Source of the DNA: Cymodocea nodosa
Taxonomy: Eukaryota > Streptophyta > Magnoliopsida > Alismatales > Cymodoceaceae
Assembly (NCBI GenBank): GCA_036874045.1
Contig: JAZBRI010000011.1
Location: 5,704,001-5,768,000, forward strand
Direction of reading: 5' to 3'
Length of the DNA: 64,000 bases
Below, in pieces: positions 1-64,000 of the stretch (position 1 is its first letter; each line of letters starts with the position of its first letter). The notes beneath the pieces are model-generated. The model saw only the letters and a program-made list of their open reading frames with translations, ran no database searches and was not told the origin of the DNA. A program made the position numbers and the translations under genes.

Positions 1-2
1 AT

Positions 3-623
3 TTAAGAGAAGGAGAAGGAGAATTAATTTCAAACGTGAAGGAAGCTGATGTACAGATAACACCAGAGCTTCTCCACAACATATTTGGTTTAAAGAATGA
101 AGGAACAAAAATTTTGGAGGATACAACTGCAGTTGAATGGACTAAGCAACAAATTAAGGATTGTTTAGCTATCAATCTTGGTGTGCCATTATTAAACAGA
201 TTGAAGCATTTAAATGGTAAAGCACACATGGTAGCTAACATTCTAATTAAGAATGTCTATCAAGGACAGAGCCATGACATAGAATTAAGTCAATTTGTCA
301 AATGGGCCACGTATGTAGTTGTAAATAAAATCCAAATAAATTGGTCTGTAGTTTTTGTCTCCAAGTTGAAAACAATAAAGAAGAAATTATTTTATGGAGA
401 TTTGATTCCACTACTGATGGTGGATAGTATTGATTTCACTAAATGGACATCAAAAAGGATAAGATCTAGAACCATTTCAGTGAAAGAATACAGAAATTTT
501 GTAGCTGTAGAACTAGCAGTACCTTTTGGATGAATTACAGGAGCTGTAGAGAGGATTAATCAATTAGAACTTCAATTAGAAAAACTCCAGAAGGAAGTAG
601 ATGAACTTAGGCATAGTGATTAA
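3..623 (+). pseudogene. C-terminal part of an extra (env-like) retrotransposon ORF, cut by the window edge
   Basis: The frame is open from the left edge, so the start is missing. One in-frame TGA at 531-533 interrupts it before a final TAA at 621-623. The protein resembles the aORFs of A, C and B in this window: a TPELLHNIFGLKNEG block, an LNGKAHMVANIL block, KIQINW and KKLFYGD. Its last 29 codons form a heptad-like coiled coil (GAVERINQLELQLEKLQKEV). ORFs of this kind follow pol in Sireviruses and are called env-like; from memory they also resemble a 'putative plant transposon protein' domain. The biochemical role is unknown. It is more diverged than the A and C copies and so represents a third subtype. 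Confidence 0.65.
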
Positions 624-879
624 ATTGTATTGTTCGTCTACTTGTGTAAAATTGTATGAAATTGTATGATGTACTTGTATTGTAATTGATTCATATTAAT
701 GAATGTAAATTTTTCAGATGCAATTTTCATACGTGTTTTGAATGTGAAATGAATGGAAATTATTGAATATTATGTTATTGTGAAACTTTATGAATGAATA
801 TGTAACAGATTTACAATTTGCTGAATGATAGGATAACTGCTTAAAAATTTCTGCATGTTATAAGCTCAATGCCAGTGTA
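624..879. other. AT-rich stretch, no gene
   Basis: Non-coding sequence downstream of the aORF stop. It is rich in ATTGTATGA-like words and has no recognisable gene, LTR end or polypurine tract. Confidence 0.6.
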
Positions 880-2062
880 TACAGAGGAGGAGCACTGAGC
901 ATTGAGCTTTCTGCAGATAGTATCGGCGATTCTCCAAAGTATCACACCAACCATCGTTACCACCACCATATCCACCATAATCACCAACCATCGGAGGTCT
1001 GTGAGAATACTTTCTTGATGTCGGGTCAATTCCGAGCCAAACACAGTGCCTGACAACCACTGTGAGGAGTGATCATGTCGCGGGAAGGGAAGTCATTTTC
1101 ACCAAGCGCTGACTCATATTTTAGGAGATCGTAAAGCTTTTAGCCTTGGCTTCGGGTTGATGCCTATATGCTGAAGAGAAGATTATCTTGCAATTCTAGA
1201 CTCGCGATTCTATAGGGAGAGGAGACAGAATTGTAAGTGGTTTAATTTTCAATGGTGTAATCGCGTTGCAAGTAGTGTCAGAAGTATTTACTGTCGAGTG
1301 AGATTACTTTACATTTCAACTTTCGCCCATTTCCATGTTCATATTAAAACAAAAATACCAAAAACAATTTATCTATGTTTGTATGCTGTATTGTTGGTGT
1401 TGTATCGTGATTAGTGTTATCTTTGTCAATGTTGTGATTGTTTTATGTTTGTTTTAGTTTTATAGTTTACTGAAATTGGTTCGTTCAAAAGACTTAAAGA
1501 TTTTAATGGTTACTATTTGAATTATCTGAATGTTAGTATTGCTTAACAATAAATCCAGTGTTTACTAACATTAAAGAGCTTAATTGATGTTATTTACATT
1601 CTATGGAATCGCCCAATGGTTAGCCGAATTCCTCTGTAAATAGCAGTATTAAAAAGAAAAGACAGGCTCATGGAGTTAACTTAAGTCCACGAGGTTAGTC
1701 TGTTGAGCCATAACTCAACGAACTTTATTCGTTGAGTTAACTGTAATTCAACGAAGAGCTTATTGAATATATAAATTTGATTATTAACAAACGAACAGTT
1801 CTAAACTTTTCAGCAATTCCCTATGGGATCGACCTGTACTTGCACATTGATACAATAGACACTGTGCACTTATAGTTAAAGTACAAATTCAAATTAATAT
1901 CTAAATTGTATTAAAGGTTGTTTGTTTACTTCTTAAAGAAAAAGAATAGGCATAAGGATAAATTAACTAAGTAAAAATAGAAGTAACAAATCTAAGTTTT
2001 TCTGATACGTTATTGGAGATCTAATCAGATATTCTAGTGTTGTGCTAGGAAAACGCAAACAT
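880..2062 (+). repeat. LTR-like repeat F3, copy 1
   Basis: This segment matches, in reverse complement, 57715-57970 and 59551-60390 of the same window. Shared words include GGAGGTCTGTGAG, GAATTCCGAGCCAAACAC, GATCGTAAAGCTTTTAGCC and GTACTTGCAC. The part around 1825-1890 (CCCTATGGGATCGACC, then TGTGCACTTATAGTTAAA) has the look of the U5 end of a plant LTR, and element D has a similar stretch near its LTR end. Half-sites such as AACTCAACGAACTT lie at 1690-1750. I found no TG..CA ends or target duplication. The right boundary at about 2062 is where similarity to element C's aORF tail begins. Confidence 0.55.
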
Positions 2063-2277
2063 CATTGCATCTAAGTTAGGAGGTAGATTGTGTTGTTGTT
2101 GTACTTGATATAAAGAGTTGTGTTGTTGTGGTTGGTGTTGTGTCAAACTGTTGTTGTTACTGTTGTTGATGCATAGACTGTTATTTTTGCAAATCTTTAA
2201 TACTGAAAGCTCTCATGCCTTTAGTTTCAAAGGGCCAGTCAGATAAAGTTAATTGGTTTGCAAGAATTCTACATACA
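2063..2277 (-). pseudogene. Element C: C-terminal end of the aORF
   Basis: Homologous to 4510-4770 of element A, including the stretch encoding the residues after KLFYGD and the following CAA/TTG-rich polyglutamine region. It is joined, across element A, to the rest of C's aORF at 15532 onward. The target ATACA is present on both sides of A (2273-2277 and 15532-15536). The coding frame is decayed. Left of about 2062 similarity to A stops abruptly, so C's 3' end was lost by deletion or replaced. Confidence 0.65.
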
Positions 2278-2732
2278 TGTAGGATCGTATGGCTACACAA
2301 GAGGGGGGTGAATTGTGTATTTTTAATATTTTCTGAAATATAATTGAAACTTTAAAACTCAAAAATAAGTTGAGACATTGTTTTCATAAAATCATTTTTA
2401 TTCAAGGTTTCAATTACAATATACAATTCAATTCTCCTCAGAAATTGTAGATGCAATTATATCTCGATACCATGTATCATCTAAACAATTTCATAACTAC
2501 AAACAGAGAAAACTAATTTGCGGAATTTAAAACTTTTCTCCCTGTTTGAGATCTTTCTTCTTCTTCTTTTTCTTCTTCAGCAATTCTTCAATGACAAATA
2601 TCTTGTCCTTTCATGCTTCACCGAATTTGCTTTCTTCTGATACTTCAAATCTTCAGTGACGAAAATCTTACCTTTTTATGCTTCATTGAACTTTTTTCCA
2701 CTTGAGAGATTTTTCCTGAAGAGGTGTTTTTG

Positions 2733-2906
2733 ATCCCTGAAAAAGATTTTTCTTTTGGTGTGCAGGGATGGTTTAACCCTTGAAAAGATTTTTCTTTTTG
2801 GTGTGCAAGGATGGTTTGATCCTTGAAAAGATTTTTCTTTTTGGTGTGCAAGGATGGTTTAATCCTTGAAAAGATTTTTCTTTTTGGTGTGCAAGGATGG
2901 TTTGAT
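2733..2906 (-). repeat. 43-bp tandem repeat inside the LTR (4 copies)
   Basis: The unit beginning CCTTGAAAAGATTTTTC recurs at 2778, 2821 and 2864, with a more diverged first copy from about 2733. The spacing is exactly 43 bp. The 5' LTR of A has the same array at about 14326-14500. The solo LTR has about two copies (59020-59100) and C's LTR one (about 55455-55490). It lies downstream of the TATA box and so would be in the transcript leader. Because 43 is not a multiple of three, the short ORFs it produces are not genes. Confidence 0.85.
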
Positions 2907-3229
2907 CAACGAGAATTCTATGCCTTTTGTACTGTATCTTCATTTCATGCATATCCTTCACGTTTAACCACTACCAGTTTTCCACTTCTCCACGTCTTTT
3001 CTTTTTCCTTCATCGAAACACACACGTTCTAACCCACGTTTATATTTCGAATTTTCTTTAATCATCAATCCTAGATCTCTGAAAAATTTCCTGAAAATAA
3101 ACTTTCTTGTCTAAAAATATTTCATCAATGTAATAAGAAGTCGTTACTTTAATGTTAACTAAACGAGTAACACAAGTATATATATATAACTTAACGTTTC
3201 TAACTTAACGAGTTCACCATGTGCTATTT

Positions 3230-3634
3230 CACGTGACAAGTACTGTAGCTAACCCAACGAACTAAGTCTGTGGTGTTATGCTATCTCAACGAACCATCTC
3301 CGTTGTGTTATGATAACTCAACGAACCAATAATAAACAAATGTTTTTAAAATAAGAATTTTACCACGTGCAAAAATAACAACTTAAGTTTATAACACTAA
3401 CCTAACGCATTGCCTTAGTGTTTAATATAGCAACTCAACGCGTTTAGTTATGTTAACTTAACAAGTTAAACATGTGCACCTCACGTGATACAATACAACA
3501 TTCATAACTTATAATTTCACCACGTGTATAACACTAACTTAATGAGTTCGTCTCTTCTTTTACTCACTAACTTAACGAGTTATCACGTGACCTATTTTAA
3601 CCTTTAAGCCTCTAACTTAACGAGTTCTCACGTG
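3230..3634 (-). promoter_or_regulatory. Cluster of six G-boxes (CACGTG) in U3 of the A LTR
   Basis: CACGTG occurs at 3230, 3364, 3482, 3521, 3584 and 3629, and at the matching places in the 5' LTR (14816, 14950, 15068, 15107, 15170, 15215). G-boxes are known binding sites of plant bZIP and bHLH factors in ABA and light responses. Here they alternate with AACTCGTTAAGTTA-type half-sites. Control of the LTR promoter by such factors is inferred from sequence only. Confidence 0.6.
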
Positions 3635-3945
3635 ACCTCTATACAAACAAAACTCTAACTTAACGAGTTGTCTAAACGTGCACTGTTCATGATATAGAAG
3701 ATATAACATTAAAACATATCATGCTTTTCAATAAAAACACACGTTAACTTAACGTTTAGCTAAATGAGAAATTAATGCAACGAAACGACTAGTTATTAAC
3801 TTCAGATCCAATACAGACAAGTATTTATATCAGTAAGCTTTTCTGTATTAATTGATGATTTTAATTTCTTTTCACAAGCAATAGTAATTGAGCAAATATG
3901 ATTATTTTCATTCAGCACACATCATCAAAACAAAAATACTCAACA

Positions 3946-4292
3946 ATCTTCCCCTTTTCGATGATGACAAAACCATATTAAATCAATTATGAAATATGTT
4001 TAACTCAACAAAGCACCTTCATTGGGTTAACTTTTAATTCAACAAACTTGTTTGTTGACTTAAGTTCACTTAAGCTTATTTCTATTGTTTGTGTAAAATT
4101 CCACTCTTAGACATAAAACTTTCAGATGTCAATAATTATATAAGTATCAGTTTTCTAATTATCATCTATCAGATTACAATAACCATTTAAATAGCATCTC
4201 TTTTTATAATATATATATGCAATTAAGATCATAATCATCTTTTTATAATATTTCTCCCCCTTTTTGTCATTAATCAAAAAGATAATTACAGA

Positions 4293-4330
<38 letters not shown>

Positions 4331-4460
4331 TATAATTACAACAACTCTTTCTGTAAACAAGAATAATAATTGAAGATATTTACAGAAAAATGTATTATTC
4401 AATCAAATCAAACAAGTAATACAAACATTACACTTTATATTCAGAAACAAACAAAAACAG
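3946..4460 (-). other. Element A: polypurine tracts and spacer before the 3' LTR
   Basis: Directly next to the LTR, 3946-3959 reads CGAAAAGGGGAAGAT in sense, the likely primer for plus-strand DNA synthesis. A second purine tract (sense AAAAAGGGGGAGAAA) lies at 4254-4268. Multiple tracts are a Sirevirus trait. A perfect (AT)n microsatellite fills about 4296-4326. The rest is AT-rich without an ORF. Confidence 0.7.
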
Positions 4461-6726
4461 TTATTGACCCCTCCTAAGTATATCACTTATAGCATTACAT
4501 ATTTTATCTCCTAGATGCCTAATATCATTTCTGATGTCGTTAAGCACTACATCTAAGTCAGGAGGTAGCTGGGTTTGCTGTTCTGCTTGAACTGAATAAC
4601 TTTGTTGTTGTTGTTGTATATGGTCTGTATCAGGTTGTTGTTGTTGTTGTCATTGAGGTTTATGCATGGTCTAGAATTTTTGCAAATCTTTGACACTAAA
4701 TGCTCTCATGCCTTTAGTTTCAGAGGGCCAGTCAGATAAAGTCAATTGGCTTGCAAGGATTCTACATACAGCATCACCATAAAATAACTTTGAACTCATA
4801 TGCTGTAGTTGAGACAAAAACATCAAACCAATTTATTTGAATTCTATTCAGTAGGCCATAAGTTGCATACAAACAGCTTCTACTGACTTCCAAATTATGT
4901 CCAACTCTCTGAAATAAATTTGCATGCAATATATTTGCAATAAATCTTGCCTCTGCATTCAGATTTTCCATTAATCTCATTTCAGAATATACATCTGGAA
5001 TTTTTGATAAAGACTGAATGTTCCATTCCAATTGTCTTATTATGTCAAATCTGTTGGTAACAACAACACCTTCATTCTTTAATCCTAAAACTTCAAAAAT
5101 TAACTCAGGAGACAACATAAACTCCTGTTCATTTATTTGAGTTTTCAGAAAATTTCCATTCTTATCCAGATTGCTATAAAAAGCTGCAATAAGCTCTGTG
5201 TATTGCTTCTATTTCGTTCCTACTAGCAAGAATTTACTGAGGCCTTGAAACTCAAACAGATCTCTTATTTCCATCAAATTTCTGAATTTTATTGGACGAG
5301 CATGGAGAATCTGACATGTAATCAGATTATTGTATATCTGCAATGCTTCTTCATATCTAAAATGAATTGCATTACCTTGAATTTTTAATATTGTACACAA
5401 AGAAGGTGATACCTGAAACCGTGATTCAGAGTTTAATTTATCTTTAGGAACCTCTTCTTCAAATTGAATGTCATGTTGTTCCTCTTCCAAAATATTATCT
5501 TGAAGCTGCTTAGGTAAGCTTGATTCTTCACCTTCAACAGTGTTAGGAACATTGTCAATATGCTCAACATTCATCTGTTCAGTCTCTATAGAATGTTCAG
5601 AGTACAATTTTTCCACAAATTCTACAGCCGGTGTATTTGTCTGTAATTGTTCATTTTGTACAACAGATAATTCCATTGATTCATGTTGTGAATTCTCAGA
5701 CTCTACTTCTATAGATTCTGTAGAAGGCTGGTTAACTTTTAGCTCTTCTGGAGTCTTAACAATTTCAATATCTGCTACTCGAGACAATTCAGCCTTTGAA
5801 CTAGTTACTGCTTCAACATTGTCAATTATATTTGCAATAACTTGTTCAATGTCAGGTGCCTGATGCTCTGATTTGTCAATTTCTACATCATCAAGACTTG
5901 TACTAATAGAAAAACTTGAGCTCATATTTGACTTGGATTTCTTCTCAAGTTTTCTAGCAAGGGAAAATAAAGTCTCATTATCTTCATCAGTTTCAGTGTG
6001 TTCAGAACTAATGAGTTTATCAGATGCACAATAAGGTACAGTGTCTAGACATACATTGTCCTTTGGAAATAAATTTTCATCTGATTTTCCTTTTTCAATA
6101 GACTTTGTTTCTTTAGACATAATTTTTCTGACTTTCTTTCTTCTATAACATATTTGTTTCTCCTTTTCAAGTATTGCTGTTTTCTTTTCATATTGCTCCA
6201 TAAAAGTTTTCTGCTTTAATTCTTTTAAGGTACTTTCTATTGCAACGGCCTTTCGAAGACTGTCAACTTTTGTTTTGTTTACAGCAATATCTAATTCTAC
6301 TTGTTTTGAATATAAAGGAGTAGGGATAGTTGATTCATGCTCTTCATCAAATGCATGTAATCTTGTACCATTTATAGGAGTTTGAGGAGTTCTATTTGAT
6401 GAACCTACACCTTTTTCCAAGTATTTTGCATACTATTCCAAAAATGCAATCTCAACACATTTCATTCTATATTCTCTATCAAATTTACTACGAATACCCA
6501 TGTATGTAATATTTGCATCAGTATGTTGAAGTTCTTGTCTAACTTCATCTAATATTCCCTGAGGAAAGAAGTAATCTCTATAAAGTTTTTCTAACCTTTT
6601 GTCCACTCGAAATATTTTTTTGAACCAAGTACGTGGAACTTCATCATTCTCTATTTCTTTTCCTTTTGCATCTCTTCTGCTTTTGCCTTTTCCTCTGTCA
6701 CGACCGTTGTAGAACTTGGAGACCAT
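4461..6726 (-). pseudogene. Element A aORF (env-like extra ORF after pol)
   Basis: The ATG at 6726 is chosen because element C has an ATG at the same place (18735) and both lie about 85-90 bp below a shared TATTTAAA. From the N terminus: a basic segment (VSKFYNGRDRGKGKSRR), a helical module (DKRLEKLYRDYFFPQGILDEV), an acidic Ser/Glu-rich middle, then the conserved domain with IRDLFEFQGL, AAFYSNL, SPELIFEVLGLKNEG, NAEARFIANILHANLFQ and NRIQINW, and a polyglutamine tail. Breaks: TAG near 6430 where C has CAA, TAG near 5207 where C has TGG, a 2-nt deletion near 4815, and stops in the tail. No clear signal peptide or membrane segment is seen, so 'env-like' describes position only. Confidence 0.75.
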
Positions 6727-6808
6727 CGTCGTAGGTTGTAACAGCAACAAGCGGGAAAGATTTTCCTGACAAGGTTTACAAATAACCTAAGTCCCCTTGT
6801 AATAAGTG

Positions 6809-6950
6809 TTTAAATAGGGTTTTTAGGAGTATAACTCAACGTAAAAAGAAGTCGGGTTTAGAAATTAAATAACTATTGAATAAAGTTAATTCAATCAAGG
6901 TACTCGAAATATTCAAGTATAGCTCGTTGAGTTAACCAACCTAACGAGTA
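6809..6950 (-). promoter_or_regulatory. Element A: candidate internal promoter for the aORF
   Basis: The sense sequence CCCTATTTAAACACTTATTA (TATA core 6809-6816) lies about 85 bp upstream of the aORF ATG. About 110 bp further upstream, 6922-6950 is an inverted pair of the LTR half-site (CTCGTTGAGTTA facing CTAACGAG). Element C keeps both the TATA-like box (18819-18826) and the dyad (18931-18958) at matching distances. Promoter function is inferred from conservation and layout. Confidence 0.5.
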
Positions 6951-8310
6951 AAATGTTGTCTAAAGGCAGTTTTACACGTTACCTTATCTAACATAACATC
7001 TAGTTAGTACACAAACAAGTTTAGGATGCTTCCAACCGAAACCTTCCAAAAACAACACACATGCTAAACTTAACATTATCTTGAGAACATTTTAAACTGT
7101 TTGAACATTTTGTCTTTTGAATCTAGAATAGTTTATTTGTCTTTTTAAATTATTTCATCAAGATTTTAAGAGGACATTAATTCAGATTAACTAAGATTTG
7201 TATTCTAAATTATATTAATCTGTTTTTGACATTGTTAATCCTCCCCCTACAAATATACTTCAAATATATTCAATCAAAATACAAAATATACTTGTAGTGA
7301 TAATAGATGTTAAGTATAACTATACTTTTACATTTTCTTTTCAAAGACTTTCGTTATCCTGACATCATCAAAAATGATTTCCAGAATCAATTCCTACTAT
7401 ATATGAATCAAAACACAACTTTGAACTCAATTCGATTAATTCAAGGAGAATAAAAGAATGTATCTCAAATAAACTTTTTCAAAAGTACTAATGTTGATTT
7501 AATAAATCAGTGGTCATATTGGTATAAACTATATGCGATTCAAAGATATCTGTAATTAATAAAACAACTTTTTCTTTTCAAAATAGTAAATATTGATAAT
7601 TTTCTTTAAAAGTTAGTTTGAAAAGCTTGAATCATCCAAGAGCTTTCTAATGTACCCGTGTAATGAGCTTTCAGTCAACAATCTTAGATCTGATCAGGAA
7701 CTTAGGTTGCCAGATTTAAAGAATCCTTTTTTAAGACAACAATCCGTACATACCTATCTACTCAAATATAAAAGGCTCGTGATCAAATTGATCAATAAAC
7801 TCTCAAAGATTTTCACTTTGTAAACACTATTCATTTTAAGCATAGTATATATGTATTCCATTTAATACAGATGCAATAAAACACAAATCTCATACAATTT
7901 TTACTTCTATGATTGTACTGAGAATATGAATCAGTTTCAATAAGCTTATACTTTTGATTAACAGTTTAAGATGAGTTACATATAACTTATTCTACAAGTT
8001 TAATCAACTAAGTCAAATTTATACATGATCATATGCATTTTCCTTGATTCAAAGAAAACATTTAATCAAAATTTCAGAATGTCAGAAGTATTTAATGTTT
8101 TTCATTTACACTTCCACTTAAAATTGTAAAAACTATTAAAATTGATAAACTACTTAAAAATCAATAAGATACTACTATGATTTTACAATAAATACATAGT
8201 ATCTTAAGCAGTTTAGATATTACTTTAGATATTTATAATAAGTATATAATATCTATGAGGTGAACAATATCATCAATAATATTTATCTTTTTATGTGGAG
8301 TTTAAGTATT
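6951..8310 (-). other. Element A: non-coding spacer between RNase H and the aORF promoter
   Basis: AT-rich, no ORF. A purine tract (sense TTGTAGGGGGAGGATTAAC) lies at about 7235-7256 and is conserved in C near 19255-19270, again like the repeated polypurine motifs of Sireviruses. No other feature seen. Confidence 0.6.
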
Positions 8311-9746
8311 TTACACATCACATAGCCTACAAATACCTAAATTTAATCTAATGTTGCAGAATGTATTTTCGTTTAGAGGTTTTGTAAATATATCAGCTAA
8401 TTGATTTTTACTAGACACAAATTCTAATTTAATTTTTCCTTTAATTACGTTATCTCTTAGAAAATGATGTCTAACCTTTATATGTTTTGCTCTTGAATGT
8501 AATACAGGATTTTTAGAAAGATTTATTGCAGAACTACTATCACAATAAATCTCAGTTGTATCATAAGATAATCCAAAATCTTCTAAAGTTTGCCTTATCC
8601 ACAGAATCTGAGTGCAACACAATGCAACAATAACATATTCAGCTTCTGTAGTAGAAAGTGCTACACAATTTTGCTTTTTACTAAACCATGACACCAAATT
8701 ATTTCCCAATAATTGACATGTGCACTAGTACTGTTTCTATCAGATTTAGATTCTGCATAATCAACATCAGTATATCCTATAAGATTTATTGAACTATCCT
8801 TAGAATAATACAGTCCGAAATTTTTAGTTCCTTGTATATATCTAAATATTCTTTTAACTGCAATTAAGTGTGATTCTTTAGGATTAGATTGAAATCTAGC
8901 ACAAACACACACACCAAACATAATATCAGGTCTACTAGCAGTCAAATAAAGTAAAGAACCAATCATACTTCTGTATTTTCTTTGATCTATAGATTTTCCT
9001 ATGTCATCAATATCTAACTTTAAAGTAGTACTCATAGGAGTTCCTCAAATCCTTGTATTATTAAAATTAAATTTCTTAAGCATTTCATCTACATATTTTT
9101 CCTGATTTAAAAATATGCCTTTATCCATTTGCTTAATTTGAAGTCCTAGAAAATATGAAAGTTCTCCTATCATACTCATTTCAAACTGATTAGTCATCTC
9201 TTCAGAGAATATTTCTATCAACTTATCAAAGGTTGCTCCAAAGATTATATCATCCATGTATATTTGAACAACAATCTAATCTTTACCATCTCTCTTAATA
9301 AATAGAGTATGATCCACTTTTCCCATGATATAGCCTTTTTCTATTAAAAATGTAGACAATCTTTCATACCATGATCTTGGTGCTTGCTTCAAACCATATA
9401 AGGCTTTCTTCAATTTATACACAAAGTCAGGATTTTTAATATCTTCAAATCCAGGTGGTTGTTTTGCATAGACTTCTTCATTAATTAAACCATTTAGAAA
9501 TGCACTATTTACATCCATTTGATATAATTTAAAATCCATATAACAAGCATAGGCCAATAATATTCTAATACTTTCTAACCTAGCCATAGGAGCAAATGTT
9601 TCATCAAAATCTAATCCTTCTTCCTGTGAATACCCTTATGCAACTAATCTAGCTTTATTCCTTATAATTTGACCAGTTTCGTTAGTTTTGTTTCTAAAGA
9701 TCCACATTGTACCTATTATGGACTGATTTTCTAGTGGAGAGACTAA
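8311..9746 (-). pseudogene. Element A: reverse transcriptase and RNase H
   Basis: Copia-type RT (RVT_2) followed by RNase H. RT motifs: [31 protein letters not shown], the catalytic YMDD of IYMDDIIFGAT, and [20 protein letters not shown]. RNase H motifs: ALSTTEAEYV, IYCDSSSAINLSKNP, HSRAKHIKVRHHFLRD and QLADIFTKPL. Stops interrupt it (for example TGA near 9049 where C has CGA), and a frameshift near 8700 separates the GYTD part from the ALSTTEAEY part. It polymerises element cDNA and removes RNA from RNA:DNA hybrids. The product ends at 8311. Confidence 0.88.
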
Positions 9747-11413
9747 TTACCATACATCATTTCTGATGAATTGATTTAGTTCTTCTTGCATTGCCACTAT
9801 CCAATTTTCATCAAATAATGCTTCTTGTATATTCCTTGGTTCCACCATAGAAAGAAACATACACATACTATTTAAATTTACTGAAGCTCTAGTTTTAACT
9901 CCCTCATTAATATTACCAATGACTTGAGTAATGGGATGTGATGAAGAATAACGCCAATTTCTCTGATTTTCCTCAATATTCTCATCATCATCTGAAAGTC
10001 CATCACTTTCATCATTAGTTTGATCATTTAAGTTCATATTTTTGATTTTTTCAAATAAATCATCAATCTCTCTATTGATCTCTAACTCATTTGGAAAATT
10101 GATCATATCATCATTATCAACATTAGATTGAGATTCTCTAAGAGAATTTTCATTGAAGCTTACATGGAGGGTTTCTTCAATAGTCCTAGAAGTCTTGTTA
10201 TATACTCTATAGGCTTTACTTCTAGTAGAATAACCTACAAAAATTTCATCATCCAATTTGGTTTGAAATTTATCCCTTTTATCCTTAGTATTAAGAATAA
10301 AACACTTGTAGCCAAATGGTTTCATATAGGAAATTTTTGGAACCCTATTAAACATAATTTCAAAAGGAGCTTTATTAACATGAGGTCTTAAATGACTTCT
10401 GTTAATAACATAACAAGCTGTATTTACTGCTTCAACCCAAAGATTTTGAGGTAACTTATGTTCATTCAACATAGTTCTGGCCATTTCTTGAAGTGATCTA
10501 TTCTTTCTCTCAACAACACCTTTTTGACACGATACTCTTGGAAAAGAAAATCTATGATCAATGCCATGCTCATTACAATAGTTATCCATTTGATCATTAT
10601 CAAATTCTGTTCCATGATCACTTCTAAGTTTTTGAATAGAGACTTTGCTCATTTTGAACAAAATTGCAAAACATTTTAAATTTTTCAAAAACTTCTGTCT
10701 TAGATGCTAGACAATATACCCAAGTGTATCTAGAGAAGTCATCTACTAAAAAAAATACATACCATTTACCACCAAGACTCATGATTCTTGTTGGTCCAAA
10801 TAGATCCATATGTATAAGTTCTAAGACTCTCTTGCTTGAAATATCAGTTTTGGATTTAAAAGAGTTTTTGTGAAGTTTACCTAACTCACATGCATCACAC
10901 AAAGTTCTTTGAGTATTTAATCTTTGGTAAACCTCTTACTAAATGTTTTCTAGATAGTTTATGTAACAGTCTCATATTTATGTGTCGAATCCTTCTATGC
11001 CATAGATATGCATCATTAGTTTCAGCTAGCAAACATGAATTTAAATCAACTACACTAGAAGGTAAAGATAAAATACATACAGAACCTTTTGTTTTAGCAA
11101 TAAACTTAATTTCATCTGTATTTTTATCAATAATTTTGCATACATTTTCTTAAAACACTACATAATATCCATTTTCAGTTAGTTTTATGACACTCAGCAA
11201 ATTAAATCCTAGGTTTTCTACATATAGTACATTCGAAATAACACAAGTAGGAGTTATTTGAACATTGTCCATACCTATGATTTTATCTTTGCTTTTGTTT
11301 CCAAATGTTACACTTCCTTTCATGGTATTTGTTAAATTTTGTAATAGACTTTTTTGTCCGGTCATGTGACTTGACGCTCCACTATCCAAAATCCATTTTG
11401 ATGTTATTTCCTC
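9747..11413 (-). pseudogene. Element A: protease, GAG-pre-integrase and integrase
   Basis: The order from 11413 down is aspartic protease (WILDSGASSHMTG), a GAG-pre-integrase zinc region (LWHRRIRHIN... FVCDACELGKLHK), and the integrase core with HMDLFGPT, RSDHGTEFDNDQM and GVVERKNRS, so the D, D and E catalytic residues are all present. Downstream lie the integrase C-terminal part (FGYKCFILNTKDKRDKF, EIFVGYSTRSKAYR) and an acidic linker. A TAA near 11152 and a 1-nt frameshift near 10655 break it; 9747 is a TAA before RT. Residue 11413 is also the proposed first base after a splice acceptor. Confidence 0.85.
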
Positions 11414-12574
11414 CTGCAACACAAATTAAGAAAAACTTTTTCTTGGTACCCAATGTTGTTGAGGACCAAGTTCATTAAATGCATATTTCTTCTTTTTGTT
11501 TAAAAATAGTTTAACATTATCATTTATATTCTTATTAGTTGTAAGTACTATTGATTTATCATTAGCTTCATACTCACATATAGCATTATTGCTTTTGCAA
11601 TCATTCTTTTTGTTTTCAGATGTAGTATAATCAAGACTAAACATATTTTTATCAGATGTTAATTTATTTTGGTCATGCTTATACATTTCAGTAAGTTCAT
11701 ACCAAGATTTTGTACTAGTATTAACATTTTCTGTACATACAAAATCTTTTTCTGCACAAGAACTTTTAGTTTTATCACATGTAGAATGAGTAATTGGTCT
11801 AATACCAGTGTATTGAATTACATGCTCAGGTTTCTGAATTTTCAGTTTACTAAAATTGTTTGAAATTTTAGAAACATTAGAAACTGAATTTCCAGAACAA
11901 GAAAAAAGATTTTTAGAAACATTTATAGTCATGTTAGAAGTACAATTTGACAAATAACATTGATTTATATTATTACTATGTGATTCATCCCTTGAAGTAC
12001 CTACTTCTACATATTTATTACCTTGTTTCATAATGAAAGGAATTTTAGTCTTAGATTTACTTGAACTGTAACTAATAAATCCTTTATTGGCTTGAGATTC
12101 AGGATATTCAGGATAATCAAATCCTAAGCCAAATTTATAAGACACCGTAGGGGTACTAGTTAGTTTGTCTAACTTAGTTTGACTTAAATTCCATTTCTCA
12201 AAGGTAGAATTTAAATCTTGCTCTCTCAGTTTTAATTTTTCTATCTATAATTCAAGTTCATTTATATTGTTTCTCAACATTTCATTTTCAGATTCTATCT
12301 TTAATTTTTCAGCATTTATATTCTGTATTTGTTCATGCAAGATACATTCATTAAATCTAAATTTTTGCAAATCTCTAGCATGATTTTCATTATCACATTT
12401 AAACTTTTCTAAAGTAGTAGACAGGAAACAATTTTCTTCTTCCATAATGGATGAAGATTTTCTAATATTCTTATTTTCTAGTTTACATACTTTAAGTTTT
12501 TGTAATAATGCATGATAAGCACATAATAATTCATCAAAGTTGAAATCTGAATGACTTTCAAGATCAGATAATAC
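11414..12574 (-). other. Element A: coiled-coil/Ser-Asn-rich region with intron-like ends (candidate exitron, 1161 bp)
   Basis: Coding-like region between gag and protease. The first part is Lys/Glu/Leu-rich and helical (LLQKLKVCKLENKNIRKSS, then KLKIESENEMLRNNINELEL); the second is Ser/Asn-rich, ending at a WVPRKSF motif. In sense it begins AAG|GTATTATC and ends TTAATTTGTGTTGCAG|GAG, good plant donor and acceptor sequences. The length is 387 codons, so removal keeps the frame. Element C lacks exactly this block (junction 35696/35697). Element B has an AG|GTA at the aligned donor (42686/42687). TAG near 12243 and TAA near 11426 interrupt the unspliced frame. Confidence 0.6.
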
Positions 12575-13684
12575 CTTAAACTCATCTGCCATGAAGCACA
12601 CATGAGCAACGTCTTCTAACTCTTGTTCTCCTTCTGAATGTGAAGATTTTGATGCTGATTCCTCAGATTCAGACTCTTCAGACGTGTCATCCCAAGTGAC
12701 CTTCAAAGCCTTTTTCTTGTAAAACTTTTCCTAAGTTTTCCAAGCCGTCTTCTTCTGATTTGTCCTACTTTGCTTTTCATTTTTCCTCATAGGACAATTT
12801 GGAGAAAGATGTCCAGGTTTCTTACAGTTGTAACATACATACTTTCTAGATGAAGAATTCTTGTCATTCAATGATTTTGACGTTGAGGGTTTATCATTTT
12901 TGTTCCTTTGGTGTTTTCTTGCTTTCCATGCTTTCTTGAATTTCCTAGTCAGCAAAATCAAATCCTTGTCAGAATTAGTATATATATCAGAATCTGAATT
13001 AATTTCGAAGGCTATTTCTTTCTTCATTTTTAGTTTGTTGTGACTCAGTGATTCATTTAATTGAACTTCATAAGCTGTTAAATTTCCTATTAGTTCATTC
13101 ATAGTATAAACATTTAAATCTCGTGATTCCTCAATTGATGTTACTTTCTGAGACCATTTATAACTTAAGGATTTGAGAATTTTCCTCACCAAATCCTTCT
13201 GTTCAAAATTCTTTCCTAAACATTTTAAAGAGTTTATGATATCAAGAAATCTGGAAAACATCTCAGAAATATTTTCGTCTTCATGCATCTTAAAGAGTTC
13301 ATACTTATGAATCAACATGTTTATTTTTGTCTCTTTAACTTGAGAAGTACCTTCATGTGAAACTTCTAATGCATGCCACACCTCATAAGCAAATTTATAT
13401 GCCGATACTTTACTGAACTGTTCATAACTCAATGCACAAAATAAAATATTTAAGCCCTTAGCATTCAAAGTTTCATTTTCTTTTTCAGTAATTGTCCAAG
13501 TATTATAAGGAGTAGTTAACGGAGTATATGGTTTAGAAATCATGAACCACAATTTATGATCTATACTTTGAAGAAAAATAGTCATCCTATATTTCCAATA
13601 TTCAAAATGTATTCCATCAAATAAAGGAGGACGATTAAGATTTTGGCCTTCATATAAAGAAAAATTACCATTTCTAGTAGCCAT
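12575..13684 (-). pseudogene. Element A: gag (UBN2-type capsid and CCHC zinc knuckle)
   Basis: Starts at ATG 13684, about 185 bp below the PBS. The N-terminal part is the copia gag-polypeptide (UBN2) family: LFDGIHFEYWKYRMTIFLQS, an ALS.EQF segment, EVWHALEVSHEGTSQVK, and a long helical stretch. The zinc knuckle is CYNCKKPGHLSPNC (CX2CX4HX4C), all four ligands present, after a basic Lys/Arg/Ser-rich stretch. A TAG at 12729-12731 follows 18 codons after the knuckle; element C has TAG at the same codon. Beyond it the frame continues through LKVTWDD and a Ser/Glu-rich acidic part to VCFMADEFK at the proposed donor. It forms the virus-like particle. Confidence 0.85.
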
Positions 13685-13870
13685 TTTACCTTAAATTTTT
13701 CAACCTATTTGATTTTAAATAGTCTAAAAACTTTAAAACAACTTGAGCCTTAAATCAATAGAGTTAAACGTATACTCAGATATTAATTTTCGTTTAAAAA
13801 CAAGGAAGGTAGAATAAGCAATGATATTAAATAAGTTGGTATCGATTTTATATCAAAGATTATTAACAAA

Positions 13871-13882
13871 GCTCTAATACCA
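13871..13882 (-). other. Element A primer binding site
   Basis: In sense TGGTATTAGAGC, two bases after the 5' LTR end. It is one base off the usual TGGTATCAGAGC, which pairs with the 3' end of initiator tRNA-Met. The stretch from here to the gag ATG is a short leader without ORFs. Confidence 0.85.
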
Positions 13883-13884
13883 CT

Positions 13885-15531
13885 TGTAGGATCATATGGC
13901 TACACAAGAGGGGGGTGAATTGTGTATTTTTAATATTTTCTGAAATATAATTGAAACTTTAAAACTCAAAAATAAGTCAAGACATCATTTTTATTCAAGG
14001 TTTCAATTACAATATACAATTCAATTCTCCTTAGAAATTGTAGATGCAATTATATCTCGATACCATGTATCATCTAAACAATTTCATAACTACAAATAGA
14101 GAAAACTAATTTGTGGAATTTAAAACTTTTCTCCCTGTTTGAGATCTTTCTTCTTCTTCTTTTTCTTCTTCAGCAATTCTTCAGTGACGAATATCTTGTC
14201 TTTTCATGCTTCACCGAATTTGCTTTCTTCTGATACTTCAAATCTTCAGTAACGAAAATCTTACCTTTTTATGCTTCACTGAACTTTCTTCCACTTGAGA
14301 GATTTTTCCCGAAGAGGTGTTTTTGATCCCTAAAAAAGATTTTTCTTTTGATGTGTAGGGATGGTTTGATCCTTGAAAAGATTTTTCTTTTTGGTGTGCA
14401 AGGATGGTTTGATCCTTGAAAAGATTTTTCTTTTTGGTGTGCAAGGATGGTTTGATCCTTGAAAAGATTTTTCTTTTTGGTGTGCAAGGATGGTTTGATC
14501 AACGAGAATTCTATGCCTTTTATACTGTATCTTCATTTCATGCATATCCTTCACGTTTAACCACTACCAATTTTCCACTTCTCCACGTCTTTTCTTTTTC
14601 CTTCATCGAAACACACACGTTCTAACCCACGTTTATATTTCGAATTTTCTTTAATCATCAGTCTCTGAAAAATTTCCTGAAAATAAACTTTCTCGTCCAA
14701 AAATTTTTCATTAGTGTAATAAGAAGTCATTACTTTAATGTTAACTAAACAAGTAACACAAGTATATATATATAACTTAGCGTTTCTAACTTAACGAGTT
14801 CACCATGTGCTATTTCACGTGACAAGTACTGTAGCTAACTCAACGAACTAAGTCCGTGGTGTTATGCTATCCCAACGAACTATCTCCGTTGTGTTATGAT
14901 AACTCAACGAACTAGTAATAAACAAATGTTTTTAAAATAAGAATTTTACCACGTGCAAAAATAACAACTTAAGTTTATAACACTAACCTAACGCGTTGCC
15001 TTAGTGTTCAATATAGCAACTCAACGCATTTAGTTATGTTAACTTAACGAGTTAAACATGTGCACCTCACGTGATACAATACAACATTTGTAACTTATAA
15101 TTTCACCACGTGTATAACACTAACTTAACGAGTTCGTCTCTTCTTTTACTCACTAACTTAACAAGTTATCACGTGACCTATTTTAACCTTTAAGCCTCTA
15201 ACTTAACGAGCTCTCACGTGACCTCTATACAAACAAAACTCTAACTTAACGAGTTGTCTAAACGTGCACTGTTCATGATACAGAAGATATAACATTAAAA
15301 CATATCATGCTTTTCAATAAAAACACACGTTAACTTAACGTTTAGCTAAATGAGAAATTAATGCAACGAAATGACTAGTTATTAACTTCAGATCCAATAC
15401 AGACAAGTATTTATATCAGTAAGCTTTTCTGTATTAATTGATGATTTTAATTTCTTTTCACAAGCAATAGTAATTGAGCAAATATGATTATTTTCATTCA
15501 GCACAAATCATCAAAACAAAAATACTCAACA
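13885..15531 (-). repeat. Element A 5' LTR
   Basis: Pairs with 2278-3945; ends TGTAGGATCA and ATACTCAACA on the plus strand. Differences from the 3' LTR are scattered substitutions plus a short deletion near 13978. It carries the same U3 G-box cluster (14816-15220), half-sites, TATA box and four-copy 43-bp array. The following bases 15532-15536 repeat the ATACA target. Confidence 0.92.
14515..14526 (-). promoter_or_regulatory. TATA box of the A 5' LTR
   Basis: Sense AGTATAAAAGGC. The same box occurs in C's LTR (ATATAAAAGG, about 55514-55524) and in the solo LTR (ATATAAAAGG near 58987). It separates the G-box and half-site-rich U3 from the R/U5 part holding the 43-bp repeat. Confidence 0.6.
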
Positions 15532-16951
15532 ATACAACATCACCAAAAAATAACTTTGAATTCATATGCTATAGTTGAGAAATAAAAACATTAAACCAAT
15601 TGATTTGAATTCTATTCAGGAGGCCATAAGTTGCATATAAATAACTTCTGCTAACTTCTAGATTATGTCTGACTCTCTGAAATAAATTAGTATGTAGAAT
15701 ATTTGCAATAAACCTTGCCTCTACATTTAGATTTTCCATTAATCTCATTTCTGTATATACACCTGGAATCTATGATAACAACGAAATGTTCCATTCAAGC
15801 TGTCTAACAATGTCAAATCTGTTAGTAATAACAACACCTTCATTCTGTAGTCCTAAAACTTCAAAAAATCAATTCAAGAGATAAGGTGAACTCCTGTTGA
15901 GTTATTTGAGTTGTCAATATATTGTTATTCTTGACTAGATTGCTGTAAAAAACTGCAATAAGCTCTTTGTATTGCTTCCATTTTGTTCCAATTGGCAAGA
16001 ATTGCATTAAGCCTTGAAACTCAAATAGATCTCTTATTTCCAATAAATTTCTAAACTTTATTGGTTAAGCATGTAGAATCTAACATGAAATCAAATTATT
16101 GTATTTCTACAATGTTTCCTTAGATCTAAAATAAATTGAATTTCCTTGAATGTTTATTATTCTATACAAAGAAGTTGATACCTAAAGCCTTGATTCTGAA
16201 TTTAATTCATCTTTAGGAATCTCTTCTTCGAAATGAATGTCATTGTGTTCCTCTATCAAAAGATTTTCTTGAAGCTGCTCTGGTAAGCTTGATTCTTCAA
16301 CTTCAATAGAGTAAGGAACATTTGCAATATTTGTTACATCCATTTGTTCGGTTTCTACAGAGTGTTCAAAGTTCAAATTTTCCACAAATTCAACAGCCTG
16401 CATATCTATCTGTAATTCTTTAGTTTCTACAACAAATATTTCCATTTGTACATGCTGTGAATTCTCAAACTCTAGTTTTATAGATTCTGAAATAGGTTGA
16501 TCAATATTAAGTTCTTCTAGAGTCTTATCTTTTTCAATAGTTACCACTCTAGACAATCCAACCTCTGAACTAATTATTGCCTCAATATTTTCAAGCACAT
16601 ATGCAATAACTTGTTCAATATCAGTTGTCTAATGCTCTGATTTTTCAATTTCCCTATCATTAGGGCTTGAAACAATAGAAAAACTTGAACTAATTTGTTT
16701 CTTTGATTTCTTTTCAAGTTTTCTAGAAAAAGAGAATAGAGTCACATTATCATCATCAGTTTCAGTGTGTTTCTGAATTGATGAGCTTATCAGATGCACT
16801 ATAAGGTACAATGTCTAGACATACATTGTCTGTTGGAATTAACTCATCATCTGATTTTTCTTTTTCAACTAAAGTTGTTTCTTTAGAAACAATCTCTTTT
16901 TGCTTCATTTTTCTTACTCTCTTTCTCTTGTAACAAGTCAATTGCTCTTCT
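15532..16951 (-). pseudogene. Element C: middle and conserved domain of the aORF
   Basis: Homologue of 4774-6170 of element A. Readable blocks include EIRDLFEFQGL, GTKWKQYKELIAVFYSNL, and an acidic Ser/Glu/Ile-rich middle with SVETEQMDV and LPEQLQENLL. C keeps TGG where A has TAG in the GTKWKQ block. Stops and frameshifts divide it into three or more fragments. It is bounded by element A on the left and, at the duplicated target CTTCT (16947-16951), by a solo LTR on the right. Confidence 0.75.
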
Positions 16952-18188
16952 TGTAGGATCGTTGTATCACAAGAGGGGGGATGAATTGTGTCTTTAGCAA
17001 TTAAAATTACCAGCAAATAAAACAAGAGCACAAAACACTCGTAAATAAAATTCTATTCTTTATAAACTTTAAAGACAGAATTTACAATATCTTTTCAGCT
17101 CAATTCCCTTCTTGACGGTTTTGATACAGTAATGTCTAATATATAATTCAAGTAGAAAATGAAGTCCTTATTCAAATCTAATTTTGAATTGTATAAAACC
17201 TGATCTTTAAGCACATAGCTTCTTTCCTTCTTTTTGCTCAGCTTCTGTATCTCATCTTCTGCAGTTGTCGAATTTCCAAACTACTTGCGTTTGTAGCTCC
17301 TTTTTTGAAATTGCTTGGAATTTTGAACTTCTTTTAATGTTGGAGAATTTTTCTAAATATGAATATTCAAACGTAACTTTTTAATTAAGGATCCGAATTG
17401 AATATTCAGACTTGGTTTTTGAGATTGGGATCCTTTGATGTAATGTAGCTTGTACTCTCTATTAGTAATCAAACTCTATCTTCACATTCAGCATGTTCAT
17501 CCACTAAATCTATAATCTACGTACTAATTTTTTCTTTAATTCAAATTACTATCTTTTTGAATTTCAACTTTCTCCACTATCATTTTGAATTTCCATAATC
17601 TCTACTCGTAGATTCACCAAAACTTTATCTTCCTAGAGTTTTGTGTAATATCTTCTAAGTTTTCATTTTAATCAAACACTTATCCTTTAAGTCCTGTAAA
17701 AACTCTAACACTTATCTGTAACTCTTCGAGTTTTTGCACTTGCAAAACACGTGACTGAACAAAGCAAACTTATCTATTCGTTAGTCATTTTATAAAACTC
17801 GAATAGTTATCTATCCATGCGTATAAAAACTCGAACAGTTATTTAACTCTTCGATTTTCATTACCGAACGCACATAGAAAACACGTGATAACTTAAAACA
17901 TTAAAAACACACATGCAGATAACTTAACTATACGAGTTTTTAACATAACTCTTTGACTAAATCGAAACATTAACTATCCGAAAGTTTAACTGTGAAATGC
18001 TAACTATCCAAAAACTTTAACTATTCGAAAGCTATAACTATCTGAAAGTTAACTATCTCAATTTTTAAATGAAACTTTCTGATAAATTGTCAACATTTAA
18101 TTATGTGACTATTATACTTAGAAAATATTATTTAGACTTATTTAAAAACTTTAATAAAGCATTCATCATTGAAACAAAATTCCTAACA
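16952..18188 (-). mobile_element. Solo LTR of the element-B family (family 2) inside C's aORF
   Basis: Plus-strand ends are TGTAGGATCG and AATTCCTAACA, the reverse complement of B's LTR ends. It is flanked by CTTCT on both sides (16947-16951; 18189-18193). There is no internal sequence, so it most likely arose by recombination between the two LTRs of a full element. It carries many half-sites of the GAATAG and GGATAG types (for example CTCGAATAGTTA near 17798) and CACGTG boxes near 17750 and 17882. Confidence 0.88.
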
Positions 18189-18735
18189 CTTCTTCTATTG
18201 TTGCTGTTTTCTTCTAAATCTAATCCAAAAAAGTTTTCTGTTTTAATTCTTCGAAGGCACTTTCTATAGCTATTGACTTTTGAAGACTTGCAACTTTTTC
18301 CTGATCAACAACAATATTTGTTTGTTTTTCCTTTGAATATAAAGGTGTAGGTATAGCAGATTCATGTACTTCCTCAAATGATTATAGTCTTGTTCTATTG
18401 ATAAGTGTTTGAGGAATTCTATTTGAAGTACCTACTCCTTTTTCTAAATATTTAGTATATTGTTCCAAAAAGGCTATCTCCGCACATTTCATGTGATATT
18501 CTCTATCATATTTACTTCTTATTCCCATATATTGTATACTAGCAGCTATATTGTGAAGTTCTTGTCTAACTTCATCTAATATTTCTTTAGAAAAGAAATA
18601 GTCACTGTAGATTTGAGCTAACCTTTTGTCAACTTGCAAAATTTTCTTAAACCATGCTCATGGAACGTCATCTACATCTATTTCTTTGCCTTTAGCATTT
18701 CCTTTGCCATGCCCTTTGTTGAACTTGGAAAACAT
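18189..18735 (-). pseudogene. Element C: N-terminal part of the aORF
   Basis: ATG at 18735 (FSKFNKGHGKGNAKGKEID). It contains the helical module DKRLAQIYSDYFFSKEILDEV, then MGIRSKYDREYHMKC and LEQYTKYLEKGVGTSNR, closely matching A. A TGA near 18658 replaces an Arg codon present in A; a second stop falls near 18380. It continues across the solo LTR at 16951. Confidence 0.72.
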
Positions 18736-18818
18736 CGTAGCAGGTTGTAATAGGAACAAGTGGGAAAGATGTTTAGAAAGATGTTTACAAGATAACCTAA
18801 GTTACCGTATAATAAGTG

Positions 18819-18958
18819 TTTAAATAGAGTTTTTGTAGAATAACTTAACGAGTCTATTAGTCGGGTTTGAGCTTTAAAAGAATATTGAATAAAATTTATT
18901 CAATCAAGGTACCCGAAAACATTAAGCATAACTCGTTAAGTTATCTAACTTAACAAGT
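18819..18958 (-). promoter_or_regulatory. Element C: candidate internal promoter for the aORF
   Basis: Sense CTCTATTTAAACACTTAT with the TATA-like core at 18819-18826, about 85-90 bp above the ATG. Upstream, 18931-18958 is an inverted pair: ACTCGTTAAGTTA facing TAACTTAACAAGT with two bases between. It matches A's 6809-6816 and 6922-6950 in order and spacing. Confidence 0.5.
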
Positions 18959-19344
18959 AAAACACTGTCTAGAGGTAGTTTTACACGTTACCTTACATAA
19001 CATAACGTCTAATTAGCATACTTAACAATAATTCAGATGTTTTCAACTGAAAGCTTCCGATAACAACAGACAAGCTAAAAGTAACTTAAATAACCATTAT
19101 CTTGAGAACATTCTAAACTATTCTAATATTCCTTTTATGAACCTAAAATAGTTTGTTTGTCTATTAATTTTTTTCATCAAGATCTTAAGAGGACTAAACT
19201 CAGATTAGCTAAGATCTATATTCTGAATGATATTAATCTGTTTTTGGACATTGTAATTCCTCCCCCTACAAATATACTTCAAATATATTCAATAACACAC
19301 AAAATATACTTGTATAAAGTAGGTGCTACTTATAACTATTCTTT
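18959..19344 (-). other. Element C: spacer before the aORF promoter
   Basis: Homologous to 6960-7340 of element A, including the purine tract (sense TTGTAGGGGGAGGAATTAC near 19255-19272). It has no ORF. It is joined directly to an RNase H fragment because about 1.07 kb present in A is missing here. Confidence 0.6.
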
Positions 19345-19507
19345 AATTTTTACTAGACATAAATCCTAATTTAATTTTTACTAGACACAAATCCTAATTT
19401 AATTTTTCCTTTAATTACGTTATCTCTTAGAAAATGATGTCTAACCTCTATATGTTTAGCTCTAGAATGTAATACAGGATTTTTGGAAAGATTTATTGTA
19501 GAACTAC
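19345..19507 (-). pseudogene. Element C: RNase H C-terminal fragment
   Basis: Encodes the STINLSKNP, HSRAKHIEVRHHFLRDN and FVSSKN motifs, then stops; the QLADIFTKPL end is deleted. A 28-bp direct duplication (19345-19372 and 19373-19400) lies at the deletion junction. The other side of the gene continues at 27327, across gypsy element D. Confidence 0.7.
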
Positions 19508-21728
19508 TGTAAAGTTAAGATTTGTGCATTTTATGATATGTTAAAGCATGCATTTTATGGATTTCAATTGCATATCACATGATATTTATATAAGATTACA
19601 TGAAAACTATATTTTTAGGCTATGCATGTTTTTATGTATTAAAATTTAATTAATGCACAAATTTACTTTTAATAAAATTAATGTCAAGTTACTAGCCTAT
19701 ATGTAGACACTTAGTTCTTGGGAATAAACCATTTCTCACACATTTCAATTGCACACATGCATGACGTAAGTGTTATATATACTTTTAAATTGAATATTAT
19801 TATTAACAGAAATCATTGGCATGATGTAAATAATAAGTCCCATTTTATTCATGGTTAAAATCAAGATCTAATATCAATTTTTATTACATCTATTTTATGT
19901 TCTTGTTATGTGCTAAGTATTCTCCAAGTTTCATTTTAATAGGTGGCATCTATTGGAGCTTAAAAGATGAATTAATCTTCACCATTGGATGGAGATCTTA
20001 AATCATATATGGCTGGATTAATCCCAGCCATTGGATCAAAACTTACACTTAATAAAAAGGACCATGATCATCCATGCAAGGAATCTCTCCATTTCGGGCA
20101 ACTCCATTCATGCAACGGCTGCAGCCGTTTCTTCCATTCCAATGCTGAGAGTGGAGGTGGACAATCGTTTCCAGCAATTCTCCATCATTCCTAGCAACCT
20201 CCCTTCTCTTCCAAGGACGTGGACCAGCTAGTTCCCCAAGAAAGGTGAGCATTTTTGCATCTTCCTCCTCCATTGAAGATACTTTCTCCTCTTTCAGGGC
20301 GGAGTCTTAGGCATAACAAGCTTCACGGGTGGTTTTACGGTGGATTGGTGGAGAGAAGCCATGCCGGAGCATTCAAAAGCAAGGAAGGATGTGTTTTACA
20401 GTGGACGGTGAATAGGGAGCATCTTCTTGGCTCAAGACAGCACAAGTTTGTTGCTTTGGAGGCTTAAGGACGTGCAACTCACTTCTTCCTTTGCATACCT
20501 AGGCAGATCCCTTCAAAAACACAATCCACGAGTGGTGATAGTCTTGCAAAGAGTCAATTGAAGTGGTATACAACCAAATAGGAAGCATATGCGAGGAAAC
20601 AAGTGAAGACTTTACAGTAAAAACTAGAGAGGAGAGATCCTCATACATAGTTCCTTACTGCTATTGCATATTTGTATGAGTGTTGGATGTATGTGTTGAT
20701 ATATAGAATTCCATGTTTGTTTTATTTATTTACTAGCTTATTTTTAGATTTCAGAAGTTATTTAGATACTGGATGATGTTTAATGTGATTTTTCAATGTT
20801 TATATGTGAATACTATAATCATCAATCGAGTGTTTGAAGAAATAGTTGTGTATATAAATGCAGAAATTCGTGTATAGAGTTTTTATCTGTTTTGTTTAAT
20901 TGATTTCTATCAGCTCCAATGATGGTTTTGATCGAATCTTGATGCAATCTCATATGGTTTTAAGTCTACTTTCCAATGGATGTCATTTCATAATTTTTGG
21001 ATGTTGTTTGAGTGGTTTTCACGAATTAATTCTCAACAGGTGCATCTGACCTAGAATGCAGGTGCACATAGAGATTTTGTGCGTTTTTTTGATCATTGAT
21101 TTCTTTGAGCATAGATTGAGTTTTCATGATCTATAAATTGGGTTTTCAAGATGAAGAAGTCAGTTTGCGATGAGATTTTATTTCACACCATTTCGTAAAG
21201 ATTACACAAAGTCTTGTAAAGACATGTGTTTTGTGATTCGATATCCGCGTTTTATGCTCTCTTGGTAGATTTGATGTCAATAACTCTTGGGTTTGAATTA
21301 GATCAGGAAATTATGCTAGATTTTAGATATTTAAAAATCCTTTTCAAATTGTATTTTTACGTGAATTTTCAGTGTATATTTTGGAAGGAATACGTTTTAC
21401 AAGTGGAAGCCATTTCTATAATTTCAAGAGCTATAATAGAGTTATAGGTGAGATTGTTTTGGAGTTGATTTTTGTATGTATATTCGTGTATTTGTCCCAA
21501 TTTAACTTTTAACCTTAAGTCTAACCATTGTTTAAATAAATTAAGATGCAAAGAAAGTTTTACAGTAGGATATTAATCAAACAATCAATCTAATAAACGT
21601 CATTTAGACATACTCCCTGTGGAAATGACCCGTACTTGCACTACTTAATACAATAAGGCACCATGTGCTTGCGGTTAAATTATAAATGTAAAACTTGTGC
21701 TTTTAATGACACATGTTTCAACCTTACA
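19508..21728 (+). repeat. Element D 5' LTR
   Basis: Begins TGTAAAGTTAAG and ends TTCAACCTTACA; pairs with 25116-27326 along its whole length. Small ORFs near 19985-20470 recur in the other LTR and are not genes. A stretch near 21610-21675 (CTCCCTGTGGAAATGACC, GTACTTGCAC) resembles the U5-like part of repeat F3. Confidence 0.88.
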
Positions 21729-21734
21729 AGTTTT

Positions 21735-21752
21735 TGGCACTGTTGCTGGGGA
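21735..21752 (+). other. Element D primer binding site
   Basis: TGGCACTGTTGCTGGGGA, six bases after the LTR. Athila/Tat-type elements usually have TGGCGCCGTTGCCGGGGA here; the three differences are all C/G to T/A changes, which fits decay of methylated cytosines. Confidence 0.75.
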
Positions 21753-23180
21753 GTTTTGGTTCTTTATATTGATTTATTAGATGATTTGCAAGATTTAATA
21801 TCATTTATATTGTTCTAGTTTTGTTGTTTTGTTGTTTTAGTTGAGTTATTATTTTTCTTTGTTTGTTTGCAAGGAAATGTATACATGGATTGGCCATTCT
21901 ATGTGTTCAATTCCTTGTTATCTGATTTACTTGTTACATGTTTAATTCAAGTATATAATTTGGTGAAAAGTAGCTTAATGGAGTAATGATAATCTGTGTA
22001 CAAATTATTAAGATAGAATCTGCCTATCTGGAAATTTAAATTTTTGATGTGCACGAGATTAGAACTCATTTTTATGATATTTTTCCTAGAATACTCCAAT
22101 TCTGATATTTCTTTTGAGTACTTATGCATAAAATTTTGATTAGTATGTTAAAAGATAAACATCTTATAAAATAGGGATGTTTTATAGAATTCTGGATAGG
22201 TTTCTGCTAATGAATTTTGAAAATATGATATTATGAAATTATTTAAAATTTAATTCAGTGACTTTTTCCAGAAACTAGATGAAATTTCCTTTCCAACGAG
22301 TATTTACATGTTTCATTTGGAGTTGTGTAGAATTCTATGTAAATTTTTAAAGTTGGCATATTAGATTTAACCAATAATATAAAGATCGGATAGTCAAGGG
22401 TATAATTGTCCGAACACTTCATGAAAAACTCAAACAGTTACACCTAACTATCCGAGTTTTCCCTGACCAAACAGTAACCCATAACTATCCGAGTTTTCCC
22501 AAAAGTAGGATAGTTAGGGTGAGCTATCCGATTTCTATAGGAAGGTTATTTTCTAGGTAGGATTTTCATAACATGCATTCTTATGATTGAAATTGCAGTT
22601 ACATGTTTGAATAAAAATTATTTTTAAAAATTTTTCATGAAACTACAGTAGTTTATCTTTCAAACAAGGTATTATACATTGTATTTGGATTTATATACAT
22701 TTCTGGAGAATTTTTCTCAAATGAGCTATTCTGTAGGCTACGAATTATAAGTCATCTGAGTTTCACACTATTTTGACAATACTTCAGTTTTGGAAATTTT
22801 TGTATCTGATTTTTCATAAAAACTAGAAATAGTTATCTTTCAGATGAATATTTATTTGTGAATTTTTGAGTTGTATGAATTTCTGGAGATTTATTTGAGT
22901 TAAGGTAGTGCAATCTGAATTCCAGGAATGTTGCATTTATACATTAGAAATGACACTCAAACTCAATAGGATTGTTGTTAATTGAATATATGATGTTTTA
23001 TGTGAATTTTAGTGGCATGAACTTAGAAATTTTTAATTAAATGAATGTAAAGAAATTTAAGCCCCAATTGAAATTAAAGAGTAATTGTTTTCTAATTCTT
23101 TTACTATATTGCAGATTTGCTTAAATTGCTTGAAGATAGTGCTTGATTGAATACATTCGGTTCGTTCATTTAGCTACATA
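21753..23180 (+). other. Element D leader without gag capsid region
   Basis: No ORF longer than about 60 codons. At 22384-22541 there is a cluster of half-sites otherwise seen in the Sirevirus LTRs of this window: ACTATCCGAGTTTTCCC occurs twice (near 22448 and 22484), with GGATAGTTAGG and AGCTATCCGA near 22508 and 22523. The remainder is AT-rich and unassigned. Confidence 0.55.
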
Positions 23181-23933
23181 TTGAATGCCATTATAGATGA
23201 TTATTTAGATTACAATATGGATGAAGTTAATTTTGATTTGACACCTACTTGCTCTAAATGTAAATTGAACAATCATGTTGATGCTGATTGCCCCTTCTAT
23301 ATGTTAAATGACGTAGGTGCATGTTCTGATTCTAATGTTAGTTCATCTCTATCAAGTTTAAATGTTAATGCTGATGTTTACGACACTAGTGGTTATAGTT
23401 ATGAAACCAAGGTGGAAAAGTCTATAGGTAGTAACCCTTATGGTGAGCCTTCAATCAATTTAGCTAAGGCAATTAATGAACTTAATGCTTCCATGGAGTT
23501 ATTAAAGTTAGCAAAAGCCTCTAGTGTCCCCATTGACATGGATGGTTATGAACATATAGATTTAGGTTCAACATCCTTTGTTGAGAATGAGTCGGTTGAA
23601 ATGTTTGTAACACTAAGGTCTGGAAGAGAGGTGAGCGCTCTTGAACGAGAAACTCCTTCTCTTGTACCGTTAGGTGTTCCTTTAGATAATGTAAACTCAT
23701 CTCAATTAGATAGAGAAATTGAGACTAATCAACCCATGGGGTTAGAAAAGGGTAAAAATATAGAAGTTGAGGTTAGTGATGTAGCACATATTTATGACTT
23801 AGATGATAACATTGGTGAGAGTGATAGTATTTTTGAATTAAATTATATAGAACCTTTAGAAAGAGATTTGGGAGAGATTATGAAACCATCTATTGTAGAG
23901 CCACCTTCTTTTGAACTAAAACCCTTGCCATAA
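23181..23933 (+). pseudogene. Element D: gag zinc-knuckle remnant and gag-protease linker
   Basis: About 250 codons. Near the start is a CX2CX4HX4C-like knuckle (CSKCKLNNHVDADC), where Asn replaces the usual Gly before His. Then a long acidic linker follows, and the motif FVTLRSGREV, typical of the border before protease in Athila/Tat elements. No capsid domain lies upstream and no protease active-site motif follows. The ATG is simply the first in the frame; the true N terminus is gone. A TAA closes the frame, but the same frame continues downstream into RT. Confidence 0.6.
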
Positions 23934-25115
23934 GACCTTAAGTATGCCTATCTAGGGGAGCAAAATACTTTGCCAGTCATTTTATCTTCCCACCTTTCTA
24001 GTGAGCAAGAGGAGAAGTTGTTAGTAGTTCTTAGCAAACATAAGGAGGCCATTGGTTGGATCATGGCCGACATTAAGGGAATTAGTCCTAATGTATGTCA
24101 GCATATAATTCACTTAGATAGTGATATTATTCCATCTAGGATCCCATAGAGAAGATTGAATCCTAATATAAAAGATGTGGTTAGAAAGGAAATTATTAAG
24201 TGGCTAGATTATGATATCATTTATCCTATTTCTGATAGTCCTTGGGTTAGCCCTGTTTAGGTTGTCTCAAAGAAATCTGGTATTACTATTGTGGAAAACA
24301 GCAATCATGAGCTAGTACCCACTAGAGTGCATACTGGATGGCGTGTATGCATTGATTATAGAAAACTTAATGCCGCCACTAAGAAGGATCATTTTCCCTT
24401 GCCTTTTATGGACCAAATGTTGGAAAAATTAGCAGGGCAAGAATATTATTATTTCTTGGATGGTTATTCTGGATATAACCAAATTCCTATTGCACTTTGT
24501 GATCAAGAGAAAACCACATTTACATGCCCTTTTGGTACTTTTGCATTCCAACGCATGCCCTTTGGTTTATGTAATGCTCCTACAACATTCCAAAGGTGCA
24601 TGATCGGCATCTTTTCGGACGTGATTGATAGATTTCTAGAAATTTTCATGGATGATTTCTCTATAGCAGGACCTTCCTTTGATGTGTGTCTTAAGAATCT
24701 AGAGTTAGTTTTAAAAAGATGCATTGATAAGAATTTAGTATTAAATTAGGAGAAATATCAATTCATGGTGCAACAAGGTATTGTGTTGGGCCATGTTGTA
24801 TCTAAGAAAGGGTTGGAGGTAGATAAAGCCCAAGTAGATTTAATAGCCAACCTACCACCTCCTAAATCAATTAAAGATATAAGAGTATTTTTGGGTCATG
24901 CTAGGTTTTATAGACAGTTTATTAAAGATTTTAGTAAGATTACTCGTCCTTTGACTAGTTTATTATCAAAGGATAATAAATTTGAATTCTTTAAAGAATG
25001 TCTAGAAGCCTTTGATGAGCTTAAGGGAGCCCTCACATCTGCACCTATTGTACATCCACCTGATTGGTCTCTTCCATTCGAGTTGATGTGTGATGGGTCA
25101 GATTACACGATTGGT
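23934..25115 (+). pseudogene. Element D: Ty3/gypsy reverse transcriptase, truncated by the 3' LTR
   Basis: In the same frame as the preceding ORF. Motifs in order: HKEAIGWIMADIKGISP, RRLNPNIKDVVRKEI, WRVCIDYRKLNAATKKDHFP, FAFQRMPFGLCNAPTTFQRC, catalytic IFMDDFS, LGHVVSKKGLEVDKAQ, and ITRPLTSLL. It stops inside the start of RNase H (LPFELMCDGSDYTIG), where the 3' LTR begins. In-frame TAGs stand where relatives have Gln (before RRLNP; in SPV-VVSKK) and Trp (before EKYQF). Both kinds are single transitions. Confidence 0.88.
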
Positions 25116-27326
25116 ATCAAAGTTAAGATTTGTGCATTTTATGATATGTTAAAGCATGCATTTTATGGATTTCAATTGCATATCACATGATATTTATATA
25201 AGATTACATGAAAACTATATTTTTAGGCTATGCATGTTTTTATGTATTAAAATTTAATTAATGCACAAATTTACCTTTAATAAAATTAATGTCAAGTTAC
25301 TAGCCCATATGTAGACACTTAATTCTTGGGAATAAACCATTTCTCACACATTTCAATTGCACACATGCATGACGTAAGTGTTATATATGCTTTTAAATTG
25401 AATATTATTATTAACATAAATCATTGGCATGATGTAAATAATAAGTCCCATTTTATTCATGGTTAAAATCAAGACCTAATATCAATTTTTATTACATCTA
25501 TTTTATGTTCTTGTTATGTGCTAAGTATTCTCCAAGTTTCATTTTAATAGGTGGCATCTATTGGAGCTTAAAAGATGAATTAATCTTCACCATTGGATGG
25601 AGATCTTAAATCATATATGGTTGGATTAATCCCAGCCATTGGATCAAAACTTACCCTTAATAAAAAGGACCACGATCATCCATGCAAGGAATCTCTCCAT
25701 TTCGGGCAACTCCATTCACGCAAGGGCTGCAGCCGTTTCTTCCATTCCAGTGTCGAGAGTGGAGGTGGACGGTCATTTCCAGCAACTCTCCATCATTTCT
25801 AGCAGCCTCCCTTCTCTTCCAAGGATGTGGACCATCTAGTTTCCCAAGAAAGGTGAGCATTTCTACGTCTTCCTCCTCCATTGAAGATACTTTCTCCTTT
25901 TTCAGGGTGGAATCTTAGGCATAAGGAGCTTTACGAGTGATTTTATGGTGGATTGGTGGAGAGAAGCCATGTCGGAACATTTAGAAGCAAGGAAGGATGT
26001 GTTTTACAGTGGACGGTGAATAGGGAGCATCTTCTTGGCTCGAGACAGCATGAGTTTGTTGCTTTGGAGGCTTAAGGACATGCAACTCGCTTCTTCCTTT
26101 GCATACCTAGGCGGATCCCTTCAAAAACACAATCCACAAGTGGTGACAGTCTTGCGGAGAGTCAATTGAAGTGGTATACAACCAAATAGGAAGCATATGC
26201 ATGGAAACAAGTGAAGACTTTATGGTAAAAACTAGAGCGGAGAGATCCTCATACACAGTTCCTTATTGCTATTGCATATATGTATGAGTGTTGGACGTAT
26301 GTGTTGATATATGGAATTCCATGTTTGTTTTATTTCTTTACTGGTTTATTTTTAGATTTCAAAAGTTATTTAGATACTAGATGATGTTTATATGTGAATA
26401 CTATAATCGTCAATCGAGTGTTTGAAGAAATAGTTGTGTATATAAATGCAGAAATTTGTGTATAGAGTTTTATCTATTTTGTTTAATTGATTTCTATCAG
26501 CTCTGATGACGGTTTTGATCGAATCTTGATGCAATCTCATATGGTTTTAAGTCTAGTTTCCAATGGATGTCATTTCATAATTTTTGGATGTTGTTTCAGT
26601 GGTTTTCACGAATTAATTCTCAACAGCTGCATCTAACCTGGAATCTAGGTTTGCATAGAGATTTTGTACGTTTTTTTGATCATTGATTTCTTTGAGCACA
26701 GATCAAGTTTTCATGATCTATAAATTGGATTTTCAAGATGAAGAAGTCAGTTTGTGATGAGATTTTATTTCACACCATTTCGTAAAGATTACAGAAAGTT
26801 ATGGTTTTTCTTGTAAAGATGTGTGTTTTGTGATTCGATATCCATGTTTTATGCTCTCTTGGTAGATTTGATGTCAATAACTCTTGGGTTTGAATTAGAT
26901 TGTGAAATTAAGCTAGATTTTAGATCTTTAGAAAATCCTTTCCAAATTGTATTTTTATGTGAATTTTCAGTGTATATTTTGGAAGGAATATGTTTTACAA
27001 GTGGAAGCCATTTCTGTAATTTCGAGAGCTATAATAGAGTTATAGGTGAGATTGTTTTGGAGTTGATTTGTGTATGTATATTCATGTATTTGTCCCAATT
27101 TAACTTTTAACCTTAAGTTTAACCATTGTTTAAATAAATTAAGATGCAAAGAAAGTTTTACAGTAGGATATTAATCAAACAATCAATCTAATAAATGTCA
27201 TTTAGACATACTCCCTATGGAAATGACCTATACTTGCACTGCTTAATACAATAAGGCACTGTGCGCTTGCAGTTAAATTATAAATGTAAAACTTGTTCTT
27301 TTAACGACACATGTTTCAACCTTACA
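25116..27326 (+). repeat. Element D 3' LTR
   Basis: Pairs with 19508-21728. Its first bases read ATCAAAGTTAAG rather than TGTAAAGTTAAG, so the terminal TG is lost or the deletion of the internal region reached the LTR edge. Ends TTCAACCTTACA, followed by the target ACTAC. Confidence 0.85.
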
Positions 27327-28560
27327 ACTACTGTCACAATAAATCTTAATTGTATCATAAGATATTCCAAAGTCTTCTAAAGTTTGCCTTATCCATAGAA
27401 TCTAAGTGCAACACAATGCAGCAGCAACATATTCAGCTTCAGTAGTTGAAAGTGCTACACAGTTTTGCTTTTTACTAAATGATGACACCAAATTATTTCC
27501 CAATAATTGACATGTGCTACTGGTACTTTTTCTATCCGATTTAGATCCTACATCAGTATATCCTATAAGATCTATTGAACTATTCTTAGAATAATACCGA
27601 CCAAAATTTTTAGTTCCTTGTATATATCTAAATATTCTTTTAATAGCCATTAAATGTGATTCTTTAGGATTAGATTGAAATCTAGCACAAGCACACATAG
27701 CAAACATGATATCAGGTATACTAGTTGTCAAATAAAGTAAAGAACCAATCATACTTCTATATTTTCTTTGATCTATTGATTTTCCTATGTCATCAATATC
27801 TAACTTTAAAAAAGTACTCATAGGAGTTCCTCGAATCCTTGTATCATTAAAATTAAATTTCTTAAGCATTTCAACTGCATATTTTTCCTGATTTAAAAAT
27901 ATACCTTTATCCATTTGCTTAATTTGAAGTCCTAGAAAATATGAAAGTTCTCTCATCATACTCATCTCAAACTAACTAGTCATCTCTTTAGAAAATATTT
28001 TTATTAGTTTTCTTGAAGTTGCTCCAAAGATTATATCATCCACATATATTTGAACAACAATTTGATCTTTAATAGCCTTTTTGATAAAAACAGTATGGTC
28101 TACTTTTCCCATGATATAACATTGTTCTATTAGAAAAGTAGATAATCTTTCATACCACAATCTAGGTGCTTGCTTCAAACCATGTAAGGCTTTCTTCAGT
28201 TTATACATAAAGTCAGGATTATTAATATCTTCAAATCCTGGTGGTTTTTTTACATAAACTTCTTCATTAATTAAATCATTTAGAAATACACTCTTTACAT
28301 CCATTTGATATAGTTTAAAATCCATATAACAAGCATAGGCCAATAAAATTCTAATAATTTCTAACCTAGCCACAAGAGCAAATATTTCATCATAATCAAG
28401 TCCTTCCTCCTATGTATACCCTTGTGCAACTAATCTAGCTTTGTTTCTTATAACTTGACTAGTTTCATTAGTTTTGTTTCTAAAAATCCACTTTGTACCT
28501 ATTATGGATTGATTTTCTAGTGGAGAAACTAATTCCCAAACATCATTTCTAATGAATTTA
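27327..28560 (-). pseudogene. Element C: reverse transcriptase and most of RNase H
   Basis: Close homologue of A's 8600-9746. Motifs: [31 protein letters not shown], catalytic YVDD in [43 protein letters not shown], and in RNase H GYTDVGSKSDRKSTSSTCQ and ALSTTEAEYVAAALCC. A stop near 27970 and a few upstream breaks interrupt it. The gene continues at 19507 across element D. Confidence 0.85.
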
Positions 28561-29640
28561 TTTAGTTCATTTTGCATTGCCACTATCTAATTTTCATCAA
28601 ATAATGCTTCTTCTATATTCTTTGGTTCCACCATAGTAACAAACATACACAAACTATTTAAATTTGCTAAAGCTCTAGTTTTAACTCCCTCATTTATATC
28701 ACCAATGACTTGAGTGATGGGATGTGATGAAGAATAACACCAATTTCAATGATTTTCCTCAATATTCTCATCAACATCTGAAAGTACATCACTTTGTTCA
28801 TTTAAGTTCATATTCTTTATTTTTTTAGATAAATCTTCAATCTCTCTGTTAATCTCTAATTCTCTTAGGAAGTTGATCATATCATCATTATAAGCTTTAG
28901 ATTCAGATTCTCTAAAAGAATTTTCATTGAAGCTTACATGAAGGGTTTCTTCGATGGTTCAAGAAGTTTTATTATAAACTCTATAGGCTTTACTTCTAGT
29001 AGAATAACCTACAAAATTCATTCATCCACTTTGGCTTGAAATTTATCCCTTTTATCCTTAGTGCTAAGAATAAAACACTTACAGCCAAATGATTTCATAT
29101 AGGAAATTTTTGGAACCCTATCAAACATAATCTCGAAAGGAGTTTTATTAACAAGAGGTCTTAGGTGACTTCTGTTAATAATATAACAAGCTGTATTCAT
29201 TGCTTCAGCCCAAAGATTTTGATGTAAATTATGTTCATTTAATATAGTTTTGGCCATTTCCTAAAGTGATCGATTCTTTCTCTCAGCAACACCATTTTGA
29301 GACGGTGCTCTTAGAAAAGAATATCTGTGATCAATGCCATAATCTTTACAGTAATTATTCATTTGATCATTTTCAAATTCAATACCATGATCACTCGTAA
29401 GTTTTTGAACAGAAACACTTTTTCATTTTGAACAAGATTACAATACATTTTAAATGTTTCAAAAACTTCTATTTTAGTTGCTAGAAAATATACCCAAGTG
29501 TATCTAGAGAAGTCATCTACTAAAACAAATATATACCATTTACCACCAAGACTCATGATTCTTGTTGGTCCAAAAAGATCCATATGTATAAGTTCTAAGA
29601 CTCTCTTGCTTGATATATCAGTTTTGTATTTAAAAGATTT
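28561..29640 (-). pseudogene. Element C: integrase core and C-terminal part
   Basis: Contains ELIHMDLFGPTRIMSLGGKW, FVLVDDFSRYTWVY, then an integrase segment equivalent to DHGTEF, SERKN-like and NEHNLHQNLWAEAMNTACYI motifs, FGCKCFILSTKDKRDKF and the acidic linker before RT. Frameshifts and stops split it near 29020, 29260 and 29360. Its upstream part is displaced by element E to 35143 onward. The target GATTT (29636-29640) borders E. Confidence 0.78.
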
Positions 29641-30013
29641 TGTGATGTGTGTGTCTTCCATCAAGTATATGTATATGTCATTGAATATGGTTGTATTTCT
29701 TTGATAATTTGTACAGGGGCAAACTTGTCTTTTGGGTATCACCAACCGTTGCCCCTATATATGTAAGGGGTCATCCACGTCCAAGGGATGCCATGCCAAA
29801 CCATCCCTTGATTTCGTTCTCCCCCTTCTTTGTACCAGCAACCATACAGCAAGAAATCATGATAGATTGATCACCTGTGGATGTACCTATGTTGGGGAAC
29901 CACGTAAATTTGTTGTTCTTCAAATTCTCCACTCGCAATCCTCTCTTCCACGCAGATCTCTTCTCCATGCCACCCCTAGATGCTCCACATTTGTTTGATC
30001 TTTCCGCACAACA
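29641..30013 (+). repeat. Element E 5' LTR
   Basis: Begins TGTGATGTGTGTG, ends TTCCGCACAACA. A likely TATA box, CCCTATATATG, lies at 29754-29764. Nearly identical to 34770-35142. Confidence 0.9.
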
Positions 30014-30015
30014 AC

Positions 30016-30027
30016 TGGTGTCAGAGC
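30016..30027 (+). other. Element E primer binding site
   Basis: TGGTGTCAGAGC, two bases after the LTR; one base from the tRNA-iMet-type TGGTATCAGAGC. Confidence 0.82.
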
Positions 30028-30765
30028 GAGGTTGGACATCTCTGGGTTTGCATCTGAAGTTTCGAAGAGTTTCATCAAGGTTCAAGCCATTTCCGAAAGG
30101 GATCTCTCCATTGTTGTAACTGCCGTCGTCACCGGCGCCAGTCTGCACACTTCGACACCAAGTCGTGCGCATTCCTCGTCCGTGCTCCATTGCATCTCAA
30201 ATTTTGAGGACGTGTAGTAAGCTTTGTAAAATTCCTTCCTTTAAAATTTCCAAGAGATTGATCAAGGTTCAAGTCATTTCTACAAGGATATCCCCCATTG
30301 TCGCAACTACCGTCGTTGCTGGTGCCAGTCTGCACACTCCGACGTCAAGTCATGCGCCTTCCTCGTCCATGCTCCGTTGCATCTCCAATTTTGAGGACGT
30401 GTAGTAAGCTTCCTGAACTTCCTTGCTTTAAAATTTCATGGTCAGAAGTTTCATATTTAGAGAGATACAGTAGGAGGCGTCTAGTTAGGGCACAATAGTT
30501 TTCTAGACGAGTGACTCTTTGATTGTCTGATTTTGGGCATTTTGTGATTGTGGTTTTGTGTTTGGTTTGTGCAAGTATTTGCTACTGTTTTGTGATAAGT
30601 AGTGTGCTTGGCTTGTGGCTGATTGCATTTCGTTGAAATCAGTAGTTTCAGTAGCATATTGTTGTTGAGATATTGCTTGCTATTGTGTACCTTGCCGTAG
30701 AATTGTGTTTGTTGAAATCACATTGTATCATGTCTGTATTGCTGGTTGTTTGTTGTTTTGAAAAC
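30028..30765 (+). repeat. Element E leader with a tandem duplication of about 188 bp
   Basis: 30061-30248 and 30249-30436 are two diverged copies of one unit: ATCAAGGTTCAAG, GCCAGTCTGCACAC, GCTCC(A/G)TTGCATCTC and TTTTGAGGACGTGTAGTAAG occur in both. The unit is CpG-rich against the surrounding AT-rich DNA. The short ORFs here follow the repeat and are not genes. From 30440 to the gag ATG the leader is GTTTT-rich and featureless. Confidence 0.75.
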
Positions 30766-31580
30766 ATGAATACTTTGGGGTTGAAGATAGAAAAGTTTGA
30801 TGATAAGAATAGCTTCAGCTTATAGCAAATTAAGATGAAGGCACTTCTAAAGCAACAAGGTATTTGGGCTCCTTTAAATAAGGAAACTACTCTGAACGAA
30901 AATTCGCTAGAGTTTGAATTGCAGGAGGAGAAAGCTCACTCCACCATCTTGTTGTGTTTGTCTGATGAAGTTATAATAGAAGTTGCTGATGAATCTACCT
31001 CGTTAGGTCTTTGGCAGAAACTTGAGTCATTGTATATGACTAAGTCTTTAACAAAAAAATTGTTGTTAAAGCAGAGACTGTTCTCTTTAAAGATGATAGA
31101 AGGTGTACCTCTTAAGCAGCATTTAGATCAGCTAAATGCTATTCTGATGGAATTCAAGAATATTGGAGTAATCATAGAAGATGAAGATGCAGCTCTTATC
31201 TTGCTTTGTTCACTCCCATTGAGTTATGAAAACTTTGTTCAGTCTTGTGTAGTTGGAAGAGATTCAATTACACTAGAAGAAGTGAGGTCCAACCTTCATT
31301 CCAGGGAGCTCAAGCACATGATGCATGGTAGAAATGAGGCAAGTGGTGTTGGCCTCTCAGCTCAGCAGCAAGAGAACAAGGGAAGAAGCTAGAGACAAGG
31401 TGGAGGGAAGAATAGAAGCAGAAGCAAGTCGAAGGGCAAGTACTCTAGGTATACTTGCCATTACATTAAGGAGAAAGGACATTAGAAATCACATTGTCCC
31501 AAGCTTATAAACAAAGGAAAGGCTGTTGTGGTAGAAACCAGTTCTGCGTCAGGTGATGACTTTTCTCTTACAGTTTGTTG
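30766..31580 (+). pseudogene. Element E: gag
   Basis: ATG at 30766 (NTLGLKIEKFDDKNSFSL), then a TAG at 30823-30825 where the family has Trp (FSLWQ). The capsid part runs through LWQKLESLYMTKSLTKKLLLKQRLFSLKM and LCSLPLSYENFV. The zinc knuckle is damaged: CHYIKEKGH-KSHC has Ile in place of the second Cys and TAG in place of Trp. A further TAG is at 31390-31392. No frameshift. It would form the particle shell; this copy cannot. Confidence 0.82.
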
Positions 31581-33050
31581 TAGTGCTTATTCTGATGATC
31601 AGTGGATTATGGACTCAGGAGCTTCACATCATATGACTCCTACTAGGGAGTATTTTGACACCTATGAGCAGGTGGAGGGTGGTCAAGTGACTCTGGCCAA
31701 TGATGATGTGTGTTCTAGAGTTGGTGTGGGCACTATAAAATTTAAACTGCATGATGGCACAATTAGAATTCTGGAGGACGTTTGGCACATCCCAAAGCTT
31801 GGAAAGAGTCTGATCTCACTGATGGCCCTTGATGCTAAGGGTTATAGATATATAGGTGGTGAGGGGAAGATCAGCATATTGAAAGGCTCGTTAGTTGTTA
31901 TGAAGGAAACCAAATCTGGTCCCTTATACATTTTGTAGGGCACTCCAATTGTTGGCGCAGCTACATCAACTATATCTGGTCAGCAAGATTTTTCTGTCAT
32001 GTGGCACTCAAGGATGGGTCATTTGGGGCAGAAAGGAATGCAGGAACTAAGTAGTCTGGGCAAGTTTGATGGGCACAAGGTTGCTTGTATTGACATGTGC
32101 AAGTATTGTGTCTTTGGCAAACAAAAAAGAGTGTCATTTGCACGCAGTCAGCATAGCTCCAAGGGAGTTCTTGATTATATTCATGTTGATTGTTGGGGGC
32201 CTTCACGTCAGCCTTCTATTGCAGGTTCCAGATATTTTCTTTCTATCATTGATTGTCATTCAATGATGAACTGGGTTTTCTTTTTGACACACAAAAGTGA
32301 AGCTTTTTCTTACTTCAAGCATTGGAAGAAGCAGGTAGAAAACCAAACAAACAGAAAGGTAAAATATCTTAGAACTGATAATGGTCTTGAGTTTTGTTCT
32401 CAAGAATTTGATAACTTTTGTAAAGATGAAGGCCTTACACGGCATAACACTATCAGGTATACCCCTCAACAAAATGGAGTGGCTAAAAGATTGAACAGAA
32501 CACTCCTAGAAAAGGCACGTTGTATGCTGTCTCATGTAGGTTTGAGCAAGAAGTTTTGGGCAGAGGCTGTTAATATAGCTTCCTATCTGGTGAACAGGTC
32601 CCATTCTAGTGCCTTAGATGGGAAGATACTTCTTGAGGTATGGTTGGAAAGATTTGTTAGTTATTCAAAGCTCAAAATTTTCAGGTGTCCAACTTACTAT
32701 CATGTGAACAATGGTAAGCTGGAACCACGTGCCAAGAAAGGCATATTTGTGGGCTATGGTGTTGGTGTAAAGGGATACAGGATATATGATATTGAATCTC
32801 ACAAAGTAATATATAACCATGATGTTACTTTTGATGAGAATTCTCTTTTCCAGGCAACAGATAAACTAGCAGGTGAAACACCAGAAATTGAGCACACCCT
32901 TCCTGAACAGATGGAGATAGATGACGCACAGCAGCCGCCTATCACTAATCAAGTTGAAATTAGAGAAATCTCATCTAAAACTCAGGAAAATGAAGTTGAG
33001 GAGGAAAAGGTGGAGTAACCACCACCAAGAACCATTGGCAAAGATCGTCC
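31581..33050 (+). pseudogene. Element E: protease and integrase with mutated catalytic Glu
   Basis: Protease motif WIMDSGASHHMTP, then GAG-pre-integrase (MWHSRMGHLGQKGM... CKYCVFGKQKRVSF), then the integrase core: DYIHVDCWGPS, RTDNGLEF and NGVAKRLNRT. In active copia integrases the last motif is NGVAERMNRT, whose Glu is the third catalytic residue; here codon 32485-32487 is AAA (Lys). TAGs at 31936-31938 and TAA at 33016-33018 interrupt the frame. C-terminal motifs GIFVGYGVGVKGYRIYD are intact. Confidence 0.85.
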
Positions 33051-34701
33051 TAGAAGAGACGTTAGACCTCCGATTAGATATGGCTACAACAGTTTGGTTG
33101 CTTTTGCCTTAGAAGTAGCAGTTGAGGTGGAGGATTCTGTTGATCCACCTACATATGAAGATGCAATGAAAGATTCAGAAGCTGGTCTTTGGATGTCTGC
33201 TATGGAGGAGGAACTCCAATCTCTCCATAAGAACAAGACTTGGGAACTAGTGAAACGTCCAAAGAACACAAATATTGTTGGTTGCAAATGGGTCTATAAG
33301 AAGAAGATTGGGACTCAAGGCAATGCAGGTGTACAGCACAAGGCAAGATTAGTCGCCAAAGGTTATTCATAGCGAGAAGGAGTTGACTTCAATGAGGTAT
33401 TTGCTCCTATTGTATGTCATACATCTATTAGAATTTTGTTATCCATTGCTGCAACACAGAATTTAGAATTGGAACAACTAGATGTAAAGACGTCCTTCTT
33501 GCATGGTGAGTTGGAAGAAAATATTTGGATGGAACAACCAACAAGGTTTGTGGTGAAAGGTAAATCTGATTGGGTGTGCAAATTAAATAAGTCCTTGTAT
33601 GGACTTCAACAGTCACCACGACAATGGTACAAAAGGTTTGATGCCTTTATAGTTAAAGTTGGTTTTAGACGCAGCAACTATGATTCATGTGTATATGTTA
33701 AAACTCTTGATAAGAGTACACATGTTTATTTGTTATTGTATGTTGATGATATTCTTATAGCTGCGAAGAATATCAAAGTGATACAGGAGCTGAAGGACAC
33801 ATTAAAATCAAAATTTGATATGAAGGATCTTGGTCCAGCTGGCAAAATTCATGGACTGGAGATTAGGCGTGAAAGAAATTCTGGTAAGCTGTTTTTGAAT
33901 CAACAGAAGTATATTGAGAAGATCCTTAGCAGATTTGGTGTGGCTTCATACAAAGCCATTAGCACGCCTTATGATAGAAATGACAAATTGTCATCTGCGA
34001 TGTGTCCACAAACTGATTCTGAAAAGCTTGATATGCAGCGAGTTCCTTATGCATAGGTAGTTGGAAGTCTTATGTATGCTATGGTATGCACTAGGCCTGA
34101 TCTAGCATATCCTTTGAGTGTTGTTAGTAGGTTCATGTCCAATCCAGGCAGGGAACATTGGAAAGCAGTTAAAAGGATATTCAGATATTTGAAAGGAACT
34201 CTAAGTGTTGGCTTGATGTATGTAGCAGATCAGGGTTGTACTATGGTTGGTTATACAGACTCAGACTATACAGGTGATGTTGACAGAAGGAGATCATTAT
34301 CTGGTTATGTCTTTACATTTGCAGGTTCTATTGTGAGTTGGAAATCAACTCTTTAGCCTACGGTATCTCTGTCCACAACTAAGGCTGAATATGTGGCTAT
34401 GAGAGAAGCTGCAAAGGAAGGGATTTGATTGAAAGGCTTACTTGGAGACTTTGGTTAGCGCATTGATAAAGCTGATATCTTTTGTGATAGTCTTAGCGCT
34501 ATTTGTCTCTCCAAAGATAATATCTTTCATGATAGAACTAAACATATTGATGTTAAGTATCACTTCCTCAAAGATGAAGATAGGATAAAGATTATGAAGG
34601 TCAACACAAAGGACAATCCGACTGATATGTTTACAAAGGGCATTGTTGAAAGCAAGTTCAAGCATTGCTTGGACTTACTCAACGTCTATTGCTGCTGTTG
34701 A
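33051..34701 (+). pseudogene. Element E: reverse transcriptase and RNase H
   Basis: RT motifs: NKTWELVKRPKNTNIVGCKW, LEQLDVKTSFLHGELEE, SLYGLQQSPRQWYKRFD, catalytic LLYVDDILIAAKN. RNase H motifs: YTDSDYTGDVDRRRSLSGY, STTKAEYVAMREAAKE, IFCDSLSAICLSKD, DVKYHFLKD and DNPTDMFTKG. Stops at GYS-REG (33370-33372), PYA-VVGS (34054-34056), TL-PTVS (34354-34356) and GI-LKG (TGA) replace Gln or Trp. All are explained by single transitions. The last stop is TGA at 34699-34701. Confidence 0.86.
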
Positions 34702-34769
34702 CCCAAGTTGGGTCTTGGTGATTCATCACCTGTTTGTGGTGAAGATTGATGAAAGACAAGGTGGAGATT

Positions 34770-35142
34770 TGTGATGCGTGTGTCTTCCATCAAGTATATG
34801 TATGTGTCATTGAATATGATTGTATTTCTTTGATAATTTGTACAGGGGCAAACTTGTCTTTTGGGTATCACCAACTATTGCCCCTATATATGTAAGGGGT
34901 CATCCACGTCTAAGGGATGTCATGCCAAACCATCCCTTGATTTCGTTCTCCCCCTTCTTTGTACCAACAACCATACAGCAAGGAATCACGATAGATTGAT
35001 CACCCGTGGATGTACCCGTGTTGGGGAACCACGTAAATTTGTTGTTCTTTGAATTCTCCACTCGCAATCCTCTTTTCCACATAGATCTCTTCTCCATGCC
35101 ACCCCTAGATGCTCCACGTTTGTTTGATCTTTCCGCACAACA
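34770..35142 (+). repeat. Element E 3' LTR with adjoining polypurine tract
   Basis: Starts TGTGATGCGTGTG after the purine-rich GAAAGACAAGGTGGAGATT (34751-34769). 373 bp, as long as the 5' LTR, with few differences. Followed by GAGTT. Confidence 0.9.
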
Positions 35143-35696
35143 GAGTTTTTATGAAGTTTACCTAACTCACATGCATCACACATGAAATCCTTTGAGTATT
35201 TAATTTTTGGTAAACCACTCACTAAATTTTGTTTAGATAATTTCTACAATAGTTTCATATTTATATTCCTAATCCTAGTATGCCAAAGATATGCATCACT
35301 AGTTTCAGCTAGTAAACATGAATTTAAATCAACTACACTAGAATGTAAAGATAAAATACATACAGAACCTTTTCTTTTAGCAATAAACTTAAGTTCATTT
35401 GTAATTTTATCAATAATTTTGCATACATTATCTTTAAACAATACATAGTATCCAGTATCAATTAGTTTTATAACACTCAGCAAATTAAATCCTAGGTTTT
35501 CTACATATAGTGCATTCGAAATAACACAAGTAGGAGTTATTTGAATATTGCCCATACCTATGATTTTATCCTTACTTTTGTTTCCAAATATTACACTTCC
35601 TCTCTTGGTATTTGTAAAATTTTTCAGTAGTCTTTTTTGTCCGATCATGTGACTTGATGCTCCACTATCTAAAATTCATTTTGATGTTGTTATCTC
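35143..35696 (-). pseudogene. Element C: protease and GAG-pre-integrase, joined directly to gag
   Basis: Motifs ILDSGASSHMIGQKRL, VIFGNKSKDKIIGMGN, VENLGFNLLSVIKL and KGSVCILSLHSSVV, then the zinc region SKDFMCDACELGKLHKN partly re-created around the E insertion. A TGA replaces Trp just before ILDSGA. The upstream border is notable: the codon GAG at 35694-35696 follows AAG at 35697-35699 directly, whereas in A the same two codons are separated by 1161 bp bounded by GT and AG. The frame stays open across the join. Confidence 0.78.
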
Positions 35697-36008
35697 CTTA
35701 GTCTCATCTGCCATGAAGCACACATAAGCAACGTCTTCTAATTCTTGTTCTTCTTCTAAATGTGATTATTTTGATGATAATTCCTTAGATTCAAACTTTT
35801 TTGACGTGTCATCCCAAGTGACCTTTAAAGCCTTTTTCTTGTAAAACTTTTTCTAAGATTTCTAAGCGGTCTTCTTCTGATTTGTCCTACTTTGCTTTTC
35901 ATTTTCCCTTATAGGACAATTTGGAGAAAGATGTCTAGGTTTCTTGTAGTTGTAACATACATACTTTCTAGATGAAGAATTCTTTTCATTTAGTGACTTT
36001 GACATTGA
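35697..36008 (-). pseudogene. Element C: gag zinc-knuckle and acidic part
   Basis: Equivalent to A's 12575-12880. The knuckle reads VCYNYKKPRHLSPNCP: the second Cys is Tyr and the Gly before His is Arg, so it cannot bind zinc normally. Two TAGs follow, one unique (Trp codon) and one at the codon where A also has TAG. Then LKVTWDD, an acidic Ser/Glu stretch and VCFMADE up to the splice-like join. Harbinger element G separates it from the gag N terminus at 54018. Confidence 0.78.
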
Positions 36009-36110
36009 GGGGGGGTTAGTGCACACAGGAATTCATGGAAAGGAAAGGAAAGTTTAAACTTTCCTTTTGTAAGTTGTTAGTGTGCATACCAATTAACGGA
36101 AAGGAATTCC
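36009..36110 (+). repeat. Left terminus of Harbinger G with a second TIR-like copy
   Basis: The outer TIR starts at 36009. An inner look-alike, GTTGTTAGTGTGCATACC, starts near 36075. Between and after them are GGAAAGGAAAGGAAAG and its mirror CTTTCC, which recur at the right end. Such subterminal repeats are often transposase binding sites. Confidence 0.65.
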
Positions 36111-36191
36111 ACACATTTCCCTCCATATAAAAGCTTCATTTTCCATTTCCGTCGAAAGCTTTCCCACCCTTGCACATGCAATTTTTGCCCT

Positions 36192-36318
36192 CTCGTGCTC
36201 GCACTCGCACTTGCCCTCACGCTCGCCCTTGCTGTCAAGCTCGCCCTCACCCTTGCGCTCGCCCTCGCCCTCGTGCTTGCGCTCACTATCGCACTCTCCC
36301 TCGTGCTTGCACTCACGG
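36192..36318 (+). repeat. Degenerate CTCGCC hexamer array (about 21 units)
   Basis: A 6-bp periodic run of CTCGCC, CTCGCA, CTTGCC, CTCACG and similar. It is GC- and CpG-rich in an otherwise AT-rich element, 1.2 kb upstream of ORF1. Reading frames across it give Arg/Ala/Ser-rich shadows that are not genes. Confidence 0.75.
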
Positions 36319-36399
36319 AAACCTCCTGTGCGTAGCATTGTCGAAACCTCCTCACGTTGAAATCACCCTCGCTTGAAGCCATTGCTATCGCTGTCGCTC

Positions 36400-37540
36400 G
36401 AAGCTATTGTCGCCCACCTTTGCCTACTACCTATAGGTATGCTATGTTTTGGCCTACAGATACTTTGTCATGTATGCTATGTTTTGGGCAAATTTCCCTA
36501 CCTTATTCATATGTAGATGGGTTGGTTGATATTGCTATGGTTGTTATGGTAGTTGCTGTCATTGTATAATTATGTAAGAACAACAACATACAATTAATGA
36601 ATAATTTTTCCAAGCCTTCTATGCAAGAAAAAATGTCCTTTGCTGATTTTGTCTAACTAGAGAAGATCTCACATGCTCTAACTGAGAGAAGACATTAGTC
36701 TAGGATCTCTGAAGCTCATTCTTTGTAATTTCAATATCTTGCAACTATATCTCTAAATTTCTGTTTATTCCAGCATTTGAGGTGATTCTTTAAGGTTGAA
36801 AGTTTCCTACTCTAGATGGGACACCAAATATAAATATTGTTCTAGTCTTCTAGATAACAAAGACTTCTGTCTTAAAATCATCATGTATGGTCTACATTCT
36901 TTGGAAGGGAAAAGGAATACCTTCGGTCTAGTGTTCATTTGTAAGTGATAATAACAATTTCTCTAATTAGTCATGTATGCTATGTTTTGTACGTGTGCTT
37001 GGAAAATAACTTGGAAAATTTAAAATACCATAATGTGATTGATGGAAGTGGTTAAATTAAAATTTATCTAAAAATCCATTGAGTGTATTCAAATAAGTTG
37101 GATTAGAACCTTCAAAAAAAAGTTGAACAAGTTTTCTTAAGTCACGTTTATAATACTATTTTTTGTTTGAGGGTGTCCTATAAACATGTTAGATAAAATA
37201 GTTTATAATACTATTTTTTTCCTTCATGTTATGAGTTTCAAATGTCACTCTATTCAATAGATGCACATTAGTTATAAGAATCAATTAAACCTTTGTCAAA
37301 CATCACATAGAAGATTTGACCAATCCTTTGTGTAGAACTCCCACAAATTTCATTTTACATGACCTGTGTAGCATGTCCAATGATTAGTTGTTTTACTTTG
37401 TTTTTACTTTTGCATTTCTCTTATATGCTTTTGACAAAAATGTGAATGTAATGGTATTTGCAAATGCATATGGATATTTTTATTATTGTTGTTATTCCAT
37501 ATGTTTTATTGTAGTTGTTGAAACTGTGCTTGTGTAGAAA
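36400..37540 (+). other. Harbinger G 5' non-coding region
   Basis: AT-rich, no ORF of note and no repeat recognised. It presumably holds the ORF1 promoter, but I cannot single out a TATA box with confidence. Confidence 0.5.
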
Positions 37541-38471
37541 ATGAGTACTCCTGATAGGGGAAGGACAGGTGGAGGTAGAAGTTACATTAGTTGGAATGCT
37601 AAAGTAGATGCATATTTCTTAGATATTTTAGCAGAAGTATTAAATGAAAGAAATAGGAAAACTCATGATGGAAAAATCAAAGGTAGCACTTGGGATGAAC
37701 TAATTGAAAAATACAATACTAGAAGAAACACAGGTATCACAAGGAAGAATGTAGAAAGTCGCTTAAAAACTTGGCGACTAATGTATCAAAATTATTCCAA
37801 AATTGCCAACCAAAGTGGATGGGGTTGGAATTTCATCCAAGGTTACACTGACATTGATGATGAGATTTGGAAGGAGTTCGTTAAGGTTAGTTTTTCAATC
37901 ACTTATGACTTATAAAATATTATAATCTTTATGTTTTTTCATTTTGACTACAATTTTCTTTTTATAGGCACATCTAGAGTGTGAAAGCTACAAAGGCAAA
38001 CCATGCTTGATATTTGAGCAATTGCAACAAATATTTGAAGGTAGTATAGCCACTAGGAATATGGCTAAACAAGGTGATGAGGTAGAGGTTGTACCAAACA
38101 CACAAGATGTGGAAATGAACACTTTCAATACTACTCAGGAAACAATGGACACAGATTCTGATTTACCTCCTTCATTAGGAAGAAGTTCAAGGGTGGCAAT
38201 TGAGAAGAGGAAGAGACAAGCAAGACCTCATGCAATGTCCCATCAAATCATAGCAGATTCATTTAAAGATGCATCAAAAGTCATTATGCATATATCTGAA
38301 ATAGATCAACAAAGTCAAGCTACACAGAACAAACAATTTAAAGAGTTAGTTGATGCACAAAAAAAATTAGTTGATGTACAAGAAAGGTTGGTTGAAGTAC
38401 AAAGCAAGTTGGTTGATATTAAAGAAAAGATTGAAAACTATTTAGATGTTGCTATTGCAACGTTACTTTAG
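37541..38471 (+). CDS. Harbinger G ORF1: Myb/SANT-like DNA-binding protein, two exons
   Basis: Exon 1 37541-37885, intron 37886-37967 (GTTAGT...TTTATAG, 82 bp, phase 0), exon 2 37968-38471 ending TAG; about 282 codons without a break. Exon 1 holds the Myb/SANT-like domain (Myb_DNA-bind_3 type): WNAKVDAYFLDILAEVLNER, GSTWDELIEKYN, NVESRLKTWRLMYQNYSKI and the typical W near SGWGWN and DEIWKEFVK. Exon 2 is acidic, then basic (EKRKRQARPH), with C-terminal heptads (KELVDAQKKLVDVQERLVEV) that look like a coiled coil. In PIF/Harbinger elements the ORF1 protein works with the transposase in nuclear import and end binding. The ATG is the first in frame after an upstream stop. Confidence 0.8.
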
Positions 38472-38917
38472 ATTGAAGGTCTTTCTAGAGAAGAACAATA
38501 TGAAGCTATGGAGCTATTCCAAAGCCAGAATTGTATAAAATGTTCTTAAGTTTACTAGTAGAAATGCGTTATGGATGGTTGAGGTTTAGGAAGTGAGCAT
38601 ATGATTACAATGGATGAAATTTTTGTTTTGTGCATGAATTCACTTTCTTTCCAATCTTGAACTTCTTACGTTTATAAATTGTTTTCGTGAGTGTAATCTT
38701 TTATGGATGAAATCTTTTTGTGGAAGGTCATATATGGATGAAATGTAAAATGGATATTATATATTGAAATGTGAAATGACTTATCATTATGAAATGTAAA
38801 ATGCTTTTTATTAGTTGAAACGTCAAATGTCTTTTATTTTCGTAGAAATGTGAAATGTCTTTTATATATTGAAATGTGAAATGATAAATTCGTAATATTC
38901 TTGTTATCTTGTAGGTG
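38472..38917 (+). repeat. Spacer between ORF1 and transposase with short tandem repeats
   Basis: 38735-38890 contains about five diverged units of roughly 30-35 bp built on GAAATGTGAAATG and CTTTTATATATT. No ORF. An antisense frame across it is a repeat artefact. Confidence 0.6.
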
Positions 38918-40301
38918 AGGATGAATCCTAGTGACATGTTTACTACTATAGTTGATAATGCAATTTCATTCCTATTAGATGAAGAAGAAGTGGCTAGAAG
39001 AAGGCGACTACGTCTATTTATGTCATGGACAATTTTAGCAAAAATGGCAAGTACGTTACCATTACTATACAATAACACAAGTCATATATATAGTAAAGAA
39101 GGTGCAAATTACATTAAGAGATTACTAGATCCTTGTCAACCTCATCAAGCTTACAAATTGTCGAAAGATTTACAAAATGAGTCAAAGTGTGTTTAAAAGT
39201 TTTTGTTCTTTAATGAGAAATGAAGGAGTTATTGCTGATACCAACAACATTAGTATAGAGGAGAAATTTGCCATATTCCTTGTCACAGTAGGGCAAAATC
39301 AAAGGTATGGAGTAACAGTTGAGCGATTTAGTCGTTCAAGTTGGAGTGTTAGCAAATACTTTAATGAAGTATTAAATGCTATAATATGTCTACATCATGT
39401 GCTTATAGCAAGACCTTCATCTTCAACACCAAGTCGAATTGCAGATGATGTAAATGTTTATCCATATTTTAAGGTATGTATTCACTTTTGTAATGTCCTT
39501 GTAGTTTTTATCTTATTTAAGGAATAAGATTAAATAATGTTTAATGTGTACAAGATTGCATTAAAGCTATTGATGGTACTCATATCAAAGAAACTATTTT
39601 TGGACAAGAAACAGCTAGATTTAGAAATAGGAAAGGTGAATTGTCTTAAAATGTGATGGCAACATGTAATTTTGATATAAGATTTACATATATTTTAGCT
39701 GGTTGGGAAGGATCAGCAGTTGATGCTCGTATCCTTCAAGATGCAATTAGTAGACCTAATGGTTTCAAAGCTCCTCCAAGTAAATGCAATTAGTATATTT
39801 TCAAGTAATGCGTACATTATCATACTAATTTCTATTCTTATATAGGTAAGTTTTGCTTGGTAGATGCTGGATATCCTAATCGACTAGGGTATATTTGCTC
39901 ATTTTGAGGTGTACACTATCATTTATCTGATTATGTTAATGATAGACTTCCTAGTAATGCTGTAGAAAACTTTAACTACTGGCATTCACAACTAAGAACA
40001 GTCATTGAGCATACATTTGGAGTTGTGAAACATCGTTTTTCAATCTTATGAGGTCAGATGCCATATCCATATGAAACACAAGTGAAGATTGTGATCGCAT
40101 GTTTTTTACTTCACAATTTCATTCGATTGGTTGATAAAGAAGATTTACAAGATGAGTTAGAAGAATTAAATATTACTGATGATATATAACCAATAAGAGA
40201 AGTGCATATGGATGGACATTCACAGGTTGGAACAAGTTAAGAACAATGAAAAGAAGTAGCTGATAAGATGTGTGAGGATATGATGATGGCAATATGGGAT
40301 G
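38918..40301 (+). pseudogene. Harbinger G DDE transposase, decayed; last codons at 52473-52490
   Basis: Motifs of the HARBI1/DDE_Tnp_4 family: KSFCSLMRNEGVI, IEEKFAIFLVTVGQNQRYG, FNEVLNAI, YPYFK|DCIKAIDGTHI (first Asp), AGWEGSAVDARILQDAI (second Asp), FCLVDAGYPN, and VIEHTFGVVKHRFSIL (Glu), so all three catalytic residues are present. Introns: 39474-39553 and 39780-39845. Damage: a 1-nt frameshift near 39175; AA instead of AG at the first acceptor; TAA for Gln near 39647; TGA stops where Arg is expected near 39906 and 40049. Element B is inserted six codons before the natural stop: ...AIWD, then GRTI and TAA after 52473. Confidence 0.8.
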
Positions 40302-41517
40302 TGTTAGGAATTTTGTTTTGATGATATATGCTTTATTAAAGTTTTTAAATAAGTCTAAATAATATTCTCTAAGTATATTTCTCTAAGTATAATAGTTAAC
40401 AGATTATCAGAAAGTTTCATTTTTATATCGAATAAGTCAAAGATTTCCGAAGAGTTAGATTTTCGATAGTTAAACTTTCGAATAGTTAACATTTCATTTT
40501 TGTCGAATAGTTTAGTTAAAAACTCATATAGTTAAGTTATCTGCACGTGTGTTTTTAATGTTTTAAGTTGTCATGTGTTTTCCATGTGCGTTCGGTAATA
40601 AAAATCGAATAGTTAGATAAATGTTCGAGTTTTTATATGCATGGATAGATAACTATTCGAGTTTTATAAAATGACTAATGAATAGATAAATTTGCTATGT
40701 TTAGTCACGTGTTTTGTAGGTTCAAAAACTCGAAGAGTTACAGATAAGTGTTCAAGTTTTTACAAGACTTAAAGGATAAGTGTTCGACTAAATCGAAGAC
40801 TTAGAAGATATTCTATAAGACTCCAGAAAGATAAAAGTTTCGATGAATCTACGAGTGGAGATCGTGAAAATTCAAAATGATAGTGGAGAAAGTGGAAACT
40901 CAAAAAGATAGTAATTTGGATTAAAGAAAAAATTAGTACGTGGATTATGGATTATGGGTTATGGATTAAGTGGATGAACATGCTGAACGTGAAAATAGAG
41001 TTCAACTACTAATAGAGAGTACGAACTACATTACAACAAAGGATCCAAATCTCAAAAACTAAGTCTGAATATTCAATATGGATCCTTAACTGAAAGGTTA
41101 AGTTTGAATATTCATATTCTGAAAAATTCTCCAACATCAGAAGAAGTTCAAAATTCCAAGCAATTTTAGAAAAGGAGTTGCAAACGTAAGAAGTCTAGAA
41201 ATTCAACAATTGGAGAAGAAGAGATACACAAGTTGAGCAAAGAGAAAGAAAGAAGCTGTGTGCATAAAGATCGGGTTTTATATAATTCAAAATTAGTTTT
41301 GAATAAGAACTTTGTTTTTCTATTTGAATTGTTTATCGAACATTACTGTATCAAAACCTTCAAGAAGGGAATTGAGCTGAAAAGATATTGTAAATTCTAT
41401 CTTTAAATAAAGAATATAATTTCATTCACGAGTGTTTTGTGCTCTTATTTTATCTACTAGTATTTAATTACTAAAGACACAATTCACCCCTCCTCTTGTG
41501 ATACAAACGATCCTACA
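40302..41517 (+). repeat. Element B 5' LTR
   Basis: Begins TGTTAGGAATTTTG, ends CGATCCTACA. A TATA-like TTTTATATAATTC lies near 41275. U3 contains many GAATAG-type half-sites (TTCGAATAGTTAAC near 40480) and CACGTG at about 40544 and 40706. The same LTR family occurs as the solo LTR at 16952-18188. Confidence 0.9.
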
Positions 41518-41519
41518 AT

Positions 41520-41531
41520 TGGTATTAGAGC
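41520..41531 (+). other. Element B primer binding site
   Basis: TGGTATTAGAGC, two bases after the LTR, the same variant as in A. The leader up to the gag ATG (41613) is short. Confidence 0.85.
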
Positions 41532-41612
41532 ATTTTATCATAATTAAGAGCTTTTATTTCTCTATTTAGGAATCGATTTTTCCTATCATTTTCTCAGGAT
41601 CATCTATTTAAA

Positions 41613-42686
41613 ATGGATAATACTGAAATCTTAGTTATGACTGAGGGACAGACCACTAATCGTCCTCCTATTTTTGAAGGTAGCAATTATGGCTATTGGA
41701 AATATAGGATGAAAGTATTCTTTCAGTCAATTGATTTCAAATTATGGCATATAATTAACAATCCTATAGTGTTAGTTACGACTCCATATGATACTTGGAC
41801 TTTTGATGAAAAGGAGTGAATGACATTGAATGCTAAAGGTTTAAACATCTTGTTTTGTGTTTTATCTCATGATCAATTTAATAAAGTTTTTGCATATCAA
41901 ACTACATATGAGATATGGCATGCATTAGAAGTTGCCAACGAAGGTACTAACCAGGTTAAGGAATCTAAGATTAATATGTTAGTACATAAATATGAGCTTT
42001 TTAAAATGCACGAAAATGAATGTATCTCTGACATGTTTTCCCGTTTTCTTGAGATTGTAAATTCATTAAAATCTTTAGGCAAGAAATTCGAGGAAAAAGA
42101 CTTGGTAAGAAAGATCCTTAGATCTTTAACTAAAATTTGGGCTCAAAAGACAACATCTATTGAAGAGTCCAAAGATTTAAATAAATATACTCTCAATGAT
42201 CTCATTGGAAATCTGACAGCCTATGAAGTACAACATTTAGATCCAAAAGGGAAAAATCCTAGAAGGGATCTAGCTTTTGAGGCTAATAAAGTCTCAGAAG
42301 TCACTAGTGATTCTAACGATGATTTACTATTGTTGACCAAAAAATTTAGAAATCTATTGAAGAAACGCAGGAACTTCAGGTAAGCAAAGACATATGGAGA
42401 TATGGAGAAGAAGTCATTCACGAAAGACAACATCATATGCTACAAGTGCAACAGACTGGGTCACTTTCAAAATGATTGTCCACTCAACAAAGATAAGAAG
42501 AATTCGAGGAGGAATTTTAGGAGTAAGAAATTCAGAAAAAGAAGGGCACTTAAAGTGACATGGGATGACTCTTCAGCTTCACAAAGTAAAAAAACAAAGG
42601 ATTCAACATCCGACAATGAATCCTCATCAACATCAGATTCAGAAGAAAATCTGGCAAGCGTATGCTTCATGGCAAAATCTAGTGAG
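41613..42686 (+). pseudogene. Element B: gag (UBN2 type with CCHC knuckle)
   Basis: ATG at 41613. Motifs: IFEGSNYGYWKYRMKVFFQS, EIWHALEVANEGTNQVKES, ENECISDMFSRFLEIVNSLKSLGK. The knuckle CYKCNRLGHFQNDC is complete. Then RALKVTWDDSS, an acidic Ser-rich stretch and VCFMAKSSE. Breaks: TGA at 41817-41819 and TAA at 42381-42383. It has no stop at the codon where A and C share TAG. An AG|GTATCC lies at 42686/42687, aligned with A's proposed splice donor. Confidence 0.82.
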
Positions 42687-43654
42687 GTATCCTCTGATCA
42701 AAATACTAACTTTGATAGTTTTGATAGATTACTTGTTGAATACAATCGATTGGCTAGAAAATATAAGAAAGTAAAAATAGAAGGAAAGAACACTAGGAAA
42801 ATGCTAGATGAATCTGAAAATAAGGTTGATTTCTGAACTCTACGTTAAATAAATTTAAAGAAGAAAATCAAAGGCATGCACAAGAAATTTTAAAGTTTAC
42901 TGCAATAGAAAGAAAATTGCATGCTAATTGTGAAAATTTGATTGCTGGTAAGAAGAAAATGACCTGTGAAATTGAAAAACTGGAACTAACTATTACTGAT
43001 TTAAATTCAGAAATTGATATGCTAAAGATTAAGGTTTGCGATCAAAAGGTTATATTAAGTAAATGGAATAATAGTCAAACTATAACAGATGAACTTAGTA
43101 GTAAAATATCAAATGTAGAAAAACATGGTATTGGTTTACATGATGCATCTTCTGAAAATTATATGTTGCATGATGGTACTGCTAAAAATAATGTCTTTAT
43201 TTCCAATACTAAGAATAGTAAGAGAAAAACTATTCCGTGTGTAATTAAAAAGAGAGAAAAATATGTGCAAGTTGATAAAATGCAGCATATAAATGATAGC
43301 ACACAATGTAAGAATGTCAAAAGACATTTTCAAAAAAAAATCAAGCTAAGTCATTTGAGAATCTTAATATTCTTGATCAATTTTCTTCATATTTAAAGAG
43401 TATCGGATATTGAAAATCAAATAATGTCAGAAATGAAAATTTCAACTCTGGTTTACATAGAGATAAATGTTCTGATAATTATAACACTAAGAGAAAAAAA
43501 CGCAAAAATAATTATCAGAAAATAGATAAGTTGAAGTCTAAAAATACAGATTATTTTGATGTGACTCTCTCTAAAATTCTTGGACCCACTCAAAAATGGG
43601 TTCCAAGAGATAAAATCTCTCTTTGACTGTTTTGTACACAAATCAAAATAGATA
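42687..43654 (+). pseudogene. Element B: coiled-coil region between gag and protease
   Basis: Counterpart of A's 11414-12574: helical Lys/Glu-rich first half (LLVEYNRLARKYKKVKIEG; KLELTITDLNSEIDMLKIKV), Asn/Ser-rich second half, ending in a KWVPRDK motif. Frameshifts fall near 42835 and in the A-run near 43335. No acceptor as clean as in A is visible, though CTGTTTTGTACAC lies near 43628. The frame of protease starts after a TAG (Trp codon) near 43650. Confidence 0.65.
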
Positions 43655-45294
43655 ATGGATAGTGGAGCATCCGACCACATGACTAGAGATATACGATTAC
43701 TTACAGAAATAACAAAGACCAAGAATGGACAAGTTACCTTTGGAAATAAAAGCAAAACAAATATCCTTGGGTCTGGCAAGGTTCAGGTAACTGAGAAATG
43801 CTTTATAAATGATGTCTTATTAGTGGAAAACTTAGGTTTTAATTTATTGAGTGTTCCTGTTTTAATGAAGTTTTACAGAGTAATTTTTAAAAAAGATTCC
43901 TGTAAAATTATGGACATATCTACAAACGAAATTTTATTCACTATATACAAGAAAGGATCCGTTTGTATTCTGAATTTGCCTTCTGATATTATTAAAGACA
44001 ATGCTTGCTTAATTGCAAAATCAGATGAAGTTATTTTATGGCATAGAAGGCTAGGACACTCAAATTTAAAATTATTACAAAAGCTATCTAAAAAGAATCT
44101 AGTTAGAGGTTTACCTAGTATTAAGTACTCGAAAGAGTTTATGTGTGATGCATGTCAACTAGGTAAATTACATAAAACATTCTTTAAAAGTTTAAATGAA
44201 ATAACAAGCAAAAGAGTATTAGAACTAGTGCATATGGATTTATTTGGACCTACTAGGACAACCAGTCTAGGAGGTAAACATTATGCTTTTGTACTAGTTG
44301 ATGACTATTTTAGATTTACTTGGGTCTATTTTCTAGCTAATAAAACTGAAGTTTTTGAAATATTTAAGATATTCTGTAATAAAGTTCAGAATGAGCAAAA
44401 TGTTAAAATTCAAAAACTTAGGAGTGATCATGGTACAGAATTTGATAATGATCAAATGGACACCTTTTGTGAAGAATTAGGCATAGATCATAGGTACTCA
44501 TTTACAAGAGCTCCTTCACAAAATGGGATAGTAGAACGTAAAAACAAATCACTTCAGGAAATGTCCAGAACCATGTTAAATGAGAATAAGTTACCCCTAT
44601 TTCTTTGGGCAGAAGCAGTTCATACAATATGCTATGTTATAAATAGAGTACATCTAAGACCAATTTTAAATAAAACTCCTTATGAGATATGGTATAACAA
44701 GGTTCCCAAAATAAATTATTTAAAACCCTTTGGCTGTAAGTGTTTTATTTTAAACACTAAGGAATGAAGAGACAAATTTAGAGCCAAATCAGATGAAGGT
44801 ATTTTTGTTGGTTATTCCATTAGAAGTAAAGCATATAGAGTTTATAATAAATCAACAAAAACCATTGAGGAAACCCTACATGTAAAATTTCATGAAAATT
44901 CTCATTTGGATATTAGACATGCTGAAAACTTTGATTCAGAAATTCTCCTAGAAATTGTATCAAATGATGTTGACAGAGAAATTGAGAGATTATCTGACGG
45001 AATAAGAAATATAAACTTAAATGATGAAAATTTAGAAGACAATAATGTCATACCTATAGAAAATATGGAACAACATAGAAATTGGCGTTATGCTTCATCT
45101 CATCCTATCGATCAGATAATAGGTGATCTTAATCAAGGAGTTAGGACTAGGTCATCAGTAGTCAACATTTGTGGTGTTTATTCATTTGTTTCTTTACTAG
45201 AACCTAAGAAAATTGAAGATGCCTTAGAAGATGAATTTTGGTATTTAGCTATGCAAAATGAGCTAAATCAATTTATAAGAAATGAGGTATGGGA
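43655..45294 (+). pseudogene. Element B: protease and integrase
   Basis: Protease MDSGASDHMT; GAG-pre-integrase LWHRRLGHSNLKLL and FMCDACQLGKLHK; integrase HMDLFGPTRTTSLGGKH, RSDHGTEFDNDQM and NGIVERKNKS, with all three acidic catalytic residues. The C-terminal part has FGCKCFILNTKE and GIFVGYSIRSKAYR. One TGA at 44765-44767 is the only in-frame stop before the acidic linker (IERLSDGIRNINLND; NWRYASSHPID). The frame ends in a foreign G-rich insert after RNEVW. Confidence 0.85.
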
Positions 45295-45558
45295 TGCTTT
45301 TTTCGGGGGAGGGGGATTATTGAGGAACCCACTGAGGGACTCGAGGGGTGACGGGCTAAGAGACCTAAAGGACTTGGAGGGTGAAGGGAGAAGGCCTTGG
45401 GGACTTATGGGAGAAGGGGGTTAATCCTAATGGTTCCTCCCACGAACTCGGACTTGTGAGAGTTTCTAGGCTTACTTAAAAGAATTGGTAACACCTTTGC
45501 TATCAGCTTGAGCTTTTGACATAATTGTAGTCCAATCCTAACAAGTGGTATCAGAGCA
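45295..45558 (+). mobile_element. Insert in B pol: LTR-end plus primer-site-like fragment
   Basis: About 264 bp with no counterpart in A, placed between RNEVW and PPENQS. It begins GATGCTTTTTTC followed by a G-rich run and ends CCTAACAAGTGGTATCAGAGC; the last 12 bases (45547-45558) are a perfect tRNA-iMet-type primer site preceded by a TAACA LTR-like end. It looks like a short LTR (TG at about 45297, about 250 bp) with its PBS, as in TRIM elements or a template-switch product. No second LTR is seen. Confidence 0.55.
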
Positions 45559-46458
45559 CCACCTGAAAATCAGTCCATAATTGGAACAAGGTGGGTATTT
45601 AGAAACAAAGTAGATCAAGACAGACATATAGTTAAAAGTAAAGCTAGATTAGTTGCTCAAGGTTACAAGCATGAGGAAGGAATTGACTATGATGAAACAC
45701 TTGCTCCTATTGCTAGACTAGAATCAATATGAATTTTGTTAGCATATGCTTGTTATATGGATTTCAAATTATATCAAATGGATGTTAAGACTGCTTTTTT
45801 AAATGGATATATAAAAGAAGAAGTGTATGTAAAACAACCTCCAGGTTTTGAAGATTCAAAACATCCTGAGTATATTTATAAGCTTAAGAAGGCATTATAT
45901 GGCCTTAAACAAGCTCCTAGATCTTGGTATGAGAGATTATCTAAATTCCTTATAGAAAAAGGGTATTCTATGGGAAAGGCAGATCACACTCTTTTTATCA
46001 AGAAGATTGAAAAAGATATATTGGTAGTTCAAATCTATGTAGATGACATCATATTTGGAGTAACAAATGATAAATTAGTTGAGTCCTTTTCGAAAGACAT
46101 AACTAATCAATTTGAAATGAGTATGATGGGTGAACTATCATTTTTTCTAGGCTTACAAATTAAGCAATTAGATCGGGGTACTTTTATTTCACAAGAAAAA
46201 TATACTCAAGATTTATTAAAGAGGTTTGGTTTAAACAACACTAAAACAAAGAATACACCAATGAGTATTATCACCAAGTTGGATAAAGATGACTTTGGAA
46301 AAACTGTAGATGTAAAACAATATAGAAGTATGATTGGTTCATTACTTTATTTAACAACTAGCCGACCAGATATTATGTTTAGTGTGTGTACTTGTGCTAG
46401 ATATCAATCTAATCCTAAGGAATCACACCTACTTGTTGTTAAACGAATTTTTAAATAT
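45559..46458 (+). pseudogene. Element B: reverse transcriptase and start of RNase H, truncated
   Basis: [16 protein letters not shown] starts RT directly after the insert. Further motifs: [32 protein letters not shown], catalytic YVDD ([12 protein letters not shown]), [49 protein letters not shown] at 45730-45732 replaces an Arg codon. Similarity ends at RIFKYL; the rest of RNase H, including the catalytic region and DIFTKPL, is absent. Confidence 0.85.
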
Positions 46459-47479
46459 CTATTTTCAAATTACAATTTCTGGTAGTTAAGAATTTATGAA
46501 ATTCTAATTTTCATTGAAGTCAATTTATTTAAGAAAAATTCAGAAAAGATTACTTAAGGAAAGTTAAATTGATTCAATGTGAGTGTCAACTGTATTTTTG
46601 TTACTTATGTATATGCTATTACATAGATTTTAATAGGAAAATACATAGAAAGTATGTACTTTCTTATTAAAGGAAAGTTATTAACATTCTGTTAGAAAAA
46701 TTAAGTCTTGCGGTTGCCTCTAATTTAATTTACTGTCTTGTTTTATTTTATTTTGTTTTTTGACCGCAATTACTTGAGTAATTAAGTCCATTGGGGGATC
46801 TTAAAACCCTAGTTACTTAAACCAACTGGTTTGGGATGTGCTGACTGAAAACTTATTTTACAAGTAATTCTGATTACAATTAATTAAAAAATAAAATAAA
46901 ATTATCTATTCTCACTTGTCATTGAGTAACTGGTTATCTTTCTCCTAAGTAAGGGATTGTGATCACGTAAAAAGATGATATTGTGGGAGGTAATACATAA
47001 AATATATATATATATGAATATAAAAAAAAAGGGGGGCAATGTACTCAAGCATAATTTATTTTTCAAGGTGTTATAACAATCCTACCATAATTTGTGCATA
47101 TAATCTTTGTTATTTTTTTCTTGTTATTATTTACTCTTTATACATAGTGTACGATATTTATTGTCTTAAGTTCGTGTACTCATTATTGAATTCTTTTAAG
47201 TTCCTAAAGGTATATCTTTATGAATTATCTTTTGTAAACTGAATAAGATAAAAGCCAGAAAGTCTAAATTGTTAAATCTACTACTTTCTGTATTTAATTC
47301 ATATTTAAAAATTAAAAAAAGAGAGACTCAAATTTATTTAAGGCTTAGCATCCTTTTTAAGTAAGCTATTTGACCATTTAAAGTCAAATCTACTTAGGGC
47401 TTGGCAACCCAGTTTAAGTACGCCATAGATTCTTTAGACTACATTTATGTAAGGGGAGCAATTTCTCATATAATAATTC
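46459..47479 (+). other. Element B: unassigned segment replacing RNase H
   Basis: AT-rich, no ORF of note, no match in the window that I can see. 47320-47440 holds a diverged direct repeat of about 65 bp (TTTAAGGCTTAGCATCC / CTTAGGGCTTGGCAACCC). I see no LTR ends or target duplication that would define it as a separate element. Confidence 0.45.
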
Positions 47480-48353
47480 AACTCTTATGAACTATTATAT
47501 ATTTTCATGAAAGAATCTGCATAATTTCAGGAAATTAACATTAATTCAGTACATTTTTGAACTGTCGATAACATACAAGTTTTTTAATTCTTAAGTATCC
47601 AAATTTTCTATGATTTCGGAAGACTATATTGTATATATATATCGGACAGTTATGTTTTAAATGATCAATAGAATATTTTATTATTTCCTGAAGTACACGT
47701 GTCAAAGCCTAAATGCATATTTAAGTGAATGTTCGGTAAGTTATCTGATAACTCTCTGAAATGCATCTGAGCATCGGATAGTTAGGTTTATAAGTATCTG
47801 AAAATATCTGAACACCTTAAGTTAGAATTATGCACGTGTTGAATTTCATTGCTTTATAATGTCTTAGTTGAAACTCGAATAGTTATGTTTAACTCTTCGA
47901 CTTTCTCACCTATCCATTCGAGAAACTCAAATAGTTAACTTAATATTATTATATTTTATTTTTGAAAGACTTAAACTCTGACAATAACTATTCATGTTTG
48001 TCGTATTGTTATGTGCTTTACTGCTCACAAAACTCGAATAGTTATCATAAGTCTTTGAGTTTTCTCACTTTTCACTTAGCTAGAAGTTATTTTCTTTGCA
48101 CGAACAGTTACGATAAGTATTCTGCTTTTGTCGGTTGTAAAACTCGTATAGTTATTGTAAGCACTCAAGTTATTTATCAGTAACAGACCTTATATTTATG
48201 ATTTCAATGATTGAATCTATTTATCCGTTTATAAACTCGAAGAGTTATAAATGTTTTACTAACAACCTTTCGTGTTTTTACCTTGGTAAAACCCTAGTTT
48301 CGTAATCTTTACTTCCACTATGTTCTACAGTGCACAGCGAAGCTTAATCGATA
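47480..48353 (+). promoter_or_regulatory. Element B: U3-like region and candidate internal promoter for the aORF
   Basis: 47480-47815 matches 56540-56870 next to repeat F3 (GAATCTGCATAATTTCA, TATTATTTCCT, TCTGAGCATC). 47815-48250 is packed with half-sites: ACTCGAATAGTTA near 47873, ACTCAAATAGTTAAC near 47925, CTCGAATAGTTATC near 48034, CTCGTATAGTTA near 48143, CTCGAAGAGTTATAA near 48237. A TATA-like TTTATAAA at 48228-48235 lies about 120 bp above the aORF ATG. The core variant is that of B's own LTR. Confidence 0.5.
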
Positions 48354-50995
48354 ATGTCAAGATGTGGTAGAATGACAAAAGTGCAGAAAAGAGAGTTGGA
48401 ACTTCAGAAAATGCAGAATGAAATCAACGACATCTATTCAAGGTACACTTTTTCAAATGAAATACTACATGAAATTAGAAAAGCTGTTCAAGATGAGAAA
48501 AATTTCTGTTGGAAGTTTATTCGCAATTATGTTGAAATATAGTTTAGACTAAAACAGACTGAAGTTTCCGCATTACAACTATGGAAACGAACTTTACAAC
48601 CTAACCCTGCGGTTGTTACAAGTTCTGGACAGATACCTAAAAAATCGGTACAGTCTATCATTTATTATGGAAAGAAATGGGGACCAATGATAGAAAATAC
48701 AAATAGGGAATTAGAAATATTATATTCCCAACATTATTTTCCCCGAGCTGTTTTAGATGACATTCAATAGTATATAAATTAATAGAAAACTGCCATTAGC
48801 AAAATGGGCCTTCGAAGTGAAGGACAAAGAGTTTTTCAACTAAAATGGCAAAGGTGGAGAGCTTAAAACTCTATATTCCATTATTACCACCTAGGCATCA
48901 TGGTGAAGGACCATCAAGACCCCAGGTGCTTTTAACAGGAGAAATTAAGAATATTTTAGAACCTCCTAAACAACAAGAAACACTACAGACATATAGTCAG
49001 AAAAAGAAAAAGACATTAGAATATTTTGGACTAACTACAAGTGTAGAAGGAATAATGTAGCAAAAAGAAGAATCATTGAAAAATAGAAAACTATGTTCCA
49101 TTGCAGAGGCTTGACAGACATTTGTGTCAGGAATCCCAGCAGATGTAACCAATATTGGATTACAAGCATATACTCTAAGGTATTGTGTCACATTAGTGCA
49201 TAATGTATCTTTTAATACAATGGATAGTTTTTCACATCATGCTGCAAGCACACATTCTTTTCCTACGGAAAGAGAACATGTAGGAAATTTTGATGATACA
49301 TATACAGATGATATCAATTTTGATGATATTTTTGATGTAGACACTAAGTCTATGAATATAGACAATATTTCATCTAAAGAGGAATGTATAGATATTTTTC
49401 CTCTAACTGTATCACGGTTAGAAAATTTTGATTTTTGGTATAGTTGCTTATACTACAGCTTATACATATGATTATGTCTGTTATAGTATATAATATACTT
49501 GTTGATAAATGTATATAATCAATAGCATACACTGTTACAGATTGAATATCAAACTGTCTATGTCTCAAGCATAGAAATTTCAGAAGTACAAGATGATTCT
49601 ATTATATAGATAGATATAGAACATTTTTTCATATAGAGACTGTTGTTGTATAGATCAATTATAGACATACATGTTGTTGATAGACAGATTAATACAAATA
49701 CTATTGCTATTGAAATGTTTCCAAAAGAACAAACAGAAGAATTTCAGCAAATTATTGATATGACAATAATAGATATTTCAAACATTTATACTAGTTTTGA
49801 TAGAAATTCCACCAGTTCTGAAAGATCTGAAAATATAGATGCTGCTGATAATTTTGAAACAACTCCCAGATCAGAACATCATGACAGGAAAATACCTAAT
49901 CCTTAACAGAGTTTAGATGAAAATACATTATTATGGTTTAGAAATAGTTCCTGTTATGACTAATTTCAAGCATATAAAACTGTAATAGTTTTATATTCAA
50001 GACCAGTTAAGTTTGAAGGGATGGCACATTTACGAGAAATGTTTGAATTTCAAGGCTTGTTGACTTTACTTCCACAACAGCCAGGCCATCTTGCTATACC
50101 CGAACTTATCAGTTGTTTTTATTCAAACTTAACAGTGGAAGAAGGTATTCTTGTTTCCAATATACATGAAAATGATATATATTTAACTCCAGATTTACTT
50201 TATCAAGTACTTGGTCTGAAAAATAGAGTTAAATTATCAGAAAGAAAACAGGTTTATCATTTGGGATGGGACATTCAAACTTTAGTCAAAGATCCAACTG
50301 CCAACAAACCATTGAGGTTACTAAATGACTTAAATGGCCAAGCACGTTTTATTGCAAAAATACTGCATACTTCATTGTTTCAAAGGTTTGGTCATGGTGT
50401 AGAAGTTGGCAGATGTTGTCTTTATGCTACATATGCATTAATTAACCATATACAGGTGAACTGGTATGATATTTTTATTTTTCATATCTTACATTTGCAG
50501 AGTAAATTATTTTATGGTGATACGATTTTGAGAACTGTGGCAAGTCAAACAAATATTACACCTTGGCTATAGAAAAGATTAAAATCATGATCTTTCTTTG
50601 CAAAGGAACTCCAAAAATACTAGGCAACAAATACACCTATAGTCTAACAACAATAGGATAGGCAAACACAGTTACAACAGCAACAACAACAATCAACACA
50701 ATTTTCAGAATAACAACAGCAACATACAGATATAAATACCAATATACATATAGATATAAATACAGGTACACAAACAAATACAAATACAGGTATACATACA
50801 GACATCCATACTGAATTTTTACAACAACCATCACAAGTTTCACAAAATAATTTAGATCAAGCAGTAATTAATCAGATAAATAGAGTAAGTACAGAAATTG
50901 CAAAGCAAATTTCAGACACTCTGATTAGTATTTTTCGAAGACAAAGAGGCTTTGATTATACAAATTATGTATTACATGATTTATGTATTGTAATT
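48354..50995 (+). pseudogene. Element B aORF (env-like extra ORF), with a duplicated helical module
   Basis: ATG at 48354. The N-terminal helical module occurs twice: INDIYSRYTFSNEILHEI (about codon 24) and LEILYSQHYFPRAVLDDI (about codon 119), both like A's LEKLYRDYFFPQGILDEV. An acidic middle (48845-49900) and the conserved domain follow: LREMFEFQGLLTLLP, ISCFYSNLTVEEG, TPDLLYQVLGLKN, LNGQARFIAKILHTSLFQ, HIQVNWYDI, KLFYGD. The tail (50573-50995) is Gln-rich and then Asn/Thr/Ile repeats. A frameshift falls near 48840; after it one frame runs to the end with several stops, many at Gln codons. Confidence 0.72.
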
Positions 50996-51250
50996 TGTTA
51001 CCAAAAATATTATGTAAACTGTTTACTGCAATTTAATACTCATGTGATTATTTTTCACAATTTATATTTAAATAGTTTATACTTAATCCACGATAGTTAT
51101 GCATGTTTAAAAATATCTTTTTAAACGATATGTACTTAGAATCTTTTTCTTCCTTACATTTTATTTACTTTTTTATAATGCCAAAAAGGGGGAGAAGAGA
51201 TAGATTATTTTTGACTTATTAAGTTTTGACATCATCAAAAAGTGGGAGAT
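50996..51250 (+). other. Element B: polypurine tracts before the 3' LTR
   Basis: GCCAAAAAGGGGGAGAAGAG at about 51179-51198, and AAAAAGTGGGAGAT directly next to the LTR (51237-51250). Two tracts, as in other Sireviruses. The rest is AT-rich. Confidence 0.7.
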
Positions 51251-52467
51251 TGTTAGGAATTTTGTTTTGATGATATATGCTTTATTAAAGTTTTTAAATA
51301 AGTCTAAATAATATTCTCTAAGTATATTTCTCTAAGTATAATATTTAACAGATTATCGGAAAGTTTCATTTTTATGTCAGATAAGTTAAAGATTTTCGAA
51401 GAGTTAGATTTTCAATAGTTAAACTTTCAGATAATTAACATTTCATTTTTGTCGAATAGTTTATGTTAAAAACTTGTATAGTTAAGTTATCTACACATGT
51501 GTTTTTAATGTTTTAAGTTGTCACGTGTTTTCCATGTGCGTTCGGTAATAAAAATCGAATAGTTTGATAATTGTTCGAGTTTTTATATGCATGGATAGAT
51601 AACTGTTCGAGTTTTATAAAATGACTAACGAACAGATAAGTTTGCTATGTTTAGTCACGTGTTTTGCCGGTGTAAAAACTCGAAGAGTTACAAATAAGTG
51701 TTCGAGTTTTTACAAGACTTAAATGATAAGTGTTTGACTAAATCGAAGACTTAGAAGATATTCTACAAGACTCCAGAAAGATAAAAGTCTCGATGAATCT
51801 ATGAGTGGAGATCGTGAAAATTCAAAATGATAGTGGAGAAAGTGGAAACTCAAAAAGATAGTAATTTGGATTAAAGAAAAAATTAGTATGTGGATTATGG
51901 ATTATGGGTTATGGATTAAGTGGATGAACATGTTGAACGTGAAAATAGAGTTCGGTTACTAATAGAGAGTACGTGCTACATTACAACAAATGATCCAAAT
52001 CTCAAAAACCAAGTCTGACTATTTAATCTGGATCCTTAACTGAAAAGTTAAGTTTGAATATTCATATTCTGAAAAATTCTCCAACATTAGAAGAAGTTCA
52101 AAATTCCAAGCAATTTTAGAAAAGGAATTGCAAATGCAAGAAGTCTAGAAATTCAACAACTAGAGAAGAAGAGATACACAAGTTGAGCAAAGAGAAAGAA
52201 AGAAGCTGTGTGCATAAAGATCGGGTTTTATACAATTCAAAATTAATTTTGAATAAGAACTTTGTTTTTCTATTTGAATTGTTTATCGAACATTACTGTA
52301 TCAAAACCTTCAATAAGGGAATTGAGTTGAAAAGATATTGTAAATTCTATCTTTAAATAAAGAATAGAATTTCATTCACGAGTGTTTTGTGCTCTTATTT
52401 TATCCGCTAGTATTTAATTACTAAAGACACAATTCACCCCCTCTTTTGTGATACACACAATACTATA
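51251..52467 (+). repeat. Element B 3' LTR
   Basis: Starts TGTTAGGAATTTTG; ends AATACTATA where the 5' LTR has GATCCTACA. Otherwise nearly identical to 40302-41517. Followed by GGATG. Confidence 0.9.
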
Positions 52468-52472
52468 GGATG

Positions 52473-53850
52473 GAAGGACTATTTAAGTCCATTTATATTA
52501 TACCTTTGGATTATTTATTATATTGATGTTGTAATAAGTAGAATGCTTTGTATCTTTGGACTATTGTGTAGATTCATGTTGTAATGATTTGAATGCTTTG
52601 TACTTGTAGACTACTTTTTAAATTTATGTTGTAATAATTTGAGCATGTATATTAATTACACAATTTTAGGTAGTGTTTTATAATATATTTTGGTTGAAAT
52701 CATAAATCTATTAGTTCAAATCATAGATTATAAATTATTATTATTATTTTAATCTTTAAACACAATTTAGTTTAAAATACATATACATACATACATACAT
52801 ACATCATATATATATATGTAATCGATTCAACCAATTCAAAAAATATATATAATGTATCGGTTGAACCAATTCAAAAAATACATATACATATGTATATATA
52901 TAGATATATATAATCGGTTCAACCAATTCAAAAAATACATATACATATATATATATTTATATACATATATATAATCGGTTGAACTGAAACATGATCGGTT
53001 CAACCAATTCAAAAAATATATGTACATATATATATATTTATATATATATAAAGTATCAATTGAACCGAAACACGATCGATTCAACCAATTCAAAAATATC
53101 ATAAAAAAATACAAATATATTGAGCCCTCTACTCAATCGATTAATATATATATATAACATAAATTATCGGTTGAATTGAAAGATCATCGATTCAATCGTT
53201 TCCAATATTAATAAATATTAATAATTTATAATCTATTGGTTGAACCAATACATTTACGGTTCAACCGTTCTCCAATCAATAAATATGTAAATAATAATAA
53301 TATATTAGTAAATATTTTGTTCTTCTACTCAACAAAGACATTCTCGATTTTGCCAAGTTAAGTAAATATACATACATATATATCAAAATAATAATGGTAA
53401 ACAATAGATTAATAATGATATAACATCTTTATATTATTTTTAAAAAAATTATAAATACACATAAAATAAAATAAAATAATTATAATTATATAAAAAATTT
53501 AAGAAAAAGAGAGAATAATATTAGACATATATATTCAAAAATTAATAATAATAATATTAAAATTAAATTTACAAAGAAAAAATTAAGATGTAGATTTTTA
53601 ATGCTAAAAGTATGCTTATCTTTTAGGGACTTTCTGCATTTTGATGATTATTATTCTATATTTCCTAATGTACAATTCAAAAACATTTAATGTACATAAT
53701 TATATTTAAACATCAAATAAATTAATACTATTTTCAATTCATTAATATTATTTTTAGGTGTAAATATAAAATTACAAATTAATGTATCAATTACACAATT
53801 TTAAGTAGTGTTTTAGAATTTATTTCATTACTTTTTCAATTTCTGAACAT
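52473..53850 (+). other. Harbinger G: end of transposase and 3' non-coding region
   Basis: GAAGGACTATTTAA completes the transposase ORF (stop TAA at about 52486-52488). The rest is very AT-rich, with TATATA runs and repeats of about 50 bp near 52500-52650 (GAATGCTTTGTA...TTGTAATAA). No other ORF. Confidence 0.6.
52795..53260 (+). repeat. Minisatellite with alternating CGGTTGAACC / GGTTCAACC words
   Basis: Units of about 60-75 bp combine an (AT/AC)n run with AATCGGTTCAACCAATTCAA. Copies start near 52820, 52850, 52910, 52975, 52995 and 53075. The 9-10 bp word appears in both orientations, so neighbouring copies can pair. It lies in G's 3' region. Confidence 0.7.
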
Positions 53851-54014
53851 TCTAGCATGCACTAAAACCCTATAGGAATTCTAACTTTCTACACTTTCTG
53901 ATAGGTGCACTAAACCCCTATGGAAATTCTGCAATTTCAGACATTCCATTTCCTTTCCTTCTGAACTTTCCATTTCCTTTCCGTCTAAACTTTCTGGTGT
54001 ACACTAACAGCCCC
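53851..54014 (+). repeat. Right terminus of Harbinger G with three TIR-like motifs
   Basis: GCATGCACTAAAACCCTATAGG at 53855-53876, AGGTGCACTAAACCCC at 53903-53918, and the outer end TGGTGTACACTAACAGCCCC at 53995-54014. All share a (T/G)GCACTAA-ACCC core, the complement of the left TIR GGTTAGTGCAC. CATTTCCTTTCC repeats lie between them and mirror the left GGAAAGG repeats. Confidence 0.65.
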
Positions 54015-54017
54015 TGA

Positions 54018-54812
54018 GGGTTTGTCATTTCTGTTCCTTTGTTGTTTCCTAGCTTTCCATGCTTTCTTGAATTTCCTAGTTAGCAAAAAAAAATCTTCGT
54101 CAAAATCAATTAATATCTTAGAATCTGAATTAATTTCAAAGGCTATTTCTTTCATTTTTAATTTGTTGTGACTTAGTGAATCATTTAATTGAACTTCATA
54201 AGTAGTTAAATTTCATATAAGCTCATTTATAGTATAAATATTTAAGTCTCGTGATTTCTCAATTGATGTCACTTTCTGAGACCACTTGGAACTTAGGGAT
54301 CTAAGAATTTTTCTCACCAAATCCTTATGTTCAAAGTTTTTTCCTAAACATTTTAAAGAATTTATGATATCTAGGAATTTGAAAAACATCTCAGAAATAC
54401 TTTCATCTTCATGCATCTTAAAGAGTTCATACTTATGAATTAACATATTAATCTTAGTCTCTTTAACTTGAGAAGTACCTTCATATGAAACTTCTAATGC
54501 ATGTCACACCTCATAAGCAGATTTATGTGCCGACACTTTACTGAACTATTTATAACTTAATGCATAAAATAAGATATTTAAGCCTTTTGCATTTAGAGTT
54601 TCATTTTCTTTTTTAGTAATTGTCCAAGTATTATAAGGAGTAGTTAACGGAGTATATGGTTTTGAAGTCATGAACCACAACTTGTGATCTATACTTTGAA
54701 GAAAGACTGTCATCCTATATTTCCAATATTCAAAATGTATTCCATCAAATAAATGAGGACAGTTAAGATTTTGGCCTTCATACAAAGAAAAATTACCATT
54801 TCCAATAGCCAT
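54018..54812 (-). pseudogene. Element C: gag N-terminal part
   Basis: ATG at 54812; close to A's gag: NGNFSLYEGQNLN, LFDGIHFEYWKYRMTVFLQS, INMLIHKYELFKMHEDESISEMF, GKNFEHKDLVRKILRSLSSKWSQ. A TAG at 54546-54548 replaces Gln (A has CAG-type Gln in YEQFSK), and further stops fall near 54510 and 54213. Runs into the TGA target of Harbinger G at 54015-54017; the zinc knuckle follows at 36005 and below. Confidence 0.82.
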
Positions 54813-54998
54813 CTTACCTTAGATTTTTCAACCTATTTGATTTTAAACAGTTTAAAATTTTAAAAACAACTTGAGCCTAGAATTAATAAAGTTAAATGAA
54901 TGCTTAGATATCAATTTCTGTTTAAAAATAAGGAAAGTAGAATAAGCAATGATATTAATTAAGTTGGTATCGATTTTATATCAAAGATTATCAACCAA

Positions 54999-55010
54999 GC
55001 TCTGATACTA
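54999..55010 (-). other. Element C primer binding site
   Basis: Sense TAGTATCAGAGC, two bases after the LTR; tRNA-iMet type with one change at the second base. Confidence 0.8.
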
Positions 55011-55012
55011 CT

Positions 55013-56505
55013 TGTAGGATCGAATGGCTACACAAGAGGGGGGTGAATTGTGTTTTTCAATATTTTCAACAAATAATTGAAACTTCAAAATTAAAAACAA
55101 GTCGAGACACTATTTTAATCAAATCATTTTATTCAAGGTTTCAATTACAATATACAATTCAATTTTCCTCAGAAATTGTAGATGCAATTATATAACGATA
55201 TCATATTTCATCTAACCAATTTCATAACTACAAACAGAGAAAACTAATTTACGTAATTTAAAACATTTCTCCCTATTTAAGATTCTTCTTCTTTTTCTTC
55301 TTCTTCTTCTATAATTCTTCAGTGACAAATATCTAACTTTCTTTGCTTCACTAAATTTGCTTTCTTCTTCTTCAAATCTTTAGTGACATATATCTGACTT
55401 TCTTTGCTTCATTGAATTTCCTTATATCTGAGAGCTTTTCCCCGAAGTGGTGTTTCGATTCCTAAAAATATATTTCATTTGGTGTGCAGGGATAATGATA
55501 AATGAGAATTCTATGCCTTTTATATTGTATATTCACTTCATGCATATCCTCCACATTTAATCACTATCAGTTTTCCACTCTTCACGTCTTTTGTTTTTCC
55601 TTCATTGAAATACACATGTTCTGACCCAAATTTTTTTTCAAATTTTTCTTTAATCATCAATCTTGGATCTTTGAAAAATTTCCTACAAAATAAACTTTAT
55701 TGTCCAAAATTTTTCATCAAGTGTAATAACAAGTCATTGTGTTAAAGTTAATTAAATGAGTAAAACAAGTATATTTATAACTTAATGTATCTAACTCAAC
55801 GAGTTCATCATGTGCCAAATCACGTGACAAGTACTGTAGCTAACTCAACGAACTAAGTCTGTGGTGTTACACTAACTCAACGAACCAGCTTCGTGGTGTT
55901 ACGCTAACTCAACGAAACAAAAATAAACAAATGTTTTTTATAATAAGAATTTTACCACGTGCAATAATACTAACTTTAAGTTTATAACACTAACCTAACA
56001 TGTTGCCTTAGTGTTCAATATAGCAACTCAATGTGTGCAGTTATGTTAACTTAACGAGTCAAACATGTGCAACTCACGTGATACAATATAACATTCGTAA
56101 ACTTTAATTTCACCACATGTACAATACTAACTTAATGAGTTCGTTTGGCCTTTTATTCACTAACTTAATGAGTTCTCACGTGACCTTTATACAAATAACT
56201 TACTAACTTAACGAGTTGTCTTTAGCGTGCACTATACATGATACAGAAAATATAACTTTAAAACATATCATGTTTTATAATAAAAACACACGTTAACTTA
56301 ACATTTAGTTAAATGAAAAATTAGTATTACTTAATGACTAGTTATTCAACTTAGCATAATCTCAGATCCATTACAAACAAGTATTTATATTAGTAAACTT
56401 TTTCTGTATTAATTGATGTTCTTAATTTACTTTCACAAACAACAGTAATTGAGTAAATATGATTATATCTGTTTATCACATATCATCAAAACAAAATACT
56501 CAACA
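55013..56505 (-). repeat. Element C 5' LTR
   Basis: Plus-strand ends TGTAGGATCG and ATACTCAACA; clearly the family of A's LTRs but more diverged. It has a single copy of the 43-bp unit (about 55455-55490), TATA at 55514-55524, and a U3 with CACGTG boxes and AACTCGTTAAGTTA-type half-sites (55790-56230). It is followed by ATTTA; no matching target can be tested because the other end of C is lost. Confidence 0.88.
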
Positions 56506-57694
56506 ATTTAGCTTGTGATATGAGAATTAAGCCATTATGTTATAATTGCACTATTATATGCCTTAATGAAAGAATCTGCATAATTTCAAGGAATTAGTGT
56601 TAATTAAGTACATTTCTACATTGTTGGTGAGTTACAGGCTTTGTAATTCTAAAGTATTTGAAATGTTTGTTATTTCAGAGAGTTACATTTTATGTACTAG
56701 ATAGTTATATTTTAAACGCTTAAAAGGATACTTTATTATTTCCTAGAGTACACTTGTTGTAAACTTAATTTATGACTTAAGTGAATTTTCTATAAGTTAG
56801 ATGTTAACTATCTGAAATGTATCTGAGCATCAAATAGTTATGTTTGCAAGTATCTGAAATATCTTTTTATCATAAAACTTACTGAGGACATGTGTCGTGA
56901 TCTGAAAACCTGATTTAAGTGTAGTTTTATAGTATTAAGTATGATCTATTTTATTTGCATATATTTATATCATGTGCAGGTGCATAGTAACAACTCATTG
57001 AGTTAGTGCTCTTTTTGTTGAAAGATCACATGTCAACTCGTTAGGTTACAAGTTTAAAGGTGTAAAATGATCACGTGAGAACTCGTTGAGTTAGCGAGTA
57101 AAAACTATACATTGTATATCTAAACTTGTTAAGTTAGAATTATACATGTGTTGAAATTAAATGTTTTATTATGTTGCATGAGCTGCACATGCTCAACTCA
57201 TTAAGTTAGCATAACTATACACGTTGAGTTACTTAAATATACACTAAGGTAATGCGTTATGTTATTATTATAAGCTTATAAGTTATTTCTTTATTACACA
57301 TGTTTTATAGTTAAGTCAATGAAGTAAGTCTATTGAGTTACACTAACTCCACGAACAACTTATTTTCTAACATGCCACTATACTAGTTGCAAAAACAAGG
57401 CATACAAAGGAAAACCGTGATTGCATGTATCACGTAAGAATTAACTCGTGGAATAAAGAAGAAATCACCATCGTTGATATGAATGAAGGAAATCTAACTG
57501 ATCATTTAAGTAGAAGCAGTTACTACTGAAAGAAATATAAAAGAAGAGGAGAAAGATGAAGAGTGGGTGTGTGATGGTGGAGGACCGCACTAACTATAGG
57601 AAGCGTCAGAAGTTCCTTGAAACTCCATAACACCATCAAACATCACCAACCAACCATAGAAGGTCTACGAGGATACTTTCTAGATGTTAGGTCG
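56506..57694 (+). repeat. LTR-like repeat F3, copy 2 (plus)
   Basis: 56540-56870 matches B's 47480-47815. From about 57034 to 57694 it matches the reverse complement of 60270-60958. The U3-like part has half-sites (AACTCGTTGAGTTAG near 57084, ACTCATTAAGTTAG near 57196) and is related to the U3 of the A/C LTRs (ACACTAAGGTAATGCGTTA). A TATA box ATATAAAAG lies near 57537. The copy stops abruptly near 57694. No ORF. Confidence 0.55.
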
Positions 57695-60600
57695 TGTTTA
57701 GTTGTTTGTGAAGTTAAATTAGAAGATCTATATTGTTCAATCAGACCTTGCTAATTTATAAATTCTTTTAAAGCAATAAACAACTTTTCACACAAATTAG
57801 ATATTAAATCCAATTTATGTTTTTAACTGCAAGTGCATAGTATATATTGTATTTGTGTGCAAGTATAAGTCGATCCCACAAAGATTGAGTAAGAATTGTG
57901 TATTATTTTAATTTTTATGTCAAAGTTCGTATGTTTTCAATTAAGCACTTCGTTAAGTTACTATTAACACTGTTGAGTATTTTTGTTTTGATGATGTGTG
58001 CTGAATGAAAATAATCATATTTCCTCAATTACAATTGCTTGTGAAAAGAAATTAAAATCATCAATTAATACAAAAAAAGCTTACTGATATAAATACTTGT
58101 CTGTATTGGATCTGAAGTTAATATCTAGTCATTTTGTTGCATTAATTTCTCATTTAGCTAAACGTTAAGTTAACGTGTGTTTTTATTGAAAAGCATGATA
58201 TGTTTTAATGTTATATCTTCTGTATCATGAACAATGCACGCTTAGACAACTCGTTAAGTTAGAGTTTTGTTTGTATAGAGGTCACATGAGAACGCGTTAA
58301 GTTAGAGGCTTAAAGGTTAAAATAAGTCACGTGATAACTCATTAAGTTAGTGAGTAAAAGAAGAGACGAACTCGTTAAGTTAGTGTTATACACGTTGTGA
58401 AATTATAAGTTACGAATGTTGTATTGTATCACGTGAGGTGCATATGTTTAAGTTGTTAAGTTAACATAACTAAATGCGTTGAGTTGCTATATTGAACACT
58501 AAGGCAACACGTTAGGTTAGCGTTATAAACTTAAGTTGTTATTTTTGCACGTGGTAAAATTCTTATTATAAAAACATTTGTTTATTACTGGTTCGTTGAG
58601 TTATCATAACACAATGGAGATGGTTCGTTGAGATAGCATAATACAACAGACTTAGTTCGTTGAGTTAGCTACAGTACTTGTCACGTGAAATGGCACATGA
58701 GGAACTCGTTAAGTTAGAAATGTTAAGTTATATATATACTTGTGTTACTTGTTTAGTTAACATTAAAGTAACGACATCTTATTACACTGATAAAAAACTT
58801 TTGGACGAGAAAGTTTATTTTGCAGGAAATTTTTCAGAGATCCAAGACTGATGATTAAAGGAAATTTGAAATATAAATGTGGGTTAGAACGTGTGTGTTT
58901 CAATGAAGGAAAAAGAAAAGACGTGGAGAAGTGGAAAACTGGTAGTGGTTAAACGTGAAGGATATGCATGAAATGAAGATATAATATAAAAGGCATAGAA
59001 TTCTTGTTGATCAATTTATCTTTGCACAAAAAAAAAAAAATCTTTTCAAGGATCAAACCATCCCTGCACACTAAAAGAAAAATCTTTTTAGGGATCAAAA
59101 ACACCTTCTCGGGGAAAATCTCTCAAGTGGAAGAAAGTTCAGTGAAGCATAAAAAGGTAAGATTTTCGTCACTAAAGATTTGAAGTATCAGAAGAAAGCA
59201 AATTCGGTGAAGCATGAAAAGACAAGATATTCGTCACTGAAGAATTGCTGAAGAAGAAAAAGAAGAAGAAGAAAGATCTCAAACAGGGAGAAAAGTTTTA
59301 AATTCCGCAAATTAGTTTTCTCTATTTGTAGTTATGAAATTGTTTAGATGATACATGGTATCGAAATATAATTACATCTACAATTTCTAAGGAGAATTGA
59401 ATTGTATATTATAATTGAAACCTTGAATAAAAATGATTTTATGAAAACAATGTCTCGACTTGTTTTTGAGATTTAAAGTTTCTATTATATTTCAGAAAAT
59501 ATTAAAGATACACAATTCACCCCCCTCTTATGTAGCCATACGATCCTACAAACTCAACGAACTTAGTTCGTGGAGTTACAGCTAACTCAATGAACTAAAC
59601 TCGTGGACTTGAGTTAACTCCACGAGCCTACCTTTCTAGTTAAATATTGCTATTCACAGATGAATTCGGCCATCTATTGAGCGGTTCCACAAAATGTAAA
59701 TAACATCAATTAAGCTTTTTAATGTTAGTTAATCTAAGATTTGTCATTAATCAACACTAACATTTAGATATTTCAAATAGTAACCATTAAGATTTTTAAG
59801 TATTCTGGATGAATCAATTTTAGTAAACAATAAAACTATTTTCTATTTTCTGAATCAAACAAACATAAAACATTCACAATACTAACATTGATAACATTAA
59901 TTACGATACAAAACAAACAATACAATACATTAATACTAAATGTAAACATAGATAATTAGTTGTTTTTGGTATTTTTGTTTTAATATGTTTCTAAAAATGA
60001 GTGAAAGGTGAAATGTAAAAATCTCTATCGATAGTAAGAACTTCCGTCACTACATGTGATGTGATTATACCACTGAAAACTTAATTACTTACAATCTTGC
60101 CTCCTCTCCCTACAGAATCGTAAACCAAGACTTGTAAGTTGATCTACTCTTCAATATACTGGCATCAACCTAAAACCAAGGCTAGAAGCTTTACGATTTC
60201 CTAAGATATGAGTTGGTGCTCGATGAAAATGGTTTCCTTTCTTGCGTTGCAATCACTCCTCATAGTAGTTTTCAATCACCGTGTTTGGCTCGGAATCGAC
60301 CTAACATCTGGAAAGTATCCTCACAGACCTCCAATGGTTGGTTGGTAATGTTTGGTAGTGTTGTGGAGCTTTAGGGAACTTCCGACGATTCCTGTAGTTA
60401 GAGCGGTCCTCCACCTTCACACACCCACTCTTTGTCTTTCTCCTCTTCTTTTATATTTCTTTCAATAGTAATTACTTCTACTTAAATGATCAGTTGGATT
60501 TCCTTCATTCATATCAATGATGGTGATTTCTTCTTCATTCCACAAGATAATTCCTACATGATACCTGCAATCATAGTTTTCCTTTGTATTTCCCATTTTT

Positions 60601-60958
60601 GCAACTACTATAGTGGCATGTTAGAAAATAAGTGGTCTATGGAATTAATGTAACTCAATGGACTTACTTCGTTGACTTAACTATAAAACACGTATAATAA
60701 AGAAATAACTTATAAGCTTATAACAATAACACAACACGTTACCTTAGTGTATATTTAAGTAACTCAATGCGTATAGTTATGCTAACTTAACAAGTTAAAC
60801 ATATGCAGCTCATGTGACATAATAAAACATTTAATTTCAACACGTGTATAATTCTAACTTAACGAGTTCAGATATACAACTTACAATTTTTATGTGCTAA
60901 CTCAATGAGTTCTCACATGATCTTTTTACACCTTTAAACCTATAACTTAACAAGTTGG
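57695..60958 (-). repeat. LTR-like repeat F3, copy 3 (minus), interrupted by a solo LTR
   Basis: 59551-60958 and 57715-57970 together match F3 copy 1 (880-2000) in reverse. TATA ATATAAAAG lies near 60449 in sense. The U5-like end (GATCGACTTATACTTGCAC in sense) is at about 57855-57875. The right side is cut by element F at 60959. No ORF. Confidence 0.55.
57971..59550 (+). mobile_element. Solo LTR of the A/C family
   Basis: 1580 bp, TGTTGAGTAT to CGATCCTACA, opposite in orientation to A and C. The flanks AACAC (57966-57970) and AACTC (59551-59555) match at four of five bases, a probable aged target duplication. It has the G-boxes, half-sites, TATA (ATATAAAAGG near 58987) and about two copies of the 43-bp unit next to a 13-base A run. 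Confidence 0.87.
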
Positions 60959-62356
60959 TGTTAGGACCTTAAGGCTTACCAGAGGGGGGGTGAATGGTAA
61001 AAATTCATTTCTTAACCTTTTAGAAGTAGTTTAATGTAAAGTGATAGCAAGCATACAATAAAAGAAATCACATAGAGATTTTTAGGTGGTTCACTACTAA
61101 GGCTAGTCCACCCCCAAGGGATACTTGGGCTTCAATAAACTCTTGCAAACTTACAATCACTTGCTTTAAGGTTTAAGCAAGAACCAACTAACCATTCACT
61201 TGAGTTTCCTTGTCGAAGCTTCAATCAATCCTTTATCTGAAGTTTTAATCCGTGTACTTCAATAAACACTATCTTGTGAACAGCAAAGTTGAATGCGTGA
61301 TGAGCTTCTGAAATTTAGTTTGTAAGTGTTGAAGATGATTTGATCTCTAAAGCTTTTCTTCTGTTGAGCTTAGTGTAAGTATATGTATGAGCAAAGCGCT
61401 ACCTTTATTCGTTATCTGTATCTTGTATATATATACCTGACATGTGTAACGATCATATTCTCTTCCAACGGATGTATTCTACTGTACTTGATTAGACTCC
61501 AGTCCCAAATATGGTAAGTTACCGTTTAGAAAATTATTTCAAGATGTCTTACCGATTTTCCTAACATTTCGGATAGTTAGCTATGTAACTCTCTGAAGAA
61601 TATCTGTAACTCACCGAAAGATGACTTAAACCTTTCTACAAGGTAGGATTCCAGAATATTTACTGCAAGCTGACATTCAATCGAATGATTATAACTGTAA
61701 CTTACCGAATAGTGATATAACTATCGGATAGTTGGCTACAGTAACCCTCTATTAACTTTTCAATTACTTCAATTTAGCACGTGCATAAAAGGTTGACTTA
61801 AGTTTCGGATGGTTATCCTTGTAACTCACCGAAACGCTTCAGGATTTCGGATAGTTATCTTTCTAACTCTCCGAAAACATATTTGAGCTTCTTTCTAGAA
61901 TTTTGCACATGGGAAATTCAATGACTTAACTTTTAGATAGTTATACCTATAACTCTCCAAAAAACTCGAATAGTTATCTAACTCTCCGAAAAGAAAACTC
62001 GGATAGTTATCTAACTCTTCGACAAGTCCTTTAAGCTTCTGTTCTGTATTTCTGCACATGATTTATTGAATGATTTAACTTTCGAATAGTTATACCTGTA
62101 ACTCTCCGAAAAAGTCCTTTAAGCTTCTGGATAGTTAACTCCTTAACTATCCGATCATTCAATCCTCCTTATCTTGAGAAATACAATTCTTAACTGTCCG
62201 ATTTTCTGCAGCAGCATATTCTGAGATTTACTACAACCTATTTGTTGCTTCAATTTGTTTGTCTTCTGATCTTTTTGTTGTACAGACTAATCCTGATAAA
62301 TACAATTCAAAACCTTATATTGATTTTTGCATTATCAAAATCTAGAGGTCCTTTCA
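60959..62356 (-). repeat. Element F 3' LTR
   Basis: Plus-strand ends TGTTAGGACC and GGTCCTTTCA; the terminal ten bases are near-perfect inverted repeats. A TATA-like GTATATATATAC lies near 61428-61440 in sense, putting 61445-62356 in U3. The other LTR is outside the window, so the left end rests on the TG..CA ends and the adjacent polypurine tract. Confidence 0.82.
61567..62155 (-). promoter_or_regulatory. Array of about nine inverted half-site pairs in U3 of F
   Basis: Pairs of TCGGATAGTTA facing TAACTCTCCGA with 2-6 bases between. Clear pairs at 61567-61598, 61804-61834, 61855-61887, 61931-61960, 61965-61990, 61998-62022, 62082-62111 and 62128-62155, plus single or weaker half-sites near 61604, 61697 and 61718. 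All lie upstream of the TATA-like box. Confidence 0.65.
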
Positions 62357-62709
62357 ATCTCCCCCTTTTTGATAATGGCAAAAACCTCACAATGTATTAC
62401 ATGTATTTCTCTCCCTATATATCTATACAGAAAAGCACACGAGGAATACAGAATAATGTAAATTTAAAGACTCCACCTGATTTTCTGAAATCACTCCCCC
62501 TGAATTTCTCCCCCTACTTTACTACAGCTTTGCTTACCAAAATATGATATTTCTCCCCCTTTTTTGCCAATTGTCAAAAAGAAGTGAGAAGACAGATACT
62601 GAGTTGGTGGAGCAATTATAGTTGAGTATCAAAAATGTCTAAGCTGCTGCAAAATAGAGATGTTAGTAGAACAAGCTCCTAGTTGTGAGCTTGGAGAGTA
62701 GATATGAAA
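62357..62709 (-). other. Element F: polypurine tracts and short spacer
   Basis: Sense purine tracts: AAAAAGGGGGAGAT next to the LTR (62357-62370), AGGGGGAGTGA (62491-62501), AGGGGGAGAAA (62505-62515) and AAAAAAGGGGGAGAAAT (62549-62565). Repeated tracts before the 3' LTR are a known Sirevirus feature. Confidence 0.75.
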
Positions 62710-63194
62710 TTATAAATCATATAAAGAACAAATCCCTAAATTTTGTCTAATATGATTAAATGCAGCTTTAGATAATGGTTTGGTGAAGATATCTGCAAGT
62801 TGTTCTTTAGTAGAGACATATTCTAAGGAAATATGACATTTTTCAACATGGTCTCTTAAAAAGTGATGCCTAATCTCGATATGTTTTGCTCTAGAGTGTA
62901 GAACTGTATTTTTGGAGAGATTGATGTCACTGCTACTATCACAATAAATAATGGTATTCTGAAATTTAGCTTATAATTTGCTAGAGTTTGTTGCGTCCAT
63001 AAGATCTGTGCACAACATAGGCCTACTGCCATATATTCAGCTTTAGTGGTGGATAGAGCTATAGAGTTTTGTTTCCTGCTGAACCAAGAAACAAGTGAAT
63101 GACCAAGCAACTAACATGTCCCACTGGTGCTTTTTCGATCTGATTTGCATCCTACATAATCTGCATCACTATATCCTGCTAAAATCAATTGATT
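62710..63194 (-). pseudogene. Element F: RNase H
   Basis: Motifs GHSLVSWFSRKQNSIALSTTKAEYMAVGLCCAQILW, quoted only in part, then the CDSS, SKNTVLHSRAKHIEIRHHFLRD and EQLADIFTKPLSKAAF motifs in a frame shifted by one near 62965. A TAG stands in the STSGTC-LLG motif near 63112, and a stop near 63195 divides it from RT. The last codon is TAA at 62710-62712. Confidence 0.82.
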
Positions 63195-64000
63195 CTATGA
63201 GGAATAAAATAAGCCAAACTCCATGGTACCCTGTAGATATTTAAATATACGTTTAACTGATTTTAAGTGTGATGCTCTTGGAGAGGCTTGATATCTTGCA
63301 CAAGTACAAACACTAAACATTATATCTAGTCTACTAGCTGTTAGATATAGAAGTGATCCAATCATACCTCTGTATTTCTTTTGATCTACTGGAATGCCAA
63401 AAATGTCTTTATCAAGTTTTTCATTTGAGTTCATTGGAGTACTTACTGCTTTGGATTTATCCATACCAAATTTCAAGATAATCTCTTTGCAAAATTTTTC
63501 TTGATTCAGGAAAATGCCATGCTTAAGTTGATGAATTTGCAATCTTAGAAAGAATTTTAATTCTCCCATAAGACTCATCTCAAATTCATTCTTCATTAAG
63601 ATTTGAAAATCATGACATAGATTCTCATGTGTGGCACCAAAAATGATATCATCCACGTAGATCTGAATAATTAACATATGAGAACCTTTAGATTTGATGA
63701 ATAAGGTGTTGTCTGCAGTTCCTATGTTAAACTGATTCTCAAGAAGGAAATTCTTCAGTTTATCATACCATGCACGTGGTGCTTGCTTCAAACCATAGAG
63801 AGCTTTATTCAGTTTGTATACATGGTTTGGATTTTCTTCATCTTCAAAACCTGGTGGCTGTTCTACATATACTTCTTCTTGTAGAATGCCATTAAGAAAT
63901 GCACTTTTAACATCCATCTGATAAAGCTTGATTTTCATACTACTTGCAAAGGCAAGTAACATTCTAATTGCTTCAAGTCTTGCAACAGGTGAAAAAGTTT
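63195..64000 (-). pseudogene. Element F: reverse transcriptase, partial at the window edge
   Basis: Open from the right edge (FSPVARLEAIRM) to 63195. Motifs: [36 protein letters not shown], catalytic [61 protein letters not shown] has Arg where the family has Gly. No stop inside the visible part; the full gene lies to the right. Confidence 0.85.

What the first reader, a model, noticed from the sequence alone, without database searches (positions are those of the whole stretch)
11414..12574. Candidate exitron in a Sirevirus: element C equals element A minus a 1161-bp GT..AG block
Seen: in sense, A reads ...GAGTTTAAG|GTATTATC at 12575/12574 and TTAATTTGTGTTGCAG|GAGGAAATAAC at 11414/11413. C reads GAGACTAAG followed at once by GAGATAACAAC (35699-35688). 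Bases on both sides align without gaps, so C lacks exactly the block between the GT and AG. The block is 387 codons, so the frame from gag to protease holds with or without it. B has AG|GTA at the aligned donor. Inference: the coiled-coil region is an exonic intron; C, or its source copy, came from reverse transcription of spliced RNA. A chance deletion that meets GT, AG, frame and a pyrimidine-rich acceptor together is unlikely. I know of copia and BARE1 splicing but not of this arrangement.
Basis: partly seen in the sequence, partly recalled or inferred. Interest (0 to 1): 0.88.

Follow-up and report, generated by a model that had tools for sequence, protein, structure and literature searches.

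The report
Spliceable gag/pol block in plant Sirevirus
One copy of a plant retrotransposon lacks exactly the piece that RNA splicing would cut out of its relative, and predicted proteins from other plants show the same join, which may be how these elements make their replication enzymes; no RNA has been examined yet.

Summary
C differs from A by one clean 1161-nt gap; one of its four equivalent placements is GT..AG (12574..11414), and gag stays in frame with protease. "Exitron" does not fit: in A the block ends with a stop codon (TAA 11428-11426), so unspliced RNA would give Gag alone and spliced RNA a Gag-NC|protease fusion. The acceptor scores first of 654 AGs in A's interior; a random 1161-nt deletion allows GT..AG in 30 of 6181 cases. 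Predicted proteins from ten named plant species carry the same join, at the place where longer relatives continue into the coil region. Passages in two papers leave Sirevirus Pol expression unresolved. Splicing would explain it, with logic opposite to copia, BARE1 and EVD and like that of Ogre. Against: no RNA was examined; many joins are gene-model predictions; C is a single copy; a 3-nt microhomology sits at the junction; B keeps the donor but has no usable acceptor. A chance deletion remains the main rival. The source genome could not be searched.

The parts
2278..15531 (-). element A, a copia-type LTR retrotransposon (LTRs about 2275-3947 and 13882-15533)
   Evidence: LTRs 95.8% identical; flanked by ATACA at 2273-2277 and 15532-15536 (read)
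12575..13684 (-). A gag up to the donor: capsid, zinc knuckle, acidic tail ending MADEFK; one premature stop TAG with first base 12733
   Evidence: Pfam Retrotran_gag_2 and zf-CCHC; translation
11414..12574 (-). the 1161-nt GT..AG block: end of gag with its stop codon; candidate facultative intron
   Evidence: single best gap of C against A; stops TAG 12247-12245 and TAA 11428-11426
12566..12577 (-). donor AAG|GTATTATCT
   Evidence: rank 20 of 489 GT sites in A's interior, approximate recalled matrix
11413..11433 (-). acceptor TTTCTTAATTTGTGTTGCAG|G
   Evidence: rank 1 of 654 AG sites in A's interior; rank 1 with a simpler score, narrowly
11426..11428 (-). TAA in the gag/protease frame, just upstream of the acceptor
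11442..11470 (-). inverted repeat in the GPxxxWVP codons, stem-loop ending 28 nt before the last block base
11300..11413 (-). start of A protease, EEITSKWILDSGASSHMTG
35139..36011 (-). gag-protease stretch of element C, lacking the block
   Evidence: matches A 10858-11415 and 12574-12889
35696..35697 (-). junction in C, AAG|GAG
42687..43640 (+). aligned block of element B (start exact, end approximate); donor GAG|GTATCC kept, no usable acceptor
43579..43607 (+). same stem-loop in B
43624..43626 (+). TGA in B after WVPRDKISL, at the place of A's TAA
   Evidence: read

Best explanation
The block is a facultative spliceosomal intron of a Sirevirus-like copia element. Unspliced RNA would be translated into Gag with its long tail and stop at the terminator inside the block. 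Some RNA would be spliced from the AG|GT just after Gag's acidic tail to the TTGCAG| just before protease, which removes the Gag tail, the gag stop and any frame difference and gives a Gag-NC|PR-IN-RT-RH reading frame. C, or a parent of C, would be a cDNA of such a spliced RNA. Shown: the gap, its edges, frames, stops, site scores, and the same join in database proteins. Inferred: that splicing occurs, how often, its role in Pol expression, and the origin of C.
For: Exact 1161-nt gap with a GT..AG placement in frame. Acceptor rank 1 of 654 and donor rank 20 of 489 in A's interior; 2 of 300 simulated interiors reach that acceptor score and it is first under 91 of 100 jittered matrices. A stop lies 12 nt upstream of the acceptor in A and at the matching place in B. 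Short Gag-tail|protease forms in 7 of 35 informative proteins of the one search that did not start from a short form (hits), and in ten named species over. In Vitis, Cajanus and a legume-like set the longer forms part from the short ones at one place near the same motif as in A and B. Other large C/A differences do not have splice edges.
Against: No RNA evidence. Many short forms are genome annotations, whose introns may be predicted only to bridge a stop or frame change; some models use other donors or acceptors (25 of 101 are not short forms). C is one old, decayed copy. AGG microhomology at the junction. Donor of A is not strong. B lacks a usable acceptor near protease: best of 9 sites scores 0.1. 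Splice-site matrices were recalled from memory. The block is only modestly richer in U (32.7%) than its flanks (24.4% and 31.0%).
Confidence: 0.68

Rival explanations
1. C lost the block by an ordinary DNA deletion between two AGG triplets; the GT..AG match is coincidence.
For: 3-nt AGG microhomology at the edges; C has a second deletion of about 1 kb without splice edges, so large deletions do happen in it; 5 of 169 microhomology deletions of this length allow GT..AG.
Against: 30 of 6181 random deletions allow GT..AG and 3 also a good acceptor end; the acceptor used is A's top-ranked one; the same join appears in proteins of other plants.
Confidence: 0.2
2. A reverse-transcriptase jump within the element's RNA made C's gap during one replication round, without splicing.
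For: A jump between short repeats would look the same in one copy.
Against: Does not predict the top-ranked acceptor or the agreement with other plants.
Confidence: 0.07
3. Pol is made by frameshifting, bypass or readthrough, as suggested earlier for Sireviruses; the joins in annotated proteins are artefacts of gene prediction and C is unrelated to them.
For: Earlier suggestions quoted in PMC2829016 and PMC5009743; variable donors in some gene models.
Against: The joins recur at one place in several species and in src and jgi proteins that bear no gene-model name (P0074, P0091, P0237-P0240), though the nature of those sets is unknown to me.
Confidence: 0.2
4. The short form is ancestral and A gained the block.
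For: Only the presence/absence pattern.
Against: B, a distinct family, has a related region at the same place, and long Gag ORFs containing it occur in legume-like sets.
Confidence: 0.02

Closest known systems
Ogre intron (Ty3/gypsy, pea and Medicago; known here from passages in PMC6317226)
   Same: An intron between ORFs is removed from part of the transcripts so that the whole polyprotein can be translated.
   Different: Ty3/gypsy; [quoted passage not shown] here the block lies between Gag-NC and protease and itself encodes the end of Gag.
EVD/EVADE (Arabidopsis Ty1/copia; passages in PMC8892269 and PMC12786077)
   Same: Ty1/copia element with a facultative intron near the gag/pol border that sets the Gag:Pol ratio.
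   Different: There splicing gives a short Gag-only RNA; here splicing would give Gag-Pol.
BARE1 (barley Ty1/copia; passages in PMC3735527)
   Same: Facultative intron with AG|GT and CAG|G edges near the end of gag.
   Different: 104-nt intron whose removal shifts the frame and stops pol; opposite logic.
Sirevirus +1 gag/pol overlap with 27-nt stem motif (Gao 2003, not held; described in passages of PMC2829016 and PMC5009743)
   Same: Same place in the element, stop or frame change, nearby stem-loop.
   Different: Was read as a translational recoding site; here proposed as part of an intron.
Exitrons (general class, recalled)
   Same: Block of coding sequence with splice edges, length a multiple of three.
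   Different: In A it holds the terminal stop, so retention ends translation.

Membership tests
Sirevirus (SIRE lineage of Ty1/copia) | copia-type order GAG-PR-IN-RT | tested here: met
   Pfam: Retrotran_gag_2, zf-CCHC in A; Pol_BBD, gag_pre-integrs, rve then RVT_2 in B
Sirevirus (SIRE lineage of Ty1/copia) | large gag with a coiled-coil after the zinc knuckle | tested here: inconclusive
   a 387-codon region follows the knuckle and acidic tail; no coiled-coil predictor was run
Sirevirus (SIRE lineage of Ty1/copia) | placement of RT/IN in the SIRE clade by phylogeny | not tested
   only database similarity
Sirevirus (SIRE lineage of Ty1/copia) | repeated polypurine tracts and CGG-CCG LTR motifs (as listed in PMC2829016) | not tested
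   none
Spliceosomal intron | GT..AG edges | tested here: met
   one of four equivalent placements
Spliceosomal intron | strong 3' and usable 5' splice sites | tested here: met
   rank 1 of 654 and rank 20 of 489 with a recalled, approximate matrix; not met at B's 3' end
Spliceosomal intron | spliced RNA | not testable with these tools
   no RNA data held
Exitron | open reading frame through the retained block | tested here: not met
   TAG 12247-12245 and TAA 11428-11426 in A
copia/BARE1/EVD-type Gag-only splicing | spliced RNA encodes Gag only | tested here: not met
   removing the block leaves gag and protease in one frame
Ogre-type splicing that joins ORFs | intron removal fuses upstream and downstream ORFs | tested here: met
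   frame agreement in A and C apart from point stops; shown for sequence only, not RNA

The most novel reading that the evidence does not exclude
Sireviruses across flowering plants express Pol by alternative splicing: a conserved intron encloses the Gag tail, the gag terminator and the stem-loop so far read as a recoding signal, which would act as a control element of the 3' splice site. The share of spliced RNA would set the Pol dose, the reverse of copia, BARE1 and EVD.
Probability: 0.5. Interest if true: 0.85.

Novelty: new variant of a known kind. Interest (0 to 1): 0.74.

Why it matters
Passages in two papers describe pol of many Sireviruses as out of frame with gag or behind a stop, with bypass or internal entry suggested and puzzles left open. 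A junction with exact coordinates makes the question directly testable in existing RNA data, and would change how Gag-Pol of this group is read in genome annotation.

Tried and rejected
Searching the window's own genome for more copies: the same request was sent 18 times and never answered. Plant DNA elsewhere: viral contigs gave no relative, genome contigs one weak match at 33% in an archaeal record, plasmids 19 records below 60% identity, the best two at 33% over 86% of the query. Four papers are not held (the EVD 2017, Gao 2003, Ogre 2008 and LC8 papers). Block gained by A: rejected because B and other plants have it. B as a second intact example: rejected, since it lacks the acceptor and its block is frameshifted in places, so its frames say little. 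A trained splice-site predictor was not available.

Full report
Setting. The window has 31% GC and holds nested LTR retrotransposons. Self-comparison shows three related copia-type elements: A (minus, about 2278-15531, LTRs 95.8% alike, flanked by ATACA, read), B (plus, about 40302-52465, LTRs 94.6% alike) and C (minus), an older copy interrupted by insertions, A among them. C's gag-protease stretch is 35139-36011; 54015-56507 is probably its 5' part. In the gag and pol pieces compared, C is 89-95% identical to A. That the elements are Sireviruses rests on the layout and on recalled hallmarks; no phylogeny was made.

Observation. C and A differ here by one best gap of 1161 nt with four equivalent placements, one of them GT..AG. 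C keeps the same frame through the join apart from its own point stops. In A the block holds TAG 12247-12245 and TAA 11428-11426, the latter 12 nt before the block ends; A's gag also has a TAG upstream of the block with first base 12733, so A is not an intact copy. B has TGA at the place of A's TAA (43624-43626) and its protease is in another frame, but B's block is frameshifted in several places, so its frames carry little weight. The block thus looks like the end of gag with its terminator.

Chance and controls. Of 6181 deletions of 1161 nt in A's interior, 30 allow GT..AG and 3 also a pyrimidine-rich YAG end (the real one included); of 169 with at least 3 nt of microhomology 5 allow GT..AG. 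In the aligned gag and pol pieces the other gaps of 8 nt or more are one of 12 and one of 9 nt, and a second deletion of about 1 kb (A 7328-8397, C 19344-19366) has no splice edges. With approximate plant matrices recalled from memory the acceptor is rank 1 of 654 (9.85, next 5.4) and the donor rank 20 of 489; between 13684 and 10900 they are rank 1 of 172 and 6 of 127. A simpler score also puts the acceptor first of 654, but narrowly (14.5 against 14.0). 2 of 300 simulated interiors reach 9.85; over both strands of the whole window it is rank 3 of 7384, tied with rank 2; under 100 jittered matrices it is first in 91 and at worst seventh. B's donor scores 3.58 (A's 2.07), but the 9 AG sites at 43560-43720 score 0.1 or less; the alignment puts a 7-nt gap in B at the acceptor. 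The block has 32.7% U against 24.4% and 31.0% in 500-nt flanks, a modest difference.

Other plants. The search with B's protease-integrase ORF (1447 hits, 120 listed) did not start from a short form. Of the 120, 44 hold the protease start motif, 35 of these have at least 10 aa before it, and 7 of the 35 are short forms with the Gag tail joined to protease: P0011, P0074, P0076, P0091, P0104, P0112, P0119. Of the 28 others, 11 have LQ, MQ or VQ shortly before protease, where A has TTG CAG, and 17 do not. Searches with two short forms, and so biased towards them, added 116 proteins (157 hits, 120 listed) and 55 (57 hits): 76 of 101 and 4 of 6 with enough upstream sequence are short. The other 25 include joins to a similar protease side from other donors (P0163, P0165, P0192), from the WVPK region (P0222, P0228, P0232) and different structures (P0213, P0215-P0219 from Ulmus); P0159 and P0188 join Gag to a different protease-side residue. 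Named species with short forms are Vitis vinifera, V. piasezkii, Citrus sinensis, Manihot esculenta, Fagus sylvatica, Gossypium raimondii, Theobroma cacao, Rubroshorea leprosula, Cajanus cajan and Tanacetum coccineum. Long and short forms part at one place: Vitis DLDE|VNSNFSDEDM and DLDE|GSKKDKWFLDSGC; a legume-like src set DSEE|VFSELTRDEL and DSEE|ISLAAKRTKSKMSWYLDSGC, with separate pol ORFs reading RLFLLQ|ISLAAKRT; Cajanus TI|VRDFDLESNP and TI|ECLRAKSLLWYLDSGC. That place is 4 to 16 residues after the xMA motif in the cases I counted, as in A (MADEFK|V) and B (MAKSSE|V). Many of these proteins are genome annotations, so their joins are predicted introns; what src and jgi proteins derive from is unknown to me.

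Meaning. PMC2829016 (passages) says many Sireviruses have pol in unusual +1 frames, with bypass or internal entry suggested; PMC5009743 (passages) reports a conserved 27-nt motif able to form an 11-bp stem there and says puzzles abound. A and B have a stem in the GPxxxWVP codons (z -1.78, 10 of 200 shuffles as stable, and z -2.71, 2 of 200); pair 6 is U-A in A and A-U in B; in A it ends 28 nt before the last block base. That this is the published motif is my inference, since the primary paper is not held. A splice from the acidic tail to protease would remove stop, frame difference and stem together. BARE1 (passages) and EVD (passages) splice to make Gag alone; Ogre splices to join ORFs (passage).

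Prior description. Ten literature searches were answered. No listed title or abstract start, and no passage that I read, describes splicing of Sirevirus gag-pol RNA. Most papers were seen as listings only, subscription papers are mostly absent from the library, and four primary papers are not held, so an earlier description cannot be excluded.

Verdict. The exitron label should give way to a facultative gag/pol intron. Origin of C from spliced RNA is likely but unproved.

Noticed in passing
window 11442-11470 (A), 43579-43607 (B): Stem-loop in the GPxxxWVP codons with one pair changed on both sides between A and B; possibly the 27-nt motif described for Sirevirus gag/pol borders.
   Followed up: partly
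window 19344-19366 (C) against 7328-8397 (A): C lacks about 1 kb around the end of RNase H, next to a short tandem duplication, without splice edges.
   Followed up: partly
window 41580-41600 (+): The top-scoring acceptor in B's interior (8.11) lies at 41597, 16 nt upstream of the gag ATG; possibly a leader intron.
   Followed up: no
window 19511-27327 and 29639-35142: Nested LTR elements inside C, with terminal repeats of about 2.2 kb (93%) and 375 bp (95%); the second holds plus-strand copia integrase and RT.
   Followed up: no
window 2729-2907 and 14322-14500: Tandem duplication of about 93 nt inside both LTRs of A.
   Followed up: no
window 62710-64000 (-): A further related copia RT (ORF 63195-63962), cut by the window end, 67.6% alike to A.
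   Followed up: no
plasmid records NZ_CP115302.1 and NZ_CP115454.1: Two 5-kb 'plasmids' of actinobacteria from rhizosphere soil match copia pol over 86% of the query at 33%; perhaps plant DNA in the assemblies.
   Followed up: no
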